Positions 1 to 64,000 of a stretch of DNA of 64,000 bases are shown in pieces. Within the stretch, counting starts at the first letter, position 1. Each line of letters opens with the position of its first letter. Under the pieces are notes generated by a model. That model saw only the letters and a list, made by a program, of their open reading frames with translations, had not been told where the DNA came from and searched no databases. The translations under genes and the position numbers were made by a program. The stretch lies in the NCBI GenBank assembly GCA_029260755.1, contig JAJDCQ010000024.1:17526-81525 (forward strand), given 5' to 3'. The DNA is from Planctomycetota bacterium. GTDB lineage: Bacteria > Planctomycetota > J058 > JAJDCQ01.

Positions 1-116
1 CCGCGAACCACGCGCTCGGCCGCGAGGTCGTCGGGCTGCGCGCGCGGGTGAACGGGCTGGCGAAGCAGGTGGCGAGCTCGGGGGCGAGCGGCGGTCGACG
101 GCGCACCCGCCCGTAG
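1..116 (+). CDS. C-terminal end of an unidentified protein (partial)
   Basis: The frame beginning at base 3 is open from the window edge to a TAG at 114-116 and encodes about 37 residues. The visible tail is Ala/Val/Leu/Arg-rich with heptad-like spacing (for example GREVVGLRARV), consistent with the end of a coiled coil, followed by a basic Arg-rich terminus. Too little is visible to name the protein. Codon use (G/C third positions) matches the neighbouring genes. Confidence 0.45.
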   Translation, partial: ANHALGREVVGLRARVNGLAKQVASSGASGGRRRTRP

Positions 117-146
117 CCCCTCCTCGGGCCCCACCGCGCGCGCGTC

Positions 147-714
147 CTATCTGATGTCGCCGAGAGGTTCCGCCGGGAGCGACTCGCTGTCCACCTCAAC
201 GAGCGTTCGCCCGACGAGTGTCCATCGCTCACGGAGCCCCGGGTATCCAGCGACCCAGCGATCGATCACGATCACGGGAATGCCTCCTGGCCCGTGCGAC
301 CTGGAGACCCGCGCCTGCTGGCACAGGAGATCTCGTTCCGCCGGCGTCGTGAGGATCCGACCGGATCCGTCGAGGATCGCCGTGACCAGGGATGGAGTTT
401 GATCGCTCGTCATCGGCCGTCGAATCGCGACGAGCAGCCATCGCGTCGAGTCCTCGGTCGACTCGAACCGACAGAGGACCCGAGGTTCGAGCCGTCGCGG
501 AAGAAATCGGGCCACAGGCGGTCGGCGAGCGCGAGGTTCGTCGGGTCGCGGCGAATCAGGTTCCACGGATCGCGAAACTGCCGGAAAGCCACGAGCGCGA
601 CCCAGACCCCGAGCACGACGACCGCGTTGATCAGAAGGAGCTGGCGAGCGTGAGCGGCGGCCCGTGGCGGGGAACAGGCATCCCTGGATCGGCCGGCGCG
701 GCGTGCTGCTCCAT
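147..714 (-). pseudogene. Frameshifted small membrane-anchored protein
   Basis: Three minus-strand reading frames must be joined to give one sensible protein. An ATG at 714 opens a frame that stops after about 27 codons. The next frame encodes a hydrophobic segment (INAVVVLGVWVALVAF) followed by FRQFRDPWNLIRRDP. A third frame, ending at 147, encodes the rest, including LVTAILDGSGRILTTPAERD and a C-terminus ending PLGDIR. The C-terminal frame alone is open from 566. The layout suggests one anchored protein of about 185 residues broken by two frameshifts. Sequencing error is the alternative, or only the 147-566 part is expressed. No family is recognised. Confidence 0.4.
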
Positions 715-834
715 GAGGCTCCAGGCTAGCGGACGCCCGGGCGACGGTCGAGACCGACCGAGCGAAGCCCTACCCCCGGTGACGCTACTGAGGACGCGAC
801 CAGGTCCCACCCTGCGCCTCGCGGTGGTCCTGCG

Positions 835-899
835 CCGCCCCCTCCGACGTCACGCGGCTCGCTCTCTCCGGGCGGTCATCGGTTCGCTCAGGGAGGGGG
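835..899. repeat. Dispersed intergenic repeat, copy A
   Basis: About 63 bases here match 63798-63860 in the same orientation with only about six differences and one indel. The shared core contains CGCTCTCTCCGGGCGGTCAT. Both copies lie in non-coding DNA. The rest of 567-953 has nothing else recognisable apart from the N-terminal part of the broken gene. Confidence 0.7.
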
Positions 900-942
900 G
901 CGGCTGGGCTAGGGCGCGCTCGCGCTAAGTGCCATTGCTGCA

Positions 943-967
943 AGCCCTGGAGCTTAACCTCCAGGCA
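943..967 (-). terminator. Hairpin overlapping the stop codon of the second zinc-ribbon kinase
   Basis: CCTGGAG (946-952) pairs with CTCCAGG (959-965), and the TAA stop lies in the loop. There is no T-tract on the minus strand, so it may be only a 3'-end hairpin rather than a true intrinsic terminator. Confidence 0.3.
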
Positions 968-2966
968 TTAAGCCTAGAGGCCCCTCCCAGACCTTCGTGA
1001 GCTTCATCACCACCCGCACGTGCGGTCCGCCGAGGGCCGCGACGGCGTCGGCCAGATCGCGGACCCGGCGGGCGTAGCCGCCGGCCGACCACGCCTCGAT
1101 CGGGCCCGACGAGAGCAGCGTCGGACGACCGGACTTCCACGCGAGGTGGAGGCGATACGCGGTGCTCTCGAAGCGGAGCCGGGGAACGATCCCCTCGCCC
1201 TCGACCTCGAGCGGGCTCGCGCCGCGCGACACGGTGATCGCCTCGAGGTCGACCATGCTCCGCTCCCCCGAGGCGGTCACGACGGTGCCGGACGGGAGCA
1301 CGCGGAGACGACCCTTCACGACGCGCCACGGATCGGTGACCGTCTCGTGCAGCCGGCGGAACGGGGCGGCGAAGCCGATGGCGAGGGCGGCCGCCAGGAG
1401 CAGCGTCGCGAAGGGGAACCCCGCCTTCCACGATCCGATCCCCGCGAGGGCGAAGGCGACCAGGCCGAGGAGGACCGCGAGGATCCCGACCGCGATCAGC
1501 CCGGCGAGCGCGTCCTCGGCGACGCCCACCAGACCTCGACGGCCGCCGAGGTCGAGGGCGCCGATCTCGTCGAGCCGCGCCTGCATCCCCGGTACCTTAG
1601 CCGCGGCCTCGACGATCGCCTGCTTGCGCCGCGTCCGCTCGACGGCCCGCCACCACTGCGGCTCGGCGCGTCGCCGGCGCGCCGGACGGGGCGGCGGCGA
1701 CGCGGGCGCCACCCCGACCGCCGGACCGGCGCCACCGAGCAGGCCGCGGGCGACCCGCTCGGTCACCTCGATCAGGTCGAGGCGCGTGTCCGAGGGGACG
1801 TAGACGCCGCACCGCCCGCAGTGCTCGACGTCGCCGATCGCGATCGTCGGCGCATCGACCCGACCGACCCGGAGCTCGCCGCGTCGGAGCTGCCCCGCGC
1901 ACACCGGGCAGCCGAGCGCCCGGTCGACGCGGCCGTCGATGACCTCGACGCGGAGCCGCACCGCCGGCGCGCTCGCATCGACGACCGCCTCGAGCTCGCC
2001 CTCGTCGAACCACGTGCCGCCGCATCGTCGGCACCGGTCGAGGACGCAGCCGTGGACGACGACCGGGTGGAGCGGCGCCGCGTCGGCGGGGCACGACCGA
2101 AGCCCGTCCCCGCCCTCGCCGCCCGCGCCAGCGTCGCGCGAGACCGCCTCGAGCTCGGCGAGGACGGCGCCGGCATCGACGGGGCGCCGGCCGGGAAACG
2201 GGTCGAGGAGGCGGCGGAGGAGCGCCTCGAGCCGCGGCGGCGCATCGACCTCCTGCTGCGCGAGCGGCCGCCACGCCCCGCGCGGCCGCCGACCGAGGAG
2301 GAGCTCGTAGACGAGCACGCCGAGCGAGTAGACGTCGGCCGCCGGCGTCACCCGTTCGCCGCGCCGGCACTCGGGCGCCATGTAGGCGAGGGTGCCGCGG
2401 ATCGAGCCGACCGCCTCGACCGACAGGCTGGCGTCGAAGCTCGTCGCGAGGCTGGCGCCGCCGCCGCCCGCGACCGATTGGCCGAGGCCGAAGTCGGCGA
2501 GGATCGCGTCTCCCTCGTCGGCGATCAGGACGTTGGCCGGCTTGAGGTCGCCGTGAACGATCCCCGCGGCGTGCGCGGCGGCGAGCGCCTCGGTCACCTC
2601 GATGACGATCGGGAGGGCGGAGCGCCAGTCGAGGCGACGGTGATCGCGCGTCTCGAGGAGGGCGCCGAGGTCCGACCCGGCGACGTAGTCCATCACGATG
2701 TGCGGCGGCTCGGCGTGCGGGTGGATCCCGTGGATCCTCACGACCGACGGGTGATCGAGGCGACGGAGGATCGCGCCCTCGCGGGCGAGCGCGGTCACGC
2801 GCGCCGGGTCGCGGGCGAGCTTGATCGCGACGACCTCGGGGAGCCCGTCGGGCAGCCCTTCGACATCGCGGCCGGCCGCGCGCCGCGCCCGCCAGACCTC
2901 GCCGAAGCCGCCCTCGCCGAGGCGCGCCTCGAGAACGAAACCGCCAACGACGGCGCCCGGGTTCAC
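954..2966 (-). CDS. Ser/Thr protein kinase with TFIIB-type zinc ribbon and membrane segments (paralog 2)
   Basis: A 670-residue protein. The N-terminal kinase domain (about 7-290) has the glycine loop GEGGFGEV, the catalytic loop HGDLKPAN (HGD where HRD is usual), DFGLG and APE. It is followed by a zf-TFIIB-like zinc ribbon (CPADAAPL then CRRCGGTWFDEGEL) and a second Cys set (CPVC, CGRC). Two hydrophobic stretches near residues 470-540 should anchor it in the membrane, and a globular C-terminal domain follows. The GTG start overlaps the stop of the upstream kinase (GTGA), so the two are translationally coupled paralogs. The substrate is unknown. Zinc or redox sensing by the ribbon is inference. 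The protein keeps the Lys, Asp and Asn needed for catalysis. Confidence 0.88.
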   Translation of the reverse strand: MNPGAVVGGFVLEARLGEGGFGEVWRARRAAGRDVEGLPDGLPEVVAIKLARDPARVTALAREGAILRRLDHPSVVRIHGIHPHAEPPHIVMDYVAGSDLGALLETRDHRRLDWRSALPIVIEVTEALAAAHAAGIVHGDLKPANVLIADEGDAILADFGLGQSVAGGGGASLATSFDASLSVEAVGSIRGTLAYMAPECRRGERVTPAADVYSLGVLVYELLLGRRPRGAWRPLAQQEVDAPPRLEALLRRLLDPFPGRRPVDAGAVLAELEAVSRDAGAGGEGGDGLRSCPADAAPLHPVVVHGCVLDRCRRCGGTWFDEGELEAVVDASAPAVRLRVEVIDGRVDRALGCPVCAGQLRRGELRVGRVDAPTIAIGDVEHCGRCGVYVPSDTRLDLIEVTERVARGLLGGAGPAVGVAPASPPPRPARRRRAEPQWWRAVERTRRKQAIVEAAAKVPGMQARLDEIGALDLGGRRGLVGVAEDALAGLIAVGILAVLLGLVAFALAGIGSWKAGFPFATLLLAAALAIGFAAPFRRLHETVTDPWRVVKGRLRVLPSGTVVTASGERSMVDLEAITVSRGASPLEVEGEGIVPRLRFESTAYRLHLAWKSGRPTLLSSGPIEAWSAGGYARRVRDLADAVAALGGPHVRVVMKLTKVWEGPLGLMPGG

Positions 2967-4993
2967 GACGCGTCCTGGCCGTCGTCCGAGATCGTCTCTC
3001 CGACGTGGACGTGCGGGCCCCCGAGGGACGCGACGGCGTGGGCGACGTCGAGGGCCGCCCGGCGATGCGCGTGCGCGCTCCGGATCGTGAGGACGCGGTC
3101 GGTCTGGAAGCTCGCGCGGCCGCCGCTTCGCCACTCGAGGTCGAACCGGATCGCCACCGCCGGCCCGTACCCGACGAGCCCGACCGTGACGCTCGCGAGA
3201 TCCCGGAGCGGGCGCGTGGTGATGTCGGACCAGATCCGGTCGTCGCCGCCGATCACGATCCGGTCGCCCCACGCATACCACGGCGTCAGGAGGTAGACGA
3301 TGAACCGGAGGATCAGGACGAACACGATCGCCGGCGCGATCAGGCCGAGGACGGTCATCCCCGCGACCAGGACCGGTGAGCTCTCCCCGGCGTTCGCGAG
3401 CAGGGCGGGGAGCGTGACGACGTCGATCACGTAGAACGCGAGCAGCGCAATCACGAGCGGACCGCACCCGCTCGGGTCGCGGGTCGACCCGATCCGCAGG
3501 GCGCCGTCCGAGGTCACCTCGGCGAAGAGCCCGGGGAGGACGCGGCTCGCGATCGCCAGCTCGCGCCGGCGCGCCGCCCGCCCCTCGGGCGAGGACCACC
3601 AGCGCGCGTGGCGGGACTCGCGTCGGACGGCGGGCAGCTCGCCGGCGGCGAGGCGCGCGACGGCGCGGATCAGTCGCATCCGCGTCGCGCTCGGCACCCA
3701 GGTCCCGTCCTCGGGGCAGCCGTGGACCGTGCCGACCTCGACGAAGCTCGCCTCCGACCCGGCCAGGATCCGGAGCTCGCCGCGGCGGAGCGGCTGCCGG
3801 CAGGTCGGGCAGGCGAGGGCGGGCTCCCGCTCCTCGAGCTCGGGGCGCGGGATCAGATACTGCTCCTCGGCCATCGCCTCGACGACGATCGCGAGCTCGC
3901 CGGTGTCGAACCAGGTGCCGCCGCATCGGCGACACCGGTCGAGGACCGCGCCGTGGATCGTCACGGGATGGAGCGGCGCCCCATCGACGGGGCACCGACG
4001 CGCGAGCTCCCGGGCGAGCCGAGCGCCGTCGCGAGCCATCGCCGGGTCGTCGGCCGGGACGCGCGCCGCCACGGCGAGCGCGGCCCGGAGCTCTCCGGCG
4101 TCGGCGGGGCGGCAACCCGGGATCGGGTCGAGCATTCGCCGGAGCAGCCCCTCGAGCCGGGCCGGGACGACGACGCCCTGCTGGGCGAGCGGGCGCCACG
4201 CTCCGCGCGGGAGACCGCCCGTCAGCATCTGGTAGAGGACGAGCCCGAGCGAGTAGACGTCGGACGCGGGCCGAGCCCGCTCACCGCGGCGGCATTCGGG
4301 CGCCATGTAGGCGAGCGTCCCTCGGATCGCCGCGGTCGCCTCCGGCGAGAGGCTGGCCGCGAACGAGCGCGCGAGCGAGCGGTCGACCTCGGCGTCGGAC
4401 GCGCCGTCTGCGTGCCAGCCCAGACCGAAGTCCGTCAGGAGCGCGCCGCCGTCGCGCGCGATGAGGATGTTGGCGGGCTTGATGTCGCCGTGGACGACCC
4501 CCGCCTCGTGCGCCGCGGAGAGCCCGGCGGCGACGTCGTCGATGATCGGCAGGGTCGCCTGCCAGCGAAAGCGCAGGCCGGCGCGGGCGTCGATCACCGA
4601 CGCGAGGTCCCGGCCGGCGACGTGCTCGAGGACGAGATACGGCCGCTCGGCGTGCGCGGCGACCTCGTGGACGCGGACGAGCGCGGGATGCGCGACCCCG
4701 CGGAGGAGGCCGGCCTCGCGCGCGAGCGTCGACACGCGACGCGGGTCGTGGGCGAACTTGAGGGCGACGACGTCGGGCGTGCCGGGAGGGGCGTCGGCGT
4801 CGCGCTCGCGGCGGCGCGCCCGCCAGACCTCGCCGAACCCACCCTCGCCGAGGCGCTCCTCGAGCACCCAACGATCCACCACCCGCCCGGGGTGGAGCCC
4901 GGGCTCGGATGCGGAGCGCGGCGGAGGAGTGAGGGTCTGGGTCAAGCGATCGGCTCCCGCGGCGGCAGGATACCCGGCCGGCTCGGGGCCCAT
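2963..4993 (-). CDS. Ser/Thr protein kinase with TFIIB-type zinc ribbon and membrane segments (paralog 1)
   Basis: A 676-residue protein with the same architecture as the gene that follows it. The kinase domain (about 38-310) contains GEGGFGEV, HGDIKPAN, DFGLG and MAPE. A zinc ribbon follows (CPVDGAPLHP, then CRRCGGTWFDTGEL; then CPTC), then a Trp/Arg-rich stretch, two or three hydrophobic segments (about 500-575) and a C-terminal domain ending near ISDDGQDAS. HGD replaces the usual HRD in both paralogs, so it is inherited rather than an error. It starts 35 bases after the encapsulin cargo gene in the same orientation, which suggests one transcript from the encapsulin promoter. The ATG at 4993 is the first in frame, and its ribosome site is weak. 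The substrate is unknown. Confidence 0.88.
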   Translation of the reverse strand: MGPEPAGYPAAAGADRLTQTLTPPPRSASEPGLHPGRVVDRWVLEERLGEGGFGEVWRARRRERDADAPPGTPDVVALKFAHDPRRVSTLAREAGLLRGVAHPALVRVHEVAAHAERPYLVLEHVAGRDLASVIDARAGLRFRWQATLPIIDDVAAGLSAAHEAGVVHGDIKPANILIARDGGALLTDFGLGWHADGASDAEVDRSLARSFAASLSPEATAAIRGTLAYMAPECRRGERARPASDVYSLGLVLYQMLTGGLPRGAWRPLAQQGVVVPARLEGLLRRMLDPIPGCRPADAGELRAALAVAARVPADDPAMARDGARLARELARRCPVDGAPLHPVTIHGAVLDRCRRCGGTWFDTGELAIVVEAMAEEQYLIPRPELEEREPALACPTCRQPLRRGELRILAGSEASFVEVGTVHGCPEDGTWVPSATRMRLIRAVARLAAGELPAVRRESRHARWWSSPEGRAARRRELAIASRVLPGLFAEVTSDGALRIGSTRDPSGCGPLVIALLAFYVIDVVTLPALLANAGESSPVLVAGMTVLGLIAPAIVFVLILRFIVYLLTPWYAWGDRIVIGGDDRIWSDITTRPLRDLASVTVGLVGYGPAVAIRFDLEWRSGGRASFQTDRVLTIRSAHAHRRAALDVAHAVASLGGPHVHVGETISDDGQDAS

Positions 4994-5028
4994 CCACCGG
5001 GGCAGCGCCGCGATGGAGTCGCTCGTCG

Positions 5029-5643
5029 CTACGTTCGGAGCGTGCCCACCGTCAGGCCGGGCTGGGAGAGGAGCGCCGGCGGCGAGGCCGGCGCGGTGGC
5101 GGCGCGCGGAGCGCGGATCCCGGCGTCGTCGGCATCGTCCTCGCCTTCCCCCGAGCTCATCAGACTCTCGCCCATGCCTGACGCCGACGTCTGCCGAAGC
5201 GAGCCGATCGTGAGCGGGGCCGGCGGAGTCGACGCGGCGGCGGGCATCGTCAGACCGACCACCTCGGCGACGGCCGGCGCGGCGCGCGGAGAATCTTCGA
5301 CGTCGTCGGTGGTGGCGGCGGCGGTCGCGGCGGCGTCACCCATGTCCGGGGCGCCGCCCTCGACGTGCTCGGGGCCCCCGTGGAGGAAGTGGGCCGGGTC
5401 CTTCGTCGCGGCGACCGCGGCGAGCACGGGATCGTAGCGCTTGAGCCACTCGTAGCACTCGATGATGTGCTCCTGCTCCTCGTCGCGAAGGTGCGCGATG
5501 AGGTGCTTCACCGCCGGGGTCGGCGCGCCCGTCTCGAGCTTGTCGTAGACGTTCACGGTCTCGACCTCGCGCATGAGCGCTTGCCGGATCGCGTCGAGGT
5601 CGGCGCCCTCGAGCGCGTCGGGGATCGGTCCGGGGTCGGTCAT
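5029..5643 (-). CDS. Encapsulated ferritin-like cargo protein (EncFtn) with two cargo-loading peptides
   Basis: A 204-residue protein. Residues 10-75 form the two-helix encapsulated-ferritin domain. E28 (in REVETVNVYDK), E56 and H59 (in DEEQEH) match the metal-binding Glu, Glu and His of the EncFtn ferroxidase centre, which assembles at dimer interfaces inside an encapsulin shell and oxidises iron for storage. Residues 90-204 are a long Ala/Pro/Asp/Glu-rich linker, which makes the protein much longer than the usual 95-140 residues. It carries LTIGSLR (144-150) and LTVGTLR (197-203, one residue from the end), both matching the encapsulin targeting consensus. The ATG at 5643 lies two bases after the encapsulin stop, so the two are translationally coupled. 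Identification is strong from domain, peptide and neighbour together. Confidence 0.93.
   Translation of the reverse strand: MTDPGPIPDALEGADLDAIRQALMREVETVNVYDKLETGAPTPAVKHLIAHLRDEEQEHIIECYEWLKRYDPVLAAVAATKDPAHFLHGGPEHVEGGAPDMGDAAATAAATTDDVEDSPRAAPAVAEVVGLTMPAAASTPPAPLTIGSLRQTSASGMGESLMSSGEGEDDADDAGIRAPRAATAPASPPALLSQPGLTVGTLRT
5035..5055 (-). other. C-terminal cargo-loading peptide (LTVGTLR)
   Basis: Encodes residues 197-203 of the ferritin-like cargo, close to the family consensus LTVGSLR, at the usual extreme C-terminal position. Confidence 0.85.
5194..5214 (-). other. Internal second cargo-loading peptide (LTIGSLR)
   Basis: Encodes residues 144-150 of the cargo protein in the middle of its disordered linker, 46 residues before the terminal peptide. 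The Leu-Thr-Ile-Gly-Ser-Leu-Arg pattern fits the encapsulin-binding consensus. Confidence 0.75.
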
Positions 5644-5645
5644 GG

Positions 5646-6500
5646 TTACTTCTTGCCCTTCGTCTCGATCGTGCAGATCGCGTCGGCGTGCTTGATCCGG
5701 AGGATCAACGACTCGAGCACCCGGAACGGATGGTTCATGTGCTGCGCGCCGAGGTAGGCGACGCTCATGTCGAGCGCGACGGCGAGGTCGAGGTTCTCGT
5801 GCCCGGTCGACAGGAGCACGGCGCAGTTGCCCGTGAGCGCGTTCGTCTGGAAGACACCCTCGCCGACGAGCTTGCGGATGTTGTCGACCTCGAGGATGCC
5901 GGTCTTGAGGAAGACGCGGTGGATGAGCGCATACAGGCGCGGGCTCGCCACGAGCGCGTAGGGCCCGTAGTGACCGCCCTCGAAGAGCGCCTCGGCCGCC
6001 TCGACGACGTTCTGGAACGCCTCGCCAGGCTCGCTCCAGTCGCGCAGCGGCACCTGCTTGCGACCCTTCGCGGTCATGAGGCCTTCGTAGCCGTACTTCG
6101 GGAGGCCGTGGAAGATCATCTCGTCTTCCTTGTCGGCCAGGAACGAGGCCGCTCCCGCCGCCGCGCTCGTGTCGAGCGGATGGGTGAGGCGACGCGCGCT
6201 CTCGAGGTCCCGCCAGTGGAGGAGGAAGTCCTTGTAGATGATCGGGATCATCCGGAACTGGCGGTTGTCGGTGAAGACGACCGCGGTCGGCTCCTCGCCG
6301 ACGACGTCGACGTTGGCGGGCTGGTCGCCGGTGAACTCGTCGTAGGCGACGGCCTGGAACCCGGCGCCGAGCGGACCGTAGACGTCGATCACGCGGCGGC
6401 CGACGAGCTTCCGACGGGCGACCTGGATCACGGCGTCGTTGATCCGCACCCACTCGTCGCTGGTGAGCGGGTTCTCGGCATGTCCGAAGAAGTCGGTCAT
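5646..6500 (-). CDS. Family 1 encapsulin shell protein
   Basis: A 284-residue protein with the length and sequence pattern of HK97-fold encapsulins (once annotated as linocin or bacteriocin). The N-terminal helix region contains PLTSDEWVRINDAV and ARRKLVGRRVIDVYGPLGAG. The P-domain region contains IPIIYKDFLLHWRD. The C-terminal region contains GHYGPYALVASPRLYALIHR and a terminal beta strand (VLESLILRIKHADAICTIETKG). Such proteins self-assemble into icosahedral compartments and bind cargo peptides on the inner face. The ATG at 6500 follows GGAG by eight bases. The cargo gene begins two bases after the stop. A sigma-70-like promoter lies about 75 bases upstream. The product should form an iron-storage or oxidative-protection nanocompartment. 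Confidence 0.95.
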   Translation of the reverse strand: MTDFFGHAENPLTSDEWVRINDAVIQVARRKLVGRRVIDVYGPLGAGFQAVAYDEFTGDQPANVDVVGEEPTAVVFTDNRQFRMIPIIYKDFLLHWRDLESARRLTHPLDTSAAAGAASFLADKEDEMIFHGLPKYGYEGLMTAKGRKQVPLRDWSEPGEAFQNVVEAAEALFEGGHYGPYALVASPRLYALIHRVFLKTGILEVDNIRKLVGEGVFQTNALTGNCAVLLSTGHENLDLAVALDMSVAYLGAQHMNHPFRVLESLILRIKHADAICTIETKGKK

Positions 6501-6575
6501 CGGGGAAGCTCCATCGGGAACGGGAGGCCTGGATCGACAGGCGGATCGCGGGAAATCGTCCAGAAGCGGTGGGGT

Positions 6576-6603
6576 ATCCTACTGGCGCCCCTAGCGGTGT
6601 CAA
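6576..6603 (-). promoter_or_regulatory. Sigma-70-type promoter of the encapsulin unit
   Basis: On the minus strand TTGACA (6598-6603) and TAGGAT (6576-6581) are separated by 16 bases. The -35 is a perfect consensus. The start of transcription would lie near 6569, giving a leader of about 70 bases before the encapsulin ATG at 6500. Confidence 0.7.
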
Positions 6604-6623
6604 CGGAGCCCTCGTCCGATGGA

Positions 6624-6652
6624 TTGAGACTGCGTCCCGTTCTCATTCCAAT
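6624..6652 (+). promoter_or_regulatory. Possible promoter of the secreted-protein gene
   Basis: TTGAGA (6624-6629) and TCCAAT (6647-6652) are 17 bases apart upstream of the ATG at 6689. The match is modest. It would make 6501-6688 a divergent promoter region. Confidence 0.3.
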
Positions 6653-6688
6653 GACGGGGCCGATGACGGGGAAGGAGAACCGAGACTG

Positions 6689-7555
6689 ATGAAGTTGCCA
6701 TCGCTGTTCGTCGCCATCGCCTTCGCCGCCGCCTTCGCGATCGCGATCGTCGTCGCGTTCGCCTCGCCGCCGACGACGAGCGCGCGCGAGGGCGACGACC
6801 CGAGCGCGGGGGAGCTGACCGCAGCGTTGATCGCCGCGTTCGATCGCGGGGACGAGGAGGCCGCCCGGGCGACCTTCAGCGAGACCGCGTGGAAGCTCGA
6901 CGGGGCGCCGCTCCTCGCCCGCGTCGAGGCGCGCGGCCTCACCCTCGGCCGGGCCGGGTTCGACCTGTCGGGGAAGCGCGCGGTCGCGACCCTCGAGGTG
7001 AGGCGTTCCGGACGACCGCTCGAGGAGCTCCGCGCCTACGCCGAGGAGGGCGCGGCGACGGGCTGGCGGTTCGTGGCGGTCGACGCCAGCCCGCTCCACG
7101 CCGCGCACTTCCTGAAGGGCGACCTGCCGGCCCGCTTCGCGGTCGAGGATCTGCCCGCCGACGCAACCCTCGTCACCCTCGGCGAGAAGCTCCTCGCGGC
7201 CGCCGAGACGGTCCGGACGCGCCGCGCCGCCGACCCGGCCTGGGCGATGACGCCCACCAACCTCGAGACGCTGTGCTCGAGCTTCATCCTCGGCGAGAGC
7301 AAGCGCCTCGAGCAGATGCTGACCCACCTCTCGAGCCTCTCCGCGACCAGGGTCGGGGCGACCCACTGGGCGGCGGCGCTCGGGCGCGGGGCGCTCGTGA
7401 TCGAGGGGACCGCGGAGGTGACCTCGGCGACGGGCGAGACGAGCGCCACGACCGACGACGCGACCTACTACGTCGCCAAGGTGGGGGATGACACCTGGCA
7501 GCTCGTCGGGATGGGCGCGACTCCGAGCGTGGAGGAGTTCCTGCGCGACGACTGA
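6689..7555 (+). CDS. Secreted or membrane-anchored protein of unknown function
   Basis: A 288-residue protein with an N-terminal hydrophobic segment (residues 4-24, LFVAIAFAAAFAIAIVVAFA) that acts as a signal peptide or anchor, followed by Ala-Ser-rich sequence. The remainder is a mixed alpha/beta polypeptide with no cysteine-rich or catalytic motif I recognise. The ATG at 6689 is chosen because AAGGAG precedes it and the hydrophobic segment begins at once. An upstream in-frame start would put 40 unlikely residues before the signal. The gene is divergent from the encapsulin gene and converges on nrdR with a gap of about 19 bases. A link to the encapsulin system is possible only by position. 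Confidence 0.75.
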   Translation: MKLPSLFVAIAFAAAFAIAIVVAFASPPTTSAREGDDPSAGELTAALIAAFDRGDEEAARATFSETAWKLDGAPLLARVEARGLTLGRAGFDLSGKRAVATLEVRRSGRPLEELRAYAEEGAATGWRFVAVDASPLHAAHFLKGDLPARFAVEDLPADATLVTLGEKLLAAAETVRTRRAADPAWAMTPTNLETLCSSFILGESKRLEQMLTHLSSLSATRVGATHWAAALGRGALVIEGTAEVTSATGETSATTDDATYYVAKVGDDTWQLVGMGATPSVEEFLRDD

Positions 7556-7574
7556 GGCGCGGGCACGCGAGGGA

Positions 7575-8057
7575 TCACTCCCGGTCGCGTCCCTCGGGCC
7601 CCATCAGCGGACGGAGCTCCTCGAGGAAGTCCGAGATCTCCTTGAAGTCGCGGTAGACCGACGCGAATCGGACGTAGGCGATGTCGTCGAGGCGGCGGAG
7701 CTTGTTCATCACGAGCTGGCCGATCATCTTCGCCGGCACCTCCCGCTCGCTCACCTCGCGGATCTCACGCTCGATCTCGTCGGTGATCTCCTCGAGCTTT
7801 TCGCTCGGAACCGCGCGCTTCTCGCAGGCCTTCTCGAGCCCGCGGAGGATCTTGGCTCGATCGAAGGGGACGCGGCGACCGTCCTTCTTGATGACGCGGA
7901 GCGGGCGCTCCTCGACCTTCTCGTAAGTCGTGAAGCGACGGTGGCACTCGACGCACTCGCGGCGTCGGCGCACGACGAAGCCTTCGCCGGAGAGACGGCT
8001 GTCGATGACCTTCGTGTTGTCCTTGCCGCCGATGTTCTTGCAGAACGGACACCGCAT
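7575..8057 (-). CDS. nrdR: Transcriptional repressor NrdR
   Basis: A 160-residue protein, the usual size. It has the zinc ribbon at the N-terminus (CPFC at 3-6 and CVEC at 35-38) followed by the ATP-cone (about 48-140, starting RPLRVIKKDGRRVPFDRAKI). NrdR senses dATP/ATP and represses ribonucleotide reductase genes by binding NrdR boxes. No reductase gene is in this window, so it acts in trans. The ATG at 8057 begins exactly at the conserved MRCPFC. The gene is monocistronic, convergent with its left neighbour. Confidence 0.97.
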   Translation of the reverse strand: MRCPFCKNIGGKDNTKVIDSRLSGEGFVVRRRRECVECHRRFTTYEKVEERPLRVIKKDGRRVPFDRAKILRGLEKACEKRAVPSEKLEEITDEIEREIREVSEREVPAKMIGQLVMNKLRRLDDIAYVRFASVYRDFKEISDFLEELRPLMGPEGRDRE

Positions 8058-8091
8058 GGGGGCGTTCCTCGTCTCTGCATCAGCCTAGCAT

Positions 8092-8103
8092 ACAACATCT
8101 TGT
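8092..8103 (-). promoter_or_regulatory. Possible NrdR-type operator upstream of nrdR
   Basis: The 12-mer ACAAGATGTTGT (minus strand) has ACAA/TTGT arms resembling half of an NrdR box and lies 35 bases before the nrdR start, beside a TATGCT that could be a -10. NrdR boxes usually come in pairs, and only one is visible. Confidence 0.3.
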
Positions 8104-8219
8104 GAGTCCACACCGGCGGATCGTAACCGACGGGTGCGCGGACGCCGGCCGGGTGGCCCAGGTCCTTATGGAATCGTTAGATAGGGTAGGCGGAGGAGGG
8201 AGGGTGGGGAGAGGTTCGT

Positions 8220-8252
8220 ACAAAGAAAAACGCCAGCGGAACCCGCTGGCGA
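8220..8252 (-). terminator. Intrinsic terminator of the radical SAM gene
   Basis: CGCCAGCGG and CCGCTGGCG form a perfect 9-bp stem with a 3-base loop (8231-8251). On the minus strand it is followed at once by TTTTTCTTTG. It lies 61 bases past the stop of the radical SAM gene. The rest of 8058-8312 holds the nrdR upstream region and no gene. Confidence 0.9.
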
Positions 8253-8312
8253 GGTAACTATTGTAAGGGATGACGTGCAGATCGGTCAAGCACGATTTCG
8301 AGGCTCTCCCGA

Positions 8313-9299
8313 TCAGACGTCGAAGAGCCGTTGCCTCAGCCGTAAGATCTCTGGCCCCAACGGTTGACGCTCATCGAGCCGACGGACCCCCTGACGCCGG
8401 GCGGTCCGTTTCGCCTCGCGGAGCTCCTCGTCCGTCGTGCAGCGATCGAGCTCCGCATGGCGGCTCGCCTGATGCTCGGGTCGGTACTGCCCCATCACAT
8501 TGACGTAAGTCTCGGGCGATACGTCGTGCGCGAGGAAGCGCATGATCTCGGCCGTGCCGGCGAGCCCCTCGGGCATCACGAGGTGCCGCACGAGCACGCC
8601 GCGCCGGGCGAGCCCGTCGGGGCCGATCTCGAGCGGCCCGACCTGTCGGTGCATCTCCCGGACGGCCGTGCGGGCGATCTCGGGGTAGTCGGCCGCCTTG
8701 AGGTAGGTCTTGCTCGGCGCCTGGTCCCAGAACTTGAAGTCGGGCATGTAGATGTCGACGATTCCGTCCATCAGCTCGAGCGAGTGGATCGCGTCGTAGG
8801 AGCTCGTGTTGTAGACGATCGGGAGCGCCAGTCCCCCCTCGATCGCGACGACGAGCGCCTCGAGAAGCTGCGGAACGACGTGCTCGGGCGTGACGAAGTT
8901 GATGTTGTGCGCGCCGGTCCGCTGAAGCTCGAGCATCACCGCCGCGAGCCGCTCGGGAGAGAGCTCGTCGCCGTGGCCGGCCTGACTGACGTCCCAGTTC
9001 TGACAGAAGACGCACCGCAGGTTACAGAAGGAGAAAAAGATCGTGCCGCTGCCTCGCCAGCCCCGGAGGCAGTCCTCCTCGCCGAAGTGGTGGAACGCGC
9101 TACCGACCCGGGCGAGCCGGCCGGTGTGGCAGGCCGCGGTCGCGTCGGCCAGGCGATCGACCTCGCAATCGCGGGGACAGGCGCGGCACGAGGCGAGTCC
9201 GGCCACGGCCTCGTCTCGGCGACGGCGGATCTCGTCGAGGGCCAGCGCGCGGTAGGCGGGCTCGAAGCCCTCCGGCGCACCGGGCGCGGGAGTGATCAC
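8313..9299 (-). CDS. Radical SAM protein of the pyruvate-formate-lyase-activating-like family
   Basis: A 328-residue protein. The radical SAM cluster motif CNLRCVFC (C92, C96, C99) ligates a [4Fe-4S] cluster and cleaves S-adenosylmethionine. An extra cysteine group lies upstream (C38, C41 and C45 in SCRACPRDC). The closest family known to me is the COG1313-type proteins, uncharacterised relatives of PflA; the substrate is unknown. The chosen start is GTG at 9299 because GGAGGAGG stands six bases before it. Two earlier in-frame starts (GTG 9335, ATG 9317) would place that site inside the gene. It is a single gene with its own terminator at 8220-8252. Confidence 0.88.
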   Translation of the reverse strand: MITPAPGAPEGFEPAYRALALDEIRRRRDEAVAGLASCRACPRDCEVDRLADATAACHTGRLARVGSAFHHFGEEDCLRGWRGSGTIFFSFCNLRCVFCQNWDVSQAGHGDELSPERLAAVMLELQRTGAHNINFVTPEHVVPQLLEALVVAIEGGLALPIVYNTSSYDAIHSLELMDGIVDIYMPDFKFWDQAPSKTYLKAADYPEIARTAVREMHRQVGPLEIGPDGLARRGVLVRHLVMPEGLAGTAEIMRFLAHDVSPETYVNVMGQYRPEHQASRHAELDRCTTDEELREAKRTARRQGVRRLDERQPLGPEILRLRQRLFDV

Positions 9300-9620
9300 G
9301 GAGCGGCCTCCTCCCATCCAACCTAGCGGACTCACCCCCGCCGTTCACGTGTCTCTTCCGGCCGTTCATGCGTCCGCTGGTGCGCGACCGTGGCGCCGCC
9401 GAATGGATGCGGCCGACCGGATCTGGGCGGCGGGGGCGCCGCCCGGAGGCCACGTGAACACCCGGATCTCGGCGATCGGCGCACGTAAACGCCAACCAAC
9501 GGGCCTTTTCCGCCCGGTCATTTCGCTCGACGGAGCGGCCTCGGTCTTGCATCATGATCCCCCTCACCTGCGCGCCACCCACCCTCGCGCGCGCACCGGA
9601 CGGACAACTGGAGGCACTCC
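9300..9620. other. Intergenic region between divergent genes
   Basis: About 320 bases between the radical SAM gene and the phosphatase gene. No credible gene, RNA or strong consensus promoter was seen. It must contain both promoters. Confidence 0.5.
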
Positions 9621-10739
9621 ATGCGCTCGCGCACGCACGCGACCATCGCGGCGCTCGTCGTCGGCATCGCCCTCGCATTCGGAACGGGCGCCCCCGGCTG
9701 CGAGACCCCGGTCCGCATCCCCTACGTCCAGAACGTCCAGACCGACTCGGCCGTGATCGTCTGGAAGACCCGGGACGACTCGACCGGAGAGGTGTCCTGG
9801 GGCCCGACCACGACCTACGGGAGCTCGGCGGCCAGTCCGCGCGGTAAGCGCCACGAGGTGCCGCTGACGGGGCTCCTGCCCGACACCCAGTACTTCTACG
9901 AGGTGAAGGTCGATGGCCGCGTCGTCTCGGGCGGCGTCCCCTTCCGGACGGCGAAGACGAGCGCGCAGAACCAGTTCGACTTCATCGTCTTCGGCGACAG
10001 TGGCCAGTGGACCCCCTGGATGCTCCAGATCGCCGACCAGCTCGAGGGCCAGCAGGGCGTCGACCTGATCGTCCACACCGGTGACGTGATCTACCCCGAC
10101 GGCGACGAGGACAAGTACGACCTCCACTGCTTCTCGCAGTACAAGGACTTCCTGAAGTCGGTCCCGATGTACCCCTGCATCGGCAACCACGACGACAAGA
10201 AGCGGGACGCGGAGGCCTACCTCGAGAACTGGAGCCTGCCGCTCAACAACCTCGGCACCGAGCGTTACTACTCGTTCGACTGGGGCAACGTGCGGTTCAT
10301 CTCGATCAACACCGAGGACAACTACGAGGCGGGCAGCCCCCAGTACACGTTCATCGACAACGCGATCACGACGGCGCGGGCCGCCGGCCTCGACTGGGTG
10401 ATCCCGTTCTTCCACAAGCCGCCGTTCAGCAACGGGCGTCACGGCGACAACGACACGGTGAAGCGCCACCTCGTCCCGCTCTTCGAGCAGCACCAGATCA
10501 AGCTCGTCTTCGCCGGGCACGAGCACAACTATCAGCGGACCAACGAGATCAATGGCGTGACCTACATCGTCACCGGCGGCGGCGGGCAGCTCCTCTACCC
10601 GGTGAGCGGCGGCGGCAACATCGCCGAGTCCAAGTTCGCGTGGCACTTCGTCCGCGCGAGCGTGAACGGCACCCAGATCACCTTCGAGGCGATCAACAAC
10701 ACCGGCGCGGTGATCGACACGCACACGATCACCAAGTAG
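9621..10739 (+). CDS. Purple acid phosphatase-like metallophosphoesterase, exported
   Basis: A 372-residue protein. A signal peptide (1-24) ends near APGC, which could be a lipobox-like site. Residues 28-112 are a fibronectin-III-like N-domain typical of purple acid phosphatases. The catalytic domain (118-310) shows the full metal ligand set: FGDSG (D126), GDVIY (D155, Y158), GNHD (N189, H190), FFHKPPF and GHEHNY. The family hydrolyses phosphate monoesters with a dinuclear Fe-metal centre outside the cytoplasm, so phosphate scavenging is likely. The ATG at 9621 follows GGAGG by six bases. It stands alone and ends at a good terminator. Confidence 0.93.
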   Translation: MRSRTHATIAALVVGIALAFGTGAPGCETPVRIPYVQNVQTDSAVIVWKTRDDSTGEVSWGPTTTYGSSAASPRGKRHEVPLTGLLPDTQYFYEVKVDGRVVSGGVPFRTAKTSAQNQFDFIVFGDSGQWTPWMLQIADQLEGQQGVDLIVHTGDVIYPDGDEDKYDLHCFSQYKDFLKSVPMYPCIGNHDDKKRDAEAYLENWSLPLNNLGTERYYSFDWGNVRFISINTEDNYEAGSPQYTFIDNAITTARAAGLDWVIPFFHKPPFSNGRHGDNDTVKRHLVPLFEQHQIKLVFAGHEHNYQRTNEINGVTYIVTGGGGQLLYPVSGGGNIAESKFAWHFVRASVNGTQITFEAINNTGAVIDTHTITK

Positions 10740-10776
10740 GATCGTCGGCCTCAGACAACTCCGGATCAGGTGGAGC

Positions 10777-10844
10777 CCCCGCGTCGGGGGTCTGATCGAA
10801 GAAGACGAGCGAAGGCGCGCGCCGCGAGGTGCGCGCCTTTTCTC
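10777..10844 (+). terminator. Two hairpins and T-tract after the phosphatase gene
   Basis: A short stem CCCCCG/CGGGGG is followed by GGCGCGC (10814-10820) pairing with GCGCGCC (10831-10837) and then TTTTCT. The second is a convincing rho-independent terminator. The last bases abut the stop of the convergent gene. Confidence 0.8.
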
Positions 10845-11448
10845 ATTGTGGTCGCTCCAGAGCGTCGAGAGCCTCGCGCAGCTCGGGACTGCCGGCGACG
10901 ACGTCCTCACCGACGACCTCGACGGGGCGCTCGAGGAGCTCCGCGAGCCGCGCCACGACGGCGATCACGTCGAGCGCCTGCTGGTCGCTCGTCGCGGCTG
11001 GCCCGAGACGGAGGAGGTCCTCGTCGCCGGCGCTCACGATCGCCACGAGGCGCTGTCGGCCCTGCGGCTCGAGGGGGTGGACGATGATCCGGAGCGGGTC
11101 GATCTCGTCCGCCTCCCAGGTGCGGAGGAGCAGGCCGAGCCCGCCCGCCTGCCGCAGGCGTCGCTCGCCGCGGGCGACCGTGAAGTCGTGGGCGAAGACG
11201 ACCATGCCGCCGACGAGCAGGCCGAGGAGGGCGACGGCCGCCGCGGCGCCTGCCCGCGCGCCCGTGAGCTCGCCCGAGATGAGGATCACGCCGGCCATCA
11301 GGAACAGCGCCCCGCCGGCGATGAGGAAGCCGGCCCAGGCGGAGCGCGACCCGACGAACGCGATCCCATCGAGACCCGCGAGCACCCGGTAGCCGCCGAG
11401 GACCACGCCGGGCCGGATCTCCGGGATCCTCCTCATCGCGTCGGTCAT
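10843..11448 (-). CDS. Membrane protein of unknown function
   Basis: A 201-residue protein. A short N-terminus is followed by two transmembrane helices (about 38-58 and 66-86) and a soluble C-terminal domain of about 110 residues with a basic first segment (ARGERRLRQAG) and a helical acidic tail (ELLERPVEVVGEDVV). The topology resembles proteins that make a two-helix hairpin in the inner membrane with a cytoplasmic domain. No family recognised. It lies 110 bases after the M28 peptidase gene and is separated from it by two hairpins, so it may have its own promoter. Confidence 0.7.
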   Translation of the reverse strand: MTDAMRRIPEIRPGVVLGGYRVLAGLDGIAFVGSRSAWAGFLIAGGALFLMAGVILISGELTGARAGAAAAVALLGLLVGGMVVFAHDFTVARGERRLRQAGGLGLLLRTWEADEIDPLRIIVHPLEPQGRQRLVAIVSAGDEDLLRLGPAATSDQQALDVIAVVARLAELLERPVEVVGEDVVAGSPELREALDALERPQ

Positions 11449-11475
11449 CGCGGGGCCTTCGCTCCGTACGTGCCG

Positions 11476-11500
11476 CGGGGGCCGTCGGCGACGGCCCCCG
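11476..11500. repeat. Perfect 10-bp inverted repeat
   Basis: CGGGGGCCGT and ACGGCCCCCG surround a 5-base loop in the gap between the M28 peptidase and membrane-protein genes. There is no T-tract, so it may be a 3'-end stabiliser or attenuator rather than a terminator. Confidence 0.5.
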
Positions 11501-11531
11501 CGATCACGAGCCTGAGACTCGGTGTCTGCGT

Positions 11532-11561
11532 CTAGCCCGGGTCGTGAGTAATCCGGGCTAG
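11532..11561 (-). terminator. Hairpin at the end of the M28 peptidase gene
   Basis: CTAGCCCGG and CCGGGCTAG form a perfect 9-bp stem with a 12-base loop that includes the peptidase stop codon. No clear T-tract follows. Confidence 0.45.
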
Positions 11562-13294
11562 TAGTAGCGCTTGCCCGTCTTCGGCTTGACCGGCTTCTTC
11601 TTCTCCGGCTCGGGGAACTGGGCGTAGAGGGTGATCTGCTTCCCGCCGCGCTCGACGAGGAACGGCGTCTTGCCCTCGGCCGCCTGGATCACGGAGCGGA
11701 GCGTGTCGATGTCCTCGATCTTGGTCTTGCCGCTCGAGATGAACTTGTCACCGACCTTGAAGCCGCCCTTGTCGGCGCGGCTGTCGGGCGTGATGCTCGA
11801 GATCGACATGCCCTCGAGCTGGATGCCGAGCACCTTGCGGTTCTGGGCTCCACGCGGCTGCTGCATGTTCGTCCGGTCGAGGAGCTCCTCGAGGTTCGCG
11901 ACGCCGAGGGCGCCGCTCGCGACCACGAACGCGCTCCGCTGCTGGTACTCGGGGATCGCCCGGTCGAAGTTGTCGTGCTGGGTGTGGTGGCCGTAGCTGT
12001 AGTTGCTCTTGCCACGCTGGATCCAGAAGAAGCCCGGGACGCCGGCCGCGAGGTAGCTGTTGTGATCGCTGCCGCCCCCGGTGAGCCCGCCGACCTGGCG
12101 GATCTGGAAGTCGAAGCCGCTGCCGTCGTCGACCAGATGCCCCATCGCCTCCTGCATCTGCGGCATCATCGCCTGGGTCGCGGTGATCCCCGAGAGGGTG
12201 TTCGTGCCGCCGTCGTGGACGAGGACGGCCGAGATCTTGCTCATCTCGTCGCGGTGCTTCCGCACGTAACCGGCGCTCCCGAGCAGGCCCTGCTCCTCGC
12301 CGCTCCAGAGGATGAACCGGATCGTCCGCTTGGGGCGCGCGCCCGCCTTCATCAGCAGGCGAGCCGCCTCGAGGGTCGTCGCGCAGCCGGTGCCGTTGTC
12401 GTTGCTGCCCTCGGCGCCGTCCCAGCTGTCGATGTGCCCGCCGACGATCACGAACTCGTCGGGCTTCTCGGTCCCCTTGATGTCGGCGACCACGTTGTAG
12501 TGCTTGTAGGGCCCGGGCTTGAACTCGTTCTTGATGTCGAACTCGAGCTCGAGCTTCTCGCCGCCCTGGAGAAGCTCGGTGAGCTCCTTCCACTGACTGT
12601 TGATGAGGTTCACCTGGACCCGCGTCGGGAGCTTGTCGTAGGTGATTCCGCGGACGCTGCCGCTCGTGAGGAGGAGCTCACCGCGGACGCCCCGGACCCA
12701 GCCGGCGATCCCGGCGTTCCAGATCGCGTCGTTGAGCGCGCGTGCATCGCCGGAGAGGCGACCGCGCCGCGTCGAGCGCCCGACGATCCACGCGCCCTTC
12801 AGCGCGCCGCCGAGCTTCTCGAGCTCATCCACGCTCGTCGGCTCGAGGATCGCCGCGCCGCGGGTCGGGCCGTCGGTGCCGGCCGTCCACGAGTGGGTGT
12901 TGAACTCGAGCGGCTTCTCGCCCTTGCCGGGCACGATGACCTTGCCGCTCCACGGGCCGCGGTTGAATCCGACCGGCCACTCACCCCACTCCTCGACCCA
13001 GGCCTCGAGGCCGTAGCTCTCGAACTGCTTGCGGGTCCACTCGTAGGACTCGTTGATCCCATCGGAGCCGGTCAGCCGGGGGCCGATCTCCTTGGTCATG
13101 TAGCGCAGATGCTCCATGACCTGGTTGTCGTTCTGATTCGCTTGACGGAGCCGCTCGATCGTCTTGCGGGTCGCGTCCTGGTCCGTCTCGTCGCCAGCCG
13201 CGGCCGGCTTGGTGGCCGCGATCGCGAAGATCGACGCGCCGATCGCGACGGTCAGCGCCGCGTGGCGGACCGCACTCTGCGGGACTCGAATCAT
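11558..13294 (-). CDS. Secreted M28-family aminopeptidase with C-terminal PDZ domain
   Basis: A 578-residue protein. The signal peptide (1-34) ends near KPAAAG. A protease-associated-like insert lies around 130-240. The zinc peptidase domain follows, with GGHIDSWDGAEGSNDNGTG (His and Asp ligands), LWSGEEQGLLGSAGY (catalytic Glu-Glu), HDGG and GGSDHNSYLAAGVP (final His). A PDZ domain (about 475-565, LGIQLEGMSISSITPDSRADK) and a Lys-rich tail close the protein. M28 enzymes remove N-terminal residues from extracytoplasmic peptides. The PDZ may hold substrate or partners. The ATG at 13294 is preceded by GAGGTGAAC and begins the signal peptide, and a longer open frame upstream is non-coding. Confidence 0.93.
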   Translation of the reverse strand: MIRVPQSAVRHAALTVAIGASIFAIAATKPAAAGDETDQDATRKTIERLRQANQNDNQVMEHLRYMTKEIGPRLTGSDGINESYEWTRKQFESYGLEAWVEEWGEWPVGFNRGPWSGKVIVPGKGEKPLEFNTHSWTAGTDGPTRGAAILEPTSVDELEKLGGALKGAWIVGRSTRRGRLSGDARALNDAIWNAGIAGWVRGVRGELLLTSGSVRGITYDKLPTRVQVNLINSQWKELTELLQGGEKLELEFDIKNEFKPGPYKHYNVVADIKGTEKPDEFVIVGGHIDSWDGAEGSNDNGTGCATTLEAARLLMKAGARPKRTIRFILWSGEEQGLLGSAGYVRKHRDEMSKISAVLVHDGGTNTLSGITATQAMMPQMQEAMGHLVDDGSGFDFQIRQVGGLTGGGSDHNSYLAAGVPGFFWIQRGKSNYSYGHHTQHDNFDRAIPEYQQRSAFVVASGALGVANLEELLDRTNMQQPRGAQNRKVLGIQLEGMSISSITPDSRADKGGFKVGDKFISSGKTKIEDIDTLRSVIQAAEGKTPFLVERGGKQITLYAQFPEPEKKKPVKPKTGKRYY

Positions 13295-13818
13295 GTTCAC
13301 CTCGCCTCTACTCGGTGCTTCTCTGCAAGCACATGGCCCACTCCGCGCAGCCGCTCCCGGAGAGGAAGCGGTCGGAGGGGCCCCTCCGATGGACCGGCTC
13401 ATCGGCTCTCGCGGGAACGCCCCGCACCCCCCCGATGGATCACCGGCTGAACGCCAAGATATACGGCGGTTTGGCGGCATTGTGTGGGTCACCGGAGTGT
13501 AAATGATGGCCCACGGGGCGGGGAGGCGAGCGGGACGCCCGAACAGCCCCCGAGGATGGGGGGGATGTCGGCCGATCGGTGAAGTGATGGTCGCGATGTC
13601 GGCTTCGCCGACGATTTCCTCACGCCAAGCGCGCCAAGGGGCCAAGGCCGCCAAGTGCCATTGCCGGTTCGAGGGCCGCGGCGCGGACCGACCGACGGAG
13701 ACTCACGCAGAGTCAGCGACGAACGCCACCGCCCGAGACTCTTGGCGCTCTTGGCGCACCTCCGCGCGCTTGGCGTGAGGAATCGTCGGCGAAGCCGACA
13801 TCGCTGCCAACATCAACA
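13295..13818. other. Long intergenic region
   Basis: About 520 bases without a convincing gene. It holds the peptidase upstream region (with TATATC on the minus strand as a possible -10) and a large inverted repeat (described separately). Open frames here are short and contain repeated CCAAG/CTTGG motifs rather than protein-like sequence. Confidence 0.6.
13593..13804. repeat. Intergenic element with 41-43 bp inverted arms
   Basis: The left arm (13593-13635) and right arm (13764-13804) are reverse complements except for one indel. Each arm contains its own small palindrome GTCGGC-TTC-GCCGAC and the string CTCACGCCAAGCGCG. The 130-base centre has several CCAAG/CTTGGCG repeats. The structure fits a non-autonomous mobile element or a REP-like extragenic element. 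No transposase is nearby. Confidence 0.75.
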
Positions 13819-14658
13819 TCAGTCGAGCGGCTCGGCGTCGAACGTGATCCGAACCGTGCCGATGGTGGTCGTGTTGGTCTTGAGGTCGTCGGCGCTGCGC
13901 GGGCCCTTCACGTCGAAGGCCAGGATCCGACCGAGGGCGGGACTGAAGAGCACCTCGCCCTCGATCTTGTAGGCGAGGCCGGCGACGACCTGCGTCTTCG
14001 CGCGCTCGAGGCCGAAGGCGAGCTTGAGCCGGACGCACTCCTCGCCGTGGTGGCGCTTGAGGCCCTTCACGGTGATCTCGCCCTTGGCGTCGTAGAGGGT
14101 GTCGTTGAACGTCGGGCCGTAGATCGCCTTGCCGACCTTCTCGACGTCGATCTCCCACGAGTCACGGACCGCCACCGGATCGGCCGGCAGCGCGAGATAG
14201 ACGATCCGCGCGACCGGGATCTTGGAGGGGTCCGCCTGCATCTTGCCGACGCCGGCGAGCTCGTAGGCGATGGCGCCGTCCCTCTCGACGATCGAGAGGG
14301 TCTGGCCGTGCAGCGCCGTGTTCGTCGTCTCGGGCTTCCCGCCCTTGTGGACGGTGCGGACCGCCTGCTCGTACATGCGCTTCGACACGACGGTGCCGTC
14401 CTCGCGCACCTCGAGCGTCTCCTCGACGAACTTCGAGCGCTCCTCGACGACCTGCTTTCCGCCGCCGACCCGCTTCCCGCCCTGGGTGAGCTGGGCATCG
14501 AGGACGCGGACGCTCTGCCCCCGGTAGCGCTCCCCGACGCTGTCGGTCCGCTTCAGGAGAAACCGCTCCTTCTTGTCGTCGTCGGCCGCGGCGACGCCGA
14601 CGATGCCGGCCACTCCGAGGAGCAGCGCGGGGAGCAGGGTGCGCAGTCGGTCGATCAC
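13819..14658 (-). CDS. Secreted protein of unknown function
   Basis: A 279-residue protein with a signal peptide (1-25, ending near VAAADD). The mature part is lysine- and beta-rich, with segments such as LKRTDSVGERYRGQSVRV and a C-terminal region (TVRITFDAEPLD) that looks like a periplasmic beta-structure protein. I recognise no catalytic motif. It is the last gene of a leftward set after glpK and the thioredoxin-like gene, 12 bases after the latter, so it is probably cotranscribed. Confidence 0.8.
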   Translation of the reverse strand: MIDRLRTLLPALLLGVAGIVGVAAADDDKKERFLLKRTDSVGERYRGQSVRVLDAQLTQGGKRVGGGKQVVEERSKFVEETLEVREDGTVVSKRMYEQAVRTVHKGGKPETTNTALHGQTLSIVERDGAIAYELAGVGKMQADPSKIPVARIVYLALPADPVAVRDSWEIDVEKVGKAIYGPTFNDTLYDAKGEITVKGLKRHHGEECVRLKLAFGLERAKTQVVAGLAYKIEGEVLFSPALGRILAFDVKGPRSADDLKTNTTTIGTVRITFDAEPLD

Positions 14659-14670
14659 GATCGCCTCCGG

Positions 14671-15180
14671 TCAGTCGCCGAGCTTCGCGAACGCCTTCTC
14701 GAGCGCCGCCTTGTCGGCGAAGCCATCCAGCCTCGCCGCCACCTTCCCGTCGGCGCCCACGAGGAACGTCGTCGGCACGAGCTCGACGCCGAACCCCTGG
14801 ACGCACTCGAGGGTGAACATCGCGACCGAGCTCCGCTCGAGCTTGAGCGATCCGGCGAAGGTCTCGACGAGGCCCTTTCCGCCCTGGTCGCACGAGATCG
14901 CGAGGAGGGCGACGCTGCGATCCTTGGCGAGGGCGGCGAGGAGCGGCAGCTCCTCCTTGCACTCGTCGGAGAACGTGGTGAAGAAGACGACCACCGTCTT
15001 CTTCCCCTCGAGCGCCGCGCTCCCGGTCTTGCCGCCGGCGAGCGTCTCGAGCTCGAACTTCGGCAGCTTCCCGCCGGCGGCGAGCTTGTCGGCGGCCCGG
15101 GTCGGGGCGATCGCACCGGCGACGACGAGGACGAGCGCGAGGGTCACGGCGAGCGCCGCGACGAGGCGATGGGCGAACAC
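14671..15180 (-). CDS. TlpA-like thioredoxin-fold protein with an incomplete active site
   Basis: A 169-residue exported protein with signal peptide (1-29) and a thioredoxin/AhpC-type fold (about 38-165). The usual TlpA WCxxC is replaced by SDEC (71-74), so only the second cysteine remains; C97 and C125 are other candidates. The cis-Pro loop is present (VPTTFLV). Known family members reduce periplasmic disulfides. With one active-site cysteine this one may use a 1-Cys (peroxiredoxin-like) chemistry or be non-catalytic. The GTG start at 15180 follows AAGGAG. It is 14 bases after glpK. Confidence 0.85.
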   Translation of the reverse strand: MFAHRLVAALAVTLALVLVVAGAIAPTRAADKLAAGGKLPKFELETLAGGKTGSAALEGKKTVVVFFTTFSDECKEELPLLAALAKDRSVALLAISCDQGGKGLVETFAGSLKLERSSVAMFTLECVQGFGVELVPTTFLVGADGKVAARLDGFADKAALEKAFAKLGD

Positions 15181-15194
15181 GATCGGAAGCTCCT

Positions 15195-16691
15195 TCAGCG
15201 GGCGTCGGTCCGGACGCGGGCCACGGCATCTCGCCAGCCATCATAGAGGCGGTCGCGCGTCGCCGCATCCGCCGCCGGCTCGAAGCGCCGGTCGGCGGGG
15301 CGATCGCCGGTGATCTCCTCGATCCCACCCCAGAAGCCCGAGCCGAGGCCGGCGAGCCAGGCGGCCCCCTGGGCGGTCGTCTCGATGTTCTTCGGCCGGA
15401 TGATCGGCATCCCGAGGATGTCGGCCTGGAACTGCATCAGGAGGTCGTTCTTCACCGCTCCGCCGTCGACGGCGAGCTCGTCGATGGCCATTCCGTCGGG
15501 GAGGTCGGTCCGGAAGACCTCGACGAGGTCGCGCACCTGGTAGGCGATCGACTCGAGCGCCGCCCGGACGATGTGGCCGCGCCCGGCCCCGCGGGTGAGA
15601 CCGACGATCGCCCCGCGCGCATTCATGTCCCAGTAGGGGGCGCCGAGGCCGACGAACGCCGGGACGAAGTAGACGCCGGCCGTGTCCTCGACGCTGCCGG
15701 CGAGCGCCTCGGTCTCGGCGGCGTCGTCGATGATGCCGAGCTCGTCGCGGAGCCACTGAACGACGGCGCCGGCGATGAAGACCGGCCCCTCGAGGGCGAA
15801 GACGGCCTCGCCCTTCGGCCCGCACGCGATCGTCGTCAGCAGCCCGTTCTCGGAGAGGGCGTGCTTCGAGCCGGTGTTGACCAGCGCGAAGCAGCCGGTC
15901 CCGTAGGTGTTCTTGACGCTGCCGGGCTCCACGCAGCCCTGCCCGAAGAGGGCCGCCTGCTGGTCGCCGGCCACGCCGGCGATCGGCACCTCGGCGCCGA
16001 GCGGCCCGTCGGCGACGGTCGTCCCGAAGAAGCCGGCGGACGGCCTCACCTCCGGCAGCATGGAGCGTGGCACGCCGAGGATCCCACCCAGCTCCTCGCT
16101 CCAGGCGCCCTCGCGGATGTCGTAGAGGAGCGTCCGCGAGGCGTTCGTCGGGTCGGTCGCGTGGACCGACCCGCCCGTCAGGCGGTGGATCAACCACGAG
16201 TCGATCGTCCCGAAGGCCGCGCGGCCGGCCTCGGCGGCCGCGTTCGCGGCGGGGACGTTCTCGAGGATCCAGGCGACCTTGGTGCCCGAGAAGTAGGCGT
16301 CGAGGACGAGGCCGGTCCGTTCGCGGAAGAGCTTCTCGTGGCCGGCGGCCTTGAGCTTCTCGCACGCGGACGCCGTCCGACGGCACTGCCAGACGATCGC
16401 GTTGGCGAGCGGGTCGCCGGTCTCGCGGTCCCAGACGACCGTCGTCTCACGCTGGTTGGTGATGCCGATAGCGGCGATCGCGTCGGCCGGCTCGCCCTCG
16501 CGGATCTCGCGGCAGAGCTTCGCGGTGACCTGCCAGATCTCCTCGGCGTCGTGCTCGACCCACCCCGGCTGCGGGTAGATCTGGCGGAACTCCGAGTAGA
16601 CCTTGCGGACGAGGTCGCCGTCCTTGCCGAAGAGGCCGACGGTCACGCCCGTCGTGCCGGCGTCGATCGAGAGGACGTAACGAGCGGCCAT
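15195..16691 (-). CDS. glpK: Glycerol kinase
   Basis: A 498-residue FGGY-family kinase, the normal length. The N-terminal phosphate-binding segment (LSIDAGTTGVTVGLF), the substrate segment WVEHDAEEIW, NQRETTVVWDRETG, and the ATP-domain motif (GTGCFALVNTG and DGGAVKNDLLMQFQADIL) are typical of GlpK. It phosphorylates glycerol to sn-glycerol-3-phosphate in the cytoplasm. The ATG at 16691 follows GGGAG. No glpF or glpD is nearby. It heads a unit with a thioredoxin-like and a secreted protein, so those may be passengers. Confidence 0.97.
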   Translation of the reverse strand: MAARYVLSIDAGTTGVTVGLFGKDGDLVRKVYSEFRQIYPQPGWVEHDAEEIWQVTAKLCREIREGEPADAIAAIGITNQRETTVVWDRETGDPLANAIVWQCRRTASACEKLKAAGHEKLFRERTGLVLDAYFSGTKVAWILENVPAANAAAEAGRAAFGTIDSWLIHRLTGGSVHATDPTNASRTLLYDIREGAWSEELGGILGVPRSMLPEVRPSAGFFGTTVADGPLGAEVPIAGVAGDQQAALFGQGCVEPGSVKNTYGTGCFALVNTGSKHALSENGLLTTIACGPKGEAVFALEGPVFIAGAVVQWLRDELGIIDDAAETEALAGSVEDTAGVYFVPAFVGLGAPYWDMNARGAIVGLTRGAGRGHIVRAALESIAYQVRDLVEVFRTDLPDGMAIDELAVDGGAVKNDLLMQFQADILGMPIIRPKNIETTAQGAAWLAGLGSGFWGGIEEITGDRPADRRFEPAADAATRDRLYDGWRDAVARVRTDAR

Positions 16692-16756
16692 GGGGCGTCT
16701 CCCGCGTCTCGCTGGGGGTGAGGGCGGGCGAAGCTACCACGGGGCCGGGCGGAGGG

Positions 16757-17260
16757 TCAATTTCTGGGCCACGTACCGTAGAGCTCTTTGAACACCTCGC
16801 CCCACCTCTCCGACACCTCGCGGTGGTCCATGTCGTCGGCGCGATCGGCCGCATCCGGACCGGCACTGACGGCCTCGATGGTGTGGTTCCATTCAAGGCG
16901 ATAGAGGCGACCCCAGGGGTCCGTCACCTCGTCCAGAACGACGCCCTGGAAGCCGACGAGCTCCTCGGCATCCACCGGCCGGCTCCCCGTCGCGGCCTCG
17001 AACGAGAAGGCCGCGGACTTGACGATGGACATCTCGGCGGACATCTCGTCGAGCCGGTCGAACTCGCGCTGGAGCTCCCGCCGATCGGTCCGAGGGCCCC
17101 TCACGGCGAGCAGGCCGACGACGACCGGCGAGGCGATCAGCGCGAAGAGCGCGAGCAGGACGATGAACTTCTGGGCGGTCCATCCAGGCGAGCGGCGTGG
17201 AGCGCCTCGAGGTTGGACGGGATTGGTCCGAGATCGGGAAGATTCTAGGCTTGCGTTCAT
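16757..17260 (-). CDS. Membrane-anchored protein with GspG-like C-terminal region
   Basis: A 167-residue protein with a basic N-terminus, one transmembrane helix (about 30-52, FIVLLALFALIASPVVVGLLAV) and a periplasmic helix plus small domain. The segment PVDAEELVGFQ, then DPWGRLYRLEW, then SAGPDA resembles the end of type II pseudopilin GspG, where DPWG and the GPD segment form a calcium loop. The N-terminus lacks the GFTLIE prepilin cleavage site, so it is not a standard pseudopilin. It is the last gene after the RDD kinases (46-base gap) with no clear ribosome site. Its role is unknown. Confidence 0.65.
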   Translation of the reverse strand: MNASLESSRSRTNPVQPRGAPRRSPGWTAQKFIVLLALFALIASPVVVGLLAVRGPRTDRRELQREFDRLDEMSAEMSIVKSAAFSFEAATGSRPVDAEELVGFQGVVLDEVTDPWGRLYRLEWNHTIEAVSAGPDAADRADDMDHREVSERWGEVFKELYGTWPRN

Positions 17261-17306
17261 GGCACGCCCGAAGGAGCAACCGCCGTACCGCGCGCGTTGC
17301 GCGTCG

Positions 17307-18731
17307 TCAGCGATCGCGCCAGACGACGACGCTGCCGCTCATCATGTCGTGGAACGCGCGGCGCTGCGGGTGGAGCGCGATCGAGAGGAAGCCGATCCCG
17401 AGCGGCGCCGCGCTCACGACGTAGCAGACGCTCCGCCACAGCCCCGCGAGGAGGCCGATCCGGCGCCCGTCGAGGCGCCGGACCCGCAGCCCGACGAGGA
17501 GCTTCCCGGGCGTGAAGCCGAGGAGGCCGTTGCCGATGCTCGTCCAGAGGAAGCCGAGGCCGAGGGCGTCGACGAGGAGCAGCGCGCGGTCGAGCGGCAG
17601 CTCCCGTCCGAGGAGCCAGGCGAGGGCGCGGCCGGCGGCGAACCCTGGGGCGTGGTCCGAGAGGGGACCGGTGAGCGATCGGAGGACCATCAGGCCGAAG
17701 ACGAAGAGACACACATCGAGGAAGGTGGCGAAGCCACGCTCGAAGACACCCGCGACCGCGGGGCCTGCCTTCGGCCGCGCGATCTCGAGAGACGGAGCGC
17801 TCTCCCCCGCGGGACGGGTCGGGCTCGCCCTGGCCGCCGCGAGCTTCGCCGCCTCCCCGGCGACGGTCTTGGGGCGCGGGCGCTTCCTGGTGATCGCCTT
17901 CGTCACCCGCTTCACCGGCGCGAGGGCGACGTCGCGGACGGTCAGGAGGTCGGCCAGCGCCTCGTCCGCGCTGCCGTAGCGCCGCTGGAGGCGCGTGTAG
18001 CACTTGCGGAAGAGGTCGTCGATCCGGGTGTCGACGCCCGCGACGTGGTCGCCCGGCACCTCGCCGCCGACGGGCTGGGTGCCGGTGATCATCTCGAAGA
18101 GGACGATCCCGAAGGCGTAGAGGTCCGCCCGACCGTCGATCTTGCGGCCGACCTCGCGCTGCTCGGGCGCCATGTAGGCGAGCGTCCCGGCGATGCTCCC
18201 CTCGCGCGAGAGGTGGCTGAGCGACGCCTCGAGCGCCTCCTTCGTCGGCTCGGAGAGCTGCCCGAGGCCGAAGTCGGCGACCTTGACCGATCCGGTCGCC
18301 TTCTCGATGAGGACGTTCTCGGGCTTCACGTCGCGGTGGGTCACGCCGACGGCGTGGGCGGCGGCCAGCGCGCCGAGCACCTCGCAGCCGATCCGGACCG
18401 CCTCGTCGGGCGACAGCCGCTCCTCGCGACGGAGGCGGTCGCGGAGGGTCTCGCCGTCGATCAGCTCGACGGCCAGATACGGCGGGTCGTGGTCGGGGTC
18501 GAGGCCGATCGTCTGCACGATCCGGGCGTCGCCCTTGAGCTTGTCCTGGATGAGGCCCTCGCGCCGGAGCCGATCGCGCGAGCTCCCCTCGTGCGGGATC
18601 TTCACGGCGACGAGCCGGTCGGGGAGGACGTGATGGCGCGCCCGCCACACCTCACCGAAGCCGCCGCGGCCGATCCTCTCCTCGAGGATCCACTCGCCGA
18701 CCCGGTCGTTGGTGTCGAGCTCGAAGCTCAC
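17307..18731 (-). CDS. Ser/Thr protein kinase with C-terminal RDD membrane domain (2)
   Basis: A 474-residue protein. The kinase domain (about 14-285) has GRGGFGEV, the catalytic HRDVKPEN, DFGLGQ and APEQ. A basic, Pro-rich linker (about 285-330) precedes an RDD domain with three hydrophobic helices (about 345-465) ending RAFHDMMSGSVVVW. RDD domains are membrane modules that often end by a conserved HD. The start is GTG at 18731, preceded by GAGGTGA. It is the second of two adjacent RDD kinases (68-base gap) and downstream of the ESCRT-like genes, with which it is co-oriented. Phosphorylation of those proteins is an inference from position. Confidence 0.9.
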   Translation of the reverse strand: MSFELDTNDRVGEWILEERIGRGGFGEVWRARHHVLPDRLVAVKIPHEGSSRDRLRREGLIQDKLKGDARIVQTIGLDPDHDPPYLAVELIDGETLRDRLRREERLSPDEAVRIGCEVLGALAAAHAVGVTHRDVKPENVLIEKATGSVKVADFGLGQLSEPTKEALEASLSHLSREGSIAGTLAYMAPEQREVGRKIDGRADLYAFGIVLFEMITGTQPVGGEVPGDHVAGVDTRIDDLFRKCYTRLQRRYGSADEALADLLTVRDVALAPVKRVTKAITRKRPRPKTVAGEAAKLAAARASPTRPAGESAPSLEIARPKAGPAVAGVFERGFATFLDVCLFVFGLMVLRSLTGPLSDHAPGFAAGRALAWLLGRELPLDRALLLVDALGLGFLWTSIGNGLLGFTPGKLLVGLRVRRLDGRRIGLLAGLWRSVCYVVSAAPLGIGFLSIALHPQRRAFHDMMSGSVVVWRDR

Positions 18732-18799
18732 GCGGCCATCACCTCACCACCCCGTCACCCGGTCCGTAGGACTCCCGCGGTCCGGCCCGAGTTCCGTCA

Positions 18800-20221
18800 T
18801 CATCCATCGAGGTCGTCCTCGGCGAGCTCCTCGTCGGCGAGCTCGAGCGGCACGGAGGGCCCGTAGACCACGGCCGACCCGCAGACATGGTCGTGGAACG
18901 AGCGCTTCTCGCTGTCGATCGCCACGAGGGCGAAACCGGCGAACGCCGGGAGCGCCGAGAAGATCTTGAGGATCGTCCGGCCGACCGCCTGCATCGCGCC
19001 GATGCCCCGGCCGGTCCGATAGTCGACCACGCGCGCCCCGACGATCCAGCGCCCGATCGTCCGGCCGGAGACCGCCAGGAAGCTGACCTCGTAGAGGAAG
19101 AACAGGACCGGCCACCAGAGCGGGAAGACCCTGACCAGGTAGAACATCGCGTAGCCGAACACGATCAGGTCGAGCGACGTCGCGAGCAGCCGCGCGAAGA
19201 AGCCGGTCGGCGTCAGGCCCATCCGCTCGAGCGGGCGCCTGCGGACCGGCCGCGCCAGCGGTCGAACGCGCTCGCGGACCGCCGGCGGCGGCTCCTCGAC
19301 GACCGGCTCGGTCGCCTCGAGCGCGTCGAGGTCGCGCAGGACGTGCTTCACGTCGCCGTAGCGGGTCTCGAGGCGCGAGTAGCATCCGCGGAAGATCTTG
19401 TCGATCCGGGGATCGAGCCCGCCGCGCACCTCGCTCGGCACCTCGCCGCCCGCCGGCGTCTCGCCGGTCAGCATCTCGAAGAGGACGATCCCGAGGGCGT
19501 AGAGGTCGGTCCGGTGGTCGACGTCACGCGCCCGCTTGGGGTCCTGCTGCTCGGGCGACATGTAACGCAGCGTCCCGACGATGTCGGCGCCCTCGCGCGT
19601 CCGCAGACTCCCGCTCCGCATGAGCGAGGCGCTCTCGGCGTCGTAGATCTTGCCCAGGCCGAAGTCGGTCAGCCGGACCCGGCCCTCCTCGTCGAGGAGG
19701 ACGTTCTCGGGCTTGAGGTCGCGATGAACGATGCCCTTACCGTGCGCCTCGAAGAGCGCCTCGGCGATCTCGCGGCCGATCCGGAGCGCCTCGGCCTCGG
19801 CGAGGCGTCCCTCGCGCCGGATCCGTTCGCGGAGGCTCTCGCCCTCGACCCACTCCATGATCAGGTACGGCGGATCGTGCTCGGGGTCGAGGCCGACGGT
19901 CTGGACGATGTGGGGGCTGTCGACCGAGTGCTGGAGGATTCCTTCGCTCCGGAGCTTCGAGACGTACTCGCGGTCGAGCGGCACCTTCACCGCGACGAGT
20001 CGGTCCCGCCAGACGTGGTGGTGGCCGCGCCACACCTCGCCGAAGCCGCCGCGGCCGACGAGCTCGTCGAGGATGTACTCGCTCACCCGCTGGCCCGGCT
20101 CGAGGCCGGTGCCGCCCGCACTCCCGCTGGCGGTCCGCTCGCCCGAAGCGACGGGCGCCTCCGTGCCGGCGGGCTGCCAGCCGGTGTCGCGGGTCACCTC
20201 TCGATTGGCGTCGTTCACCAC
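18800..20221 (-). CDS. Ser/Thr protein kinase with C-terminal RDD membrane domain (1)
   Basis: A 473-residue protein. After a 45-residue Gly/Thr-rich N-tail, the kinase domain (about 47-315) shows GRGGFGEV, HRDLKPEN, DFGLGK and SPEQ. An RDD domain follows (about 345-455, ending SFHDHVCGSAVVY). The two RDD kinases share layout and differ in linker and N-tail, so they are old paralogs. The start is one of two adjacent GTG codons at 20221, with GCGAGGAG just upstream. It lies 64 bases after the four-helix membrane protein. The fold supports an active kinase; the target is unknown. Confidence 0.9.
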   Translation of the reverse strand: MVNDANREVTRDTGWQPAGTEAPVASGERTASGSAGGTGLEPGQRVSEYILDELVGRGGFGEVWRGHHHVWRDRLVAVKVPLDREYVSKLRSEGILQHSVDSPHIVQTVGLDPEHDPPYLIMEWVEGESLRERIRREGRLAEAEALRIGREIAEALFEAHGKGIVHRDLKPENVLLDEEGRVRLTDFGLGKIYDAESASLMRSGSLRTREGADIVGTLRYMSPEQQDPKRARDVDHRTDLYALGIVLFEMLTGETPAGGEVPSEVRGGLDPRIDKIFRGCYSRLETRYGDVKHVLRDLDALEATEPVVEEPPPAVRERVRPLARPVRRRPLERMGLTPTGFFARLLATSLDLIVFGYAMFYLVRVFPLWWPVLFFLYEVSFLAVSGRTIGRWIVGARVVDYRTGRGIGAMQAVGRTILKIFSALPAFAGFALVAIDSEKRSFHDHVCGSAVVYGPSVPLELADEELAEDDLDG

Positions 20222-20285
20222 GCGCTCCTCGCGTTTCCGGGCCGCCTCGATTCGGAGCGGGGCGCCCGGAAGTCAGACGCTCGCA

Positions 20286-21155
20286 CTAGACGAGCGTCGA
20301 GAAGAAGTTGAGCGCGTCGAAGTTCCAGAAGGCCGCCACCCCCGTGAGGATGAAGACCATGATCCAGAGGAACGCGCCCAGGTGGGCGAACCCAAGCAAG
20401 AGCCAGGCCGCGAAGAACGCGACGAGCGTCATGCTCGCGAGGAGGCTCAGATTGTAGGCGTTCTGACGCTTGCTCAGGACGGCCTTCGCGACGCCCGAGG
20501 CATAAGCGATGAACGGGAGCGACCCCGCGATGATCAGCCACAGGATCAGCCGGAGGATGAAGTGGATCTTGCGGACGTTGTTCCCGGTCTTGAGGTAGAA
20601 CCCGGGCTCGCCCTTGTAGACGTAGGGCGTGCCCACGAGCTGGCCGTTCGCGACCTGGAAGAGGTTCGCGCGAAGCTCGATCGCGGGCGGAGTGCCGGAG
20701 CCGCCGTCGGTGAACTTGATCATCTCGAGGAACAGGATCCCGTGGATGTCCATGTTCTTCTCGCGGTTGAGCCACATCGCGGCCTGGCGCGCCGTCCCGA
20801 CGCTGCCGGGCGTGTCGCCGAACTGCTTGGTGAAGTCCTCACCCGCCCGGTCGCCGGCGTCGTCCCAGGTGTAGACGGCGAACTTGCTCGCCCCGCTGAC
20901 GTGGTCGGCCACCATGTTGTTGAGCCGGTAACCCTCGTCGGTCGCGCCGACGTCGGACGCGATCAGCACCTTGTTGATGTCGCGGTGCCGGGGGAGGTTC
21001 TTGGCGAGGTCCTCCGAGGCGTCGAGCGCCATGTAGTGCATGATGAAGTTCAGGTCGCGCTTGAACTCGAGCGACCCGATCACGAAGTAGAGACCGGTCA
21101 GCAGGATGATGCTCAGGAAGATGATCAAGAGCACCTTGAGGATGACGTTCAGCAT
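20286..21155 (-). CDS. Multi-pass membrane protein of the ESCRT-like locus
   Basis: A 289-residue protein. One transmembrane helix at the N-terminus (about 4-27, LLIIFLSIILLTGLYFVIGS) is followed by a soluble domain of about 170 residues and then three C-terminal helices (about 196-285). The soluble part contains many charged residues and no recognised motif. It starts 46 bases after the SPFH gene and is followed at 64 bases by an RDD kinase. Its ATG at 21155 follows GGAG. A membrane recruitment or anchoring role for the soluble members of the locus is a reasonable guess, but nothing in the sequence proves it. Confidence 0.8.
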   Translation of the reverse strand: MLNVILKVLLIIFLSIILLTGLYFVIGSLEFKRDLNFIMHYMALDASEDLAKNLPRHRDINKVLIASDVGATDEGYRLNNMVADHVSGASKFAVYTWDDAGDRAGEDFTKQFGDTPGSVGTARQAAMWLNREKNMDIHGILFLEMIKFTDGGSGTPPAIELRANLFQVANGQLVGTPYVYKGEPGFYLKTGNNVRKIHFILRLILWLIIAGSLPFIAYASGVAKAVLSKRQNAYNLSLLASMTLVAFFAAWLLLGFAHLGAFLWIMVFILTGVAAFWNFDALNFFSTLV

Positions 21156-21201
21156 CGCTTAGCTCCGCGGCCTCCGAAGGCTCGCTTCCTTCGGGACTCG
21201 C

Positions 21202-23124
21202 TCACGCCTCGGCCCGCCGCTCGCGGCAGACCCAGACGTCCTGGATCTTGTCGGCGACCCGGATCGTGAGGGTCGGCTCGGCCGGCCGCTTCGGGTGCCA
21301 GACGAAGATCTTGTAGCCGGCGCGGCTCACGCCGAAGATGTAGTCGCTCGCCGCGTCCACCCAGCGGACCTCCTCGCGAGCCCGATACTCCTTGAACTTG
21401 TCCTTGCCGACCGTCGCGACGGTCACGCTGAAGTCCTTGCTCCCCACGACGAGGTGGTTCTCGCCGCCGGCCTCGAACAGCCGGAGCATGTAGATCGGGT
21501 TCGCCTTCCGCACCGGGAGCTCGTTCGGGCTTCGGGGGTCGTCGAGGTTCCACCGCAGGATCGTGCCGTACTTGTTGCCGGCGTAGAGCCCGCTTCGTCC
21601 GACGCAGAACGCGGTGATCGATTCGGTCGAGCCGCTGTAGCAGGTGAGCTCCGTTTTCCCGCGGACGAGATCGGCCGCGTAGATGTTCGGCCCGCTGCTG
21701 AAGTAGAGCTTTCCGTCGCTGCCGAGGCAGGCGCCGCGCGTCGCCGAGTGCTTCCCGGTGACGTCGTCCCAGCGGGTCTGGCTCCGGACGACGCCCTTCA
21801 CGTCCCAGGCGACGATCCCGAGCTCGGAGTGGCTGGCGTAGACCCGGTCGTCGAACGTGCAGATCGAGTTCGCCCCGCCGTGGCCGTCGGGCGCCTTCGG
21901 GAACGCGAACTCCTTCGGGTCGTGCCCCTCCTCGATCCAGTAGACGCCCCGCTGGGCGCCGGCGAGGATCACCTCCTGCCCGCGGAGGCGCTGGAACCGC
22001 ACGCTCCGGAGGTAGCCGAGGGTGCCGCCCTCGGTGTCGTGGACCTCCTTGGCGACCTCGGGGTTGAGGTTCGTCTTCGGGTCGAAGGCGAGGATCTTCT
22101 TGCCGACGACGGCGAGGAGGCGCCGCGTCTGCGGCCCGCGCTCCTGCGCGTCGGCGAGCTCCACCCCGCTCAGCTCGGCGAGCTTGCTCTGCATCTCGCG
22201 GAGCTGCTGGGTGAGCTTCTCCTCGACCTCGCGCGCCTTGAGGGCCGCCTTCTCGTCGTCGGGCAGGTCGCGCTCGATGAGCTTCTTGACGAGGTCGGCG
22301 CGGAGGTCGTCGTCGTCGAGGAGAAAGACGAGCGCCTTCGTCTCGTCCGCCCCCATCTTCCCCTGGAGCTCCTCCCAGCGCTTGAGCTGCTGGTCGTGGC
22401 GCTTGTCGTCGATCTCGCCGCGGAGCTCGAGCTCCTTGATCAGGCCCTCGGCCTCGAGGCGCTTGTTCAGCTCCTCGAGCCGCTGCTCCTGCTCGCGCTC
22501 CTCGGCCTTGATCCGCGCCTCGACCTCGTTGCGCTTGAGCTCGTCGTAGGCTTCGGACTCGAACCGCGGATGGAGCGTCTCGCGGAGCGCGATCCCGCCG
22601 TCGAACAGCGGCCGTTTCATCTCCTCGGCGAAGAGGTCGGCGAGCGCGTCGCGGACGTCGGTCTCGCAGAGGTCGTGGGCCGTCCGGGCGAGGACGAACG
22701 CCTTCAGGGCATCGCGGACGTAGGGGAGGAGGTAGCCCTCGAAGTCGCTCCGGGAGTAGTCCTCCCGGTCGCCGAGGAGGTTCTTCTCGAACGACTCGAG
22801 GTCGAACACCTCGGCCCGGAACGCGAACGAGAGCCTGACCGAGGCCTCCACCTCGAGCTTGTCGGAGCTGCCGAGCCCCTCGATCCGGAAGTCGATCGCG
22901 AACGGGTCCGCCTTCGCCAGGACACCCTTGAGGTCGCTCGCGCTCTGCTGAGCGGCGCCCTTGATGACGACGGCGTCGGCGCCGCCCTTCCGGACCAGCG
23001 CGACCGCACCTTCGGGGATGGTCAGGGTGCGCGAGAGCAGCCCGGGCAGCCGGTCATCGGCGACCCGGGCGGCGAGCACACCCTCGTGCGTCATGAACTC
23101 ACTGACGTCGAGCTTCGTCGCCAT
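21202..23124 (-). CDS. SPFH/band-7-like protein with coiled coil and beta-propeller
   Basis: A 640-residue protein in three parts. Residues 25-200 look like an SPFH (stomatin/prohibitin/flotillin) domain, with TIPEGAVALVRKGGADAVV at the start, then alternating strands and a helix. Residues 200-330 are a long charged coiled coil (ELKRNEVEARIKAEEREQEQ). Residues 335-635 form short repeated beta blades (for example ITAFCVGRSGLYAGNKYGTI), consistent with a beta-propeller. There is no signal peptide or transmembrane helix. SPFH proteins oligomerise at membranes and can recruit ESCRT-III-superfamily PspA in Bacillus. The gene lies 136 bases after the MIT-AAA ATPase gene. Its ATG at 23124 follows GGGAAG. 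The SPFH assignment is moderate, the propeller weaker. Confidence 0.75.
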   Translation of the reverse strand: MATKLDVSEFMTHEGVLAARVADDRLPGLLSRTLTIPEGAVALVRKGGADAVVIKGAAQQSASDLKGVLAKADPFAIDFRIEGLGSSDKLEVEASVRLSFAFRAEVFDLESFEKNLLGDREDYSRSDFEGYLLPYVRDALKAFVLARTAHDLCETDVRDALADLFAEEMKRPLFDGGIALRETLHPRFESEAYDELKRNEVEARIKAEEREQEQRLEELNKRLEAEGLIKELELRGEIDDKRHDQQLKRWEELQGKMGADETKALVFLLDDDDLRADLVKKLIERDLPDDEKAALKAREVEEKLTQQLREMQSKLAELSGVELADAQERGPQTRRLLAVVGKKILAFDPKTNLNPEVAKEVHDTEGGTLGYLRSVRFQRLRGQEVILAGAQRGVYWIEEGHDPKEFAFPKAPDGHGGANSICTFDDRVYASHSELGIVAWDVKGVVRSQTRWDDVTGKHSATRGACLGSDGKLYFSSGPNIYAADLVRGKTELTCYSGSTESITAFCVGRSGLYAGNKYGTILRWNLDDPRSPNELPVRKANPIYMLRLFEAGGENHLVVGSKDFSVTVATVGKDKFKEYRAREEVRWVDAASDYIFGVSRAGYKIFVWHPKRPAEPTLTIRVADKIQDVWVCRERRAEA

Positions 23125-23260
23125 CCGCTTCTTCCCTCTGGGCTTGGGGCTCTGCCCGGCCCGGTTTCCGGCACCCTCGCTCTCGGAGTCCGAGGGTCCC
23201 GCCGTTGTCTTGGACGCTCACCGCGCGGCGGATGCGTCGATCTTCCCGGTCAGGCGACGC

Positions 23261-24424
23261 TCACTCCCCGCGGGCGAACCGCTCGAAGGGCTCGAGCTGA
23301 TTCGGCCGCACCGTCGGGACGCTCTCGGCGACGATCGCGTCGAAGTCGGCCGCGGTGATCGGTCCCGAGCCGCCGCCGGCCACGATCCGGCGGAAGGCCT
23401 TCTGCGCTGCGTTCTCGCAGATCTCCTTGAGGTCGGCGCCGGAGTAGCCATCGAGCCGGTCGGCGAGCTCGCCGACATCGACGTCGGCGGCGAGCGGACG
23501 GTCGACGAGGTTGAGCTCGAGGATCTTCTTCCGGGCGGGTCGGTCGGGGAGCGAGACGTAGACCCGCTCGTCGAAGCGTCCGGGCCGCATGATCGCCGGA
23601 TCGAGCTGCCACGGCTTGTTCGTCGCGCCGAGGAAGAGGACCGGGTTCTTCTCGTGGCTGTCGAAGCCGTCGAGCTCGGCGAGGATCTGCGGGACGACCC
23701 GCTGCATCACCGCGCTCCCCTGATCGGTCCGGGCCGGCGCGAGCGCCTCGACCTCGTCGAAGAAGATGATCGACCGCTCGTTCGTCCGGGCGACGGCGAA
23801 GAGGCGCGCTATGTTCTTCTCCGCCTCGCCGACGAGCGTCTCCATGATGTCGGCGGGCTTGACGTTGAAGAACGCCGCCTCGATCTCGCCGGCGACCGCC
23901 TTCGCGAGCATCGTCTTGCCGGTGCCGGGCGGGCCGAACAGGAGCACGCCGCCGCCCTGCTTGATCTTGAACTTCTCCGCCGCCTCGGGGTGGGTGAACG
24001 GGTAGATCATCTTGATGCGGATCTCGTCCTTCACCTTCTCGAGACCCGCGATGTCGTCGAACTTGATGTTCGGCGTGCCGACCGCCTGGAAGCGCTCGGC
24101 GCCCTCGGCCGCCCGCCCCTCGAGGTCGACGGCGTTGCCGTCCTTGTCGACGGCGCCGGGCGTGCCGAGCTTCGGCTTCTTCGGGCTGCGAGGTCCCGCG
24201 TCGGGGTCGATCCCCTTCGCCTTCTCGAGCAGCTTCCGAGCCTGCTCGGAGCGCTTCTTGGCGAGCTGGCCGTCGCTGCCCTGGGCGAGCTTGAAGAGGA
24301 ACTCCGCCGCCTTGAGGAGGCTGAAGCGTGCCTCCTTCATCTCCCCATCGCGGTACGCAGCGAGGCCTTTCTCCTGGTACTCCTTGAAGGACCTCATGTA
24401 GAAGTCCATGCCGCTCAGCGCCAT
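23261..24424 (-). CDS. Vps4-like AAA ATPase with N-terminal MIT-like domain (1)
   Basis: A 387-residue protein. Residues 5-72 form three predicted helices (MDFYMRSFKEYQEKG, EMKEARFSLLKAAEFLF, KKRSEQARKLLEKAKGI) with the spacing and Ala/Leu pattern of an MIT domain, the module by which Vps4/CdvC binds ESCRT-III tails. A 45-residue linker leads to one AAA domain: Walker A GPPGTGKT (164-171), pore-loop segment ETLVGEAEK, Walker B IIFFDE (219-224), sensor ATN (269) and RPGRF (280-284). One AAA ring with MIT is the Vps4 architecture. It should disassemble Snf7-type filaments. Start: ATG at 24424, chosen over GTG at 24430 because GCGAGG stands eight bases before it. Confidence 0.85.
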   Translation of the reverse strand: MALSGMDFYMRSFKEYQEKGLAAYRDGEMKEARFSLLKAAEFLFKLAQGSDGQLAKKRSEQARKLLEKAKGIDPDAGPRSPKKPKLGTPGAVDKDGNAVDLEGRAAEGAERFQAVGTPNIKFDDIAGLEKVKDEIRIKMIYPFTHPEAAEKFKIKQGGGVLLFGPPGTGKTMLAKAVAGEIEAAFFNVKPADIMETLVGEAEKNIARLFAVARTNERSIIFFDEVEALAPARTDQGSAVMQRVVPQILAELDGFDSHEKNPVLFLGATNKPWQLDPAIMRPGRFDERVYVSLPDRPARKKILELNLVDRPLAADVDVGELADRLDGYSGADLKEICENAAQKAFRRIVAGGGSGPITAADFDAIVAESVPTVRPNQLEPFERFARGE

Positions 24425-24470
24425 GGGCACACCTCGCTCGCAACGAAGACGGCGTGGGGGCGGGGGACGA

Positions 24471-25076
24471 TCAAGCCTTGCCGAGCTCCCGCTCGATCTC
24501 GTCGAGGCCGGCGTCGATCTGCGCGTCGGCCTCCTCGAACGCCTTGGCCTCCTCCTGGACGACCTCCTCCTCGATGAGCTTGTCGATCTCGGCGTCGCTG
24601 ACGAGCTCGTCGGCGTTCATCGCGTCCATGTTCATCATCGAGTCGGTCGACTGCTCGAGCATCATCTCCATCGCCTGACTCATGTTCTCCGCCTTCCCGA
24701 TGGCAGACTCGCAGTTCTTCTGGATCTCGGCGAGATTGACCGAGCCGTACGCGTCGCTGATCGCCATCGCGACCGTCGAGACCGCGCCCGCGAAGTTCGC
24801 GTGAGCCTCGGCCTGGTCCTTGAGCTGGTTGAAGGTCTCGATGTTGAGGATCTGGCGCTCCATCATCCGGCGCTGGAAGGCGGTCCGCTTCAGGTTCGCC
24901 TTGATGAAGTTGAGCTGATACTTGTCGCCGAGCCCCTTGGCGCGCTTGGCCTTCTTGATCAGCTCCTTCTCATCCTTCTCGAGCTGGCGGATGTGGCGCT
25001 TGGCATTGCTGATGCCGCGCCGGATCTCCATCTCGCGCTCGAGCTTCCGCTCTTCCTTGCTCTTGAACAGCCCCAT
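24471..25076 (-). CDS. ESCRT-III (Snf7)-like protein (3)
   Basis: A 201-residue all-helical protein. It begins MGLFKSKEERK, then a basic helical hairpin (residues 10-85, including ANLKRTAFQRRMMERQILNI), a middle helix (95-140) and an acidic C-terminal half (about 38 Asp/Glu in the last 100 residues, few basics). This polarity, size and order match ESCRT-III subunits such as CHMP2 and CHMP4. The last residues (GLDEIERELGKA) resemble an MIM1 motif that MIT domains bind. It lies between the two MIT-AAA genes, 15 and 40-46 bases from them, with ATG at 25076 after GAGGG. It should polymerise on membranes. PspA/Vipp1 is the nearest known bacterial relative, but those lack this tail and partner. Confidence 0.8.
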   Translation of the reverse strand: MGLFKSKEERKLEREMEIRRGISNAKRHIRQLEKDEKELIKKAKRAKGLGDKYQLNFIKANLKRTAFQRRMMERQILNIETFNQLKDQAEAHANFAGAVSTVAMAISDAYGSVNLAEIQKNCESAIGKAENMSQAMEMMLEQSTDSMMNMDAMNADELVSDAEIDKLIEEEVVQEEAKAFEEADAQIDAGLDEIERELGKA

Positions 25077-25091
25077 CGTCTCGCCCTCGCG

Positions 25092-26399
25092 TCAGTCCTC
25101 GGTGCTCTCGGCCCAGTCCACGTACCGCTTCATGTCCTCGGGGCTGGTCACCGGGTGAATGCCGACCCGCGCCTCCTCGAAGTCCACGAGGCGGAGCGGC
25201 CGGACCTTGATCTCGTAGCTCTGCACCTTCTCGAGGCCCGAGTCGACGAGCCCCGGCAGGTCCAGGTTGCACTCGGCCACCATCCGGTTGGTGACCTCCT
25301 TGCAGAAGCGGTCGATCTCGCGACCGCTGTAACCGTCGGTCATGTCGACGAGCTCGTCGAGCTCGCACTCGATGTCGAACCCCTTCTTCCCGAGCAGGAT
25401 GTCGAGGATCGCCCGGCGGGTGACCGGGTCGGGGAGCGGGATCAGGATCTTCTTGTCGAACCGGCTCAACACGGCCGCATCGAGATCCCACGGACGGTTG
25501 GTCGCGGCGATCGTCAGGACGTAGACGTCCTTGCGCCCCTTCTCGGCCAGGCCGTCGAGCTCGCTCAGGATCGTCGAGAGGATCCGGCGCTCGGTGCCGC
25601 TGTCACCGTCGTCCCGACTGCCGCAGATGCTCTCGAACTCGTCGAGGAAGATGACCGCCGGGCTCGCGTCGCGCGCGGTGCCGTAGAGCTCGCTGATGAT
25701 CTTGGTCGACTCGCCGAAGTACTTCGACATCACCGAGCTGACCTTGCAGTTGAAGAAGACGGCCCGCTGGCCGCCGTCGTGGAGCTTGAGGGCGTTGCTC
25801 GTCGCCGCGGCGAGGAGCGTCTTGCCGGTGCCGGGCGGCCCGTAGAACAGCATGTTCCGCCAGGTCTGGAGGTCGACGCCTTCGGGCTTCTTGGCGATCG
25901 AGACGGCGAGGGCGTACTTGATCTCCTCCTTCGTCGCCTCGAGGCCGCCGATGTCCTGCCAGGTCAGAGAGCTCGCGTGGATCAGCTCGTTGACGACCTT
26001 GTTGATCTCGCCCTTCTCCTCCTCGCCCTCGCGCGCCTTGCCGCTGCTGCCCCGGCCGCCGCCGCGGCGCGGCGGGGAGCCCGACGACGAGGACGACGAG
26101 GAGGAAGCGGACGAGGAGGTCGAGCTCGTCGAGGACGACGAGCTCTTCTTCTCCTCGGGGGCCGGCACCTCGCCGTCGCGGAGACGGCGGGCGAACTCGC
26201 GGTACTTGAGCGCCTTCTTCTTGAACTCGGCCTCGTCCTGGCGGCGCTGGCTCCGCTGGCTCAGCCGAAGGGCGACGTCGTAGGCCTTCTCGTAATAGGT
26301 GGCCGCGGTCTCGTCCTCACCCGCCTGGTAGGCTTCGTCCGCGCGAGACACCGTCTTCGCGAGCGTTCTCCGCATCTCGATGGTGAGGTCGATCGCCAT
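25092..26399 (-). CDS. Vps4-like AAA ATPase with N-terminal MIT-like domain (2)
   Basis: A 435-residue protein. Residues 5-75 form three predicted helices of MIT type (TLAKTVSRADEAYQAG, DETAATYYEKAYDVAL, EFKKKALKYREFARRL). A Ser/Gly/Arg-rich low-complexity linker (85-128) leads to one AAA domain: GPPGTGKT (187-194), pore-loop segment SKYFGEST (225-232), Walker B VIFLDE (249-254), sensor AATNRPWDLD, and a C-terminal helical lid. The pore loop has an aromatic pair where Vps4 has W or similar. It differs from the other MIT-AAA of the locus in linker, pore loop and lid, so the pair diverged long ago. The ATG at 26399 follows GAGGTGAAA. Confidence 0.85.
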   Translation of the reverse strand: MAIDLTIEMRRTLAKTVSRADEAYQAGEDETAATYYEKAYDVALRLSQRSQRRQDEAEFKKKALKYREFARRLRDGEVPAPEEKKSSSSSTSSTSSSASSSSSSSSGSPPRRGGGRGSSGKAREGEEEKGEINKVVNELIHASSLTWQDIGGLEATKEEIKYALAVSIAKKPEGVDLQTWRNMLFYGPPGTGKTLLAAATSNALKLHDGGQRAVFFNCKVSSVMSKYFGESTKIISELYGTARDASPAVIFLDEFESICGSRDDGDSGTERRILSTILSELDGLAEKGRKDVYVLTIAATNRPWDLDAAVLSRFDKKILIPLPDPVTRRAILDILLGKKGFDIECELDELVDMTDGYSGREIDRFCKEVTNRMVAECNLDLPGLVDSGLEKVQSYEIKVRPLRLVDFEEARVGIHPVTSPEDMKRYVDWAESTED

Positions 26400-26431
26400 A
26401 CGCTTTCACCTCGTGGGCGTGGCCGGGACGA

Positions 26432-27064
26432 CTAGACGTCCTCGGTCTCGCCCGGCTCCTCGATCTTCTTCTTGAGCTCCTCTTCCCGCTCGATCGCGAC
26501 GTCGAGGTCCCCCTGCTCCTCGGCCGAGATGATCGCGTCGAGGTCCTTCAGGAAGGCCTCCTTGTTGGGATCCTCGTCGGTGAAGGCTTCCATCTCCTCG
26601 ACCTCGATCCCGATCTCCTCCATGTGGGAGTTCAGCATGTCGAGGTACGCCGTCTCGTCGATCTCGCCGGCGCGGAGCTTCTCGTCGAGCCCCGAGGTCC
26701 GGACCCGCTCCATCAGCCCGCGGATCTTGCCCTTGTCGCTCGTCTTCTCGAGCCGCTCGAGACCGCGGATGTAGCGGTTGAGCCCGATCGCCTCGAGGTT
26801 GAGCACCTTGGCATCGCGCCGGACCATCGCCTGCTCGTACTGGATGCCCTTGATCTCGTCGTAGTAGAGGTCGGTGTCGGCGTGGTTGCCTTCCTTCCGC
26901 GCCTTCTTGAGCTTCTTGAGCGACTCGTCGCTCCGGATGCCGAGCTTCCGGAGCTCGAGCGTCGACCGCTTGCGGTCGCGCTTCACGCCCAGCAGCGCGA
27001 CCTTGAGGTCGCGCGAGGTGATTTCCTTGTCCTTCTGTCCGAACAGTTTCTCGAAAAGTGCCAC
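26432..27064 (-). CDS. ESCRT-III (Snf7)-like protein (2)
   Basis: A 210-residue helical protein. Its start MALFEKLFGQ is like the amphipathic N-terminus of CHMP4 (MSVFGKLFGA). A basic region (about 20-100, with KRDRKRSTLELRKLG and LKKLKKARKEGNH) is followed by helices LNRYIRGLERLEKTSDKG and GLMERVRTSGLDEKL and then an acidic tail ending IEEPGETEDV. The polarity is that of ESCRT-III. The GTG start at 27064 is only three bases after the stop of the upstream Snf7-like gene, and its GGAGTGA ribosome site lies in that gene, so the two are coupled. It is distinct in sequence from the other two. Confidence 0.75.
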   Translation of the reverse strand: MALFEKLFGQKDKEITSRDLKVALLGVKRDRKRSTLELRKLGIRSDESLKKLKKARKEGNHADTDLYYDEIKGIQYEQAMVRRDAKVLNLEAIGLNRYIRGLERLEKTSDKGKIRGLMERVRTSGLDEKLRAGEIDETAYLDMLNSHMEEIGIEVEEMEAFTDEDPNKEAFLKDLDAIISAEEQGDLDVAIEREEELKKKIEEPGETEDV

Positions 27065-27067
27065 GGG

Positions 27068-27931
27068 TCACTCCGTCTCCAGGCGCTTCTCTTCGCGCTC
27101 GGTCTCGGGCTCCTTCTCCTCCGCCGGCTTCATCGTTGCGGTATCGGTCGCCAGGACCTCCTCCATCGACGGGCGGCGGATCTTGATCGGAGCCTTCTCG
27201 GCCTTCTCCTCGTCCTTCTTCTCCTCCTCGAGGGCTGCGGCTTCCTCCTCGAGGACCTTGTCTTCGGTCTTCTTCGCGGCCTCGGCGGCCTTCTCGAAGT
27301 CGGCCTCGGCGGACTCCGTCTCGGCCTTCTCGGCCTCCTGAGCCGCGGCCTCGGAGCCCTCGCGCTCGGCGAAGTCCTTCTTGAGCTCGGCCTCGAGGGC
27401 GGCGAGCTCGCGGTCGAGGCGCACGTTCTCGGTGATCCCCTCGACCTCGCCCGACAGGGCTTGCTCGGCCTCGACGTAGCGCTCGTGGCGCTCCTTCACG
27501 TCGCCGTACTTCACGGCGAGGTCGTCGATCTCCTCGACCTGGAGCACATTGCCGTGCTCCATGAGGGCCATCTCCTGGATCCGGTTCAGGATCCCGAGGT
27601 TGCTCTCGATCTTCTGCTGGAGGATCGTGCTCTGGCGCTCGTAGCTCGCGATCCGCTTCCGGAGCTGGAGCACCTTCTTGAGCGAGAGCTCCTTCTCGCG
27701 CCCGCTGACCAGCCCCTTGGCGACCTTCTCCTGATGCTGGAGCTCGTCACGGCCGAGCGTCTCGATCTCGCGATCGACCCGCTCCTCCTTGATCACCTGG
27801 AGCTCGACCACGGCGAGGTCGAGCTTGTCGCGCAGCTCCTCGAGGGACTCGGCCTCCTCGATGGCCTTGCGCGCCTCCTCGGTGATGCTGCGGCGCATGA
27901 ACAGGGTTTTTACGCGTTCGAAAAGCGACAT
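27068..27931 (-). CDS. ESCRT-III (Snf7)/PspA-like protein (1)
   Basis: A 287-residue helical protein with an amphipathic N-terminus (MSLFERVKTLFMRR), long alternating charged helices (about 20-190, including KVLQLRKRIASYERQSTILQ), then a Glu/Ala/Lys-rich low-complexity tail with a Pro segment (APIKIRRPSMEEVL). The length and coiled hairpin resemble both Snf7 and PspA/Vipp1 proteins. It is the longest of the three. The ATG at 27931 is preferred to a GTG at 27964 because the amphipathic helix begins there. It opens the Snf7-AAA part of the locus, about 100 bases after the winged-helix-like gene, and is directly coupled to the next gene. Confidence 0.7.
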   Translation of the reverse strand: MSLFERVKTLFMRRSITEEARKAIEEAESLEELRDKLDLAVVELQVIKEERVDREIETLGRDELQHQEKVAKGLVSGREKELSLKKVLQLRKRIASYERQSTILQQKIESNLGILNRIQEMALMEHGNVLQVEEIDDLAVKYGDVKERHERYVEAEQALSGEVEGITENVRLDRELAALEAELKKDFAEREGSEAAAQEAEKAETESAEADFEKAAEAAKKTEDKVLEEEAAALEEEKKDEEKAEKAPIKIRRPSMEEVLATDTATMKPAEEKEPETEREEKRLETE

Positions 27932-28030
27932 GCTGCTCTTCTTCGTTCCGGTCTCTGCGATCACGTGTCCGTCCTCGCGCTCACTGCCGCGCCCCGGCCG
28001 GCGCCGGCGCGCAGCATGCGCACGGACGGG

Positions 28031-28876
28031 TCAGAAGCGCTTCCGCCTGATGATTTCCTCTCCGCCCGCCTGGATGAGCTCGAGATCCGAGTCGACGCTC
28101 GTGATCTCGTCGATCGCCCGCTGGAGCATGCCCTCGTCCACGCCGAGGTCCTCCCGCAGACGACGCATGACCAGGAACCCGCCTCGCGGCCGAAGCTTCG
28201 GGTTGTCCTTGATGAACTGGCAGACGCGGGACAGCTTCTCCTCCTTCGATTCCGGATCGAAGAAGTCGTCCGCGTCTTCCCACGAAGGCCCGATCGCGCC
28301 GAGCTTCCGCCACGCCGTTCCGCCGACGTTCTCGACGAGGCAGACGGCCAGGTTGCTCTGGCTGGGCACGTGGGAGACGGCGTCGGCGGTCCACCCCGGC
28401 GTGGCCAGGACGCCGACGAAGTACATCACGTCGTCCTTCAAGACGAGCTCGTCGAGGGCGCGCTCGAGGTCGCCGGGCCCGAGGGCCCGCTTCGACTCGC
28501 GGCTCTTGATCAGATCCTCGAGAGGAGAGACCGACATCGCCCGGAAGACGACCCTCGGCTCGCGCCGCAGGAAGAACGATCGGGTGAAGACCTCGATCTC
28601 GACGGACCGGTCGAGGGGGAGGACGTCGAGCAGGCTGCGCTCGAAGATCCTGGCCTTCTTCATGAGATTGATCACGGAGCTCGCGCGGTCCCGCCGGACG
28701 ACGGTCCGCTCGCGCGGGCTCGCCGCGAACGAGCGCCCGTGGTAGGGGCTCCAGACGCTGCGAACGTCGTCGAACCGGGCCGTGAACCGCTCGAGGAAGG
28801 TCTCCTCGAGCGCCCGGGCGCGCTCGGCGCTCGTGACGCCGTCTCGCTCCTTGACCGCCGCCTCGCGTGTACTCAC
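28031..28876 (-). CDS. Protein of unknown function with a winged-helix-like C-terminus
   Basis: A 281-residue soluble protein. The N-terminal 200 residues are mixed alpha/beta, with charged helices early (AERARALEETFLERFTARF) and a hydrophobic strand pair later (DDVMYFVGVLATPGW). The last 75 residues (LSRVCQFIKDNPKL, GGFLVMRRLREDLG, GMLQRAIDEITSVD, then a charged beta hairpin) have the helix-helix-helix-wing order of a winged helix. It is the first gene behind the 29.06 kb promoter of the ESCRT-like locus and about 100 bases ahead of the first Snf7-like gene. It could be a regulator, or an adaptor like winged-helix ESCRT-II proteins. Both are speculation. The GTG at 28876 is the first start; an AGGAT lies upstream. 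Confidence 0.65.
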   Translation of the reverse strand: MSTREAAVKERDGVTSAERARALEETFLERFTARFDDVRSVWSPYHGRSFAASPRERTVVRRDRASSVINLMKKARIFERSLLDVLPLDRSVEIEVFTRSFFLRREPRVVFRAMSVSPLEDLIKSRESKRALGPGDLERALDELVLKDDVMYFVGVLATPGWTADAVSHVPSQSNLAVCLVENVGGTAWRKLGAIGPSWEDADDFFDPESKEEKLSRVCQFIKDNPKLRPRGGFLVMRRLREDLGVDEGMLQRAIDEITSVDSDLELIQAGGEEIIRRKRF

Positions 28877-29063
28877 CGCGACATCCTGCTCCTCGCAGAG
28901 GTCCGTCGTCTTCTACCAACCTGCCGTCAGGAAGGTTACGGAGATCGACGCTCGCGACGATCCCTCCCGGGCGCCCCGCCTCGCCCGCGCTCGACGCGAT
29001 CGGCGTGATCCACCGACCCGGGGGTCGGCCCGCCACGCTCGGCGTGGGCTCCAGAGCGCCTCT

Positions 29064-29092
29064 CTTATAGCAGTCTCCTCTCATTGGGTCAA
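29064..29092 (-). promoter_or_regulatory. Sigma-70-type promoter of the ESCRT-like locus
   Basis: On the minus strand TTGACC (29087-29092) and TATAAG (29064-29069) are separated by 17 bases. Transcription would begin near 29057 and leave a leader of about 180 bases before the first start codon, containing the small palindrome CCGACCC-CC-GGGTCGG. This is the best promoter-like site seen upstream of the 17-29 kb run. Confidence 0.7.
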
Positions 29093-29357
29093 AGGCACCG
29101 AGTCCGCGGAAACCCGCCGAAGTCCCGGCCTCCAGGGCGGAACCGTCCGATCCGCTCGGTCGGTTCGGACCCGCTCGCGGACCCGCTTCGACCCGCCCCG
29201 GCGACCCGCTCGACGCAACCGCCGCACCGGGACTCTGGCCGAGGACCGGTCGAGGGGGAGTCCGGTACGCGAAGCGACCGCCGGCCGCCCGGTCGGGCGC
29301 CTGCGGCGGTCGCGGTGCGCGCCCCGCTGGGCGCGCCTGGTTCGGCGATGCGAACTG
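29093..29357. other. Intergenic region with hairpins
   Basis: About 265 bases between the promoter of the ESCRT-like locus and the end of the BsuPI-domain gene. GCGACCGCCG (29274-29283) pairs with CGGCGGTCGC (29304-29313), and GCGCGCCC with GGGCGCGC (29317-29336, 4-base loop). The second could end the leftward transcript of the BsuPI gene, but no T-tract follows. No gene seen. Confidence 0.5.
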
Positions 29358-30368
29358 CTAGAACGTCGTGAACTTACGGAAGGTCGCCGACCCGCCGAGC
29401 TGCGGGCTCCCCGAGAGGAAGAACTCGACCTTGTGATCGCCGTCGACCATGCCTCCGAGGTCGATGACCTCGGTGAACCGGAACGTGTCGCCCGGCGCGA
29501 GGGTGATCTGGCGGATCGCCTGGGTGAAGAAGCGTCCGTCGCTCCAGCGGAAGAGCTCGCGGCCGGCGCGCTCGGTGATGACGATGTCGAAGCTCTGGCC
29601 GCTCGTGAAGACGAAGTCGATCGCCTCGGTCGTCTCGTTCTTCACCTCGAGGGTGGCCGTCATCTTCGGAGTCGGCCGCGGGTTCGGGCCGATCACCGGC
29701 ATGCGGTTCTCGTGGTAGGAGAAGCTGTCGATCGAGAGGCAGGCCGAGAGGCCGCTGCTGCTCGCCGGCGCGGGGAAGGTCCGGCCGCCGACGGTCGCCG
29801 CGGTGAGGACCTGCTCGACCGGACCGGCGAAGTTGTTCTCGACCCGCCGGATGAGCCCGACGCCCGGCGCGAACGTCTCGGCGATCACGCCCGCGTCGGC
29901 GCAGACCGTGTTGCGGTAGGTGATGACGAGGCAGTTCTGGAACGTGCCCGCAGGCACCGTCACCGTCTCGGTCGTGCTGACGACCGACGCCTGGCTCCCG
30001 TCGAGGCAGCTCTGGGGCGGCGCGACGCGGAGGTTGTAGGAGTCGCCGACGGCCCCGTCGAGGACGTACGAGCGGAAGAACCGACCCGTGGCCGAGTCGT
30101 AGTCGTAGATGTCGTTCTGGAACAGGGCCATGATCCGCTCCCGGCCATCGCCCCAGTAGTTGTCGAGCACGCCGACGGTGCCCCACGACACGGGGATGTT
30201 CCGGGTGACCTCGACGGTGCGGTCGCCGCCGAACCGCGTGTTGCGGTAGGTCCACTGGTCGCCCGAGCTCATCGGGAAGTAGTCGGCCTGCGCGTGGGCG
30301 CTCTGCGCGCCGGCGACGAGGACGACGGCCGCCACGAGGACGGCGGACAGGATGCGTACGCTTCTCAT
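29358..30368 (-). CDS. Secreted protein with C-terminal BsuPI-type domain
   Basis: A 336-residue protein with signal peptide (1-26, ending AHAQA). The middle (30-210) is a beta-rich domain with SSGDQWTYRN, typical of exported proteins of unknown role. Residues 230-330 resemble the BsuPI (intracellular proteinase inhibitor) domain: LEVKNETTEAIDFVFTSGQ, then ELFRWSDGRFFTQAI, then LAPGDTFRFTEV. The domain is an Ig-like fold seen in many secreted proteins, and an inhibitor function is not implied. The gene stands alone. Confidence 0.82.
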   Translation of the reverse strand: MRSVRILSAVLVAAVVLVAGAQSAHAQADYFPMSSGDQWTYRNTRFGGDRTVEVTRNIPVSWGTVGVLDNYWGDGRERIMALFQNDIYDYDSATGRFFRSYVLDGAVGDSYNLRVAPPQSCLDGSQASVVSTTETVTVPAGTFQNCLVITYRNTVCADAGVIAETFAPGVGLIRRVENNFAGPVEQVLTAATVGGRTFPAPASSSGLSACLSIDSFSYHENRMPVIGPNPRPTPKMTATLEVKNETTEAIDFVFTSGQSFDIVITERAGRELFRWSDGRFFTQAIRQITLAPGDTFRFTEVIDLGGMVDGDHKVEFFLSGSPQLGGSATFRKFTTF

Positions 30369-30634
30369 CTTTACTCTCCCTTGGTCGGCGCGCGCCCGAT
30401 GATTCGGTCAATGCTAGGGACGCCACCTCCTGCGAGGGCAGGGACCGGGCGCGGCGTATGACGCGTCGTGACGCAAAGTGCTTGCCAATGGGCGCCGAAC
30501 AGCGCCAAGGTCCGGTTCAACTGATAGTTCCGGACCTCGATCGCGACCGGGAAGACACCCCGCGATGTGTTCCCGAGGCGACGGCGGCGGCCGAATCTGG
30601 CGAGACCGGCGCGCCTCGGCGGACACACGATCGA
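30369..30634. other. Intergenic region
   Basis: No gene or strong signal was seen other than a short GGCGC/GCGCC hairpin near 30488-30504. Confidence 0.4.
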
Positions 30635-30892
30635 TCAGTAGAGCCGACCGCGCCGGCGAGGCAGGACGAGCGGCTGCAACCCGAGCGACTCGACGCAGGA
30701 GGTGTCGAGCCCCGCGGCGCTCGCCCGGTCGAGGAACCGGCGCATGATCTCGACGACGCAGGGGGAGCCGCGTCGGCCGTGCGCTCCGGGGACGATCAGG
30801 TGCTTCGCGTTCGGAAGATGTCTGGCCGCCTCGGCCCCCCACCTCGGCCGCGTGATGGGGTCGATCGTCCCGGAGATCACCAGCGTCGGCGG
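30635..30892 (-). pseudogene. C-terminal remnant of an alpha/beta hydrolase (TAP-like)
   Basis: The minus strand encodes LVISGTIDPITRPRWG, then AARHLPNAKHLIVPGAHG, CVVEIMRRFLD and GLDTSCVESLG, the last strand/helix region of the alpha/beta hydrolase group with a TAP-like C-terminus. The Asp of ISGTIDPIT and the His of PGAHG would be the triad acid and the catalytic His. The nucleophile serine and all earlier parts are missing, because the anti-sigma gene abuts directly. It is in the same frame as that gene but beyond its stop. It has no start or ribosome site. It is a deletion relic. Confidence 0.8.
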
Positions 30893-33244
30893 TCAGTCGG
30901 TCTCGAGGAGCGGCCGCAGGTAGGGATCGTCGCGGAGTCCCGGCCAGATCGTGAGCAGGTCGGCGCCGCCCTCGATCGCCTCGAGCGTCCGCCGCGCTTC
31001 GGCTCGGTGGTCGATCGGCGCCTCGGCGAGCACCTCCTCGACCGTGCTCGGCGCGCAGAGCTCGCGAGCGCGCTCCCCGAGCATCCGGAGCTCGCTGTCG
31101 ACCCGCGCCTCCTCGAGCTTCGTGTCGCGGAGCGCCGTCATCAGCTCCTCGTAGCGCTCCCCGTCGGGCTGCCCGCCGCTCGCCTCGATGATCGCCTCGA
31201 TCTCGACGTTGAGTCGACGCTGTCGCTCGGCGATCGGCGGCAGCCGCATCCCGACCTCGCGGATCCGCTCGGCGACCTGCACGACGACCGCTCGGGTGTC
31301 TTCGACCTCGACGCGCCCCTCGGCGATCTCGCGGGCGGACGTGAGCCGTGAGCGGAGCATCGCGAGCGCCTGGCCGAGGAAGTTGGCGTCGTAGCGCCGT
31401 TCGTTCCAGCGTCTCTCGTCGTGGAGGTAGGCGTTGCTCTCGCCGTCGAGCTGCGCCTCGAGGATCGCGTCGACCTCGGCGACGGCGGCGCGGAGCTTCA
31501 CGAGCACGCGGTCGCGTCGCCGGCGGATGGCGTCGTTGATCGGCGTCGGCTCGCTCGCCCGCGCCTCGTGGCGCGCCTGCTCGTCGCTGCCTCCGCCGGT
31601 CAGGCCGCCGGCGAGGACGATCACGTCGCGCCGCTCGGCGTCGGTCTCGATGGCGATGTCGACGCCCGTCTGGACGCGGAGCGCCGCCGCGACGACGTCG
31701 AGGGGCAGGCCTTCGGCCGCCATCACCGTGACCGGCGCCCGGGTTCGCCATGCGCCTTCGTCGAGGAGCACGCGCAGGCCCCTCGTTCTCTCGAGGGTCC
31801 GGGCGAGGACGCGGACGCCGCCGCGGCGGAGCTCGGTCTCGACGACGGTGCCGGCGAGGACCGAGGCGAGGCGCGCGAGCTCGGCTTGCTTCTTCTCCCG
31901 GGCGCGCCGCTCCGTCTCGGCCTCCTCGTGGGAGATGAGCCGCCACGCGCCGTCGCGCCAGCGGGCGACCAGGCCGAGGTCGGCGAGGACGTCCAGGACG
32001 TCGGGGACGAGCGCCTGGGTCGCGGTCAGCGAGACGTGGGCCGTGTCCGCGATCTGGCGCGCCGCCGTGGTGAGGACGAAGCTCAGGCCGGTCTGATCGC
32101 GGAGCTGGTCGATCGCGGCCGTCACGGTCTCCTCGCTCCAGTGGACGTCGACGCGGCGCTGGAACACATGGTCGGGGATCGCCTCGATCGGGATGACGAG
32201 CTGCCGATCGATGGCACGCTCGATGACCGAGCGCGCCTCGAGGATGGCCGTGTCCTTCGCGGTCGCTCCGGGGATCGACTCGCCGCGCTCGAGGAAGACG
32301 ACCCGGTCGGTGAGCACCTCGCTCCGGATGCCGAGCTGCGCCGCGATCAGCCCGATCAGGTCGTGGAGGACCATGTCGCGCGTCCGGAGGCTCACCCGAA
32401 GGCCGGCGCCCGCGATCGCCTCGGACAGCACGAACTGGTCGCCGGTGATGTCGTTCAGGAAGCCGACCACATCGGCCAGCGGCGTGTCGGGGAAGTTGAC
32501 CGACGCCTGACGGCTCGCGAGTCGCCGTATCAGCTCGTCGCGTCCGGCGATGACCGCCGGCTCGGCCCAGGGATAGGGGCCGTTCGGGTCGAACCGTCCG
32601 GCCTCGACCGCTCCCGGGCCGGTCGGGAGCCACGGCCCGCCGGGCGTCGCGGCTCCGCTTCCGGCGTCGCCGGCATCGACCGGGGCGGCCGGATCGACCG
32701 GGGCCGGCGGATCGAGGGCGGCGGGCGCGCCGGAGGTCGGCCGCGGGGCCTCGGATGCCCCGGCCGCGCCGGGGTCCGCCGGCGCGCCTTCGCGAACCGC
32801 CGGCCGCAGGCCGCTCGGCCGCGGCGCGCGCTCGTCCCCTCCGCCGAGGAGGAAGCCGCCGAGGACGAGACCGGCGCCAACGGCGACGATCGTGGCGACC
32901 CACGGCGCCGCGTTCGGCGAGCGCGTCGCGGGCGGCGCCGCCGCCTCCTCGTCGGGGTCGGGGCTGGCGCGCCGCTCGTCGGGAGCGACCGCCGCGCCGA
33001 CGGCAGCGGCGTCGATCGCGTCGAGGATGGATGCGGCGAGCCCGGCCGGCGCCGCCACGGCGACGGCCGTCGCGGCGCCGAGCGCGCTCGCCTCGCGGCC
33101 GGCGCGGGCGAGGCGCGCGTCGCAGTCGGGGCAGCCGGAGCGGTGGGCCTCGGCGCGGGCGCGGAGGTCGTCGGCGAGCTCGCCGTCGGCGAACGGCTCG
33201 GCGAGCGGTCGGAGCTCTTCGCAGCTCAGGGCGGCGTTCGTCAT
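30893..33244 (-). CDS. Transmembrane anti-sigma factor with secretin-type (STN) domains
   Basis: A 783-residue protein. The N-terminus has the anti-sigma zinc signature HxxxCxxC (H34, C38, C41 in AHRSGCPDC). A transmembrane helix (about 114-134) follows, then a Pro/Ala-rich linker (135-230). The outer part has repeated blocks resembling STN/secretin N-domains: NFPDTPLADVVGFLNDITG (about 255), VDVHWSEETVTAAIDQL (about 370) and APVTVMAAEGLPLDVVAAAL (about 505). Each pairs two strands with two helices. A coiled coil (about 580-740) ends it. The start ATG overlaps the sigma gene stop (ATGA), typical of sigma/anti-sigma pairs. The large outer part is unusual for such proteins and may sense an envelope signal. 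Confidence 0.85.
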   Translation of the reverse strand: MTNAALSCEELRPLAEPFADGELADDLRARAEAHRSGCPDCDARLARAGREASALGAATAVAVAAPAGLAASILDAIDAAAVGAAVAPDERRASPDPDEEAAAPPATRSPNAAPWVATIVAVGAGLVLGGFLLGGGDERAPRPSGLRPAVREGAPADPGAAGASEAPRPTSGAPAALDPPAPVDPAAPVDAGDAGSGAATPGGPWLPTGPGAVEAGRFDPNGPYPWAEPAVIAGRDELIRRLASRQASVNFPDTPLADVVGFLNDITGDQFVLSEAIAGAGLRVSLRTRDMVLHDLIGLIAAQLGIRSEVLTDRVVFLERGESIPGATAKDTAILEARSVIERAIDRQLVIPIEAIPDHVFQRRVDVHWSEETVTAAIDQLRDQTGLSFVLTTAARQIADTAHVSLTATQALVPDVLDVLADLGLVARWRDGAWRLISHEEAETERRAREKKQAELARLASVLAGTVVETELRRGGVRVLARTLERTRGLRVLLDEGAWRTRAPVTVMAAEGLPLDVVAAALRVQTGVDIAIETDAERRDVIVLAGGLTGGGSDEQARHEARASEPTPINDAIRRRRDRVLVKLRAAVAEVDAILEAQLDGESNAYLHDERRWNERRYDANFLGQALAMLRSRLTSAREIAEGRVEVEDTRAVVVQVAERIREVGMRLPPIAERQRRLNVEIEAIIEASGGQPDGERYEELMTALRDTKLEEARVDSELRMLGERARELCAPSTVEEVLAEAPIDHRAEARRTLEAIEGGADLLTIWPGLRDDPYLRPLLETD

Positions 33245-33849
33245 CGGAGGTCTCCTCCGTCTCGGGCGTCTTCGTCGAGGTCGGTCGGGTCGAGGTCGCG
33301 GAGCTCGCTCCGCAGGATCGCCTTCGCCCGGCGGAGGCGTCCCTGGACCGTCGATCGCGGGATGCCGAGGACGTCGGCGATCGCGTCGTAGGAGAGGGCG
33401 TCGTCGTACTTCAGGGCGAGGACGGCGCCGAGCTCCGGCGGGAGCGCGCCCACCGCGGCGGCGAGGCGCTCCGCCGCGACGGCCGAGAGGTCGACGGCGT
33501 CGTCGCGGTCGGTGACGTCGTCGACCTGGAGCTCCGTGAACGTGGCGGCGCGCCGAGCCCGGCTCCGCGCGTGGCGGCGCGAGACGTTCCGGGCGATCCC
33601 GAGGAGCCAGGCGCGCGGGTCGCCGTCGGGGTCGAGCCGGTCGATCGACCGGACCGCCTCGAGGAAGGTCTCCTGCGCGATCTCCGCGGCGGCCTCGGCG
33701 TCGCCGGTGCGGGCGAGGGCCACGCGGTGGACGACCGCCGCGTGAGCCTCGAGCAGCGCCGCGATCTCGGGGCGTGCCACCGGCGCTGTCCTCCGTCGGC
33801 GCCGCGGCGGCGTCGAGCGGGGCCGGGTCGGCCGGGTCTGGGTGGGCAT
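33241..33849 (-). CDS. ECF-type RNA polymerase sigma factor
   Basis: A 202-residue protein. Sigma region 2 (about 30-95) contains AAEIAQETFLEAVRSIDRLD and DPRAWLLGIARNVSRRHAR. Region 4 (about 135-185) contains LPPELGAVLALKYDDALSYDAIADVLGIPRSTVQGRLRRAK. It directs RNA polymerase to an envelope-stress-type regulon. The ATG at 33849 is chosen over one at 33879 because GGGGAGGA lies seven bases upstream. It overlaps the anti-sigma gene by four bases. Confidence 0.95.
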   Translation of the reverse strand: MPTQTRPTRPRSTPPRRRRRTAPVARPEIAALLEAHAAVVHRVALARTGDAEAAAEIAQETFLEAVRSIDRLDPDGDPRAWLLGIARNVSRRHARSRARRAATFTELQVDDVTDRDDAVDLSAVAAERLAAAVGALPPELGAVLALKYDDALSYDAIADVLGIPRSTVQGRLRRAKAILRSELRDLDPTDLDEDARDGGDLR

Positions 33850-33917
33850 GGGCGATTCCTCCCCTTGCCCTTCCTTCACCCGGACGCCGGAATCGGTACT
33901 ACGAAACTACTAGGAAA

Positions 33918-35051
33918 TCAGCGAACCTTGCGCCGGACGGTGATCTTCACCTTGAACCCGCCGGTGTTCTGCTGGTTCGGGGCGGCCATGGCGAGCTTCA
34001 GGGTGCCGCGCCGGTCGACCTTCTCGCTCCAGGTCGAGCCGACCTGGGTGGGCTGCCCGCCGTCGCCGATCATCATCAGGAGGGCGCCGAGGGGGAAGTT
34101 GCCCATGAAGCGATTGTTCGGGATCCCGTCGGGCGTGACGGTCATGCCCCAGCCGCCGATCGTGACGGTGCCGCTCGCGGCGATCGTGACCTCGTCGCCC
34201 TTCTGGATCTCGATCCCGGTGTCGTGATAGCTCACCTGCGCGCTCGCCGTCGCGGGGAGCTTGATCGTCTTGTGGACGGTGGGCGGCTCGCGGAACTGGA
34301 TCGTCTTGACGTGCTTCTTCGGCACCGTGAGCACGCCGAAGCGCGTCTCGATGTCGAAGCTGGCGGCCGCGAGGGTGCCGCGCACCGTGAAGCGCTTCGT
34401 CACGATCTCGTCGTCCTCGATCACGTCGGTCGCCTCGTCCTCCTCCTTCTTGATCGACTCGAGGATCTTCTTCGCGCGCGCCTTGACCTCGGCGTCGTCG
34501 CTCTCGAGCGCGGCGGTGAGCTCGCTCTCGGCCAGGGCGCCGAGCGCGCTGAGCTCGGCGGTCGCCTTGTCTCGAACCGAGAAGTCGCCGTCGCCGAGCT
34601 GCTTCACCAGGCCGCCGATCTTCGCGATCAGGTCGGGGTCGGCGCGCTTGCCGAATCGGATCGAGAAGATGTCGCGGACCGGGACGGTGAGGATCCCGTA
34701 GCCGGTGTCGATCCGGAACTGGTCGGTCTCGATGCGGCCGACGATCCGGGCGCTGTCCTTGAGGATGAAGATGGCGGTGCTCTCGGGCTCGGCCTCGGCG
34801 CCCTCGTCCTCGCCCTCGCCTTCGCCTTCGCCTTCCCCTTCATCATCCGCGCCTTCGCCTTCGCCCTCGTCGCCCTCGTCCGGGGCGGCGGTGGGATCGG
34901 CCGGAGCGCCTGTCGCGTCGGCCTTCTTCGGCGCGGCCGGCGCGGGCTCGGGCGGTGGGGCCGCGCCGCCGTCCTGCGCCGCGGCCGGCGCGGCGAGGAG
35001 GAGCGTCAGGACGACGGCGGCGATGACGGCGGCGAGTCTCGTGGCGGACAT
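33918..35051 (-). CDS. Exported protein with duplicated domain and LecA-like C-terminus
   Basis: A 377-residue protein with signal peptide (1-26, ending APAAAQ) and an acidic, Gly/Glu/Asp/Pro linker (27-90). Two copies of a beta domain follow (about 92-140 and 215-270), each with a LTVP motif (TGYGILTVPVRDI and TRFGVLTVPKKHV), with a HEAT-like helical pair between. Residues 275-375 (DEVTIAASGTVTIGGWG, then NRFMGNFPLGALLM) resemble the PA-IL/LecA sugar-binding beta sandwich. It may bind surface glycans. The ATG at 35051 follows GGGAGAAGG. It lies upstream of the sigma-factor gene, 68 bases away in the same orientation. Confidence 0.78.
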   Translation of the reverse strand: MSATRLAAVIAAVVLTLLLAAPAAAQDGGAAPPPEPAPAAPKKADATGAPADPTAAPDEGDEGEGEGADDEGEGEGEGEGEDEGAEAEPESTAIFILKDSARIVGRIETDQFRIDTGYGILTVPVRDIFSIRFGKRADPDLIAKIGGLVKQLGDGDFSVRDKATAELSALGALAESELTAALESDDAEVKARAKKILESIKKEEDEATDVIEDDEIVTKRFTVRGTLAAASFDIETRFGVLTVPKKHVKTIQFREPPTVHKTIKLPATASAQVSYHDTGIEIQKGDEVTIAASGTVTIGGWGMTVTPDGIPNNRFMGNFPLGALLMMIGDGGQPTQVGSTWSEKVDRRGTLKLAMAAPNQQNTGGFKVKITVRRKVR

Positions 35052-35263
35052 GAATCCTTCTCCCGCAGGGTGATCCGGCTCGGACGGCCGGGCCAACCAG
35101 TCTAGATGAGGCTCCCGGGGGACGGAAGAGGCCTCTCTCGGGCGATCGTCCGGAGCGGCCGTCTCGGCCCTCGCTCGCTCGGTAGCGCGAAGTCGGCCCG
35201 AGTCGTATGGTGATGCGGGAGAAGCACTTCGAACCGACGCACCTCATGCGCAGGGGAGCGGGC

Positions 35264-36280
35264 GTGGCGGGACTCGAGATCAATCTCAAACCGGTCGAGG
35301 GGAATCCCGAGGCGTGTCTCGCGGAGATGGCGGGCGCCATCGATGGGACCACGGTCGGCAGCTTTCAGAACGCCCTCGAGAAGACGAAGGCCCAGGGGGT
35401 GCGAAAGCTCGTCCTGGACATGGCCGGGATCAAGTACGTCAACAGCACCGGCCTCGGCTCCCTCGTCAAGTACGCCGACTCGTTCAAGAGCAGCGGCGGC
35501 GGAATGGCGCTGATCAGCGTCCCGACGAAGGTGAAGATCGTCATCGAGATGCTGAGTCTCGACTCGTACTTCGGGATCTCGGCGGATCTGCCGAGCGCCC
35601 TCGCCGCGCTCTCGAGCAACGACTCCGGCACGCTCACCGCGCCGCCGCCCGCGCCGATGCCGATGCCTCCGCCGCCTCCGCCGCCGATGCCGCCGCCTCC
35701 GATGCCGGCGCCGCCGCCCCCCATGCCGGCGCCGCCGCCCGCGCCTCCCCCCGCACCGGCGCCGCCGCCGACGCAGCCGCAGCCGCAGCCCGCGGGCGCC
35801 TCGTCATCTGATGGGGGAGGCCTCACCGAGGACCAGCTTCGCCTCGGCGATGTCCTCGTCGCCGCCGGCACCCTCACGCGGGAGACGCTCGAGGGGGTCC
35901 TCGGCCGCACCGGTCGCGGCAACACCGCCGTCGGCCGCGCGCTTCAGCAGTCGGGCTTCGCGACCCGCGACGATGTCGCCCGCGCGCTCGTCCGCCAGCA
36001 GCGCGTTCCGCGGATCAACCTGAGCGCCACCCAGATCCCGCTCCAGGCGGTCGCCCTCCTCCCCGAGGAGGTCGCGCGTCACGCCCAGGCGCTCGCGATC
36101 GATCGGCTCGAGGACATCCTCGTGATCGTCACGCCGATCCTGAATCCCGAGGCGATCTCGTATCTCCGGCGGCAGACCGGGTGTCGGGTCGCGATCCTGA
36201 CGTGCCCCGCCGAGGGCTTCGAGCAGATCCACGCGAGCTACTACCAGCAGCTCCGGGCGGCGCAGCAGCCGCAGGCCTGA
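35264..36280 (+). CDS. STAS-domain protein fused to a type II ATPase N-domain (MshEN)
   Basis: About 338 residues. The N-terminus (10-115) is a STAS domain with the phosphorylatable-serine segment MAGIKYVNSTGLGSLVKY, the hallmark of anti-sigma antagonists. A Pro-rich linker (about 125-180) follows, then a C-terminal MshEN/GspE-N domain (190-335) with LRLGDVLVAAGTLTRETL and LLPEEVARHAQALAIDRLEDILVIVTP. MshEN can bind c-di-GMP; binding here is not shown. The start may be GTG 35264, with AGGGGAG five bases before, or an ATG at 35207. It is alone on the plus strand, with a strong bidirectional terminator after it. Confidence 0.85.
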   Translation: MAGLEINLKPVEGNPEACLAEMAGAIDGTTVGSFQNALEKTKAQGVRKLVLDMAGIKYVNSTGLGSLVKYADSFKSSGGGMALISVPTKVKIVIEMLSLDSYFGISADLPSALAALSSNDSGTLTAPPPAPMPMPPPPPPPMPPPPMPAPPPPMPAPPPAPPPAPAPPPTQPQPQPAGASSSDGGGLTEDQLRLGDVLVAAGTLTRETLEGVLGRTGRGNTAVGRALQQSGFATRDDVARALVRQQRVPRINLSATQIPLQAVALLPEEVARHAQALAIDRLEDILVIVTPILNPEAISYLRRQTGCRVAILTCPAEGFEQIHASYYQQLRAAQQPQA

Positions 36281-36304
36281 TCGCCCGTCACCGTTGCAAA
36301 GACA

Positions 36305-36350
36305 AGAGACCGGGTCTCTTCACGAGCGTGAAGAGACCCGGCTCTCGTTT
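36305..36350. terminator. Strong bidirectional terminator
   Basis: CCGGGTCTCTTCAC and GTGAAGAGACCCGG form a perfect 14-bp stem with a 4-base loop (36310-36341). T-containing tails lie on both sides (CTCGTTT on plus, CTTGTCTTTG on minus). It sits between the convergent STAS-MshEN and TerB-like genes. Confidence 0.85.
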
Positions 36351-36386
36351 GGGGTCGTCCGTCTGATCCGGCGCGCCGCGATCGGG

Positions 36387-36848
36387 CTAGCCCGCTTCGC
36401 GTACCTCTTGACCGCAGTGGTGGCACTTCTCGGTGATGTTCGCGCCGGCGAGAACGCCGCGCGAGAGCGAGAGGCCCCGCCAGCGGAGCACCCGCTGGAG
36501 CTGCTCGACGGTCATGTCGCTCGCCTGCGCGATCCCGATCAGGAGCGACTCCTCCTCGGGGGCGATCTCGTGGTCGGCCGCGGCGACCTCGAGCATGCCC
36601 TTGCGGGCCATGTCGCGTTCGTCCGCGTCATCCTCGAGGCCGACCCGTCCGCCTTCGCGGACCTTCTCCTCGATCCGGTCCACCTCGGTCTCGCTCAGGC
36701 CGAAGCGTGCTCGCCAGCAGTCGAGGACCTCGCGCTCCGTCGTCGCGATGTCGCCGTCGGCGATCGCCACGGCGAACAGGGCGCCGTAGATCCGCCGAAG
36801 GCCCGCGTACGAGATTCCCAGATAGCGCTCTCCTGGTTTGATTCCCAT
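36387..36848 (-). CDS. TerB-like helical protein with terminal CxxC
   Basis: A 153-residue protein with two TerB-type helical bundles. Each contains the acidic turn of the family: FAVAIADGDIATTEREVLD and LEVAAADHEIAPEEESLLIG. TerB-like domains bind metal ions (through Asp/Glu) and occur in membrane-stress contexts. The tail holds CHHCG, a possible half zinc site. The ATG at 36848 follows GGAGGAG. The 37 bases at the 3' end lead to the shared terminator. Confidence 0.85.
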   Translation of the reverse strand: MGIKPGERYLGISYAGLRRIYGALFAVAIADGDIATTEREVLDCWRARFGLSETEVDRIEEKVREGGRVGLEDDADERDMARKGMLEVAAADHEIAPEEESLLIGIAQASDMTVEQLQRVLRWRGLSLSRGVLAGANITEKCHHCGQEVREAG

Positions 36849-37089
36849 GCAACCATCTCCTCCAAGGTCATAGCTTCGTTGCGGGCGCCCTGGGCGGCGG
36901 GCGCCGATGCCCTGGAAAACGCAAAGCCCGCGCCGAAACCCAACCGCTCCAAGTCCTTGGACGACAGGGGGCGAATCAGAGCGGTTGCATGAGCGTGGGG
37001 CGCAGCGCTGCGACGGAAGAGGAAGATGATGCCATGGCGCCGTGGCGGTCGCCGGACCAACACGAGCCTAACCGGGGGAGCCGACGAGG
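36849..37089. other. Intergenic region
   Basis: About 240 bases, with the palindrome CCAAGTCCTTGG near 36950 and no gene. It is presumably the TerB-like gene upstream region and the downstream flank of the WD40 kinase. Confidence 0.4.
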
Positions 37090-40000
37090 TCAGTCGGGGG
37101 GGACGAGCCGACCGATCACGCGGACGGGGTCGAGGCCCTGAACGCGCCAGCCGGTGCGATCCCAGACGATCTCGGTCAGCGTCTCGGGCTTCTCATCGAG
37201 GAGGCGTTCGATGTCCCAGATGACGACGGTGCGGTCCTCGCGCGTCGCCGACGCGAGCCGTTTCCCGTCCGGGCTCCAGGCGAGGGCGGTCCGTCGTTGG
37301 CCGTCCTGCGTCCCGTGGACGAGCGTGATCAGCTCGCGCCGGCGGTCGATGTCCCAGATCCTGACCGTCCCGTCTCTACCCGTCGAAGCGACTCGGGTCT
37401 CGTCGGGGGAGAGGGCGAGCGCCTCGACGACGCCCGTGTGCCCGACGAGCAGCCCGACCCGCTGCTCGACGGGATGGCCATCGTCGGTCTGGCGGAGCGT
37501 CGTCAAGGTGATGGCGTCGCGGGCGTGGAGGAGCAGGCCATCCTCGCGCCAGGCGATCGCCTTCGCTCCGTCTCCCCCCGTCGTCATCGTCGCCTCGTTC
37601 GTCGCGAGGTCGATCACATGACGCTGGAAGGCGGATCCGGTGACGAGGCGTCGGCCGTCGGGGCTCCAGGCGAGGGCGAAGACCTCGCCGATCTTCGGGA
37701 ACCGGGCCTCGGTCTCGAGGGTGACCGCGGACAGCACCTCGATCCGGTCGTCCTCGACGCGCTCGCCCTGAACGCTCACCGCGAGGCGGTCTCCTTCGGG
37801 GCTCCAGGCGAGGACGAGGCGAGGCGCCAGGTTCTTCTTGGCCGTCTCGAAGGTCCGTTCGACGAACCTCGTGGTCTCGGTGTCGAGAACGCGCACATCG
37901 GCTCGACCGTCGACCGGGTACTGCGCGATCGCAAGGCGGCGCCCGGTCGGATCCCAGGCGACCTGCCGCGTCCTCGCCGCCGCGATGTGGATCGCGCTCG
38001 GGATCTTCGAGCCCGCGACGTTCGGATCGAAGCCGACGACGCTCGAGAACGAGCCCGGGCGAAGACGTCCGCCGGCGATGATCTGCGGCGTCCGATCCTT
38101 GCTGGGCTGCCAGGCGAGGGTCTCGATCCGCTCGAACCGGACGGGCAGCCGACGAAGGGTGCGGGTGTCGTGGGTCGGTCCGGTCGGCGCGACGGCGACG
38201 TCGCCGCCGCTGGTGGTGAGGGCGACGCGGTCTCCTCCCGGGGAGAGCTGGGCGGACTTCAGCCTCGCCCAGCGAAGCGGGAGCTCATCGACCGGATTCA
38301 GCTCGAGGTCGAAGAGGAGCAGCCTCCCCTCGATGCCCGCTCCCGAGACGCCGATGCGCGACGAGCGAGCGCTCGTGGAGATGAGCCGTCGGTTCGACCA
38401 GAGGTGGTCGCGGACCTCCACCGCCCGGAGCGTCTCTCCGAGCTCGATCCGCCGGAGCGTCTTGTCCGAGCAGGCGGCGAGCAGCCCGGCGTCCTTCCCC
38501 GGCAGCCATGCGAGGCCCCACACCCCCGCGTCCGGATAGATCGTGTGCTGGACCTCGAGCGTGCTCGCATCCGCGATCCGGACGCCGTGTTGACCACCCC
38601 AGGCGAGGCGCTTCCCGTCCCGGTGGAAGCCGAGACCGTAGATGGTGCTCTGCGGCTTCGAGGTGGCGATGAGCTCGCCGCCCTCGATGTCCCAGAGCCT
38701 CACGAACCCGTCGCTGCCGGCGCTGGCGAGGCGCGTCCCGTCCGCGCTCCACGCGATGGTGTAGATCAGCATCGTCCCGGCCTGGAGGGTCTGGAGCATC
38801 TCCCCGTTCTCGGCGTCCAGGATCCTGACCATCCCGTCGTCGGCGCCGGTCGCGAGGCGCTCTCCGTCGGGGGAGAAGACGACGGTCTCGAGGGCGACGC
38901 CGTCGGTGGGCCACGCGCCGAGGGGGCGCCCGTCGTCGCTGCTCCAGATCCGGACGAGTGCGTCCTCGCCGACGGTCGCGAGCTGGCGGCCGTTCGGGCT
39001 CCAGGAGGCATCGGCGGCCCCGTACGACTCGGACCACTGGGCCCGGGCGCGCTCGGTGAGGCGATGCCCCGTCGAGAGCGTCGCCACCGTCGCGCCGTCG
39101 GCGTCGGCGATCTCGAGGGCGCCGTCGTCGCCCGTCACCCCGACGAGGCGGCCGTCGGAGCTCCAGGCGATCGAGCGAGGTGAGGGGAAGCGCTCGGCGA
39201 GGGGCTCCGGCGGGGAGGTCGCCGGCCGGCTCTCCGTCGCGCGCGGCGCCGCGTCAGCGGCCTTCCATTCGAGCGCTTCGACCGGCGCGTCGAGGCTCGC
39301 GGCGGGCGAGGTCGCACCGTCGGTCGGCGACCAGCGGAGGATGGCGCCGTCTCGGTCGCCCGAGGCGAGCTCCGAACCGTCGGGCGACCAGGCCAGCGCG
39401 TCCACGGGAGCGCGGTGCCTCTGGTGACGGGCGCGCTCGGTCCCCTCCGCCGCGCCCCAGAGGCGAACCGATCCGTCCGCGCCGCCCGAGGCGAGGAGAT
39501 CCCCGGTGGCGTGCCACGCGAGAGCGGTGACGACGCCGACGTGTCCCCGGAGGCGGATCACCTCCCGCATCGTCGGGAGGTCCCAGATGGAGACCACCCC
39601 CGAGCGCTCCGCGAGGGCGAGACGATCGCCGGCGGGACTCCAGGCGATGTGGTCGGCGCGCTGCCCGGCCGCGCTCCAGACGGGCGGGCGCATCTCGTAG
39701 AACGCCTCGGCGAGGACGGTCCGGCCGACGCGGGACTCGTGGAGGGCGAGCCCGCGCGCCGCCGCTGCGGCGGCCTCCTCCCAGCGTCCGTCGCGGGCGA
39801 GGATCTCGGCTCGCTCGGCCAGGGCGCGCCCGAGGAGGCGGCCCTTCGCGGCGTCGGCGGCCTCCGCTCGGGCTCGCTCCGCGTCGGCGCGAGCTCTCGC
39901 CCTCTCGGCATCCGCCTCCTCCCTCTTCGCCCGCGAGGCCTCGCGTTCGGCGTCCGCGCTCGCCGCCTTCGCCTGGTCGCGTGCGAGCTCGGCCCGGTCG

Positions 40001-41073
40001 AGCGCCTCGCGGATCTTCTGGAACGAGACCACGAAGCCGACGGTCCCGCCCACGATCAGGGTCACGGTCGCGACGACGGCGATCGCCGAGCTCGCCGCGA
40101 GCGCCTTGTGTCGTCGCGCCCATCGGCCCATCCGCTCGCGCCGTCCGATCGGGCGCGCTTCGATGGGCGCGCCCTCGAGGAACCGATCGAGCTCGGCGGC
40201 GACCGCGGCGGCCGTCTGGTAGCGGCGCTCGGGCTCCTTCGCGAGGCAGCGCAGGACGATCGTCTCGAGGTCGATGTGGATGAGCGGCTCGACCTCGCGC
40301 GGCGGCTTGGGGTCGTCGAAGATCACCTGCTTCAGGAGGCCCGCCTCTCCGCTCCCCGCATCGAACGGTGGCCGTCCGACGAGACCTCGGTAGAGGACCG
40401 CGCCGATGCCGTAGACGTCGGTCGGCGGGCCCTGATCGGCGATCTCCCCGGCGGCCTGCTCGGGGGCCATGTACTGGAGGGTGCCAATGACCTGGCCGGT
40501 GCGGGTCAGCTCCCCGGCTCGCGACGCCTCGCGGACGAGGCCGAAGTCCATCAGGCGAACCCGGTCGTCCGCCTCCAGCATCACGTTCTGCGGCTTGACG
40601 TCGCGATGGACGAGACCGGCCCCGTGGGCGTGCTCGAGGGCGAGGGCGAGGTCGCGGACGATCTTGGCGAGTCTCCGCGGAGCGAAGCGCGCCCGCGAGA
40701 AGGCGGCCGCGAGGTCCTCGCCGGGGACGAGCTCCATCGCGAGGAAGGGCCGGCCGCCGTGCTGGCCGACCTCGTAGATCCCGGCGATTCCCGGATGCTG
40801 GAGTCCGGCGACGACCCTCGCTTCGCGCTCGAACCGGGCGCGGGCCTGACCGTCCGCGAGGACGCCCTCGCCGAGCATCTTGATCGCGACCTCGCGGCCC
40901 AGGCTCAGATCCCAGGCGCGATGAACGACGCCCATCCCGCCGCGGCCGAGCTCGGCGATGAGGACGTAGCGCCCGAGGCGGCGCGCGGGGTCGGCGAAGG
41001 CCGCCTGGAGCTCGGCGGGAGGCTCCGGCGATGGGAGGGACGACGAAGCGAGCGTCGGCGGCCCGTCGCTCAT
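37090..41073 (-). CDS. Ser/Thr protein kinase with C-terminal WD40 beta-propellers
   Basis: A 1327-residue protein. The kinase domain (about 38-305) has GRGGMGVV, HRDVKPQN, DFGLVRE and MAPEQ. A transmembrane helix (about 335-358) and an Ala/Arg coiled coil (about 358-430) come next. Residues 445-1310 contain many WD40-type repeats with ALAWSPDG, LWD and VRLWGAA signatures, for example VRIWSSDDG and VRIWDIDRR, enough for at least two propellers. It is a transmembrane receptor-type kinase with an extracytoplasmic propeller. It begins 19 bases after the GH5 gene, in the same direction. The substrate is unknown. Confidence 0.93.
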   Translation of the reverse strand: MSDGPPTLASSSLPSPEPPAELQAAFADPARRLGRYVLIAELGRGGMGVVHRAWDLSLGREVAIKMLGEGVLADGQARARFEREARVVAGLQHPGIAGIYEVGQHGGRPFLAMELVPGEDLAAAFSRARFAPRRLAKIVRDLALALEHAHGAGLVHRDVKPQNVMLEADDRVRLMDFGLVREASRAGELTRTGQVIGTLQYMAPEQAAGEIADQGPPTDVYGIGAVLYRGLVGRPPFDAGSGEAGLLKQVIFDDPKPPREVEPLIHIDLETIVLRCLAKEPERRYQTAAAVAAELDRFLEGAPIEARPIGRRERMGRWARRHKALAASSAIAVVATVTLIVGGTVGFVVSFQKIREALDRAELARDQAKAASADAEREASRAKREEADAERARARADAERARAEAADAAKGRLLGRALAERAEILARDGRWEEAAAAAARGLALHESRVGRTVLAEAFYEMRPPVWSAAGQRADHIAWSPAGDRLALAERSGVVSIWDLPTMREVIRLRGHVGVVTALAWHATGDLLASGGADGSVRLWGAAEGTERARHQRHRAPVDALAWSPDGSELASGDRDGAILRWSPTDGATSPAASLDAPVEALEWKAADAAPRATESRPATSPPEPLAERFPSPRSIAWSSDGRLVGVTGDDGALEIADADGATVATLSTGHRLTERARAQWSESYGAADASWSPNGRQLATVGEDALVRIWSSDDGRPLGAWPTDGVALETVVFSPDGERLATGADDGMVRILDAENGEMLQTLQAGTMLIYTIAWSADGTRLASAGSDGFVRLWDIEGGELIATSKPQSTIYGLGFHRDGKRLAWGGQHGVRIADASTLEVQHTIYPDAGVWGLAWLPGKDAGLLAACSDKTLRRIELGETLRAVEVRDHLWSNRRLISTSARSSRIGVSGAGIEGRLLLFDLELNPVDELPLRWARLKSAQLSPGGDRVALTTSGGDVAVAPTGPTHDTRTLRRLPVRFERIETLAWQPSKDRTPQIIAGGRLRPGSFSSVVGFDPNVAGSKIPSAIHIAAARTRQVAWDPTGRRLAIAQYPVDGRADVRVLDTETTRFVERTFETAKKNLAPRLVLAWSPEGDRLAVSVQGERVEDDRIEVLSAVTLETEARFPKIGEVFALAWSPDGRRLVTGSAFQRHVIDLATNEATMTTGGDGAKAIAWREDGLLLHARDAITLTTLRQTDDGHPVEQRVGLLVGHTGVVEALALSPDETRVASTGRDGTVRIWDIDRRRELITLVHGTQDGQRRTALAWSPDGKRLASATREDRTVVIWDIERLLDEKPETLTEIVWDRTGWRVQGLDPVRVIGRLVPPD

Positions 41074-41092
41074 CGGCGGCGAGTGACCATCG

Positions 41093-42658
41093 TCAGCGCG
41101 GACGCACGCGGATGACGTGCGAGCTCGAGCCCGGGTCGGCGGTGACGACGAGGCGCCCGGTGGCGGCGTCCATCTGCCAAGCCCAGGTGCCCGTGGGGTC
41201 GCTGCTCTCGACGGTGAAGCCGGCGGGATACCACCACTCGCCGGCGAGCGCGATCTCGGTGCCGGCGCCGGGCGTGACGCCGGGGTCGTCGTCGAAGGCG
41301 ACCTCGAGGGTGGCCGTCGCCGCGTCGAAGGTCACTCCGGTGAGCCGTCCCGCCGTCGCGATCGGGTAGGGCCGGGCGAACGCCTCGAAGCCCGGCTTCG
41401 GGATGTTGCCGCCCTCGACCGGGCTGAAGCCGTGCGGGCCGCTCGCGTTCCAGTTCCAGATGGCGCCGCCGATCAGGTGGGCGTTCATCGCGTCCTGGTG
41501 ATCGGCGATGAGCTGCACGCCGCGCGGGTCGCCGAACCCGGTGCCGTACTCGCCGAGCCACATCGGCGCGCCGATGCGGGCGGCGTGGCGCCGGTGCGCT
41601 CCGATCCCGGCGAACGCGCGGGCGCGCGACCACGCGTCGTAGGGATCGAGCCGGAGCATCGCCTTGATGTCGTGAACCGGGTCGTACCAGTGCGGCGCGT
41701 AGACGACGTTCGGCTCGCCGAGGTCGGGCAGGCCCGACGGGATCCCGAAGCTCGTGAAGATGTTGCCCTCGACGAAGACGAGCCCGTCGGGATCCTCGGC
41801 CCGGAGCGCGGGGATGAGGTCGCGGTAGAAGGTCGCCAGGCGCCCGCGGTCGAAGCCGCGCGGGAGGGCGATCCCCGGGAAGGGCTCGTTGAACGGGTCC
41901 TGGCCGATCACGGCCGGGCTCGGCGCGAGCTCGCGGAGGGCGACCACCCACGCGTCGCGGAAGGCGCGTTTCAGGCGGTCGCTCTTCCAGAAGCGGTCGA
42001 AGTTCCAGATCACCTCGGGGTGGGCGTAGTTCTGCGGGAACGGCAGCGGCGTGTTCGGCAGGAAGCTCCAGTCCTGCGTCGCCCAGTCGGGCGCCCCGTC
42101 GCCGCCGTAGGTGCCCGACCAGAGGTCCTGGTGCATGTCGAGGACGACCCGGATCCCGGCCGCCTCGAACGCGCGGATCTGGTCGCGGACGTCGGCGAGG
42201 TAGCCGAGGTCGTAGGATCCCTCCGCCGGCTCGATCGCCTCCCAGATCAGGATGTGGCGAACGACCGAGACACCGGCCCGCGCCATGAGCGGGGCGCTCG
42301 CCGGGTCGTGCCAGCCCGCGAACGGCGCATACTTGCCCCGCTCGCTGTAGTTCGCGCCGCGGAGCAGGACGGTGCGGCCCTGGTCGTCGAGGATCCGGTC
42401 GCCGTCGGCGCGGAGCGGCCCGAACGGACGGGCGGCCGGCACGGAGGGCGTCGCCGCGGCCGTCGCGTTGGCGGTGACGACGACGGTTCCGCCGCGGCCC
42501 GCGGTCGAGCCGGCGTTGCCCGAGAAGTTGGTCCGGGCGCTGACGGAGGTTCCGCCGCTCGAGCAGGACGACGTCGTGGCGAGGAGGGCCGCGGCGACCG
42601 CGGTCAGGATCGCGAGGGCGATCCGCGGGCGCGGAGACGGAGCGAGTCGAGAGTCCAT
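41093..42658 (-). CDS. Secreted GH5-family glycoside hydrolase (endoglycoceramidase-like), lipoprotein
   Basis: A 521-residue protein. The signal peptide ends at a lipobox (SSCSSG, near residue 30), so it is lipid-anchored. A Thr/Ala-rich stretch (33-75) is followed by a TIM barrel (about 80-420). The motifs RGANYSERGKY, VVLDMHQDLWS, DPFNEPF (acid/base Glu) and WLGEYGTG (nucleophile Glu) fit GH5 and its endoglycoceramidase-like branch (DMHQD). A C-terminal beta domain (about 425-520) follows. It would cleave a glycan or glycolipid outside the cell. The ATG at 42658 (after AGGGTGG) is chosen over GTG 42667. The WD40 kinase gene follows closely. Confidence 0.9.
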   Translation of the reverse strand: MDSRLAPSPRPRIALAILTAVAAALLATTSSCSSGGTSVSARTNFSGNAGSTAGRGGTVVVTANATAAATPSVPAARPFGPLRADGDRILDDQGRTVLLRGANYSERGKYAPFAGWHDPASAPLMARAGVSVVRHILIWEAIEPAEGSYDLGYLADVRDQIRAFEAAGIRVVLDMHQDLWSGTYGGDGAPDWATQDWSFLPNTPLPFPQNYAHPEVIWNFDRFWKSDRLKRAFRDAWVVALRELAPSPAVIGQDPFNEPFPGIALPRGFDRGRLATFYRDLIPALRAEDPDGLVFVEGNIFTSFGIPSGLPDLGEPNVVYAPHWYDPVHDIKAMLRLDPYDAWSRARAFAGIGAHRRHAARIGAPMWLGEYGTGFGDPRGVQLIADHQDAMNAHLIGGAIWNWNASGPHGFSPVEGGNIPKPGFEAFARPYPIATAGRLTGVTFDAATATLEVAFDDDPGVTPGAGTEIALAGEWWYPAGFTVESSDPTGTWAWQMDAATGRLVVTADPGSSSHVIRVRPR

Positions 42659-42818
42659 GGAGTCCACCCTTGCTCTCTCTCGCTACACCGCAGGCCACGC
42701 ACCCTAAGGGGCGCGCCGGGTGGGGGCAAGGGTAAAAGGGGGCGCCGGCGGGCGGTGGCGGGCGGTGGTCCGGGGAGGGCCCGGCGCGGAGAATGAGGGT
42801 CGCTTCGGGAGCCCTACG

Positions 42819-43736
42819 ATGCAGCCGTTCGCTGACCTCCATCGCCACCTCGATGGCTCGCTCCGGGAGACGACCCTCCGCGCCCTCGCCGAGGCCGACG
42901 GCGGCGTCGCCCTCCCGGGGATCGACGAGCTTCGCTTTCGGGCCGGGATGACGCTCGACGAGGCGCTCGCCCGGTTCGAGGTGACCCTCTCGGTCCTCCA
43001 GGACCTCGACGCCGTCCGCCGGGTCGCCGACGAGATCTGCGCGGACGCGGCCGCCGACGGCGTCTCGACGCTCGAGATCCGCTTCGCGCCGCAGCTCCAC
43101 GGGCGGCGCGGAGCGTCGATCGAGGACGTCGTCGCCGCGGCCGTCGACGGCGCCGCCGGGCGGGCGGGCATCATCCTCTGCGGCCTCTACGGCGAGCCCC
43201 CGGCGGTGCTCGACGCGCTCGTGGATGCGGGCGCCCGCAACGCCGGCGTCGTCGGGATCGACCTCGCCGGCGGCCCATCGGGGACCGACGACGTCACCCT
43301 GACCGACTACGCGCCGAGCTTCCGGCGCGCCGCCGAGCTCGGGCTCGGGCGGACCGTCCACGCGGGCGAAGGGAGGCCGCCGGCCGAGATCCGGACGGCC
43401 ATCGAGGAGCTCGGCGCGCAGCGGATCGGTCATGGGACGAGCCTGCTCGACGACTCGTCGGTCCTCGACCTCGTCCTCGAGCGCGGCGTCACGCTCGAGG
43501 CGTGCCCGACCTCGAACGTCCACACCGGCATCATCGCGACGGTCGGCGACCACCCGATCCGCGAGTGGCTCCGGCGTGGGGTGCAGGTGACGATCTGCAC
43601 CGACAACACGCTCCTCTCGGCGGTGACCGCGAGCGAGGAGCATCGCCGGGTCATCGATGAGGTCGCCGGGATGACCGATGCGCTCCTCGCCGAGACGGTC
43701 CGGGTCGGCCACGCCGCGGCGTTCCCGCGTCGCTGA
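42819..43736 (+). CDS. Adenosine deaminase-family protein
   Basis: A 305-residue TIM-barrel hydrolase. Metal-binding H8 and H10 (DLHRHLDGSL), the HAGEG motif (His and catalytic Glu), RIGHGT and CPTSNVHTG are all present. The final motif is TDNT instead of TDDP, so the first Asp (metal ligand) is kept but the second is Asn. It is shorter than most adenosine deaminases (about 340). Such changes can shift substrate from adenosine to related purines (adenine or 6-aminodeoxyfutalosine). The ATG at 42819 follows GGGAG. Its stop overlaps the next gene (TGATG), so the pair is coupled. Confidence 0.9.
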   Translation: MQPFADLHRHLDGSLRETTLRALAEADGGVALPGIDELRFRAGMTLDEALARFEVTLSVLQDLDAVRRVADEICADAAADGVSTLEIRFAPQLHGRRGASIEDVVAAAVDGAAGRAGIILCGLYGEPPAVLDALVDAGARNAGVVGIDLAGGPSGTDDVTLTDYAPSFRRAAELGLGRTVHAGEGRPPAEIRTAIEELGAQRIGHGTSLLDDSSVLDLVLERGVTLEACPTSNVHTGIIATVGDHPIREWLRRGVQVTICTDNTLLSAVTASEEHRRVIDEVAGMTDALLAETVRVGHAAAFPRR

Positions 43737-46700
43737 TGCTCTCCCCGCCGACCGGAACGCCGCCTGCGCCACGGCAGATCGGCCCGTATCAGCTCCTCGC
43801 CGAGCTCGGCCGCGGCGGGATGGGTGCGGTCTACCGCGCCCGCCATGTCGAGACCGGCACGGAGTACGCCCTCAAGGTCATCCTCGCACGCCAGACCGAG
43901 GAGCAGGCCGCCCGCGCCGTCGCGCGTTTTCAGCGCGAGATCGAGGCGCTCGCCCGGGTCGACCTCCACCCCGGCATCGTCCGGATCCACGGCTGCGGCG
44001 TCGAGCGCGGGCATCCCTACGGCGTGATGGAGCTCGTCCGCGGTCGTCCGCTGTCGGCGCGCCTCGCCGAGGGGCCGCTCCCCCCCGATGAGGCGGCGGG
44101 GATCATCGCCGCCGTCGCGGACGCGATCGAGCACGCCCATGCCCAGGGCGTCGTCCACCGCGACCTCAAGCCCCAGAACGTCCTCATCGATGCCGATGGC
44201 GCGCCGCGCGTGGTCGACTTCGGCCTCGCCTACGATGTCTTCGCCGAGCGCCTGACGCTGAGCGGCGAGGTGCTCGGGACGCCGTCCTACATGGCGCCCG
44301 AGCAGGTCCGCGGCAGCAGCAGCTCCGGCTCGGGCGAGGAGTCGCGCGCGATCGGGCCGGCGACCGACGTCTACGGCCTCGGCGCGATCCTCTACGAGGC
44401 GCTCACGGGAGTGACCCCGTTCGCCGAGCACTCGGGGATCGCGCTCATGGCGGCCGTCCTGCGCGCGGCGCCGCAGCCGGCGCGACGGCGGCGCGCCGAT
44501 GTGCCCGTCGCGCTCGAGGCGATCTGCGCCAAGGCGCTCGCGAAGGATCCGGGCGACCGATACGAGAGCGCCGCGGCGATCGCCGCGGATCTGCGCCGGT
44601 TCGTCGCCGGCGAGTCGACCGCCGCTCAGGCCGAGCGCGGCCTCGCCTCCCGGATCCGCCGATGGCGGCGGCCGCTCGCGGTCCTCGCCGCCGTCCTCGT
44701 CGTGCTCGTCGCCGGTCTCGTGACGGCGGTCGTCGCCGGCCGTCGCCGCGCCGCGCGTCGCCAGGAGGCCGCGGCGGAGCTCGAGGCCGACTGGGGCCGG
44801 CTCCTCGAGGGCGACCTCGACGCGCTCGCCCGGCTCGAGGCCGCTCTCGGAGACGGGAGTGACGCCCTCGTCCGCGTCGAGGCCCCGCCCTGGGCCGCGC
44901 GTCGGGAGCTCGTCGAGGCGCTCGCCGACCTCGCCCGCGGCGACGCGTTCGCTCTGCAGACCCTCGACCTCCGTCGCCCGGGCGCTCGCGGCGACGCGTT
45001 CGTTCTGCGGACCCTCCGGCGCCCGGCCGCCGAGCACGCCGCGACGATCGTCGCCGTCCTCGCGGCCAGCGGCCGGGGGGCGGAGCTCGCGCGCATCGTC
45101 GAGCGGGATCCGGCGCTCCTGGACGACGTCCCGGCCGTCCTCTCGACGCTCGAGGCGGTCATCGCCGCCGACCCGTCCATCGCGGTCGGGCCGTTCGGCG
45201 ACTCGCTTCTCGGCGCGCTCGCGGAGCGTCCCGACGTACGCGGAGACGCGCTGGCCGTTCGCGTCCTCGGGGCGCGTCTCGCGGCCGCCCTCGAGTCCGG
45301 CCCGGCCGATCCGGCCGCACTGGCCGACCTGGCCCGGCCGCTCGCCCGCGCGATCCGCGCGGCCGACCCCGCCGCGGGCGACCTCCGGACGCTCATCGGT
45401 GACGCCGCCGCCCGAGAGCGAGCGGTCGGGGCGGCCGTCGCCGTGGCGGGCGATGACCGGGTCCCGCTCGATCAGCAGGCGCCGATCCTCGAGGTCGCGC
45501 TCGCGGGCGCGGCGCCCGACGATCCCCGCCTCGGCCGCGTCGTCGCCGGCCTGTTCGCGATCCCCTACCTCACCCGCCGCGGTCTGGACGATCGCGCGAG
45601 CCGCGACGCGAGCTTCGCCGCGTGCCGAGCCCTGATCCACTTCGGCTACTGGCCCTTCTGGGTCGGCGATCCGCAGCGCGACGCCGCGCCGAGCGAGCTC
45701 CTCGTCCTCCGGCTCGACGAGGAGCTGCGGGCCGGGCCCGAGGCGCTCTCCCCGACCGACGTGGTCACCCTGGCGGCCGCGCTCGTGTGGCGCCGAAGCT
45801 GGCCTCGCGGCAAGGTCGCCGGGGAGCTTCCGTGGCCGGACGACGTCGCGCTCGCCCTCGGGGAGACCTGGGCGGCGGTGGCCGCGCTCCTCGCCCGGGA
45901 GGAGGCGAGGGGCGATCTGCCGGGCTGGATCCTGGCGTGGATCGGCCGGCAGCTTCACCTCGCGGGCGCGCGCGGCGCCGCCCAGCCGACGCCGGCGCAG
46001 GTCCGCCTCTTCGGCCTCGCCCGCGCGAGCCTCCTCGGCGAGGAGCGTCCGAGACCGGAGCCGGTGCCGGAGGCGCGCGTCGACGAGCTGCTCGAGCTCG
46101 CCCTGGCCCGGGACCGGGCGTCGGACCGACGTCACTTCCAGGTCCCGCTCATCGCCGCGTCGTGGCGCTACCGCGACGGCGACGACGCGGACGACCTCCT
46201 CGGCGTCGTCGCCCTCGCCGAGGACGCGCTCGCCGTCGCCGCGCGCGGTCGCGCCGAGCCGCGGCGACACAGCACGAGCGGATACAAGGACGTGCCGCTC
46301 TCGGCCCTGATCGATCTCGGCGTCCTCGCCGGCGGGGGGCTCGCCTGGCGCGACGAGGGCGCCCCCGTCGAGGTCGCCTGCCATCTCGATCCGCTCCTCG
46401 CGCGACTCGAGGCCGCGATCGCGGCGATCGACGCGCACCCGATCACGCGGGTGCGCGCGCGGACGATCCACGACTTCCAGCACGGGCGGGTCGCCGACGC
46501 GTTCGCGCGGAACGAGGCCGCCATCGCCGCGGAGGAGGCCGAGGATCGGCGCGTCTTCCCGGTGCTGCTCTTCCTCGACGGCGCGTCGCAGCTCCTCGGC
46601 GCTCGTCGGCTCGAGCGATGCCGCGCGGTCATCGAGGGGACCTCGAGGCGCGCCGTCCTGGCGACGGACGAGCTCACGAGGCGTAGGCGGATCCTGGCCG

Positions 46701-49630
46701 AGCTCCAGCTCCTCGAGGACGGTCGCCGCGACCCTGTCGCGCGGGCCGCCGCCGTCGAGACGTCGCGGCGGGAGATCGAGGCCCTCCTCGCAGCGGCGCC
46801 GTTCGATCGGGCAGGCCTCGCGGAGGTGGCCCGTCGGCTCGTCCATCACCTCGTCGTCACCGGCGCGGAGCGGTTTGCCCTCGCTGCCGACGCGACCGAC
46901 CGACTCGCCGAGCTCGCCCGCGCGATGCCCGAACCGCCGCCGCCGACGCCGACGCCGATGCCGCTCCGCCCGAGCTCGGAGGTCGAGCGCGCGAGGAACG
47001 ACCTCGCGATCGTGGTCGTCGCCCTCGGCGCGCTCGCTCCGGGCGATCGAAGGACCGAGCCGCTGCTCGGGCGCCTCATCGCCTGGCTCGATCCGAACCG
47101 ACGCTTCGCCGATCCGACGAGCGTGACCGCGATCGATGCCGGCACGCTCGCGGTCCGCTGGGGGCTGTGGCCGGCGTCCTACTCACAGCTCCCGATCGGG
47201 CAGGTCTGCCGCGAGCCGTTCGGTCGTTGGCTCGCCATCGACGGCGAGCCCGACGTCGCGGCGCTCGAGGTCGATCCGACCGGTCTGCTCGGTTTCGCCG
47301 CGAGCCTCCACTGGCATCGCGTGGAGGAGCTCCGTCGTGTCGACTCGATGTCCTACGCCCACGCGAACGCCCAGGCGCTGGCCGACGTCGGGCGGCTCGT
47401 CGATCTCCTGCTGAGGCGCGAGCGTCTCGCGGGCGACGTGCCCGGGTCGGCGCTCGGCTGGCTCGCGGTGGTGCTCTGGCGTTCCGGGCTCGGCGAGCCC
47501 GTTCCCGGTTCGCCGCACGCGGCCCTGATCGATGCGATCCCGGAGCGGGTCCGGACGGCCCTCGCGCCAGAGACGCCGTCCGACGCCTTCGACCTCGATG
47601 CGACGATCGACCGCCTGTTCGAGAAGGCGTGCGCGCGCGAGCGCGCGCGTCCTCCCGATCGACGCGCGTTCATCGTGGCGACCGATGCCGCGAGCCGCGC
47701 GTTCGCCCGGGAGCGTCGCGACGACGCGCTCACCCTCCTCGCGGAGGCGCTCGACTGGGTGCGCGCGTCCGCCGTCGCCGCCGTCGTCCTCCGGGAGGGC
47801 ACCGGCTTGCCGAGTCTCCTGGACGCCGTCCAGGTCGAAGGGGCCCGGGTCGCCACGCGGGTGGCCGTCGGGTTCGCCGGCGACCCGACGCGGCACGCGG
47901 AGCTCCTCGCTCTCGCCGATGGCCTCGACGAGGTCGCGCGGGACGCCGGGACGGGCGATGGGGTGCGGCTGGTCATCGGCGCGGCTCGAGGCGACGCCGA
48001 CGATGCCCTCGACGCCCTTGCGCGGTCCTGGACCGGGGCCGCGGCGGTCGAGGTCGGCCTTCGCCACGACGGGCTCGTCGCGGCGTGCGAGCTCCTCGTC
48101 GGCGTCGGCCGCCTCGACCTCGCCCGAGGCCTCCTCGCCTACGAGGAGCGATGCCCGGCGCCGCCTCGGACCTGGCGCCTCGCCCGACTTGCGCGCCTGT
48201 GGCGAGCTCTGTCCCGCCCCGGCGAGGCGGCGATCGCGCTGGTCGAGCTCGCGCGGCTCCGCGCCGACGAGCTCCGCGCCCTGGGACGTCGCCCGCGACG
48301 CGACGAGGAGGCGACCGCCGTGGCGCCGCTGGCCGAGCTGCTCGCGATCTCGAGCGACGCCGAGGTGCTCGCGCGCGTCCGCGCCGACGACGGGGCGGTC
48401 GGCACCCTCCTCGCCCTCGCCACCGATGCCGGCGCTCCTCCATCGGTCGTGGTCGAGGCGGCCACGGTCGCGATGCGCGTCCTCCCGCTCGAGGACGCCC
48501 GTCTCGACGCGGTCGGCGTGGGTCTGGTGCGCCTCGTCCTCGACCTCGAACGGACGCGGCGGGACCGCGTCCTCGTTCTCTGGGCCGGCGCGCGGGCGAT
48601 GGAGCTCGGGGCCTGGCCGGCGTGGCCCGACCGGATCGGTCGGTCGCTCCGGTCCCGGAAGATCACGGCGACGCGCGAGCAGATCGTCGCCGCGTCGCCG
48701 GACGAGGTCGACCCGCACGTCGCGGCGATCACGTTCGGCGCCTCCTGCGATCGGCACCGGCGCGCCCTCGAGGAGCGGGCCGATCCGATGCCGCGGGAGG
48801 CCGCGGTGATCGACGCCCTCGTCGCGCACTGGCCGATCGCCGCGGCGATCCTCCGCCGCGAGGGCGTCGCGCCGGTGCCCGGGTGGGTGCTCGCTCACAT
48901 CGCGGCGTGGGTTCACGCCTCGGGGCTCGCCGATCGCGACGCCGCCGAGCTCGACGGCGCCGCCCGCGCCCTGGTCGAGCAGATCCGCGGCGACCTCGCG
49001 GCGGCGGGGCTCGCCGGTGAGGGGACGCTCGAGGAGGCGCTCGATGCCGTCTTCGAACGGGCGGTCGATCGCGAGCTCGCCCTCGCGCCGCGGGTGCGCG
49101 GCGTCGAGGTGGGGATCCGCTTCGGCGAGTGGCGGCAGCGGCGGGGCCGCCCGCCGTCCGCCCGCGCCGTCGAGGTGATCGAGGCGTCGCTCGAGGCGCT
49201 CGCCGTCGGTCGAGCCCGGCTCGGCGTCGAGGCCGCGCGCGCCGAGGGGGACGCGCTCGGCGCCGGCGTCGCGGCTCGCCTCGGTCCGGTCGCCCTCTGG
49301 GCGGCGCGCTCCCGGGCGGCCCGCGGCGAGGTCGAGGCCCTCGCCGTCATCGCGTCCCGGGCGCGCCTCGCCGTCCCGGCCGTTCACGCCGATCGGGTCG
49401 AGCTGCTGCACACCCTCCTCGACGGCCGGGTCGACGAGGGGCTCGCGCGCATCGACGCGCGTCCGGAGTGGCGGCCGACCCGCGAGCTGCTCGTCGCCGC
49501 CAGGGGGCTGATCGGACGCGGCGCGCCAGCCTCGGCGCGCCGCCTCCTCGATCGGGCCCGCGCCTTCACACCCGAGGACGAGGCCGATCGACGCTTCCTC
49601 GCGGACGTCGAGCGGCTCCTCGGCCACTGA
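43736..49630 (+). CDS. Giant Ser/Thr protein kinase (1964 residues) with long helical C-terminus
   Basis: The kinase domain (about 17-300) contains GRGGMGAV, HRDLKPQN, DFGLAYD and MAPEQ. One transmembrane helix (about 312-336, LAVLAAVLVVLVAGLVTAVV) is followed by about 1600 residues of Ala/Leu/Asp/Arg-rich helical sequence. Short repeated units near its start (GDAFALQTLDLRR, GDAFVLRTLRR) suggest helical repeats, but I recognise no family. It starts one base inside the adenosine deaminase stop (TGATG). The outer part would lie beyond the membrane. Confidence 0.9.
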   Translation: MLSPPTGTPPAPRQIGPYQLLAELGRGGMGAVYRARHVETGTEYALKVILARQTEEQAARAVARFQREIEALARVDLHPGIVRIHGCGVERGHPYGVMELVRGRPLSARLAEGPLPPDEAAGIIAAVADAIEHAHAQGVVHRDLKPQNVLIDADGAPRVVDFGLAYDVFAERLTLSGEVLGTPSYMAPEQVRGSSSSGSGEESRAIGPATDVYGLGAILYEALTGVTPFAEHSGIALMAAVLRAAPQPARRRRADVPVALEAICAKALAKDPGDRYESAAAIAADLRRFVAGESTAAQAERGLASRIRRWRRPLAVLAAVLVVLVAGLVTAVVAGRRRAARRQEAAAELEADWGRLLEGDLDALARLEAALGDGSDALVRVEAPPWAARRELVEALADLARGDAFALQTLDLRRPGARGDAFVLRTLRRPAAEHAATIVAVLAASGRGAELARIVERDPALLDDVPAVLSTLEAVIAADPSIAVGPFGDSLLGALAERPDVRGDALAVRVLGARLAAALESGPADPAALADLARPLARAIRAADPAAGDLRTLIGDAAARERAVGAAVAVAGDDRVPLDQQAPILEVALAGAAPDDPRLGRVVAGLFAIPYLTRRGLDDRASRDASFAACRALIHFGYWPFWVGDPQRDAAPSELLVLRLDEELRAGPEALSPTDVVTLAAALVWRRSWPRGKVAGELPWPDDVALALGETWAAVAALLAREEARGDLPGWILAWIGRQLHLAGARGAAQPTPAQVRLFGLARASLLGEERPRPEPVPEARVDELLELALARDRASDRRHFQVPLIAASWRYRDGDDADDLLGVVALAEDALAVAARGRAEPRRHSTSGYKDVPLSALIDLGVLAGGGLAWRDEGAPVEVACHLDPLLARLEAAIAAIDAHPITRVRARTIHDFQHGRVADAFARNEAAIAAEEAEDRRVFPVLLFLDGASQLLGARRLERCRAVIEGTSRRAVLATDELTRRRRILAELQLLEDGRRDPVARAAAVETSRREIEALLAAAPFDRAGLAEVARRLVHHLVVTGAERFALAADATDRLAELARAMPEPPPPTPTPMPLRPSSEVERARNDLAIVVVALGALAPGDRRTEPLLGRLIAWLDPNRRFADPTSVTAIDAGTLAVRWGLWPASYSQLPIGQVCREPFGRWLAIDGEPDVAALEVDPTGLLGFAASLHWHRVEELRRVDSMSYAHANAQALADVGRLVDLLLRRERLAGDVPGSALGWLAVVLWRSGLGEPVPGSPHAALIDAIPERVRTALAPETPSDAFDLDATIDRLFEKACARERARPPDRRAFIVATDAASRAFARERRDDALTLLAEALDWVRASAVAAVVLREGTGLPSLLDAVQVEGARVATRVAVGFAGDPTRHAELLALADGLDEVARDAGTGDGVRLVIGAARGDADDALDALARSWTGAAAVEVGLRHDGLVAACELLVGVGRLDLARGLLAYEERCPAPPRTWRLARLARLWRALSRPGEAAIALVELARLRADELRALGRRPRRDEEATAVAPLAELLAISSDAEVLARVRADDGAVGTLLALATDAGAPPSVVVEAATVAMRVLPLEDARLDAVGVGLVRLVLDLERTRRDRVLVLWAGARAMELGAWPAWPDRIGRSLRSRKITATREQIVAASPDEVDPHVAAITFGASCDRHRRALEERADPMPREAAVIDALVAHWPIAAAILRREGVAPVPGWVLAHIAAWVHASGLADRDAAELDGAARALVEQIRGDLAAAGLAGEGTLEEALDAVFERAVDRELALAPRVRGVEVGIRFGEWRQRRGRPPSARAVEVIEASLEALAVGRARLGVEAARAEGDALGAGVAARLGPVALWAARSRAARGEVEALAVIASRARLAVPAVHADRVELLHTLLDGRVDEGLARIDARPEWRPTRELLVAARGLIGRGAPASARRLLDRARAFTPEDEADRRFLADVERLLGH

Positions 49631-49712
49631 GGTTCGCCGCCCGCGCCCGCGCCGGGCTAGTCGGCGGAGGGGCCGAGCGTTCCGCCGCGCTTCGCCGTCA
49701 CGAGGTCGCGGT
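49629..49712 (-). pseudogene. Degenerate copy of the SH3-protein gene's 3' end
   Basis: The minus strand encodes DLVTAKRGGTLGPSAD then stop, against ELVTAKDIENFMRGGKLGPYAD in the gene at 50737-51279. The copy lacks about 21 bases in the middle. Downstream similarity (GAGGTTCGCC) also precedes both. It is a partial duplication relic, with the lipoprotein gene between the two copies. The 49631-49839 gap holds nothing else. Confidence 0.8.
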
Positions 49713-49839
49713 CTCGGAGTTGGGCCCAGGGACATGGCGACGAGGGGTGATCATGGAAGGGGCGCTGCCGAGCTGATAGAAGGGGGGGGAGCGATCGGAG
49801 AGCCGGCGGTCTTCGACTCGAGAGGTGCCGAGGAGTTTC

Positions 49840-50697
49840 ATGCGATTTCAGAGTCTCGCGTTCACTTCGCTCAGCGTCGCTCTCCTGACGGGCTGCGCCT
49901 CGGCGTCGTCCCTCCGGGAGCAGGAGAAGGCCCGGTTCGACGCCTTCGTGAGCGCGTTCGAGAGCGCGCCTGCCGTCGATGAAGACCTCGTCTTGTCGCC
50001 TCCTCAGTTCGAGGAGGGCCAGCGCTGGCGCCTGTCGGTCACCCACCATCAGATGGGGCGTGGGGACTGGCAGTCCGCGCCCGATGGAGGGAACCACTGG
50101 ATCCTCGACCGCCACCCCTTCCTCGACGTGGTCGAGATCACCGTGACGGAGACCCGGGAGTTCGGTGAGCCGGCCGCCGCGACGGTCGTCTGGACTCGCG
50201 AGTACGAGGGGGAGACCCACGTGCTCTTCCGCGGGTCGACGACGTCGAATGACCTCGGATTCTGGTCGAGGGGCGAGCGGTGGCGGATGGACGGGACCTT
50301 CGGGCCGCGCACCGGGGCCGGGCGCTTCTTCGACAAGACGCTCGAGGTCAGCCAGGAGCGCTTCCTCGGACGGCTGCTGGAGTCGATCGCGGCGCCGCCT
50401 CTCTTCGTCGCCGAGCAGCGTACGTCGATCGCGGTCGGCAGCTCCTGGCACCTCGACTCGCCGAGCATCGCGGGAGCGGCGACGGACGCGAAGCTCGTGG
50501 CGATCCGGCGCGTCGACGGCCGCCTCGTCGCGCAGATCGACTACGTGTACGGCTGGAAGGACAATGGCACCGCCTGGTGGGACATCGAGGGCGGATTCGT
50601 CCGCGCCGAGCGCGCCGACCGCCAGGACTCCCGCGGCGAGGTCGGCTTCCGCCGCCGCGAGCGCCGCGTCGAGCTGCTCGGCCGCCCCGCGGGCTAG
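49840..50697 (+). CDS. Lipoprotein of unknown function
   Basis: A 285-residue protein with signal peptide and lipobox LLTGCASA (cleavage before Cys near 18). The mature protein (20-285) is a beta-rich domain with DGGNHWILDRHPFLDVVEI and DYVYGWKDNGTAWWDIEGG, no enzymatic motif recognised. The ATG at 49840 follows GAGGAG by five bases; an earlier start at 49825 lacks a site. It is alone on the plus strand, between the decayed SH3 tail copy and the real SH3 gene. Confidence 0.8.
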   Translation: MRFQSLAFTSLSVALLTGCASASSLREQEKARFDAFVSAFESAPAVDEDLVLSPPQFEEGQRWRLSVTHHQMGRGDWQSAPDGGNHWILDRHPFLDVVEITVTETREFGEPAAATVVWTREYEGETHVLFRGSTTSNDLGFWSRGERWRMDGTFGPRTGAGRFFDKTLEVSQERFLGRLLESIAAPPLFVAEQRTSIAVGSSWHLDSPSIAGAATDAKLVAIRRVDGRLVAQIDYVYGWKDNGTAWWDIEGGFVRAERADRQDSRGEVGFRRRERRVELLGRPAG

Positions 50698-50736
50698 CCC
50701 GAGGTTCGCCCCTCCTCGGCCGACCGAGCGTCCCGG

Positions 50737-51279
50737 TCAGTCGGCGTAGGGGCCGAGCTTTCCGCCGCGCATGAAGTTCTCGATGTCCTTCGCCGTCACG
50801 AGCTCGCGGTTGGGGGGCAGCTCGGTGATGACGCGGTCGCTGACGACGAACGACTGGTGGTAGTCGAGGAAGACGCGGTGCTGCTTGGTGACCGCGTTCG
50901 CGTCGGCGTACTTGGTCGCGGTCGGGCCGACGCCGCGGACGGCGCTGCTCGCGTCGACATCCTCGGAGCTGAGGCTGCTGCCGTCCTCGGCCTTGAGGCT
51001 CGGGTCCTCCTCGGGCTCGTCGTCGGCGAGGGTTCCGCCGTAGACCCAGCCCTTCTTGCCCTTGTAGCTGACGCTCCGCCATCGCCGCTTCTTGCTGCCG
51101 GCGTCGACCTTCGCGCCGAACGGGATCTTGACGAGCGTCTTGGCCGCGCCCTTGGGATTGTCCTTGAGCTCGGCGTTCTTCGCCTTCACCCACATGTCGT
51201 CGGCGAGCGCGACCGTCGTGACCATCCCGACGATCAGGATCGCGACGAGGCAGGTGATGATCGTGCGTCCGCGATTCAT
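50737..51279 (-). CDS. Exported SH3-domain protein
   Basis: A 180-residue protein with signal peptide (1-26, ending VALADD) and a bacterial SH3 domain (about 27-85, MWVKAKNAELKDNPKG, then RWRSVSYKGKKGWVYGGTL). The rest (90-180) is acidic then alpha/beta, ending RGGKLGPYAD. Bacterial SH3 domains bind cell-wall peptides or metals. The ATG at 51279 follows AAGGAG. It lies 92 bases after the HEAT-repeat gene, in the same direction. A decayed copy of its tail is at 49629-49712. Confidence 0.85.
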   Translation of the reverse strand: MNRGRTIITCLVAILIVGMVTTVALADDMWVKAKNAELKDNPKGAAKTLVKIPFGAKVDAGSKKRRWRSVSYKGKKGWVYGGTLADDEPEEDPSLKAEDGSSLSSEDVDASSAVRGVGPTATKYADANAVTKQHRVFLDYHQSFVVSDRVITELPPNRELVTAKDIENFMRGGKLGPYAD

Positions 51280-51314
51280 GGTTCCGTTCTCCTTGGTGCT
51301 TCTCATCCGTGTCT

Positions 51315-51342
51315 CGGTGCTGCGTCGTGTCCGGTGCTGCGT
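51315..51342. repeat. Short tandem repeat upstream of the SH3 gene
   Basis: CGGTGCTGCGT occurs twice with a 17-base period in the 92-base gap before the SH3 gene. No regulatory meaning is evident. Confidence 0.4.
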
Positions 51343-51371
51343 GTCTCGTGGTGTCTCGCTCTCGCGGGAGC

Positions 51372-54300
51372 TCAGGCTCCGCGGATCCTCAGGGCGGCCG
51401 CGCGCGCGGCCGTGCCGAGCGCCGGGTTGCCGTCGCTCGCGAGGGCGTCGAGGTCGGCCAGGGCCGCCTTCGCCGGCGCGCCGATCTTGCCGAGGAGGCG
51501 CGCGGCGTCCTGGGCGCCGACCGGTCCGTAGCGCGCGCGGAGGGCTCCGATGAGAAAGCGGATCCCTCGAGGGCGGTCGACCTCGACCAGCCCGCGCGCG
51601 ATCACGCCTCCGTCCCCCTCGCCCGCCGCGAGGAGCGCCTCGAGCTGCGCACCGCTCTCCTCGACGCCGAGCCGCCCGAGGGCGATCCAGCACTCGGCCC
51701 GGAGCGCGCCGCGCGCGTCGATGGCGAGGTCGCGGAGGGCGCCGCGGGCGTCTGCGTGGCCGATCCTCCCGAGGGCGTGCACGGCGGCCCGGATGACGCC
51801 GGGGTCGTCCTCGGCGCTGGCCAGGAGGCCGACGACGCTCGGCGCGAGGGGACGGGCGGCCTCGCCCTGCGCGGCGATGGCGGCGAGGACGGCTCGCCGC
51901 CGCTCCGCGCTCCCGCGCTCGAGCTCGCGGCCGAGCTCCTCGTGGGCGGCGGCGCCGAGGGTGGCCAGCCCCTCGAGGGCCGTCTCGCGGACGCCCTCCT
52001 CGGGCGAGGCGAGGGCGGCGACGAGGCCGACCGACGCGCGCCGGGCGGCGTCGCCTCCTTCGGCGCCCCACGTCGTCAGGATCTCGAGCGTCTTGTAGGC
52101 GGCGCTCTCGTCGTCGCCGCGGACGAGCGCCACGATCGTGGCCGGGTCGGCGTCGGCCGGCGCCGTCGCGACGAGGAGAACGCGCGCGTGGCGGGCGGCG
52201 TCCTCGTCGTCGCCGTCCGCGATGGCGGCCAGGGCGGTGAGGGCGGGCTTCAGGGCGTCGCCGGGGTCGAGGTCGACGAGCGCGGCGAGGGCAGCCCCCG
52301 CGACGGCCGACGCGCCGTCGTCGAGGAGCCCGACGAGCGCCTCGATCGCGGCCCCCTCCTGCTCGGCGCCCGCGTCGGTCTCCCCGATCCACTCGACGAG
52401 GGCGGCGACCGCGAGCTCGCGCGTCCGGGGCTCGGCCGCGCTCGCGACCACCGCCTTCGGGCCGCGGACGGCGAGGTCGAGGACGATCGCGGCCCTCGCC
52501 ACGTCATCGTCGTCGGACCGGGCGAGCTCCGTCGCGGCCGCGGCGAGCTCGCCGCGCACCGCCGGCGTGCGGGCGGCGGCCCAGAGGGCGGCGGCCCGCG
52601 CCTCGGCGTCGGCGTCCTCGTCGCGGGCCATCGCGCCGATGGCCGCGGCGACGCTGCCGTCCTCGAAGCCGAGGTAACGGAGGAGCGAGAAGTGGGCCGC
52701 GCGAACTCCGTCGTCCTCGATGCCGAGCCCTTCGCGGAGGGCGCCGATGGTCGCGTCGTCGAGGTCGTCGATCTCGAACGAGGCCGCATCGAGGGCCGAC
52801 CAGCGGACGGCCTCGTTGCCGTGTCGGAGCAGCTTCAGGATGCCGGGCGCCGACGCCGCCGGGTCGAGCGCCTCGCTCAGGACGAGGAGGGCGTCGGTCG
52901 CCCGCCCCGCGCGGTCCTCGTCCTCGTCGCCGAGCAGCGCGGGCAGGCGCTCGAGGACGGCGTCGCCGATCGCGGCCGCCTCGCCGCCGTCCCCATCGTC
53001 CTCGCCGCCGTCGCCGCCCTCGCCCGCTTCCGCGTTCTCGATGAGGCTTCGCAGCAGCCGCTGGCCGTCGTCGGCGAGCGCCTCGTCGCCGACCATCTCG
53101 ATCACGATCGGGACGGCCGCCCGCCCGATCCCCGGGGCGAGGAGGCTCGCCAGGATGTCCTCGCGGAGCGCGGGCAGCGACCGGACGGCCGAGACGTAGT
53201 GGGCCACCGCCGGCGCCCCGTCGATCCCGTAGACCCGCTCCGCCCGCAGCATCGCCGCGGCGATCCCGATCCCGACCGCGGGGTCGGTCGTCTCGGCGAG
53301 CGCCTCGGCGAGGCGCGTCGCCATCGCCGTCCGCACCGCGTCCGCCGCGATGCGGTCGTCGCGCGGGGCGCGGGCGAGGCGCTGCGCCGCCCAGCGTCGG
53401 CTGGACGGGTCGGGGTCGTCGGTCAGCACCGCGATGAGGAAGCCGGTGATGCGCGCGCGCTCGGTCTCGGCGATGGCCGGCCAGGCCGCCTCGACGTGGC
53501 GGACGGCCTGGATCGAGACGTAGCTGTCGTCGGTCTCGCCGATCCGCTTCGCGAGCGCGGCGGCGCCCGGCTCGCCGAGCGCCTTCGCGCCCGCGAACGC
53601 CGCGTCGCGGACCATCACCTCGGGGTCGTCGAGGCGGGCGAGGAGCGGCGCGAGGGCCGCGTGCGCGTCGGCGCCGAGCTTCGCGAGGGCGTAGGCGGCG
53701 TCCCGCCGCACGTAGGGGTCGGCGTCGTCGAGGGCGCCGACGAGGGCGCGCGCCGCCGCCTCGCCGCCGAAGACCTCCATCACCCGGACGGCGGCGCGGC
53801 GGACCCGGTCGTCGGGGTCGCCGAGCGTCTTCGCGACGCCGGCGGCCGCGACGCGCGCCGCGGGGCCGACGCGGCCGAGCGCCTCGAGGGCCGCGAGGCG
53901 GACCTCGGCGTCGTCGTCGGCGAGCGCCCGCTGCGGGAGCGGCAGGAGCCGTCCGGCGTCGAGCAGCCCGCCCTCGCTCACGGCGGCGATCGCGCGCGCC
54001 CGCTCGGGCGCCTCGCGTCCGCCGAGGGCGAGCTCGAGGCTCCGGGCGATCTGCTCGGGCGGGAACAGGATCAGGGTGATCTCGCGACGGACCAGCGCCG
54101 CGGCGGCGGCGAGACGCGCGTCGTGGAAGTGGAGCTCGGGCTGCCACGACCGCCCTTCGCGTCGGATCTGGATCCCCTCGAGGAGCGCGCGGGCGACCTC
54201 GGCGACGGGGTCGGTGGCGGCGCGACGCGGCTCGAGCGGAACGGCCGCGACGACGGCGCGGAGCTCGCGCGCCGCGCCGGCGAGCTCGTCGCGGGCGAGC

Positions 54301-56966
54301 GCGTCCATTCCGAGGACGAGGCCGGTCAGGATCACGTGGACCCGGTGGTCGCGATCGTTCCAGCGGGCGGCGCGCTGGCGGAGCGTCTCGCCGTCGATCT
54401 CCGACGCGACGAACGCGCGGAGGTCGCCCCGGAAGAGGCCGTCGGCGCCGCGCCGCTCCGCCGTCGCGACGAGGGCGTCGGCGGCCCGCGCCCGGATCGG
54501 GGCGTCGCCCGCGCCGAGGTCGAGGAGCGCGGCCGCGAGGCGGGCGCGCTCGGCGATCGCCGGGTCGGCGTGCTTCGCCGCGCGCTCGAGCTGGCTCCGC
54601 GCGCCGTCGGCATCGCCGCCGAGGCGGAGCAGATGCGCCAGGCCGAGGCGCGCCTCGCCGTGCTCCGGCGTCGAGGCGAGGAGCGCCTCGAGGGTCGCCC
54701 GCGCATCGCCCGCGCGGTCGATCCGGAGGAGCGTCTGGGCCAGGAGGAGGCGCGCCTCGTCGCGGATCGCCGAGGAGAAGACCTCGTTGCCGGCCGCGTC
54801 GGCTCGCTCGCCGGTGAACGCGGCCAGCTCCTTGGCGGCGCGCGGCAGCTCGCCGCCGTGCAGCGTCACGAGCGCGTCGGCGAGGAGCGCCAGACGCGCC
54901 GGGCGCCAGCCGGGGTCGATCCCGAGCTCGGCCGTCGCGGCCGCGAGCCGGTCGCGCGCGCCGCGCTCGCCGAGCGTCTCGGCGGCGTCGTCCAGGGCGA
55001 GGGCGAAGAGCAGGCGCCGCGTCGCCTGCGTCCGCTCCTTGCGGAGCTCGGCCACGGCCCGCTCGCGGTCCTGCCTGAGGAAGAACGCCCGCCCGCGCAG
55101 GGCGTAGGCGCGGGCGGAGAGCGCCTGCTGCTCGTCGGTGTAGGGGTTCTTCTCGAGCCCGGTCAGGTCCTGGAGGAAGATCATCTTCCGGAAGCCGCGG
55201 TCGATGTCGATCAGGGCCGCGTCGACGTCCAGGAGGTCGACCCGCCGCGCCGCGACGTCCATGTCGGTCGCGGCCGCCCGGCGGAGGGCGACGTGGTGGT
55301 CGTGGTCCTTGGCGAGCGCGCGGGCGTAGAGGCTCCGCCGGGTGAGCGGGTCGTCGACGAGCTTCGCCTCGGCCGCCCGGACCAGGAGCGCCTCGACCTC
55401 GCGCGCGGTCGCGGTCTGGATCGCGTTCACGAAGAAGACGGTGAACAGGCCGACCCAGCCGATGCAGACGACCGTCGCGAGCCCGCGCTCGATCCAGCGC
55501 GTCTCGTCGACGTGCTTGCCGACCTCGGCCGCGTGGGTCTTCGCGAACTCGTCGAGGTCGGCGCTGGCGATCAGCGCGAGCGATCGCTCGGCCGCGCCCC
55601 GCTGCTCGCTGCCCGGCTCGGCGGCCGACGCGACGCCGCGGACGTAGTCGCGGGCGCGAAGGAGGACGCCGGTGATCTTGGCGAGGCCGTCCTCGAGGTC
55701 GTCGATGAGGCGCGGGTCACGCTGGATCGAGAGCTCCTCGATCGTGCCGAGCGCCTCGACGTCGGCGGCGCGGACGTCGCGCTCGCCGGTCCGGTGGAAC
55801 GCCTTCGCGCTCCAGGCGGCGTTGATGAACGCCTTGGCGAGGGCGGCGATCAGCGACGCGTCGAGGAGCAGCTTCGTGAAGAACGTCGCGGCCGTCGTGA
55901 GCGCGCTGTCGACCTCGCCGCTGAAGAACGAGAGGCCGACGAGATCGATCGGGATGTCGAAGAAGATCCCGCTCTCCATCGCCTTCTCGACGCCGAGGAG
56001 GTAGAGGTCGCTCGCATCCGGCGGGACCGCGTCCGGGCCGAGCGACAGGATCCACGCCCAGCGGAGGATCTCGACGATCGCGCAGTAGTAGAGGGGCAGC
56101 ATCAGGAAGACGAGGCCCTTGGGGTAGGGGCTGTCCTCCTCGTTCTCGGCGAAGATCAGCTTGATCATGACGACGATGATCACGATCGAGACGCCGAGGC
56201 CGATCGCGGAGTCGCGCCCGGTCAGCAGCCACAGAAACGGCACCGCGCCGAAGATCACGAGCGAGTAGCCGAGGAGGCGCAGGCCGATCGCCGCCGGCCC
56301 GGGCCGGATCGCCTCGTCGTCGTCCTCGTCGGGCGGGTCGCGCCAGAGCCACTGGTAGGTGAGCGTCTTGTAGACCGGGATGACGATCTCGCGGAACGCG
56401 AACGCCCGGAGGAAGTAGGCGATCGTCGCCGCCATCGACGCCTGGTCGCGCCTGACGAACCCGTCCTCGCAGAACGGGCACGCGTTGCGGAGCCAGGCGG
56501 CCCACTTCCGCGAGAGGCGGAAGCCGTACTGGGCGACCAGGAAGACCGCGAGCAGGCCGATCGACCCGCCGATCAGGAGGGCCGCGCCCGGCGTGGCGAG
56601 GGTGAGCGCCTCGCCGGTGTCGAGCTTCGCGGCGAGGACGGCGCGGGCGCCGAGGCCGGCGAGGGTCGCGAGGGCGAGGAGCGCCAGGCTGAAGCCGACC
56701 GTGGCGGTCTTCTGGCGCTTCTCGAGCCGGTCGAGGACGCCGTTGTCGCACCGGGGGCAGTTCTCGAAGATCCCCTCGACGACGGCGGCGCGGAGCTCCT
56801 TCGTCGAGGCCCGGTCGAGGACCGAGCCGAGCGTCTCCCAGCTCTCGCGGTCGACGGAGACCCGCGCATCGTCGGTCAGCTCGCCGCCGGCCTTGAGGGC
56901 GGCGAGCTTGGCGATGGTGTACGGCCCCTCGGTGCCGCGCTCGGTCTCGACGAAGAAGGCTGCCAT
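51372..56966 (-). CDS. Large GYF/zinc/membrane/TPR/HEAT-repeat protein
   Basis: An 1864-residue protein. Residues 1-55 look like a GYF_2 domain (MAAFFVETERGTEGPYTIAKL). Zinc knuckles CPRC (near 72) and CPFC (near 165) flank a first pair of transmembrane helices, and several more follow up to about 520. A TPR-like helical region (about 560-940) is followed by about 800 residues of HEAT/PBS-lyase repeats (DDPDDRVRRAAVRVMEVFG, DADPYVRRDAAYALAKLGA). HEAT repeats bind proteins or cofactors. It may be a membrane scaffold. It is followed by the SH3 gene and preceded by the M48 peptidase gene, all leftward. Confidence 0.85.
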   Translation of the reverse strand: MAAFFVETERGTEGPYTIAKLAALKAGGELTDDARVSVDRESWETLGSVLDRASTKELRAAVVEGIFENCPRCDNGVLDRLEKRQKTATVGFSLALLALATLAGLGARAVLAAKLDTGEALTLATPGAALLIGGSIGLLAVFLVAQYGFRLSRKWAAWLRNACPFCEDGFVRRDQASMAATIAYFLRAFAFREIVIPVYKTLTYQWLWRDPPDEDDDEAIRPGPAAIGLRLLGYSLVIFGAVPFLWLLTGRDSAIGLGVSIVIIVVMIKLIFAENEEDSPYPKGLVFLMLPLYYCAIVEILRWAWILSLGPDAVPPDASDLYLLGVEKAMESGIFFDIPIDLVGLSFFSGEVDSALTTAATFFTKLLLDASLIAALAKAFINAAWSAKAFHRTGERDVRAADVEALGTIEELSIQRDPRLIDDLEDGLAKITGVLLRARDYVRGVASAAEPGSEQRGAAERSLALIASADLDEFAKTHAAEVGKHVDETRWIERGLATVVCIGWVGLFTVFFVNAIQTATAREVEALLVRAAEAKLVDDPLTRRSLYARALAKDHDHHVALRRAAATDMDVAARRVDLLDVDAALIDIDRGFRKMIFLQDLTGLEKNPYTDEQQALSARAYALRGRAFFLRQDRERAVAELRKERTQATRRLLFALALDDAAETLGERGARDRLAAATAELGIDPGWRPARLALLADALVTLHGGELPRAAKELAAFTGERADAAGNEVFSSAIRDEARLLLAQTLLRIDRAGDARATLEALLASTPEHGEARLGLAHLLRLGGDADGARSQLERAAKHADPAIAERARLAAALLDLGAGDAPIRARAADALVATAERRGADGLFRGDLRAFVASEIDGETLRQRAARWNDRDHRVHVILTGLVLGMDALARDELAGAARELRAVVAAVPLEPRRAATDPVAEVARALLEGIQIRREGRSWQPELHFHDARLAAAAALVRREITLILFPPEQIARSLELALGGREAPERARAIAAVSEGGLLDAGRLLPLPQRALADDDAEVRLAALEALGRVGPAARVAAAGVAKTLGDPDDRVRRAAVRVMEVFGGEAAARALVGALDDADPYVRRDAAYALAKLGADAHAALAPLLARLDDPEVMVRDAAFAGAKALGEPGAAALAKRIGETDDSYVSIQAVRHVEAAWPAIAETERARITGFLIAVLTDDPDPSSRRWAAQRLARAPRDDRIAADAVRTAMATRLAEALAETTDPAVGIGIAAAMLRAERVYGIDGAPAVAHYVSAVRSLPALREDILASLLAPGIGRAAVPIVIEMVGDEALADDGQRLLRSLIENAEAGEGGDGGEDDGDGGEAAAIGDAVLERLPALLGDEDEDRAGRATDALLVLSEALDPAASAPGILKLLRHGNEAVRWSALDAASFEIDDLDDATIGALREGLGIEDDGVRAAHFSLLRYLGFEDGSVAAAIGAMARDEDADAEARAAALWAAARTPAVRGELAAAATELARSDDDDVARAAIVLDLAVRGPKAVVASAAEPRTRELAVAALVEWIGETDAGAEQEGAAIEALVGLLDDGASAVAGAALAALVDLDPGDALKPALTALAAIADGDDEDAARHARVLLVATAPADADPATIVALVRGDDESAAYKTLEILTTWGAEGGDAARRASVGLVAALASPEEGVRETALEGLATLGAAAHEELGRELERGSAERRRAVLAAIAAQGEAARPLAPSVVGLLASAEDDPGVIRAAVHALGRIGHADARGALRDLAIDARGALRAECWIALGRLGVEESGAQLEALLAAGEGDGGVIARGLVEVDRPRGIRFLIGALRARYGPVGAQDAARLLGKIGAPAKAALADLDALASDGNPALGTAARAAALRIRGA

Positions 56967-56990
56967 CGGTCGACGCCCCGGGGGCGTCTC

Positions 56991-57881
56991 CTACCAGCGA
57001 CCCTGCGGAGCGTCGAGGTTCTTCTGGAAGCTCTTGAAGCGGGCGGTCCCCTTGACGAGGCCGTCGAAGTCGCCGACCTCGTTGCAGAAGTCCTGGATCG
57101 CTCCGCGGCGCTCGTCCTTGCTCGGGTGCGTGCCGGCGGCGCCCTCGACCTTCGCGGTCGCGGCCGCGACGGTGTCGACGAACTCGAGCATCGCGCGCGG
57201 GTCGTAGCCGGCCGCGCAGGCGAACGAGACGCCCTTCACGTCGGCGTCGAGCTCCTCGTCCTCGGAGAAGGCCTTGGTGATGAGGCGGTTCGTCATCCCC
57301 TTGACCGTCTTGCTGAACTCGGCGATCAGCTTGTTGTCGGTCGCGGTGGTGAGCGCCTTGCCCGGCGAGTTGAGGGCGCGCGACCACTTGATCGTGCTGA
57401 CGGCGTGCCGCTCGGTGACGTGGGCGATCTCGTGGCCGATCACGCAGGCGAACTCGGCCTCGCTCTTCATCGCCTTGACCGCGCCCTTCGTGATGAATAT
57501 GTACCCGCCGGGCGTGGCGAACGCGTTGATCTTGTCGCTGTCGATCACGACGACGAAGTACGGGATCAGCGGGCGGTCGCTGTAGCGCCCGACGACGGCG
57601 GCGAGCGTGTTCGCGTAGCGCATGACGCGCCCGTCGCGGACCGGCTTGCCGAACTCCGGCGTGGCGTAGGCCTGGAGCGCGACGCTCTCGCCCAGGTCGC
57701 GCTCGTCCTCGAGGCTCATGTCGCTGGCGAGCGCCTTGATGTCGTCGCCGACGCCCTCGGCGGCATCGAACGCCTTCGGGCTGACGCCGGCCTTGGTGCC
57801 GGCGCTCCGCAAGGCGGCGCAGCCGCCCGCGATGACCGCGACCACCGTCAGGGCGCTCACGAGTGCAGAGATGACACGCAT
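56991..57881 (-). CDS. M48-family metallopeptidase, lipoprotein
   Basis: A 296-residue protein with signal peptide and lipobox IAGGCAAL (Cys near 19). The catalytic motif is HEIAH, and the third ligand Glu is in EDEELDAD. The segment [26 protein letters not shown] upstream is typical of M48 (Loi/BepA-like) peptidases that cleave misfolded outer-membrane proteins. The ATG at 57881 follows GGAGGA. On its minus-strand upstream side TAGAAT (57935-57940) could be a -10. It lies 24 bases before the HEAT-repeat gene and may be its operon partner. Confidence 0.93.
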
Positions 57882-58015
57882 CTGTCCATCCTCCAATGAA
57901 GGTGTCGTGCCGGGCGTGCCCCGGCGGGCCGGCCATTCTAGTGACGGTGCGCCCCGAGGGAAGCGGCAGGCACGCGGCAGGTTCCACGGTCTCTTCCGCG
58001 TCCGTCCGGGAGCGT

Positions 58016-58045
58016 TTGACCCGAACCGGCGCGCATCGGTAGGAT
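58016..58045 (+). promoter_or_regulatory. Sigma-70-type promoter of the SEC-C/YjbQ/TerB/kinase set
   Basis: TTGACC (58016-58021) and TAGGAT (58040-58045) are 18 bases apart. Transcription would begin near 58052, 40 bases before the ATG. The -10 is identical to that of the encapsulin promoter. Confidence 0.65.
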
Positions 58046-58092
58046 CCTGCGCTTCACCCGGAATCGACGCGGATCGGGGAGACCCTGACGTC

Positions 58093-58590
58093 ATGGCGAA
58101 TAGCACCACCATTGCCGGATTCGACGAGGCGACCGAGGCCCGCTGCCGGGCCATCATCGCGGGCGAGGCCGAGGCGGAGACGGCCGAGGAGCTGATGCGC
58201 AGCCGCTACGCGGCGTACGCGCTCTGCGAGGTCGACTACATCCTCTCGACGCACGCTCCCGAGGCGCAGGACGACGTCGACCGCGAGGGGATCGAGGAGT
58301 GGTCGAAGAGCTCCGAGTGGCTCGGCCTCGAGGTGGTCGAGTCGGTCGGCGGCGGCAAGGACGACGAGACCGGCGAGGTCGAGTTCATCGCCAAGTTCCG
58401 GGTCCAGGGCGCCGATCAGGTCCACCACGAGCGGGCGAGCTTCCGCAAGCACGAGGGGAAGTGGCTGTTCGTCGAGGGCGACATGGTCAAGCCGAAGCCG
58501 ATCGTGCGCGACGCGCCGAAGGTCGGCCGCAACGACCCGTGCCCGTGCGGCAGCGGCAAGAAGCACAAGAAGTGCTGCGGCAAGGCGTGA
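58093..58590 (+). CDS. YchJ-like protein with C-terminal SEC-C zinc motif
   Basis: A 165-residue protein. Residues 18-140 match the YchJ (UPF0225) NTF2-like fold ([28 protein letters not shown]). The C-terminus has the SEC-C motif [16 protein letters not shown], with Cys ligands for zinc, the same module that lets SecA tails bind SecB and ribosomes. The role of YchJ is not known. The ATG at 58093 follows GGGAG. It is the first gene of a rightward set. Confidence 0.9.
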
Positions 58591-58594
58591 CCGC

Positions 58595-59017
58595 GTGAGG
58601 TGGCATCAGCGGGCGATCAGGCTCCGGGAGCGTCCGCGCGGCTGCCATCTGGTCACCGACGAGATCGTCGGGCAGATGCCCGAGCTCGACGGGATCGAGG
58701 TCGGGATCGCGCAGGTGTTCATCCAGCACACCAGCGCGAGCCTGACGATCAACGAGAACGCCGACCCGACCGTCCGGCGCGACTTCGAGAGCAACCTCAA
58801 CCGCCTCTTCCCCGAGGATCCCGCCCTCTACGAGCACCTCGACGAGGGGCTCGACGACTCGGCGAGCCACCTCAAGGCGAGCGTCCTCGGGCCGTCGGTC
58901 TCGATCCCGATCAGCCGGGGGCGCCTCGCGCTCGGGACGTGGCAGGGGATCTACCTCTGCGAGCATCGCAATCACTCGCGCCCGCGGACCGTCGTCGTGA
59001 CGCTCATGGGCGAGTGA
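58595..59017 (+). CDS. yjbQ: YjbQ-family protein (secondary thiamine-phosphate synthase-like)
   Basis: A 140-residue protein of the UPF0047/YjbQ family at the normal length, with HTSASLTINENADPTV and the C-terminal GTWQGIYLCEHR. YjbQ has promiscuous thiamine-phosphate synthase activity in E. coli; its true job is unclear. The GTG start at 58595 is four bases after the SEC-C gene stop, so they are probably coupled. Confidence 0.92.
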   Translation: MRWHQRAIRLRERPRGCHLVTDEIVGQMPELDGIEVGIAQVFIQHTSASLTINENADPTVRRDFESNLNRLFPEDPALYEHLDEGLDDSASHLKASVLGPSVSIPISRGRLALGTWQGIYLCEHRNHSRPRTVVVTLMGE

Positions 59018-59024
59018 CGGGGCC

Positions 59025-60485
59025 GTGAGCGCGACCACCGTCGATCTCGGAGCGCCCGGCTGGCTCGTCCGGCTGCTCGAGCTCTGGCTCGAGCTGCGCG
59101 ACCCCGGCGGATCGGCCCGCGCGATCGCGGAGGTCCGGGCGGTCGCGCCCGAGGTCGACGACACCTCCTTCGCCCTGCGCCTGGCCGAGCGGCGACTCCG
59201 CGAGTCGCGCCTCCGACCCGGCGACGATCCGCTCCCCGCGACGATGGCCGAGCGCCTCCGGGCGGCCGGCGTGACCGCGCCCGAGGACCAGACGGCGGCG
59301 GCGATCCTGATCGGGCAGTGGGAGGTGCTCGACGACGTCGCGACGCTGATCCGCGCGGACGAGCTGTCGGTCGACCCGCGCGACGACAAGCTGGCCGTCC
59401 TCGCCGTGACGGCGATGGGGCTCTCCGACTACAAGACCGCTCGCAAGATCCACAAGGCCCGGCAGGGGGCCCGCCGCGCGGTCGTCGGCCTCGCCCGGCT
59501 GGCGCGGGCGATCGAGGACGCGTTGCCGTGGACGCGGCGGAGCGAGGTCGGCGCGCGCGCCCTCGCGATCGGCGCCGGCGCGGCGGCGATCGACGCGCGC
59601 AAGCTCGCGCGCCTCGCGGTGCTCTACCACGAGGTCGACGACGTCGACGAGGCGCGCTGCGCCGAGGTGCACGGCAAGACGCAGCTCGAGCGTGACACCC
59701 TCGCCGAGACGTTGATGGCGATCGCGTGGGCCGACGAGAAGATCGTCGACGAGGAGCGGCAGCTCCTGGCCCAGCAGGCGGAGCTGATCGGGCTCGCCCC
59801 GAAGGAGCTCCTCGATCGGCTCGACGTGAGCTGCCCCCTCGGCGTGCCGACGCCGCCGGCCGAGCTCGACGAGGGCGCGCGGCGCTTCGTGATCGAGCAG
59901 TCGATGCTCCTCGCGCTCGTCGACGAGGACATCGGCGAGGGCGAGCACGAGATCCTGACCGAGGTCGCCCGGCGGATCGGCGCCCCGGAGAACGAGCTCG
60001 AGACGCTCGCCGTCGAGGTGACCGCCTTCTACGACGACAACCGCGACCGGATCCGCGCCGCCGGCGAGCTCCCCCGGAACGTCGGCGTGCTCCAGCGCCT
60101 GGTGATCGACCGGGCGACCCGAGCGATCCGCGACAACCTCGGGCGCCTCGTCACCGAGATCAAGGAGACGGGCGAGCTCGCGAAGCTCCTGTCCGTCGCG
60201 AGCGTCCGGCCGCTCACGACCGAGGAGAGCGCCAAGGTCAAGAGTCAGCTCCTCGACATCTGCAAGACGATCCCCGCGCTCGCCGTCTTCGCGCTGCCGG
60301 GCGGCGGCCTCATCCTGCCGATCCTGATCAAGCTGCTCCCGTTCAACATCCTCCCGACCGCGTTCGCGGGGGATGAGGCGGCGCCCACGACGCCATCCGG
60401 GGTCGGCTCTCCCGAACCGCCGGCGCCGGAGGCGGGGCCCGCCGAAGAGGACGCCGGAGAGGACGCCGGGGCGGCGTCGGCCTGA
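59025..60485 (+). CDS. TerB-like protein with LETM1-like C-terminus
   Basis: A 486-residue protein. The N-terminus (1-165) is helical. Residues 190-360 contain two TerB-like halves (LAETLMAIAWADEKIVDEE and EQSMLLALVDEDIGEGEHE). Residues 390-450 resemble the LETM1 domain: RPLTTEESAKVKSQLLDI, IPALAVFALPGGGLILPIL, IKLLPFNILPTAF. The LETM1 family includes mitochondrial ion-homeostasis proteins; bacterial LETM1-related proteins exist. The tail (450-486) is Pro/Glu/Ala-rich. The GTG start at 59025 follows GGGG. It is seven bases after yjbQ. Confidence 0.82.
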   Translation: MSATTVDLGAPGWLVRLLELWLELRDPGGSARAIAEVRAVAPEVDDTSFALRLAERRLRESRLRPGDDPLPATMAERLRAAGVTAPEDQTAAAILIGQWEVLDDVATLIRADELSVDPRDDKLAVLAVTAMGLSDYKTARKIHKARQGARRAVVGLARLARAIEDALPWTRRSEVGARALAIGAGAAAIDARKLARLAVLYHEVDDVDEARCAEVHGKTQLERDTLAETLMAIAWADEKIVDEERQLLAQQAELIGLAPKELLDRLDVSCPLGVPTPPAELDEGARRFVIEQSMLLALVDEDIGEGEHEILTEVARRIGAPENELETLAVEVTAFYDDNRDRIRAAGELPRNVGVLQRLVIDRATRAIRDNLGRLVTEIKETGELAKLLSVASVRPLTTEESAKVKSQLLDICKTIPALAVFALPGGGLILPILIKLLPFNILPTAFAGDEAAPTTPSGVGSPEPPAPEAGPAEEDAGEDAGAASA

Positions 60486-60579
60486 CCTGCAGCCCGCCTG
60501 ACCTGGCGGCGCCCGGACGTGATTCGAGCCTGGGCGCTCGCGGTTCGCGTGGAGGCCCGGGCCGTGCCATGCTCTCCCC

Positions 60580-63500
60580 GTGGACGCGATCGGACCGTAT
60601 CGAATCCGCGGCGAGCTCGGTCGGGGCGGCGCGGGCGTCGTCTACCGCGGGCACGACCCGCGGCTCGGACGCGACGTCGCGATCAAGATGCTGCTCCAGG
60701 TCGACGCGAGCGCGACCCAGCTCCGGCGCTTCGACCGCGAGGGGCGCGCCCTGGCGCGCGTGCGTCATCCGAACGTCGTCGCCGTCCACGAGGTCGCGCA
60801 CGACTCGGGCCGACCGTACCTCGTGATGGACTTCGTCGCCGGAGAGAGTCTGGCCGATCGGCTCGCGCGAAGCGGCCCGCTCCCGCCGGGCGAGGCTGCC
60901 CGCGTCGCGCACAAGATCGCGGACGGCCTCGCCGCGGCGCACGCGCAGGGAATCCTTCACCGGGACGTGAAGCCCGAGAACGTGATCCTGACTGCCGACG
61001 GAGAGCCTCACCTGACCGACTTCGGGCTCGCGAAGGACCTCTCCTCGTCGGAGACGTCGATCTCGATCCGAGGGCGCTACGTCGGGACGCCCGGGTTCTG
61101 GTCGCCCGAGCAGGCCAGCGGCGATGAGGCCCGGATGGGGCCGGCGACCGACGTCTACGGCGTCGGGGCGACGCTGTTCGCCATGCTCACCGGTCGCGCC
61201 GTCTTCGAGACCGAGCGCCTGGCCGAGGCGATCGTGGCGGCGCTGTCGCGACCGGCGCCGGCCCCGTCCGAGGTGCGTGAGGGTGTGCCGGCGGAGCTCG
61301 ACGAGGTGGCGCTGCGCTGCCTCGAGAAGGAGCCGCGCGATCGATACCGCGACGGTGGAGAGCTCGCCGAGGCGCTCGGGCGCTTTCTGCGAGGCGAGCC
61401 GATCGCCCCCGTCTCGACGCGCGGGCGCCTCCTCCGTCTGGACGCCGATCGATCCGCCTCGCCAACAGGGGGAGCCGGCCTCGCCTCGAGGCGGAGCGTA
61501 TCGATCGGACTGGTCGCGGGCGTGACCGGCGCGGCGGTCGGCGTGGCCCTCACGCTCGGCCTCCGCTCGGTCGACGGGCCCGGGGAGGCTCGGCTCGTCG
61601 AGCTCCAGGCGGACGTGGCGCGCCTCGAGGGGCGTCTCCGGGCGGCGAGGGCCGCGAACCTCGACCTCGAGCGTCGCATCGCCGCGGGGGATCGGGCGTC
61701 CGCCGATCCGGTCGACCCGACGGTGGGGGCCGGCGATCCGACCGACGTCGAGGGGCCGAGCGCGGTCGCGGAGGAGGCGGAGCGGCTGATCGCCGAGGGC
61801 ATCGGGAGGCTGCGACGCCGGGACGTCGCGGGGGCCGCGTCGTGCTTCGATCGGGCTGTCGAGCTCGCGCCGGAGAGCGTCGACGCGTGGACCTACCGAG
61901 CCTCGCACCGCATGATGCAGGGCGACTCCGTCGGCGCCATCGCGGACTTCGGACGCGTCCTGGAGCTCGATCCTGACGACGTCGTTGCGCGGGCGAACCG
62001 TGCGGCGATCAAGGGGAAGCTCGGGGACCTCGCGGGGGCGCTCGCCGACCTCGACGAGGCGCTCGAGCGCGACCCGTCGTCGATCGAGGCTCTCTCGAAT
62101 CGGGCGTCCGTGCGGGTCGCAGCGGGCGACGAGACCGGCGTGATCGCCGATTGCGACCGGATCATCGCGCTGAAGCCGGGCGACGCGCTGGCGTGGTCCC
62201 GCCGCGGCACCGCGCGGAAGGGGCTCGGCGATCTCGCCGGAGCGCTCGTCGACTACGACCGCGCGATCGAGCTCGATCCGAACGATGGCGACGTCTGGAT
62301 GAATCGTGGCATCGTGAAGAAGCAGTTGGGCGACGGGGCCGGGTCGCGCGCCGACTACGACGCGGCGCTCGAACGAGGGCCGACCCCGCTCAGGTGCTAC
62401 AACCGTGGCCTGCTGAGGCAGGAGCGTGGCGACCTCGAGGGAGCGCTCGCCGACTACGGCCGCGCGATCGAGCTCGACCCGTCGTACGCCGCGGCGCTCG
62501 TCAACCGCGGCAACGTGAAGGGCAGCCAGGGGGATCTCGAGGGGGCGCTCGTCGACTACGCCCGGGCGATCGACGTCGAGCCGCGCACGGCGAACGCGTG
62601 GCTCGGTCGAGCGGCGGCCCTGTCGGCGCTCGACCGGAGCGACGAGGCGCTCGCGGCGTTCGACCGGGCGATCGAGCTCGATCCCGGATTCCCGACGGCC
62701 TGGACCTTACGGGCCGCCCTCCGGCGGGATCGGGGCGATCTCTCGGGGGCGATCGCCGACCTCGAGGAGCACCTTCGCCGCTGGCCCGACGACGCGTCCG
62801 CCCTGGGAGCGCGGGAGGAGCTCGCGCTCCTGAAGGGGGTCTCGGAAGGGAGAGGGTCCGACGCGGCGCCGGCTCGGAATGCCGGGGCGACGGGCGACGA
62901 GGTGGAGCGGCGGCTCGCGGCGGCCCGGGCGAAGCAGAACGGCGATCCGGCCGGAGCGGTCGCCGAGCTCGATGCGGCCATCGCCCTGGCTCCGGAGGAT
63001 CGCCGCCTCTGGGCCTTCAGGGGCTGGATCCACCAGACCCGGGGCGAGCTCCGGGCAGCCATCGCGGACTTCGAGAAGGTGTCGGAGCTCGGAGGCGGGG
63101 CGGGGCCCGAAGGCCAACTCCGGGTACTCCGCGGATGGCTCGCGAACGAGTGCATCGGCGACAGCATCCGGAAGCGCGGCGCGGGCGACCTCGAGGGGTC
63201 GTTCGCCGCCGCGAACGAGGCGGTCGAGGTCGCGCCTGGCCACGGTCGGGCGTGGGCCGCTCGCGCCGCGGCCGAGGCTGCTCGAGGACGGTTCGACGCG
63301 GCGTTCGCGGACGCGACGCGGGCGGTCGAGGTCGGTTCCGACGACGTTCACTGCTGGCTGAACCGGGCGCTCATCGCGCGAACGATCGGACGGGTCGACC
63401 TCGCCATCGACGACCTCACGAAGGCGATCGAACTCGATCCGAAGAGCCCGCTCGCGTGGGCGAACCGTGGCCTCGTTCGGCGCGAGAACGGCGATCGAAA

Positions 63501-63606
63501 GGCCGCGCTCGCCGACTTCGAGACCGCCGTTCGCCTCGGACACCCGGACACCGAGACGCTGCGCGGTTCCATCGCGGAGCTCGAGCGCGAGCTCGGCTCG
63601 CGCTGA
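60580..63606 (+). CDS. Ser/Thr protein kinase with C-terminal TPR repeats
   Basis: A 1008-residue protein. The kinase domain (about 4-275) shows GRGGAGVV, HRDVKPEN, DFGLAKD and SPEQ. A transmembrane helix (about 307-330) and short coiled coil precede at least twelve TPR units (about 395-1000), with ALADYGRAIELDPSYAAAL, ALVDYARAIDVEP and AFADATRAVEVG patterns. TPRs bind peptides and may sense extracytoplasmic partners. The GTG start at 60580 has no obvious ribosome site. It lies 94 bases after the TerB-LETM1 gene and is likely the last of that set. Confidence 0.93.
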   Translation: MDAIGPYRIRGELGRGGAGVVYRGHDPRLGRDVAIKMLLQVDASATQLRRFDREGRALARVRHPNVVAVHEVAHDSGRPYLVMDFVAGESLADRLARSGPLPPGEAARVAHKIADGLAAAHAQGILHRDVKPENVILTADGEPHLTDFGLAKDLSSSETSISIRGRYVGTPGFWSPEQASGDEARMGPATDVYGVGATLFAMLTGRAVFETERLAEAIVAALSRPAPAPSEVREGVPAELDEVALRCLEKEPRDRYRDGGELAEALGRFLRGEPIAPVSTRGRLLRLDADRSASPTGGAGLASRRSVSIGLVAGVTGAAVGVALTLGLRSVDGPGEARLVELQADVARLEGRLRAARAANLDLERRIAAGDRASADPVDPTVGAGDPTDVEGPSAVAEEAERLIAEGIGRLRRRDVAGAASCFDRAVELAPESVDAWTYRASHRMMQGDSVGAIADFGRVLELDPDDVVARANRAAIKGKLGDLAGALADLDEALERDPSSIEALSNRASVRVAAGDETGVIADCDRIIALKPGDALAWSRRGTARKGLGDLAGALVDYDRAIELDPNDGDVWMNRGIVKKQLGDGAGSRADYDAALERGPTPLRCYNRGLLRQERGDLEGALADYGRAIELDPSYAAALVNRGNVKGSQGDLEGALVDYARAIDVEPRTANAWLGRAAALSALDRSDEALAAFDRAIELDPGFPTAWTLRAALRRDRGDLSGAIADLEEHLRRWPDDASALGAREELALLKGVSEGRGSDAAPARNAGATGDEVERRLAAARAKQNGDPAGAVAELDAAIALAPEDRRLWAFRGWIHQTRGELRAAIADFEKVSELGGGAGPEGQLRVLRGWLANECIGDSIRKRGAGDLEGSFAAANEAVEVAPGHGRAWAARAAAEAARGRFDAAFADATRAVEVGSDDVHCWLNRALIARTIGRVDLAIDDLTKAIELDPKSPLAWANRGLVRRENGDRKAALADFETAVRLGHPDTETLRGSIAELERELGSR

Positions 63607-63662
63607 GGGCGGCGTACGCCAAGCCAGGGCGTGGCAGAGTGAGATGCGCAACCAGCAACCAG

Positions 63663-63926
63663 AGGCCTGACCCCTCACGCTCTCGACGCGCGCGCCCGAA
63701 GATCCGGGCGACGCGCCCGCCCCGGGCGGGGCGCCCTCGTAGCAAGCCCGCGGCGCCGACGTCTCGGCGAAGCCTGTGTGGCGAAGGGCGGCCTGCCCCG
63801 TCCCCTCCGAGGTCACGCGGTTCGCTCTCTCCGGGCGGTCATCGGTCGCTCGCGGAGGGACGCAGGGCAGCTTCGCGCTCGGCGCCGACTGCTGAACATC
63901 GCGCAAGAACCGAAGGGGTCAGGTCT
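63663..63926. repeat. Non-coding element bounded by GGGGTCAGG inverted ends
   Basis: AGGCCTGACCCCT (63663-63675) and AGGGGTCAGGTCT (63914-63926) are reverse complements with one mismatch, 264 bases apart, just after the TPR kinase gene. The inside is non-coding and contains repeat copy B. This looks like a non-autonomous mobile or REP-type element. No transposase is in it. The rest of 63607-64000 has no gene. Confidence 0.6.
63798..63860. repeat. Dispersed intergenic repeat, copy B
   Basis: Matches 835-899 in the same orientation at about 90% identity, including CGCTCTCTCCGGGCGGTCAT. Confidence 0.7.
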
Positions 63927-64000
63927 CGGATGGTCTCGTTGGCGGGCTTACTGCGAAGCTGCGAGTCCTGACCGCGAGCTTCCGCATGAGCGGGGCTCCG

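Follow-up and report, generated by a model that had tools for sequence, protein, structure and literature searches.

A planctomycete gene cluster that pairs Snf7 and Vps4 family proteins, a predicted ESCRT-type membrane-remodelling machine

MIT domains and C-terminal tails have a role in ESCRT-III, Vps4 rings act by threading, and Psp proteins exert control. In TACK archaea, the Cdv system (CdvA, CdvB and CdvC) combines an ESCRT-III filament protein with the ATPase Vps4/CdvC. The bacterial hairpin proteins PspA and Vipp1 belong to the ESCRT-III superfamily, and to our knowledge neither has a dedicated Vps4. Systems in which Vps4 and ESCRT-III are both present are 'confined to archaea and eukaryotes' according to a 2024 survey (PMC10936438), where it is also stated that archaeal CdvB and CdvC participate in division and that some bacterial PspA loci have SPFH partners. 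The closest described counterparts of the locus reported here are the archaeal 'Main' and 'Meth_adaptin' loci of that survey. These loci encode a Vps4 with an MIT-like domain next to ESCRT-III genes and, in many cases, Ser/Thr kinases, and the Meth_adaptin loci add an SPFH protein with a coiled coil (PMC10936438).

The planctomycete cluster resembles these loci in its adjoining AAA1 and p5 genes, its kinases and the coiled coil of its SPFH protein p7, but it differs from them in its bacterial host, a second AAA gene, the RDD domains of its kinases and the MerR domain of some p1 relatives; moreover, its SPFH domain is fused to a beta-propeller rather than to the zinc ribbons of the archaeal loci (PMC10936438). 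It lies within a window of 64,000 nucleotides, the whole stretch of DNA that was analysed, and consists of ten minus-strand open reading frames separated by 66, 3, 32, 15, 46, 136, 46, 64 and 68 bases (Table 1), in agreement with the ten co-oriented genes and gaps of 3-136 bases of the preliminary description. However, the end at position 29092 given there is wrong, because the frame carries a stop codon upstream of position 28876, which is where p1 begins. Third-position GC is 0.92-0.97 in nine of the ten frames (the scored set excludes the true AAA2 frame). The gene at 15195-16691 presumably encodes a glycerol kinase.

Table 1. Position and proposed identity of the genes in the cluster
Feature	Coordinates	Strand	Length (aa)	Description
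Ten-gene cluster	17307-28876	minus		ORFs, all co-oriented
p1	28031..28876	-	281	First gene in cluster
p2	27068..27964	-	298	Alternative ATG start at 27931
p3	26432..27064	-	210	ESCRT-III-like fold by prediction
AAA1	25092..26399	-	435	Assigned to Vps4-family AAA ATPases
p5	24471..25076	-	201	Assigned to Snf7 (ESCRT-III) family
AAA2	23261..24424 (frame used)	-	387	Second single-domain AAA ATPase
p7	21202..23124	-	640	SPFH (Band_7) domain, coiled coil and beta-propeller, as assigned
p8	20286..21155	-	289	Membrane protein
p9	18800..20221	-	473	Ser/Thr kinase with RDD membrane domain
p10	17307..18731	-	474	Ser/Thr kinase with RDD membrane domain

Taken alone, every protein of the cluster scores below the curated cut-offs of Snf7, MIT, Vps4_C and CdvC. 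The p5 protein of the window matches Pfam Snf7 (PF03357) with an E-value of 3.9e-4 and 20.7 bits, below the curated cut-off of 27.3 bits. In an alignment of 30 family members (24 listed homologues, five loci and the window, from 276 homologues found), 28 match PF03357 at E<=0.1, the best at 6.5e-8, and precomputed annotation places PF03357 on 19 among the 120 homologues listed of the 276. A Snf7 search of 14 control genomes gave Sulfolobus as the sole match, likewise below the cut-off. When the p5 profile is compared with the PDB, six sequences are found at E<=1, all of them CHMP proteins, with CHMP3 as the best (E 2.1e-4). Close to its C-terminus p5 carries a conserved acidic stretch, VSDxEIDxLI. 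In Pfam it matches Snf7 rather than PspA, in which it differs from PspA and Vipp1. On these profile matches p5 is a protein of the Snf7 (ESCRT-III) family.

AAA1 is composed of an MIT-like N-domain (approximately residues 1-77), a Ser-rich linker, an AAA domain and a Vps4_C-like end. Its best NCBIfam model is CdvC, at 170 bits (cut-off 650) versus 160 for CDC48. In a PDB profile search it aligns to VPS4B in a single stretch covering residues 17-368, and the two-domain p97 chains that outrank VPS4B do so by summing two domains. Vps4_C (PF09336) is matched at E<=0.01 by six of 11 AAA1 family members, one of the six being archaeal; the window protein, at 19.9 bits, falls short of the 21.3-bit cut-off. 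A tree was built from 88 hand-named rows. They were taken from 133 non-redundant domains (147 were found, of which 145 spanned 190 or more profile positions), leaving aside near-duplicates among the AAA1 rows, roughly half of the Cdc48 set and some of the other archaeal AAA domains. In this tree, which is without eukaryotic, TACK or Asgard Vps4, the 30 AAA1 rows group with three archaeal Vps4 rows at a support of 84/89, which is not strong. By its sequence AAA1 is thus placed in the Vps4 family, with Cdc48 and the proteasomal AAA ATPases as more distant relatives. Its N-domain profile aligns weakly to nearly all of the VPS4 MIT domain, at positions 6-75 with E-values of 0.0025 and 0.0032, and eight VPS4 MIT sequences of the PDB match at E 0.0025 to 0.6; however, designed TPR repeats outscore MIT in the same search, and TPR_2 is found in three of ten family members in Pfam versus MIT in two of ten. 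The N-domain is likely to be an MIT domain.

The second ATPase is a different case. AAA2 was considered as a Vps4-family member and rejected, as it forms its own clade at a support of 100/98, apart from AAA1 and the archaeal Vps4 proteins, and has CDC48 as its best NCBIfam model; its Vps4_C match is very weak (E 0.046). Of the two Vps4-like ATPases with MIT-like N-domains proposed at the outset, AAA1 retains that assignment, its MIT domain as a likely one, whereas AAA2 belongs to a distinct AAA clade and its N-domain is a candidate MIT domain at most. Both share the AAA domain with Cdc48/p97 and the proteasomal AAA ATPases, but differ from these in having a single AAA domain, an N-domain of their own and separate clades. 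One might also consider the AAA proteins as unfoldases that work with coiled-coil adaptors in signalling or defence, in which case the ESCRT likeness would be nothing but helical shape. This would fit the kinases in the cluster, the readiness of helical folds to match many things, and a TIR protein that adjoins an archaeal Vps4 and is matched by the AAA1 profile in its N-terminal part. The NCBIfam model of the anti-phage ATPase IteA also scores 106 and 117 bits, although this is far under the CdvC and CDC48 scores. Such an origin of the likeness seems quite improbable in view of the breadth of the Snf7 matches in the p5 family, the restriction of its PDB profile matches to ESCRT-III chains and the grouping of AAA1 with Vps4.

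Two further helical proteins may belong to the same superfamily. The model of p3 (pLDDT 77) predicts a short N-terminal helix, a long hairpin, shorter helices and a C-terminal helical hairpin. Members of the ESCRT-III superfamily make up 21 of its first 22 Foldseek rows, at E-values of 0.055 or worse and with low TM-scores, and the Z values of its structural matches, like those of p2, are not discriminating. Profile comparison between p5 and p3 (the latter from an alignment of 37 sequences, with 118 homologues found) is weak, at a probability of 23%. A resemblance of p3 to ESCRT-III is accordingly a prediction from its modelled fold. For p2, whose alignments use the alternative ATG start, an N-terminal helix and a long helical hairpin are predicted; the protein also has an acidic tail, which ends in LExE in 12 of 29 family rows. 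Foldseek returned a mixed list of folds for the p2 model, with Vipp1 ranked first, and profile comparison found no relation of p2 to p5 or p3. It is possible that p2 is an ESCRT-III relative, and we treat it as a candidate. The three Snf7-like proteins of the preliminary description are hence reduced to p5 by sequence and p3 by predicted fold, with p2 as a possible third.

The remaining genes encode putative membrane, kinase and regulatory partners. By itself the window p7 has no Pfam match to SPFH or propeller domains, but in its family Band_7 (PF01145) is matched by seven of 13 members at E<=0.1 (best 1.8e-5) and PQQ_2 by four of 13 (best 0.0063), and beta-propellers come up when the PDB is searched with the family profile. 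These family matches place p7 in the SPFH family and uphold the SPFH and propeller parts of its proposed SPFH, coiled-coil and propeller architecture. In an archaeal Vps4 locus (L129), a kinase gene accompanies an SPFH gene whose product is a specific relative of p7: the SPFH head of the p7 proteins reaches 49.6 bits on it, versus at most 14.0 on 12 other SPFH genes of the two genomes. None of the small genes in the archaeal loci matches an ESCRT family in Pfam. The multi-pass membrane protein p8 has, as expected, three hydrophobic segments, and p9 and p10 both exceed the Pfam cut-offs for Pkinase and RDD, as anticipated for RDD-domain Ser/Thr kinases. In p1 a conserved body is followed by a basic C-terminal end. 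The winged helix suspected in this protein was not confirmed, and an N-terminal MerR-type DNA-binding domain is found in 11 of its relatives but not in the window protein.

These partners bear on whether the cluster is a membrane-stress and repair system, Psp-like but with a dedicated disassembly ATPase, in which the SPFH protein senses damage, filaments cover it and p1 controls transcription. The MerR domain of the p1 relatives, the SPFH partners of bacterial PspA (PMC10936438) and the first rank of Vipp1 for the p2 model are in keeping with such a system. However, a PspA homologue is encoded apart from the cluster in the source genome, with an SPFH gene approximately 1.4 kb from it, and p5 sides with Snf7, which together make a Psp-like role unlikely, if still the strongest of the competing explanations. 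It invokes the same parts as an ESCRT-type remodelling machine, put to another use.

The p5 gene occurs in 55 of 392 Planctomycetota genomes, including the source genome, and in 38 of 267 genera. It is found in 14 of the 217 genomes with at least 90% completeness and at most 5% contamination, and is therefore a minority trait. Across the 55 loci, which represent all 55 genomes, AAA1 is encoded no more than 12 kb from p5 in 38 cases, and either AAA1 or AAA2 in 46, always on the same strand. The nine loci without a scored AAA gene comprise five contigs shorter than 7.1 kb, three loci with less than 2.6 kb upstream (L078, L082 and L134) and L132, which is unscored as its Snf7 frame carried another label. 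Among the other genes, p1 and p2 are each found in 40 of the 55 loci, p3 in 38, AAA2 in 24, p7 in 23, p8 in 11, and a gene matching p9 or p10 in 16 (14 on the same strand). Gene order around p5, which had been put forward as a check, is thus conserved in related genomes, and chance is excluded because relatives keep the same order. An archaeal or eukaryotic contig misbinned into a planctomycete genome would be conceivable for a draft assembly of 276 contigs, but the genes sit within a contig of 81.5 kb, recur throughout those 55 genomes of the phylum and are also present in nine records titled as phylum members, which leaves an assembly artefact barely credible.

FtsZ is matched in none of the 55 genomes with p5, which, together with the participation of archaeal CdvB and CdvC in division (PMC10936438), could suggest a cytokinesis machine of Planctomycetota lacking FtsZ, with filaments constricting the division or bud neck and ATPases driving abscission as in the Cdv system of Sulfolobus. 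However, FtsZ is matched in only seven of the 392 genomes overall and is equally absent from 330 of the 337 without p5. Since nearly the whole phylum lacks FtsZ, whether or not a genome carries the locus, presence of the locus does not follow FtsZ loss, and the locus is not a general FtsZ replacement. Compared with Cdv, the planctomycete cluster has more partners and no sign of replacing FtsZ; its SPFH, kinase and propeller partners would point instead to sorting or stress systems. A role in division is improbable on this evidence, if not as far-fetched as a signalling or defence unfoldase.

The genes named in the survey's wording for an ESCRT system, 'Vps4 and ESCRT-III genes both present' (PMC10936438), occur together in this one bacterial locus. 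The Pfam and PDB profiles of p5, the AAA tree with the CdvC and Vps4_C matches of AAA1, and the gene order are independent lines that support the original proposal of a bacterial locus with ESCRT-III and Vps4. We consider it very probable that the Snf7 protein, the Vps4-family ATPase and the eight other proteins form a planctomycete ESCRT-type membrane-remodelling machine. Probably the source organism, like many related bacteria, possesses an ESCRT version of its own, because the conserved cluster holds a Snf7-family protein with a Vps4-family ATPase.

The membrane-remodelling function itself we infer. In the proposed mechanism, AAA1 would extract subunits from ESCRT-III filaments at the inner face of the cytoplasmic membrane. 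We are most confident that p3, and perhaps p2, would co-polymerise with p5, and next that the MIT-like domain of AAA1 would grip the acidic C-terminal stretches of p5, p3 and p2 for threading by the ATPase ring. With decreasing confidence, p7 and the membrane protein p8 may mark and hold the membrane patch, and the membrane-anchored RDD kinases may toggle assembly on and off; the least certain step is that p1, given the MerR domain in some relatives, might relay the status of the machine to transcription. Such a machine would most likely serve either to bend and cut membrane, resulting in invagination or internal vesicles, or to repair it.

The survey states that ESCRT-III and Vps4 systems are archaeal and eukaryotic only (PMC10936438), and their distribution is relevant to how eukaryotic membrane traffic arose. 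A branch in bacteria would extend the ESCRT machine to the third domain and supply a new outgroup for its evolution. The setting of this putative branch is a phylum noted for internal membranes (PMC6524685) and mostly without FtsZ, and the question of how Planctomycetes bend and cut membrane would become testable with named genes. More tentatively, and with somewhat less than even confidence, Planctomycetota may operate a true ESCRT machine in which composite ESCRT-III filaments work together with two remodelling ATPases and an SPFH-propeller membrane scaffold, under the control of kinases. Such a machine would sort and cut intracellular membrane and may underlie the internal membranes. Its core would then be shared across domains by old transfer or common descent, and would not be an archaeal-eukaryotic invention alone.

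By sequence, p5 belongs to the Snf7 (ESCRT-III) family. Searched by itself, the p5 of the window hits Pfam Snf7 at E 3.9e-4, under the curated cut-off, and the same search of the whole genome returned a signal at E 9.6e-4, with a signal, likewise under the cut-off, in one of 14 control genomes (Sulfolobus). The family gives a stronger match, with 28 of 30 members at E ≤ 0.1 (best 6.5e-8), the precomputed PF03357 assignment on 19 among 120 listed homologues (276 in all), and a profile that retrieves only CHMP proteins from the PDB (six sequences at E ≤ 1). PspA, the known bacterial ESCRT-III relative, is absent from the Pfam matches of p5 and its family members. A PspA/IM30 homologue over the Pfam cut-off is encoded elsewhere in the genome, on another contig, and an SPFH gene lies about 1.4 kb from it on the same strand.

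The two other proteins read as Snf7-like in the preliminary description fared differently. The predicted structure of p3 (pLDDT 77) starts with a short helix, continues with a long hairpin (16-56 / 60-106) and shorter helices, and closes with a confidently predicted C-terminal helical hairpin. Its leading Foldseek rows against the PDB are Asgard ESCRT-IIIB, Vipp1, CdvB and CHMP1B, and the ESCRT-III superfamily fills 21 of the first 22 rows, at E ≥ 0.055 and with low TM-scores; p3 is predicted to resemble ESCRT-III. A possible ESCRT-III relative is p2: its model (pLDDT 81) shows an N-terminal helix and long hairpin, with Vipp1 in six of the first ten rows (best E 0.013) and a mixed list lower down, and profile comparison linked it to neither p5 nor p3. 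The p2 sequence ends in LExE in 12 of 29 family rows, a putative motif resembling the short MIT-binding type.

Both ATPases had been described as Vps4-like with MIT-like N-domains; AAA1 is Vps4-like with a likely MIT domain, and AAA2 belongs to a distinct AAA clade. The sequence of AAA1 marks it as a Vps4-like ATPase, its best NCBIfam score being CdvC (170 bits, followed by CDC48 at 160 and proteasomal AAA at 155, all far under the cut-offs), whereas the ranking is reversed in AAA2 (CDC48 241 bits, CdvC 204). A phmmer search aligns AAA1 with VPS4B in a single continuous stretch from residue 17 to 368, and the p97 chains that outrank VPS4B there do so with two domains each. Vps4_C was found on six of 11 AAA1 family members at E ≤ 0.01, one of the six archaeal; the window AAA1 scores slightly under the cut-off. 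A tree was built from 88 AAA domains, among which Vps4 of eukaryotes, TACK and Asgard archaea is not represented. One side of a branch in it (85/96) is made up of the 30 AAA1 rows, which are joined with three archaeal Vps4 rows (84/89); the 22 AAA2 rows form a clade of their own (100/98). The N-terminal domain of AAA1 aligns over nearly its full length with VPS4 MIT in eight PDB sequences (E 0.0025 to 0.6). Competing matches come from designed TPR repeats, some of which outscore MIT; these cover a piece of about 27 residues, repeated many times in the long ones, and Pfam finds TPR_2 in three and MIT in two of ten family members. Weighed together, these matches make MIT the likely identity of the domain. 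In three relatives' loci an extra gene between p3 and AAA1 weakly matches the AAA1 profile (E 1e-7 to 6e-9) and perhaps encodes an additional MIT-like protein.

The remaining layout is largely as first described. The ten co-oriented genes, on an 81.5 kb contig within a 12.26 Mb draft genome, are separated by 66, 3, 32, 15, 46, 136, 46, 64 and 68 bases. The cluster does not extend to 29092, however, as p1 begins at 28876 behind an in-frame stop, and the former position belongs to no gene. The partner proteins were confirmed: p7 combines SPFH, coiled coil and propeller (Band_7 in seven of 13 family members; designed and WD40 propellers in the PDB), p8 has three hydrophobic segments in keeping with a membrane protein, and p9 and p10 are kinases carrying RDD domains. 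A glycerol kinase-like gene lies near the cluster, and a 66% identical counterpart lies near the cluster of a relative (locus L011).

The winged helix proposed for p1 was not found in PDB or Pfam searches. The body of p1 is conserved across relatives. An extra conserved N-terminal domain precedes this body in 11 of the 58 loci examined (a few contigs counted twice), and it is MerR, over the PF13411 cut-off, in all three proteins scanned. This domain is absent from the window p1, and no significant piece of it occurs anywhere else in the window. On these observations p1 would more probably act in regulation or sensing than as a component of ESCRT-II.

Features of the cluster and of related loci
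Feature	Location	Position
Ten-gene cluster, minus strand	window	28876-17307
p2	window	27068-27964
Glycerol kinase-like gene	window	15195-16691
Glycerol kinase-like counterpart	L011	11913-13343
Extra gene between p3 and AAA1	L004	8866-9957
Extra gene between p3 and AAA1	L005	8751-9935
Extra gene between p3 and AAA1	L007	8853-10004
TIR protein	L012 (archaeal)	11028-11792
PspA/IM30 homologue	G000:C190 (window's genome)	12724-13137
SPFH gene	G000:C190 (window's genome)	14540-14992
N-terminally extended p1	L002, L011, L044, L045, L049, L050, L056, L058, L060, L061, L062	
Snf7 and AAA2, no AAA1 in the stretch examined	L048, L050, L062, L072, L073, L079, L080, L135	

Conservation of gene order, a check proposed at the outset, was observed in relatives. 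Among 392 genomes sampled evenly over the Planctomycetota, p5 occurs as a single copy in 55, the window's own included (38 of 267 genera; 14 of 217 genomes with completeness ≥ 90% and contamination ≤ 5%). The surroundings of all 55 were examined within 12 kb, where p1 (40), p2 (40), AAA1 (38), p3 (38), AAA2 (24), SPFH (23) and p8 (11) always lie on the same strand as p5, and a kinase is present in 16, on the same strand in 14 of them. At least one ATPase accompanies p5 in 46 of 55 cases (both 16, AAA1 alone 22, AAA2 alone 8), and some of the loci with Snf7 and AAA2 but without AAA1 are truncated at a contig edge. The common order is p1-p2-p3-AAA1-Snf7, followed where present by AAA2-SPFH-p8-kinase. 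A direct search with AAA1 returned ten planctomycete loci; eight, on contigs that by their length were also found by the p5 scan, have the order p3-AAA1-Snf7, and two have AAA1 without the rest.

The same search yielded two archaeal relatives, both Methanomicrobiales records. In one (L012), two small genes lie immediately upstream of a Vps4 that exceeds the Vps4_C cut-off, with a kinase-like gene on the opposite strand. The gene directly downstream of this Vps4 codes for a TIR protein, in which the AAA1 family profile hits the N-terminal portion (MIT-like). In a third archaeon (L129), a Vps4 gene is accompanied by divergently oriented genes: relatives of both small L012 genes (identities of 49% and 30%), one for an SPFH protein bearing zinc ribbons and one for a kinase that has NHL propeller and TPR. 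The small genes of both loci have no ESCRT family match in Pfam; from position alone they may be taken as ESCRT-III, because archaeal ESCRT-III genes mostly lie upstream of Vps4 (PMC10936438). Against the L129 protein, the p7 family's SPFH head reaches 49.6 bits (179 positions), and against 12 control SPFH genes (11 from the window's genome and one from the L129 archaeon) at best 14.0 bits. This indicates that one archaeal and one bacterial locus have in common a Vps4, this particular kind of SPFH protein and a kinase.

Family membership and co-conservation form the established part of this account, from which we infer all functional steps, building on general ESCRT rules. In the proposed mechanism p5 and p3, perhaps joined by p2, would assemble into polymers at the inner face of the cytoplasmic membrane, and the MIT-like domain of AAA1 would hold their acidic C-terminal stretches so that subunits are extracted. 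AAA2 could act in the same way on another subunit, or substitute where AAA1 is missing. The SPFH-propeller protein and p8 may define the membrane patch, the kinases may control assembly, and p1 could link the state of the system to transcription.

FtsZ (PF00091) was detected in seven of the 392 genomes and in none of the 55 with p5. Since it is also missing from 330 of the 337 genomes that lack p5, the cluster does not account for FtsZ-less division across the phylum at large. Systems that have both ESCRT-III and Vps4 are described as restricted to archaea and eukaryotes (PMC10936438). No bacterial locus with ESCRT-III and Vps4 was found in the literature searched (preprints and many journals lay outside its scope), and the cluster is therefore regarded here as a new bacterial form of the otherwise known ESCRT-III/Vps4 system.
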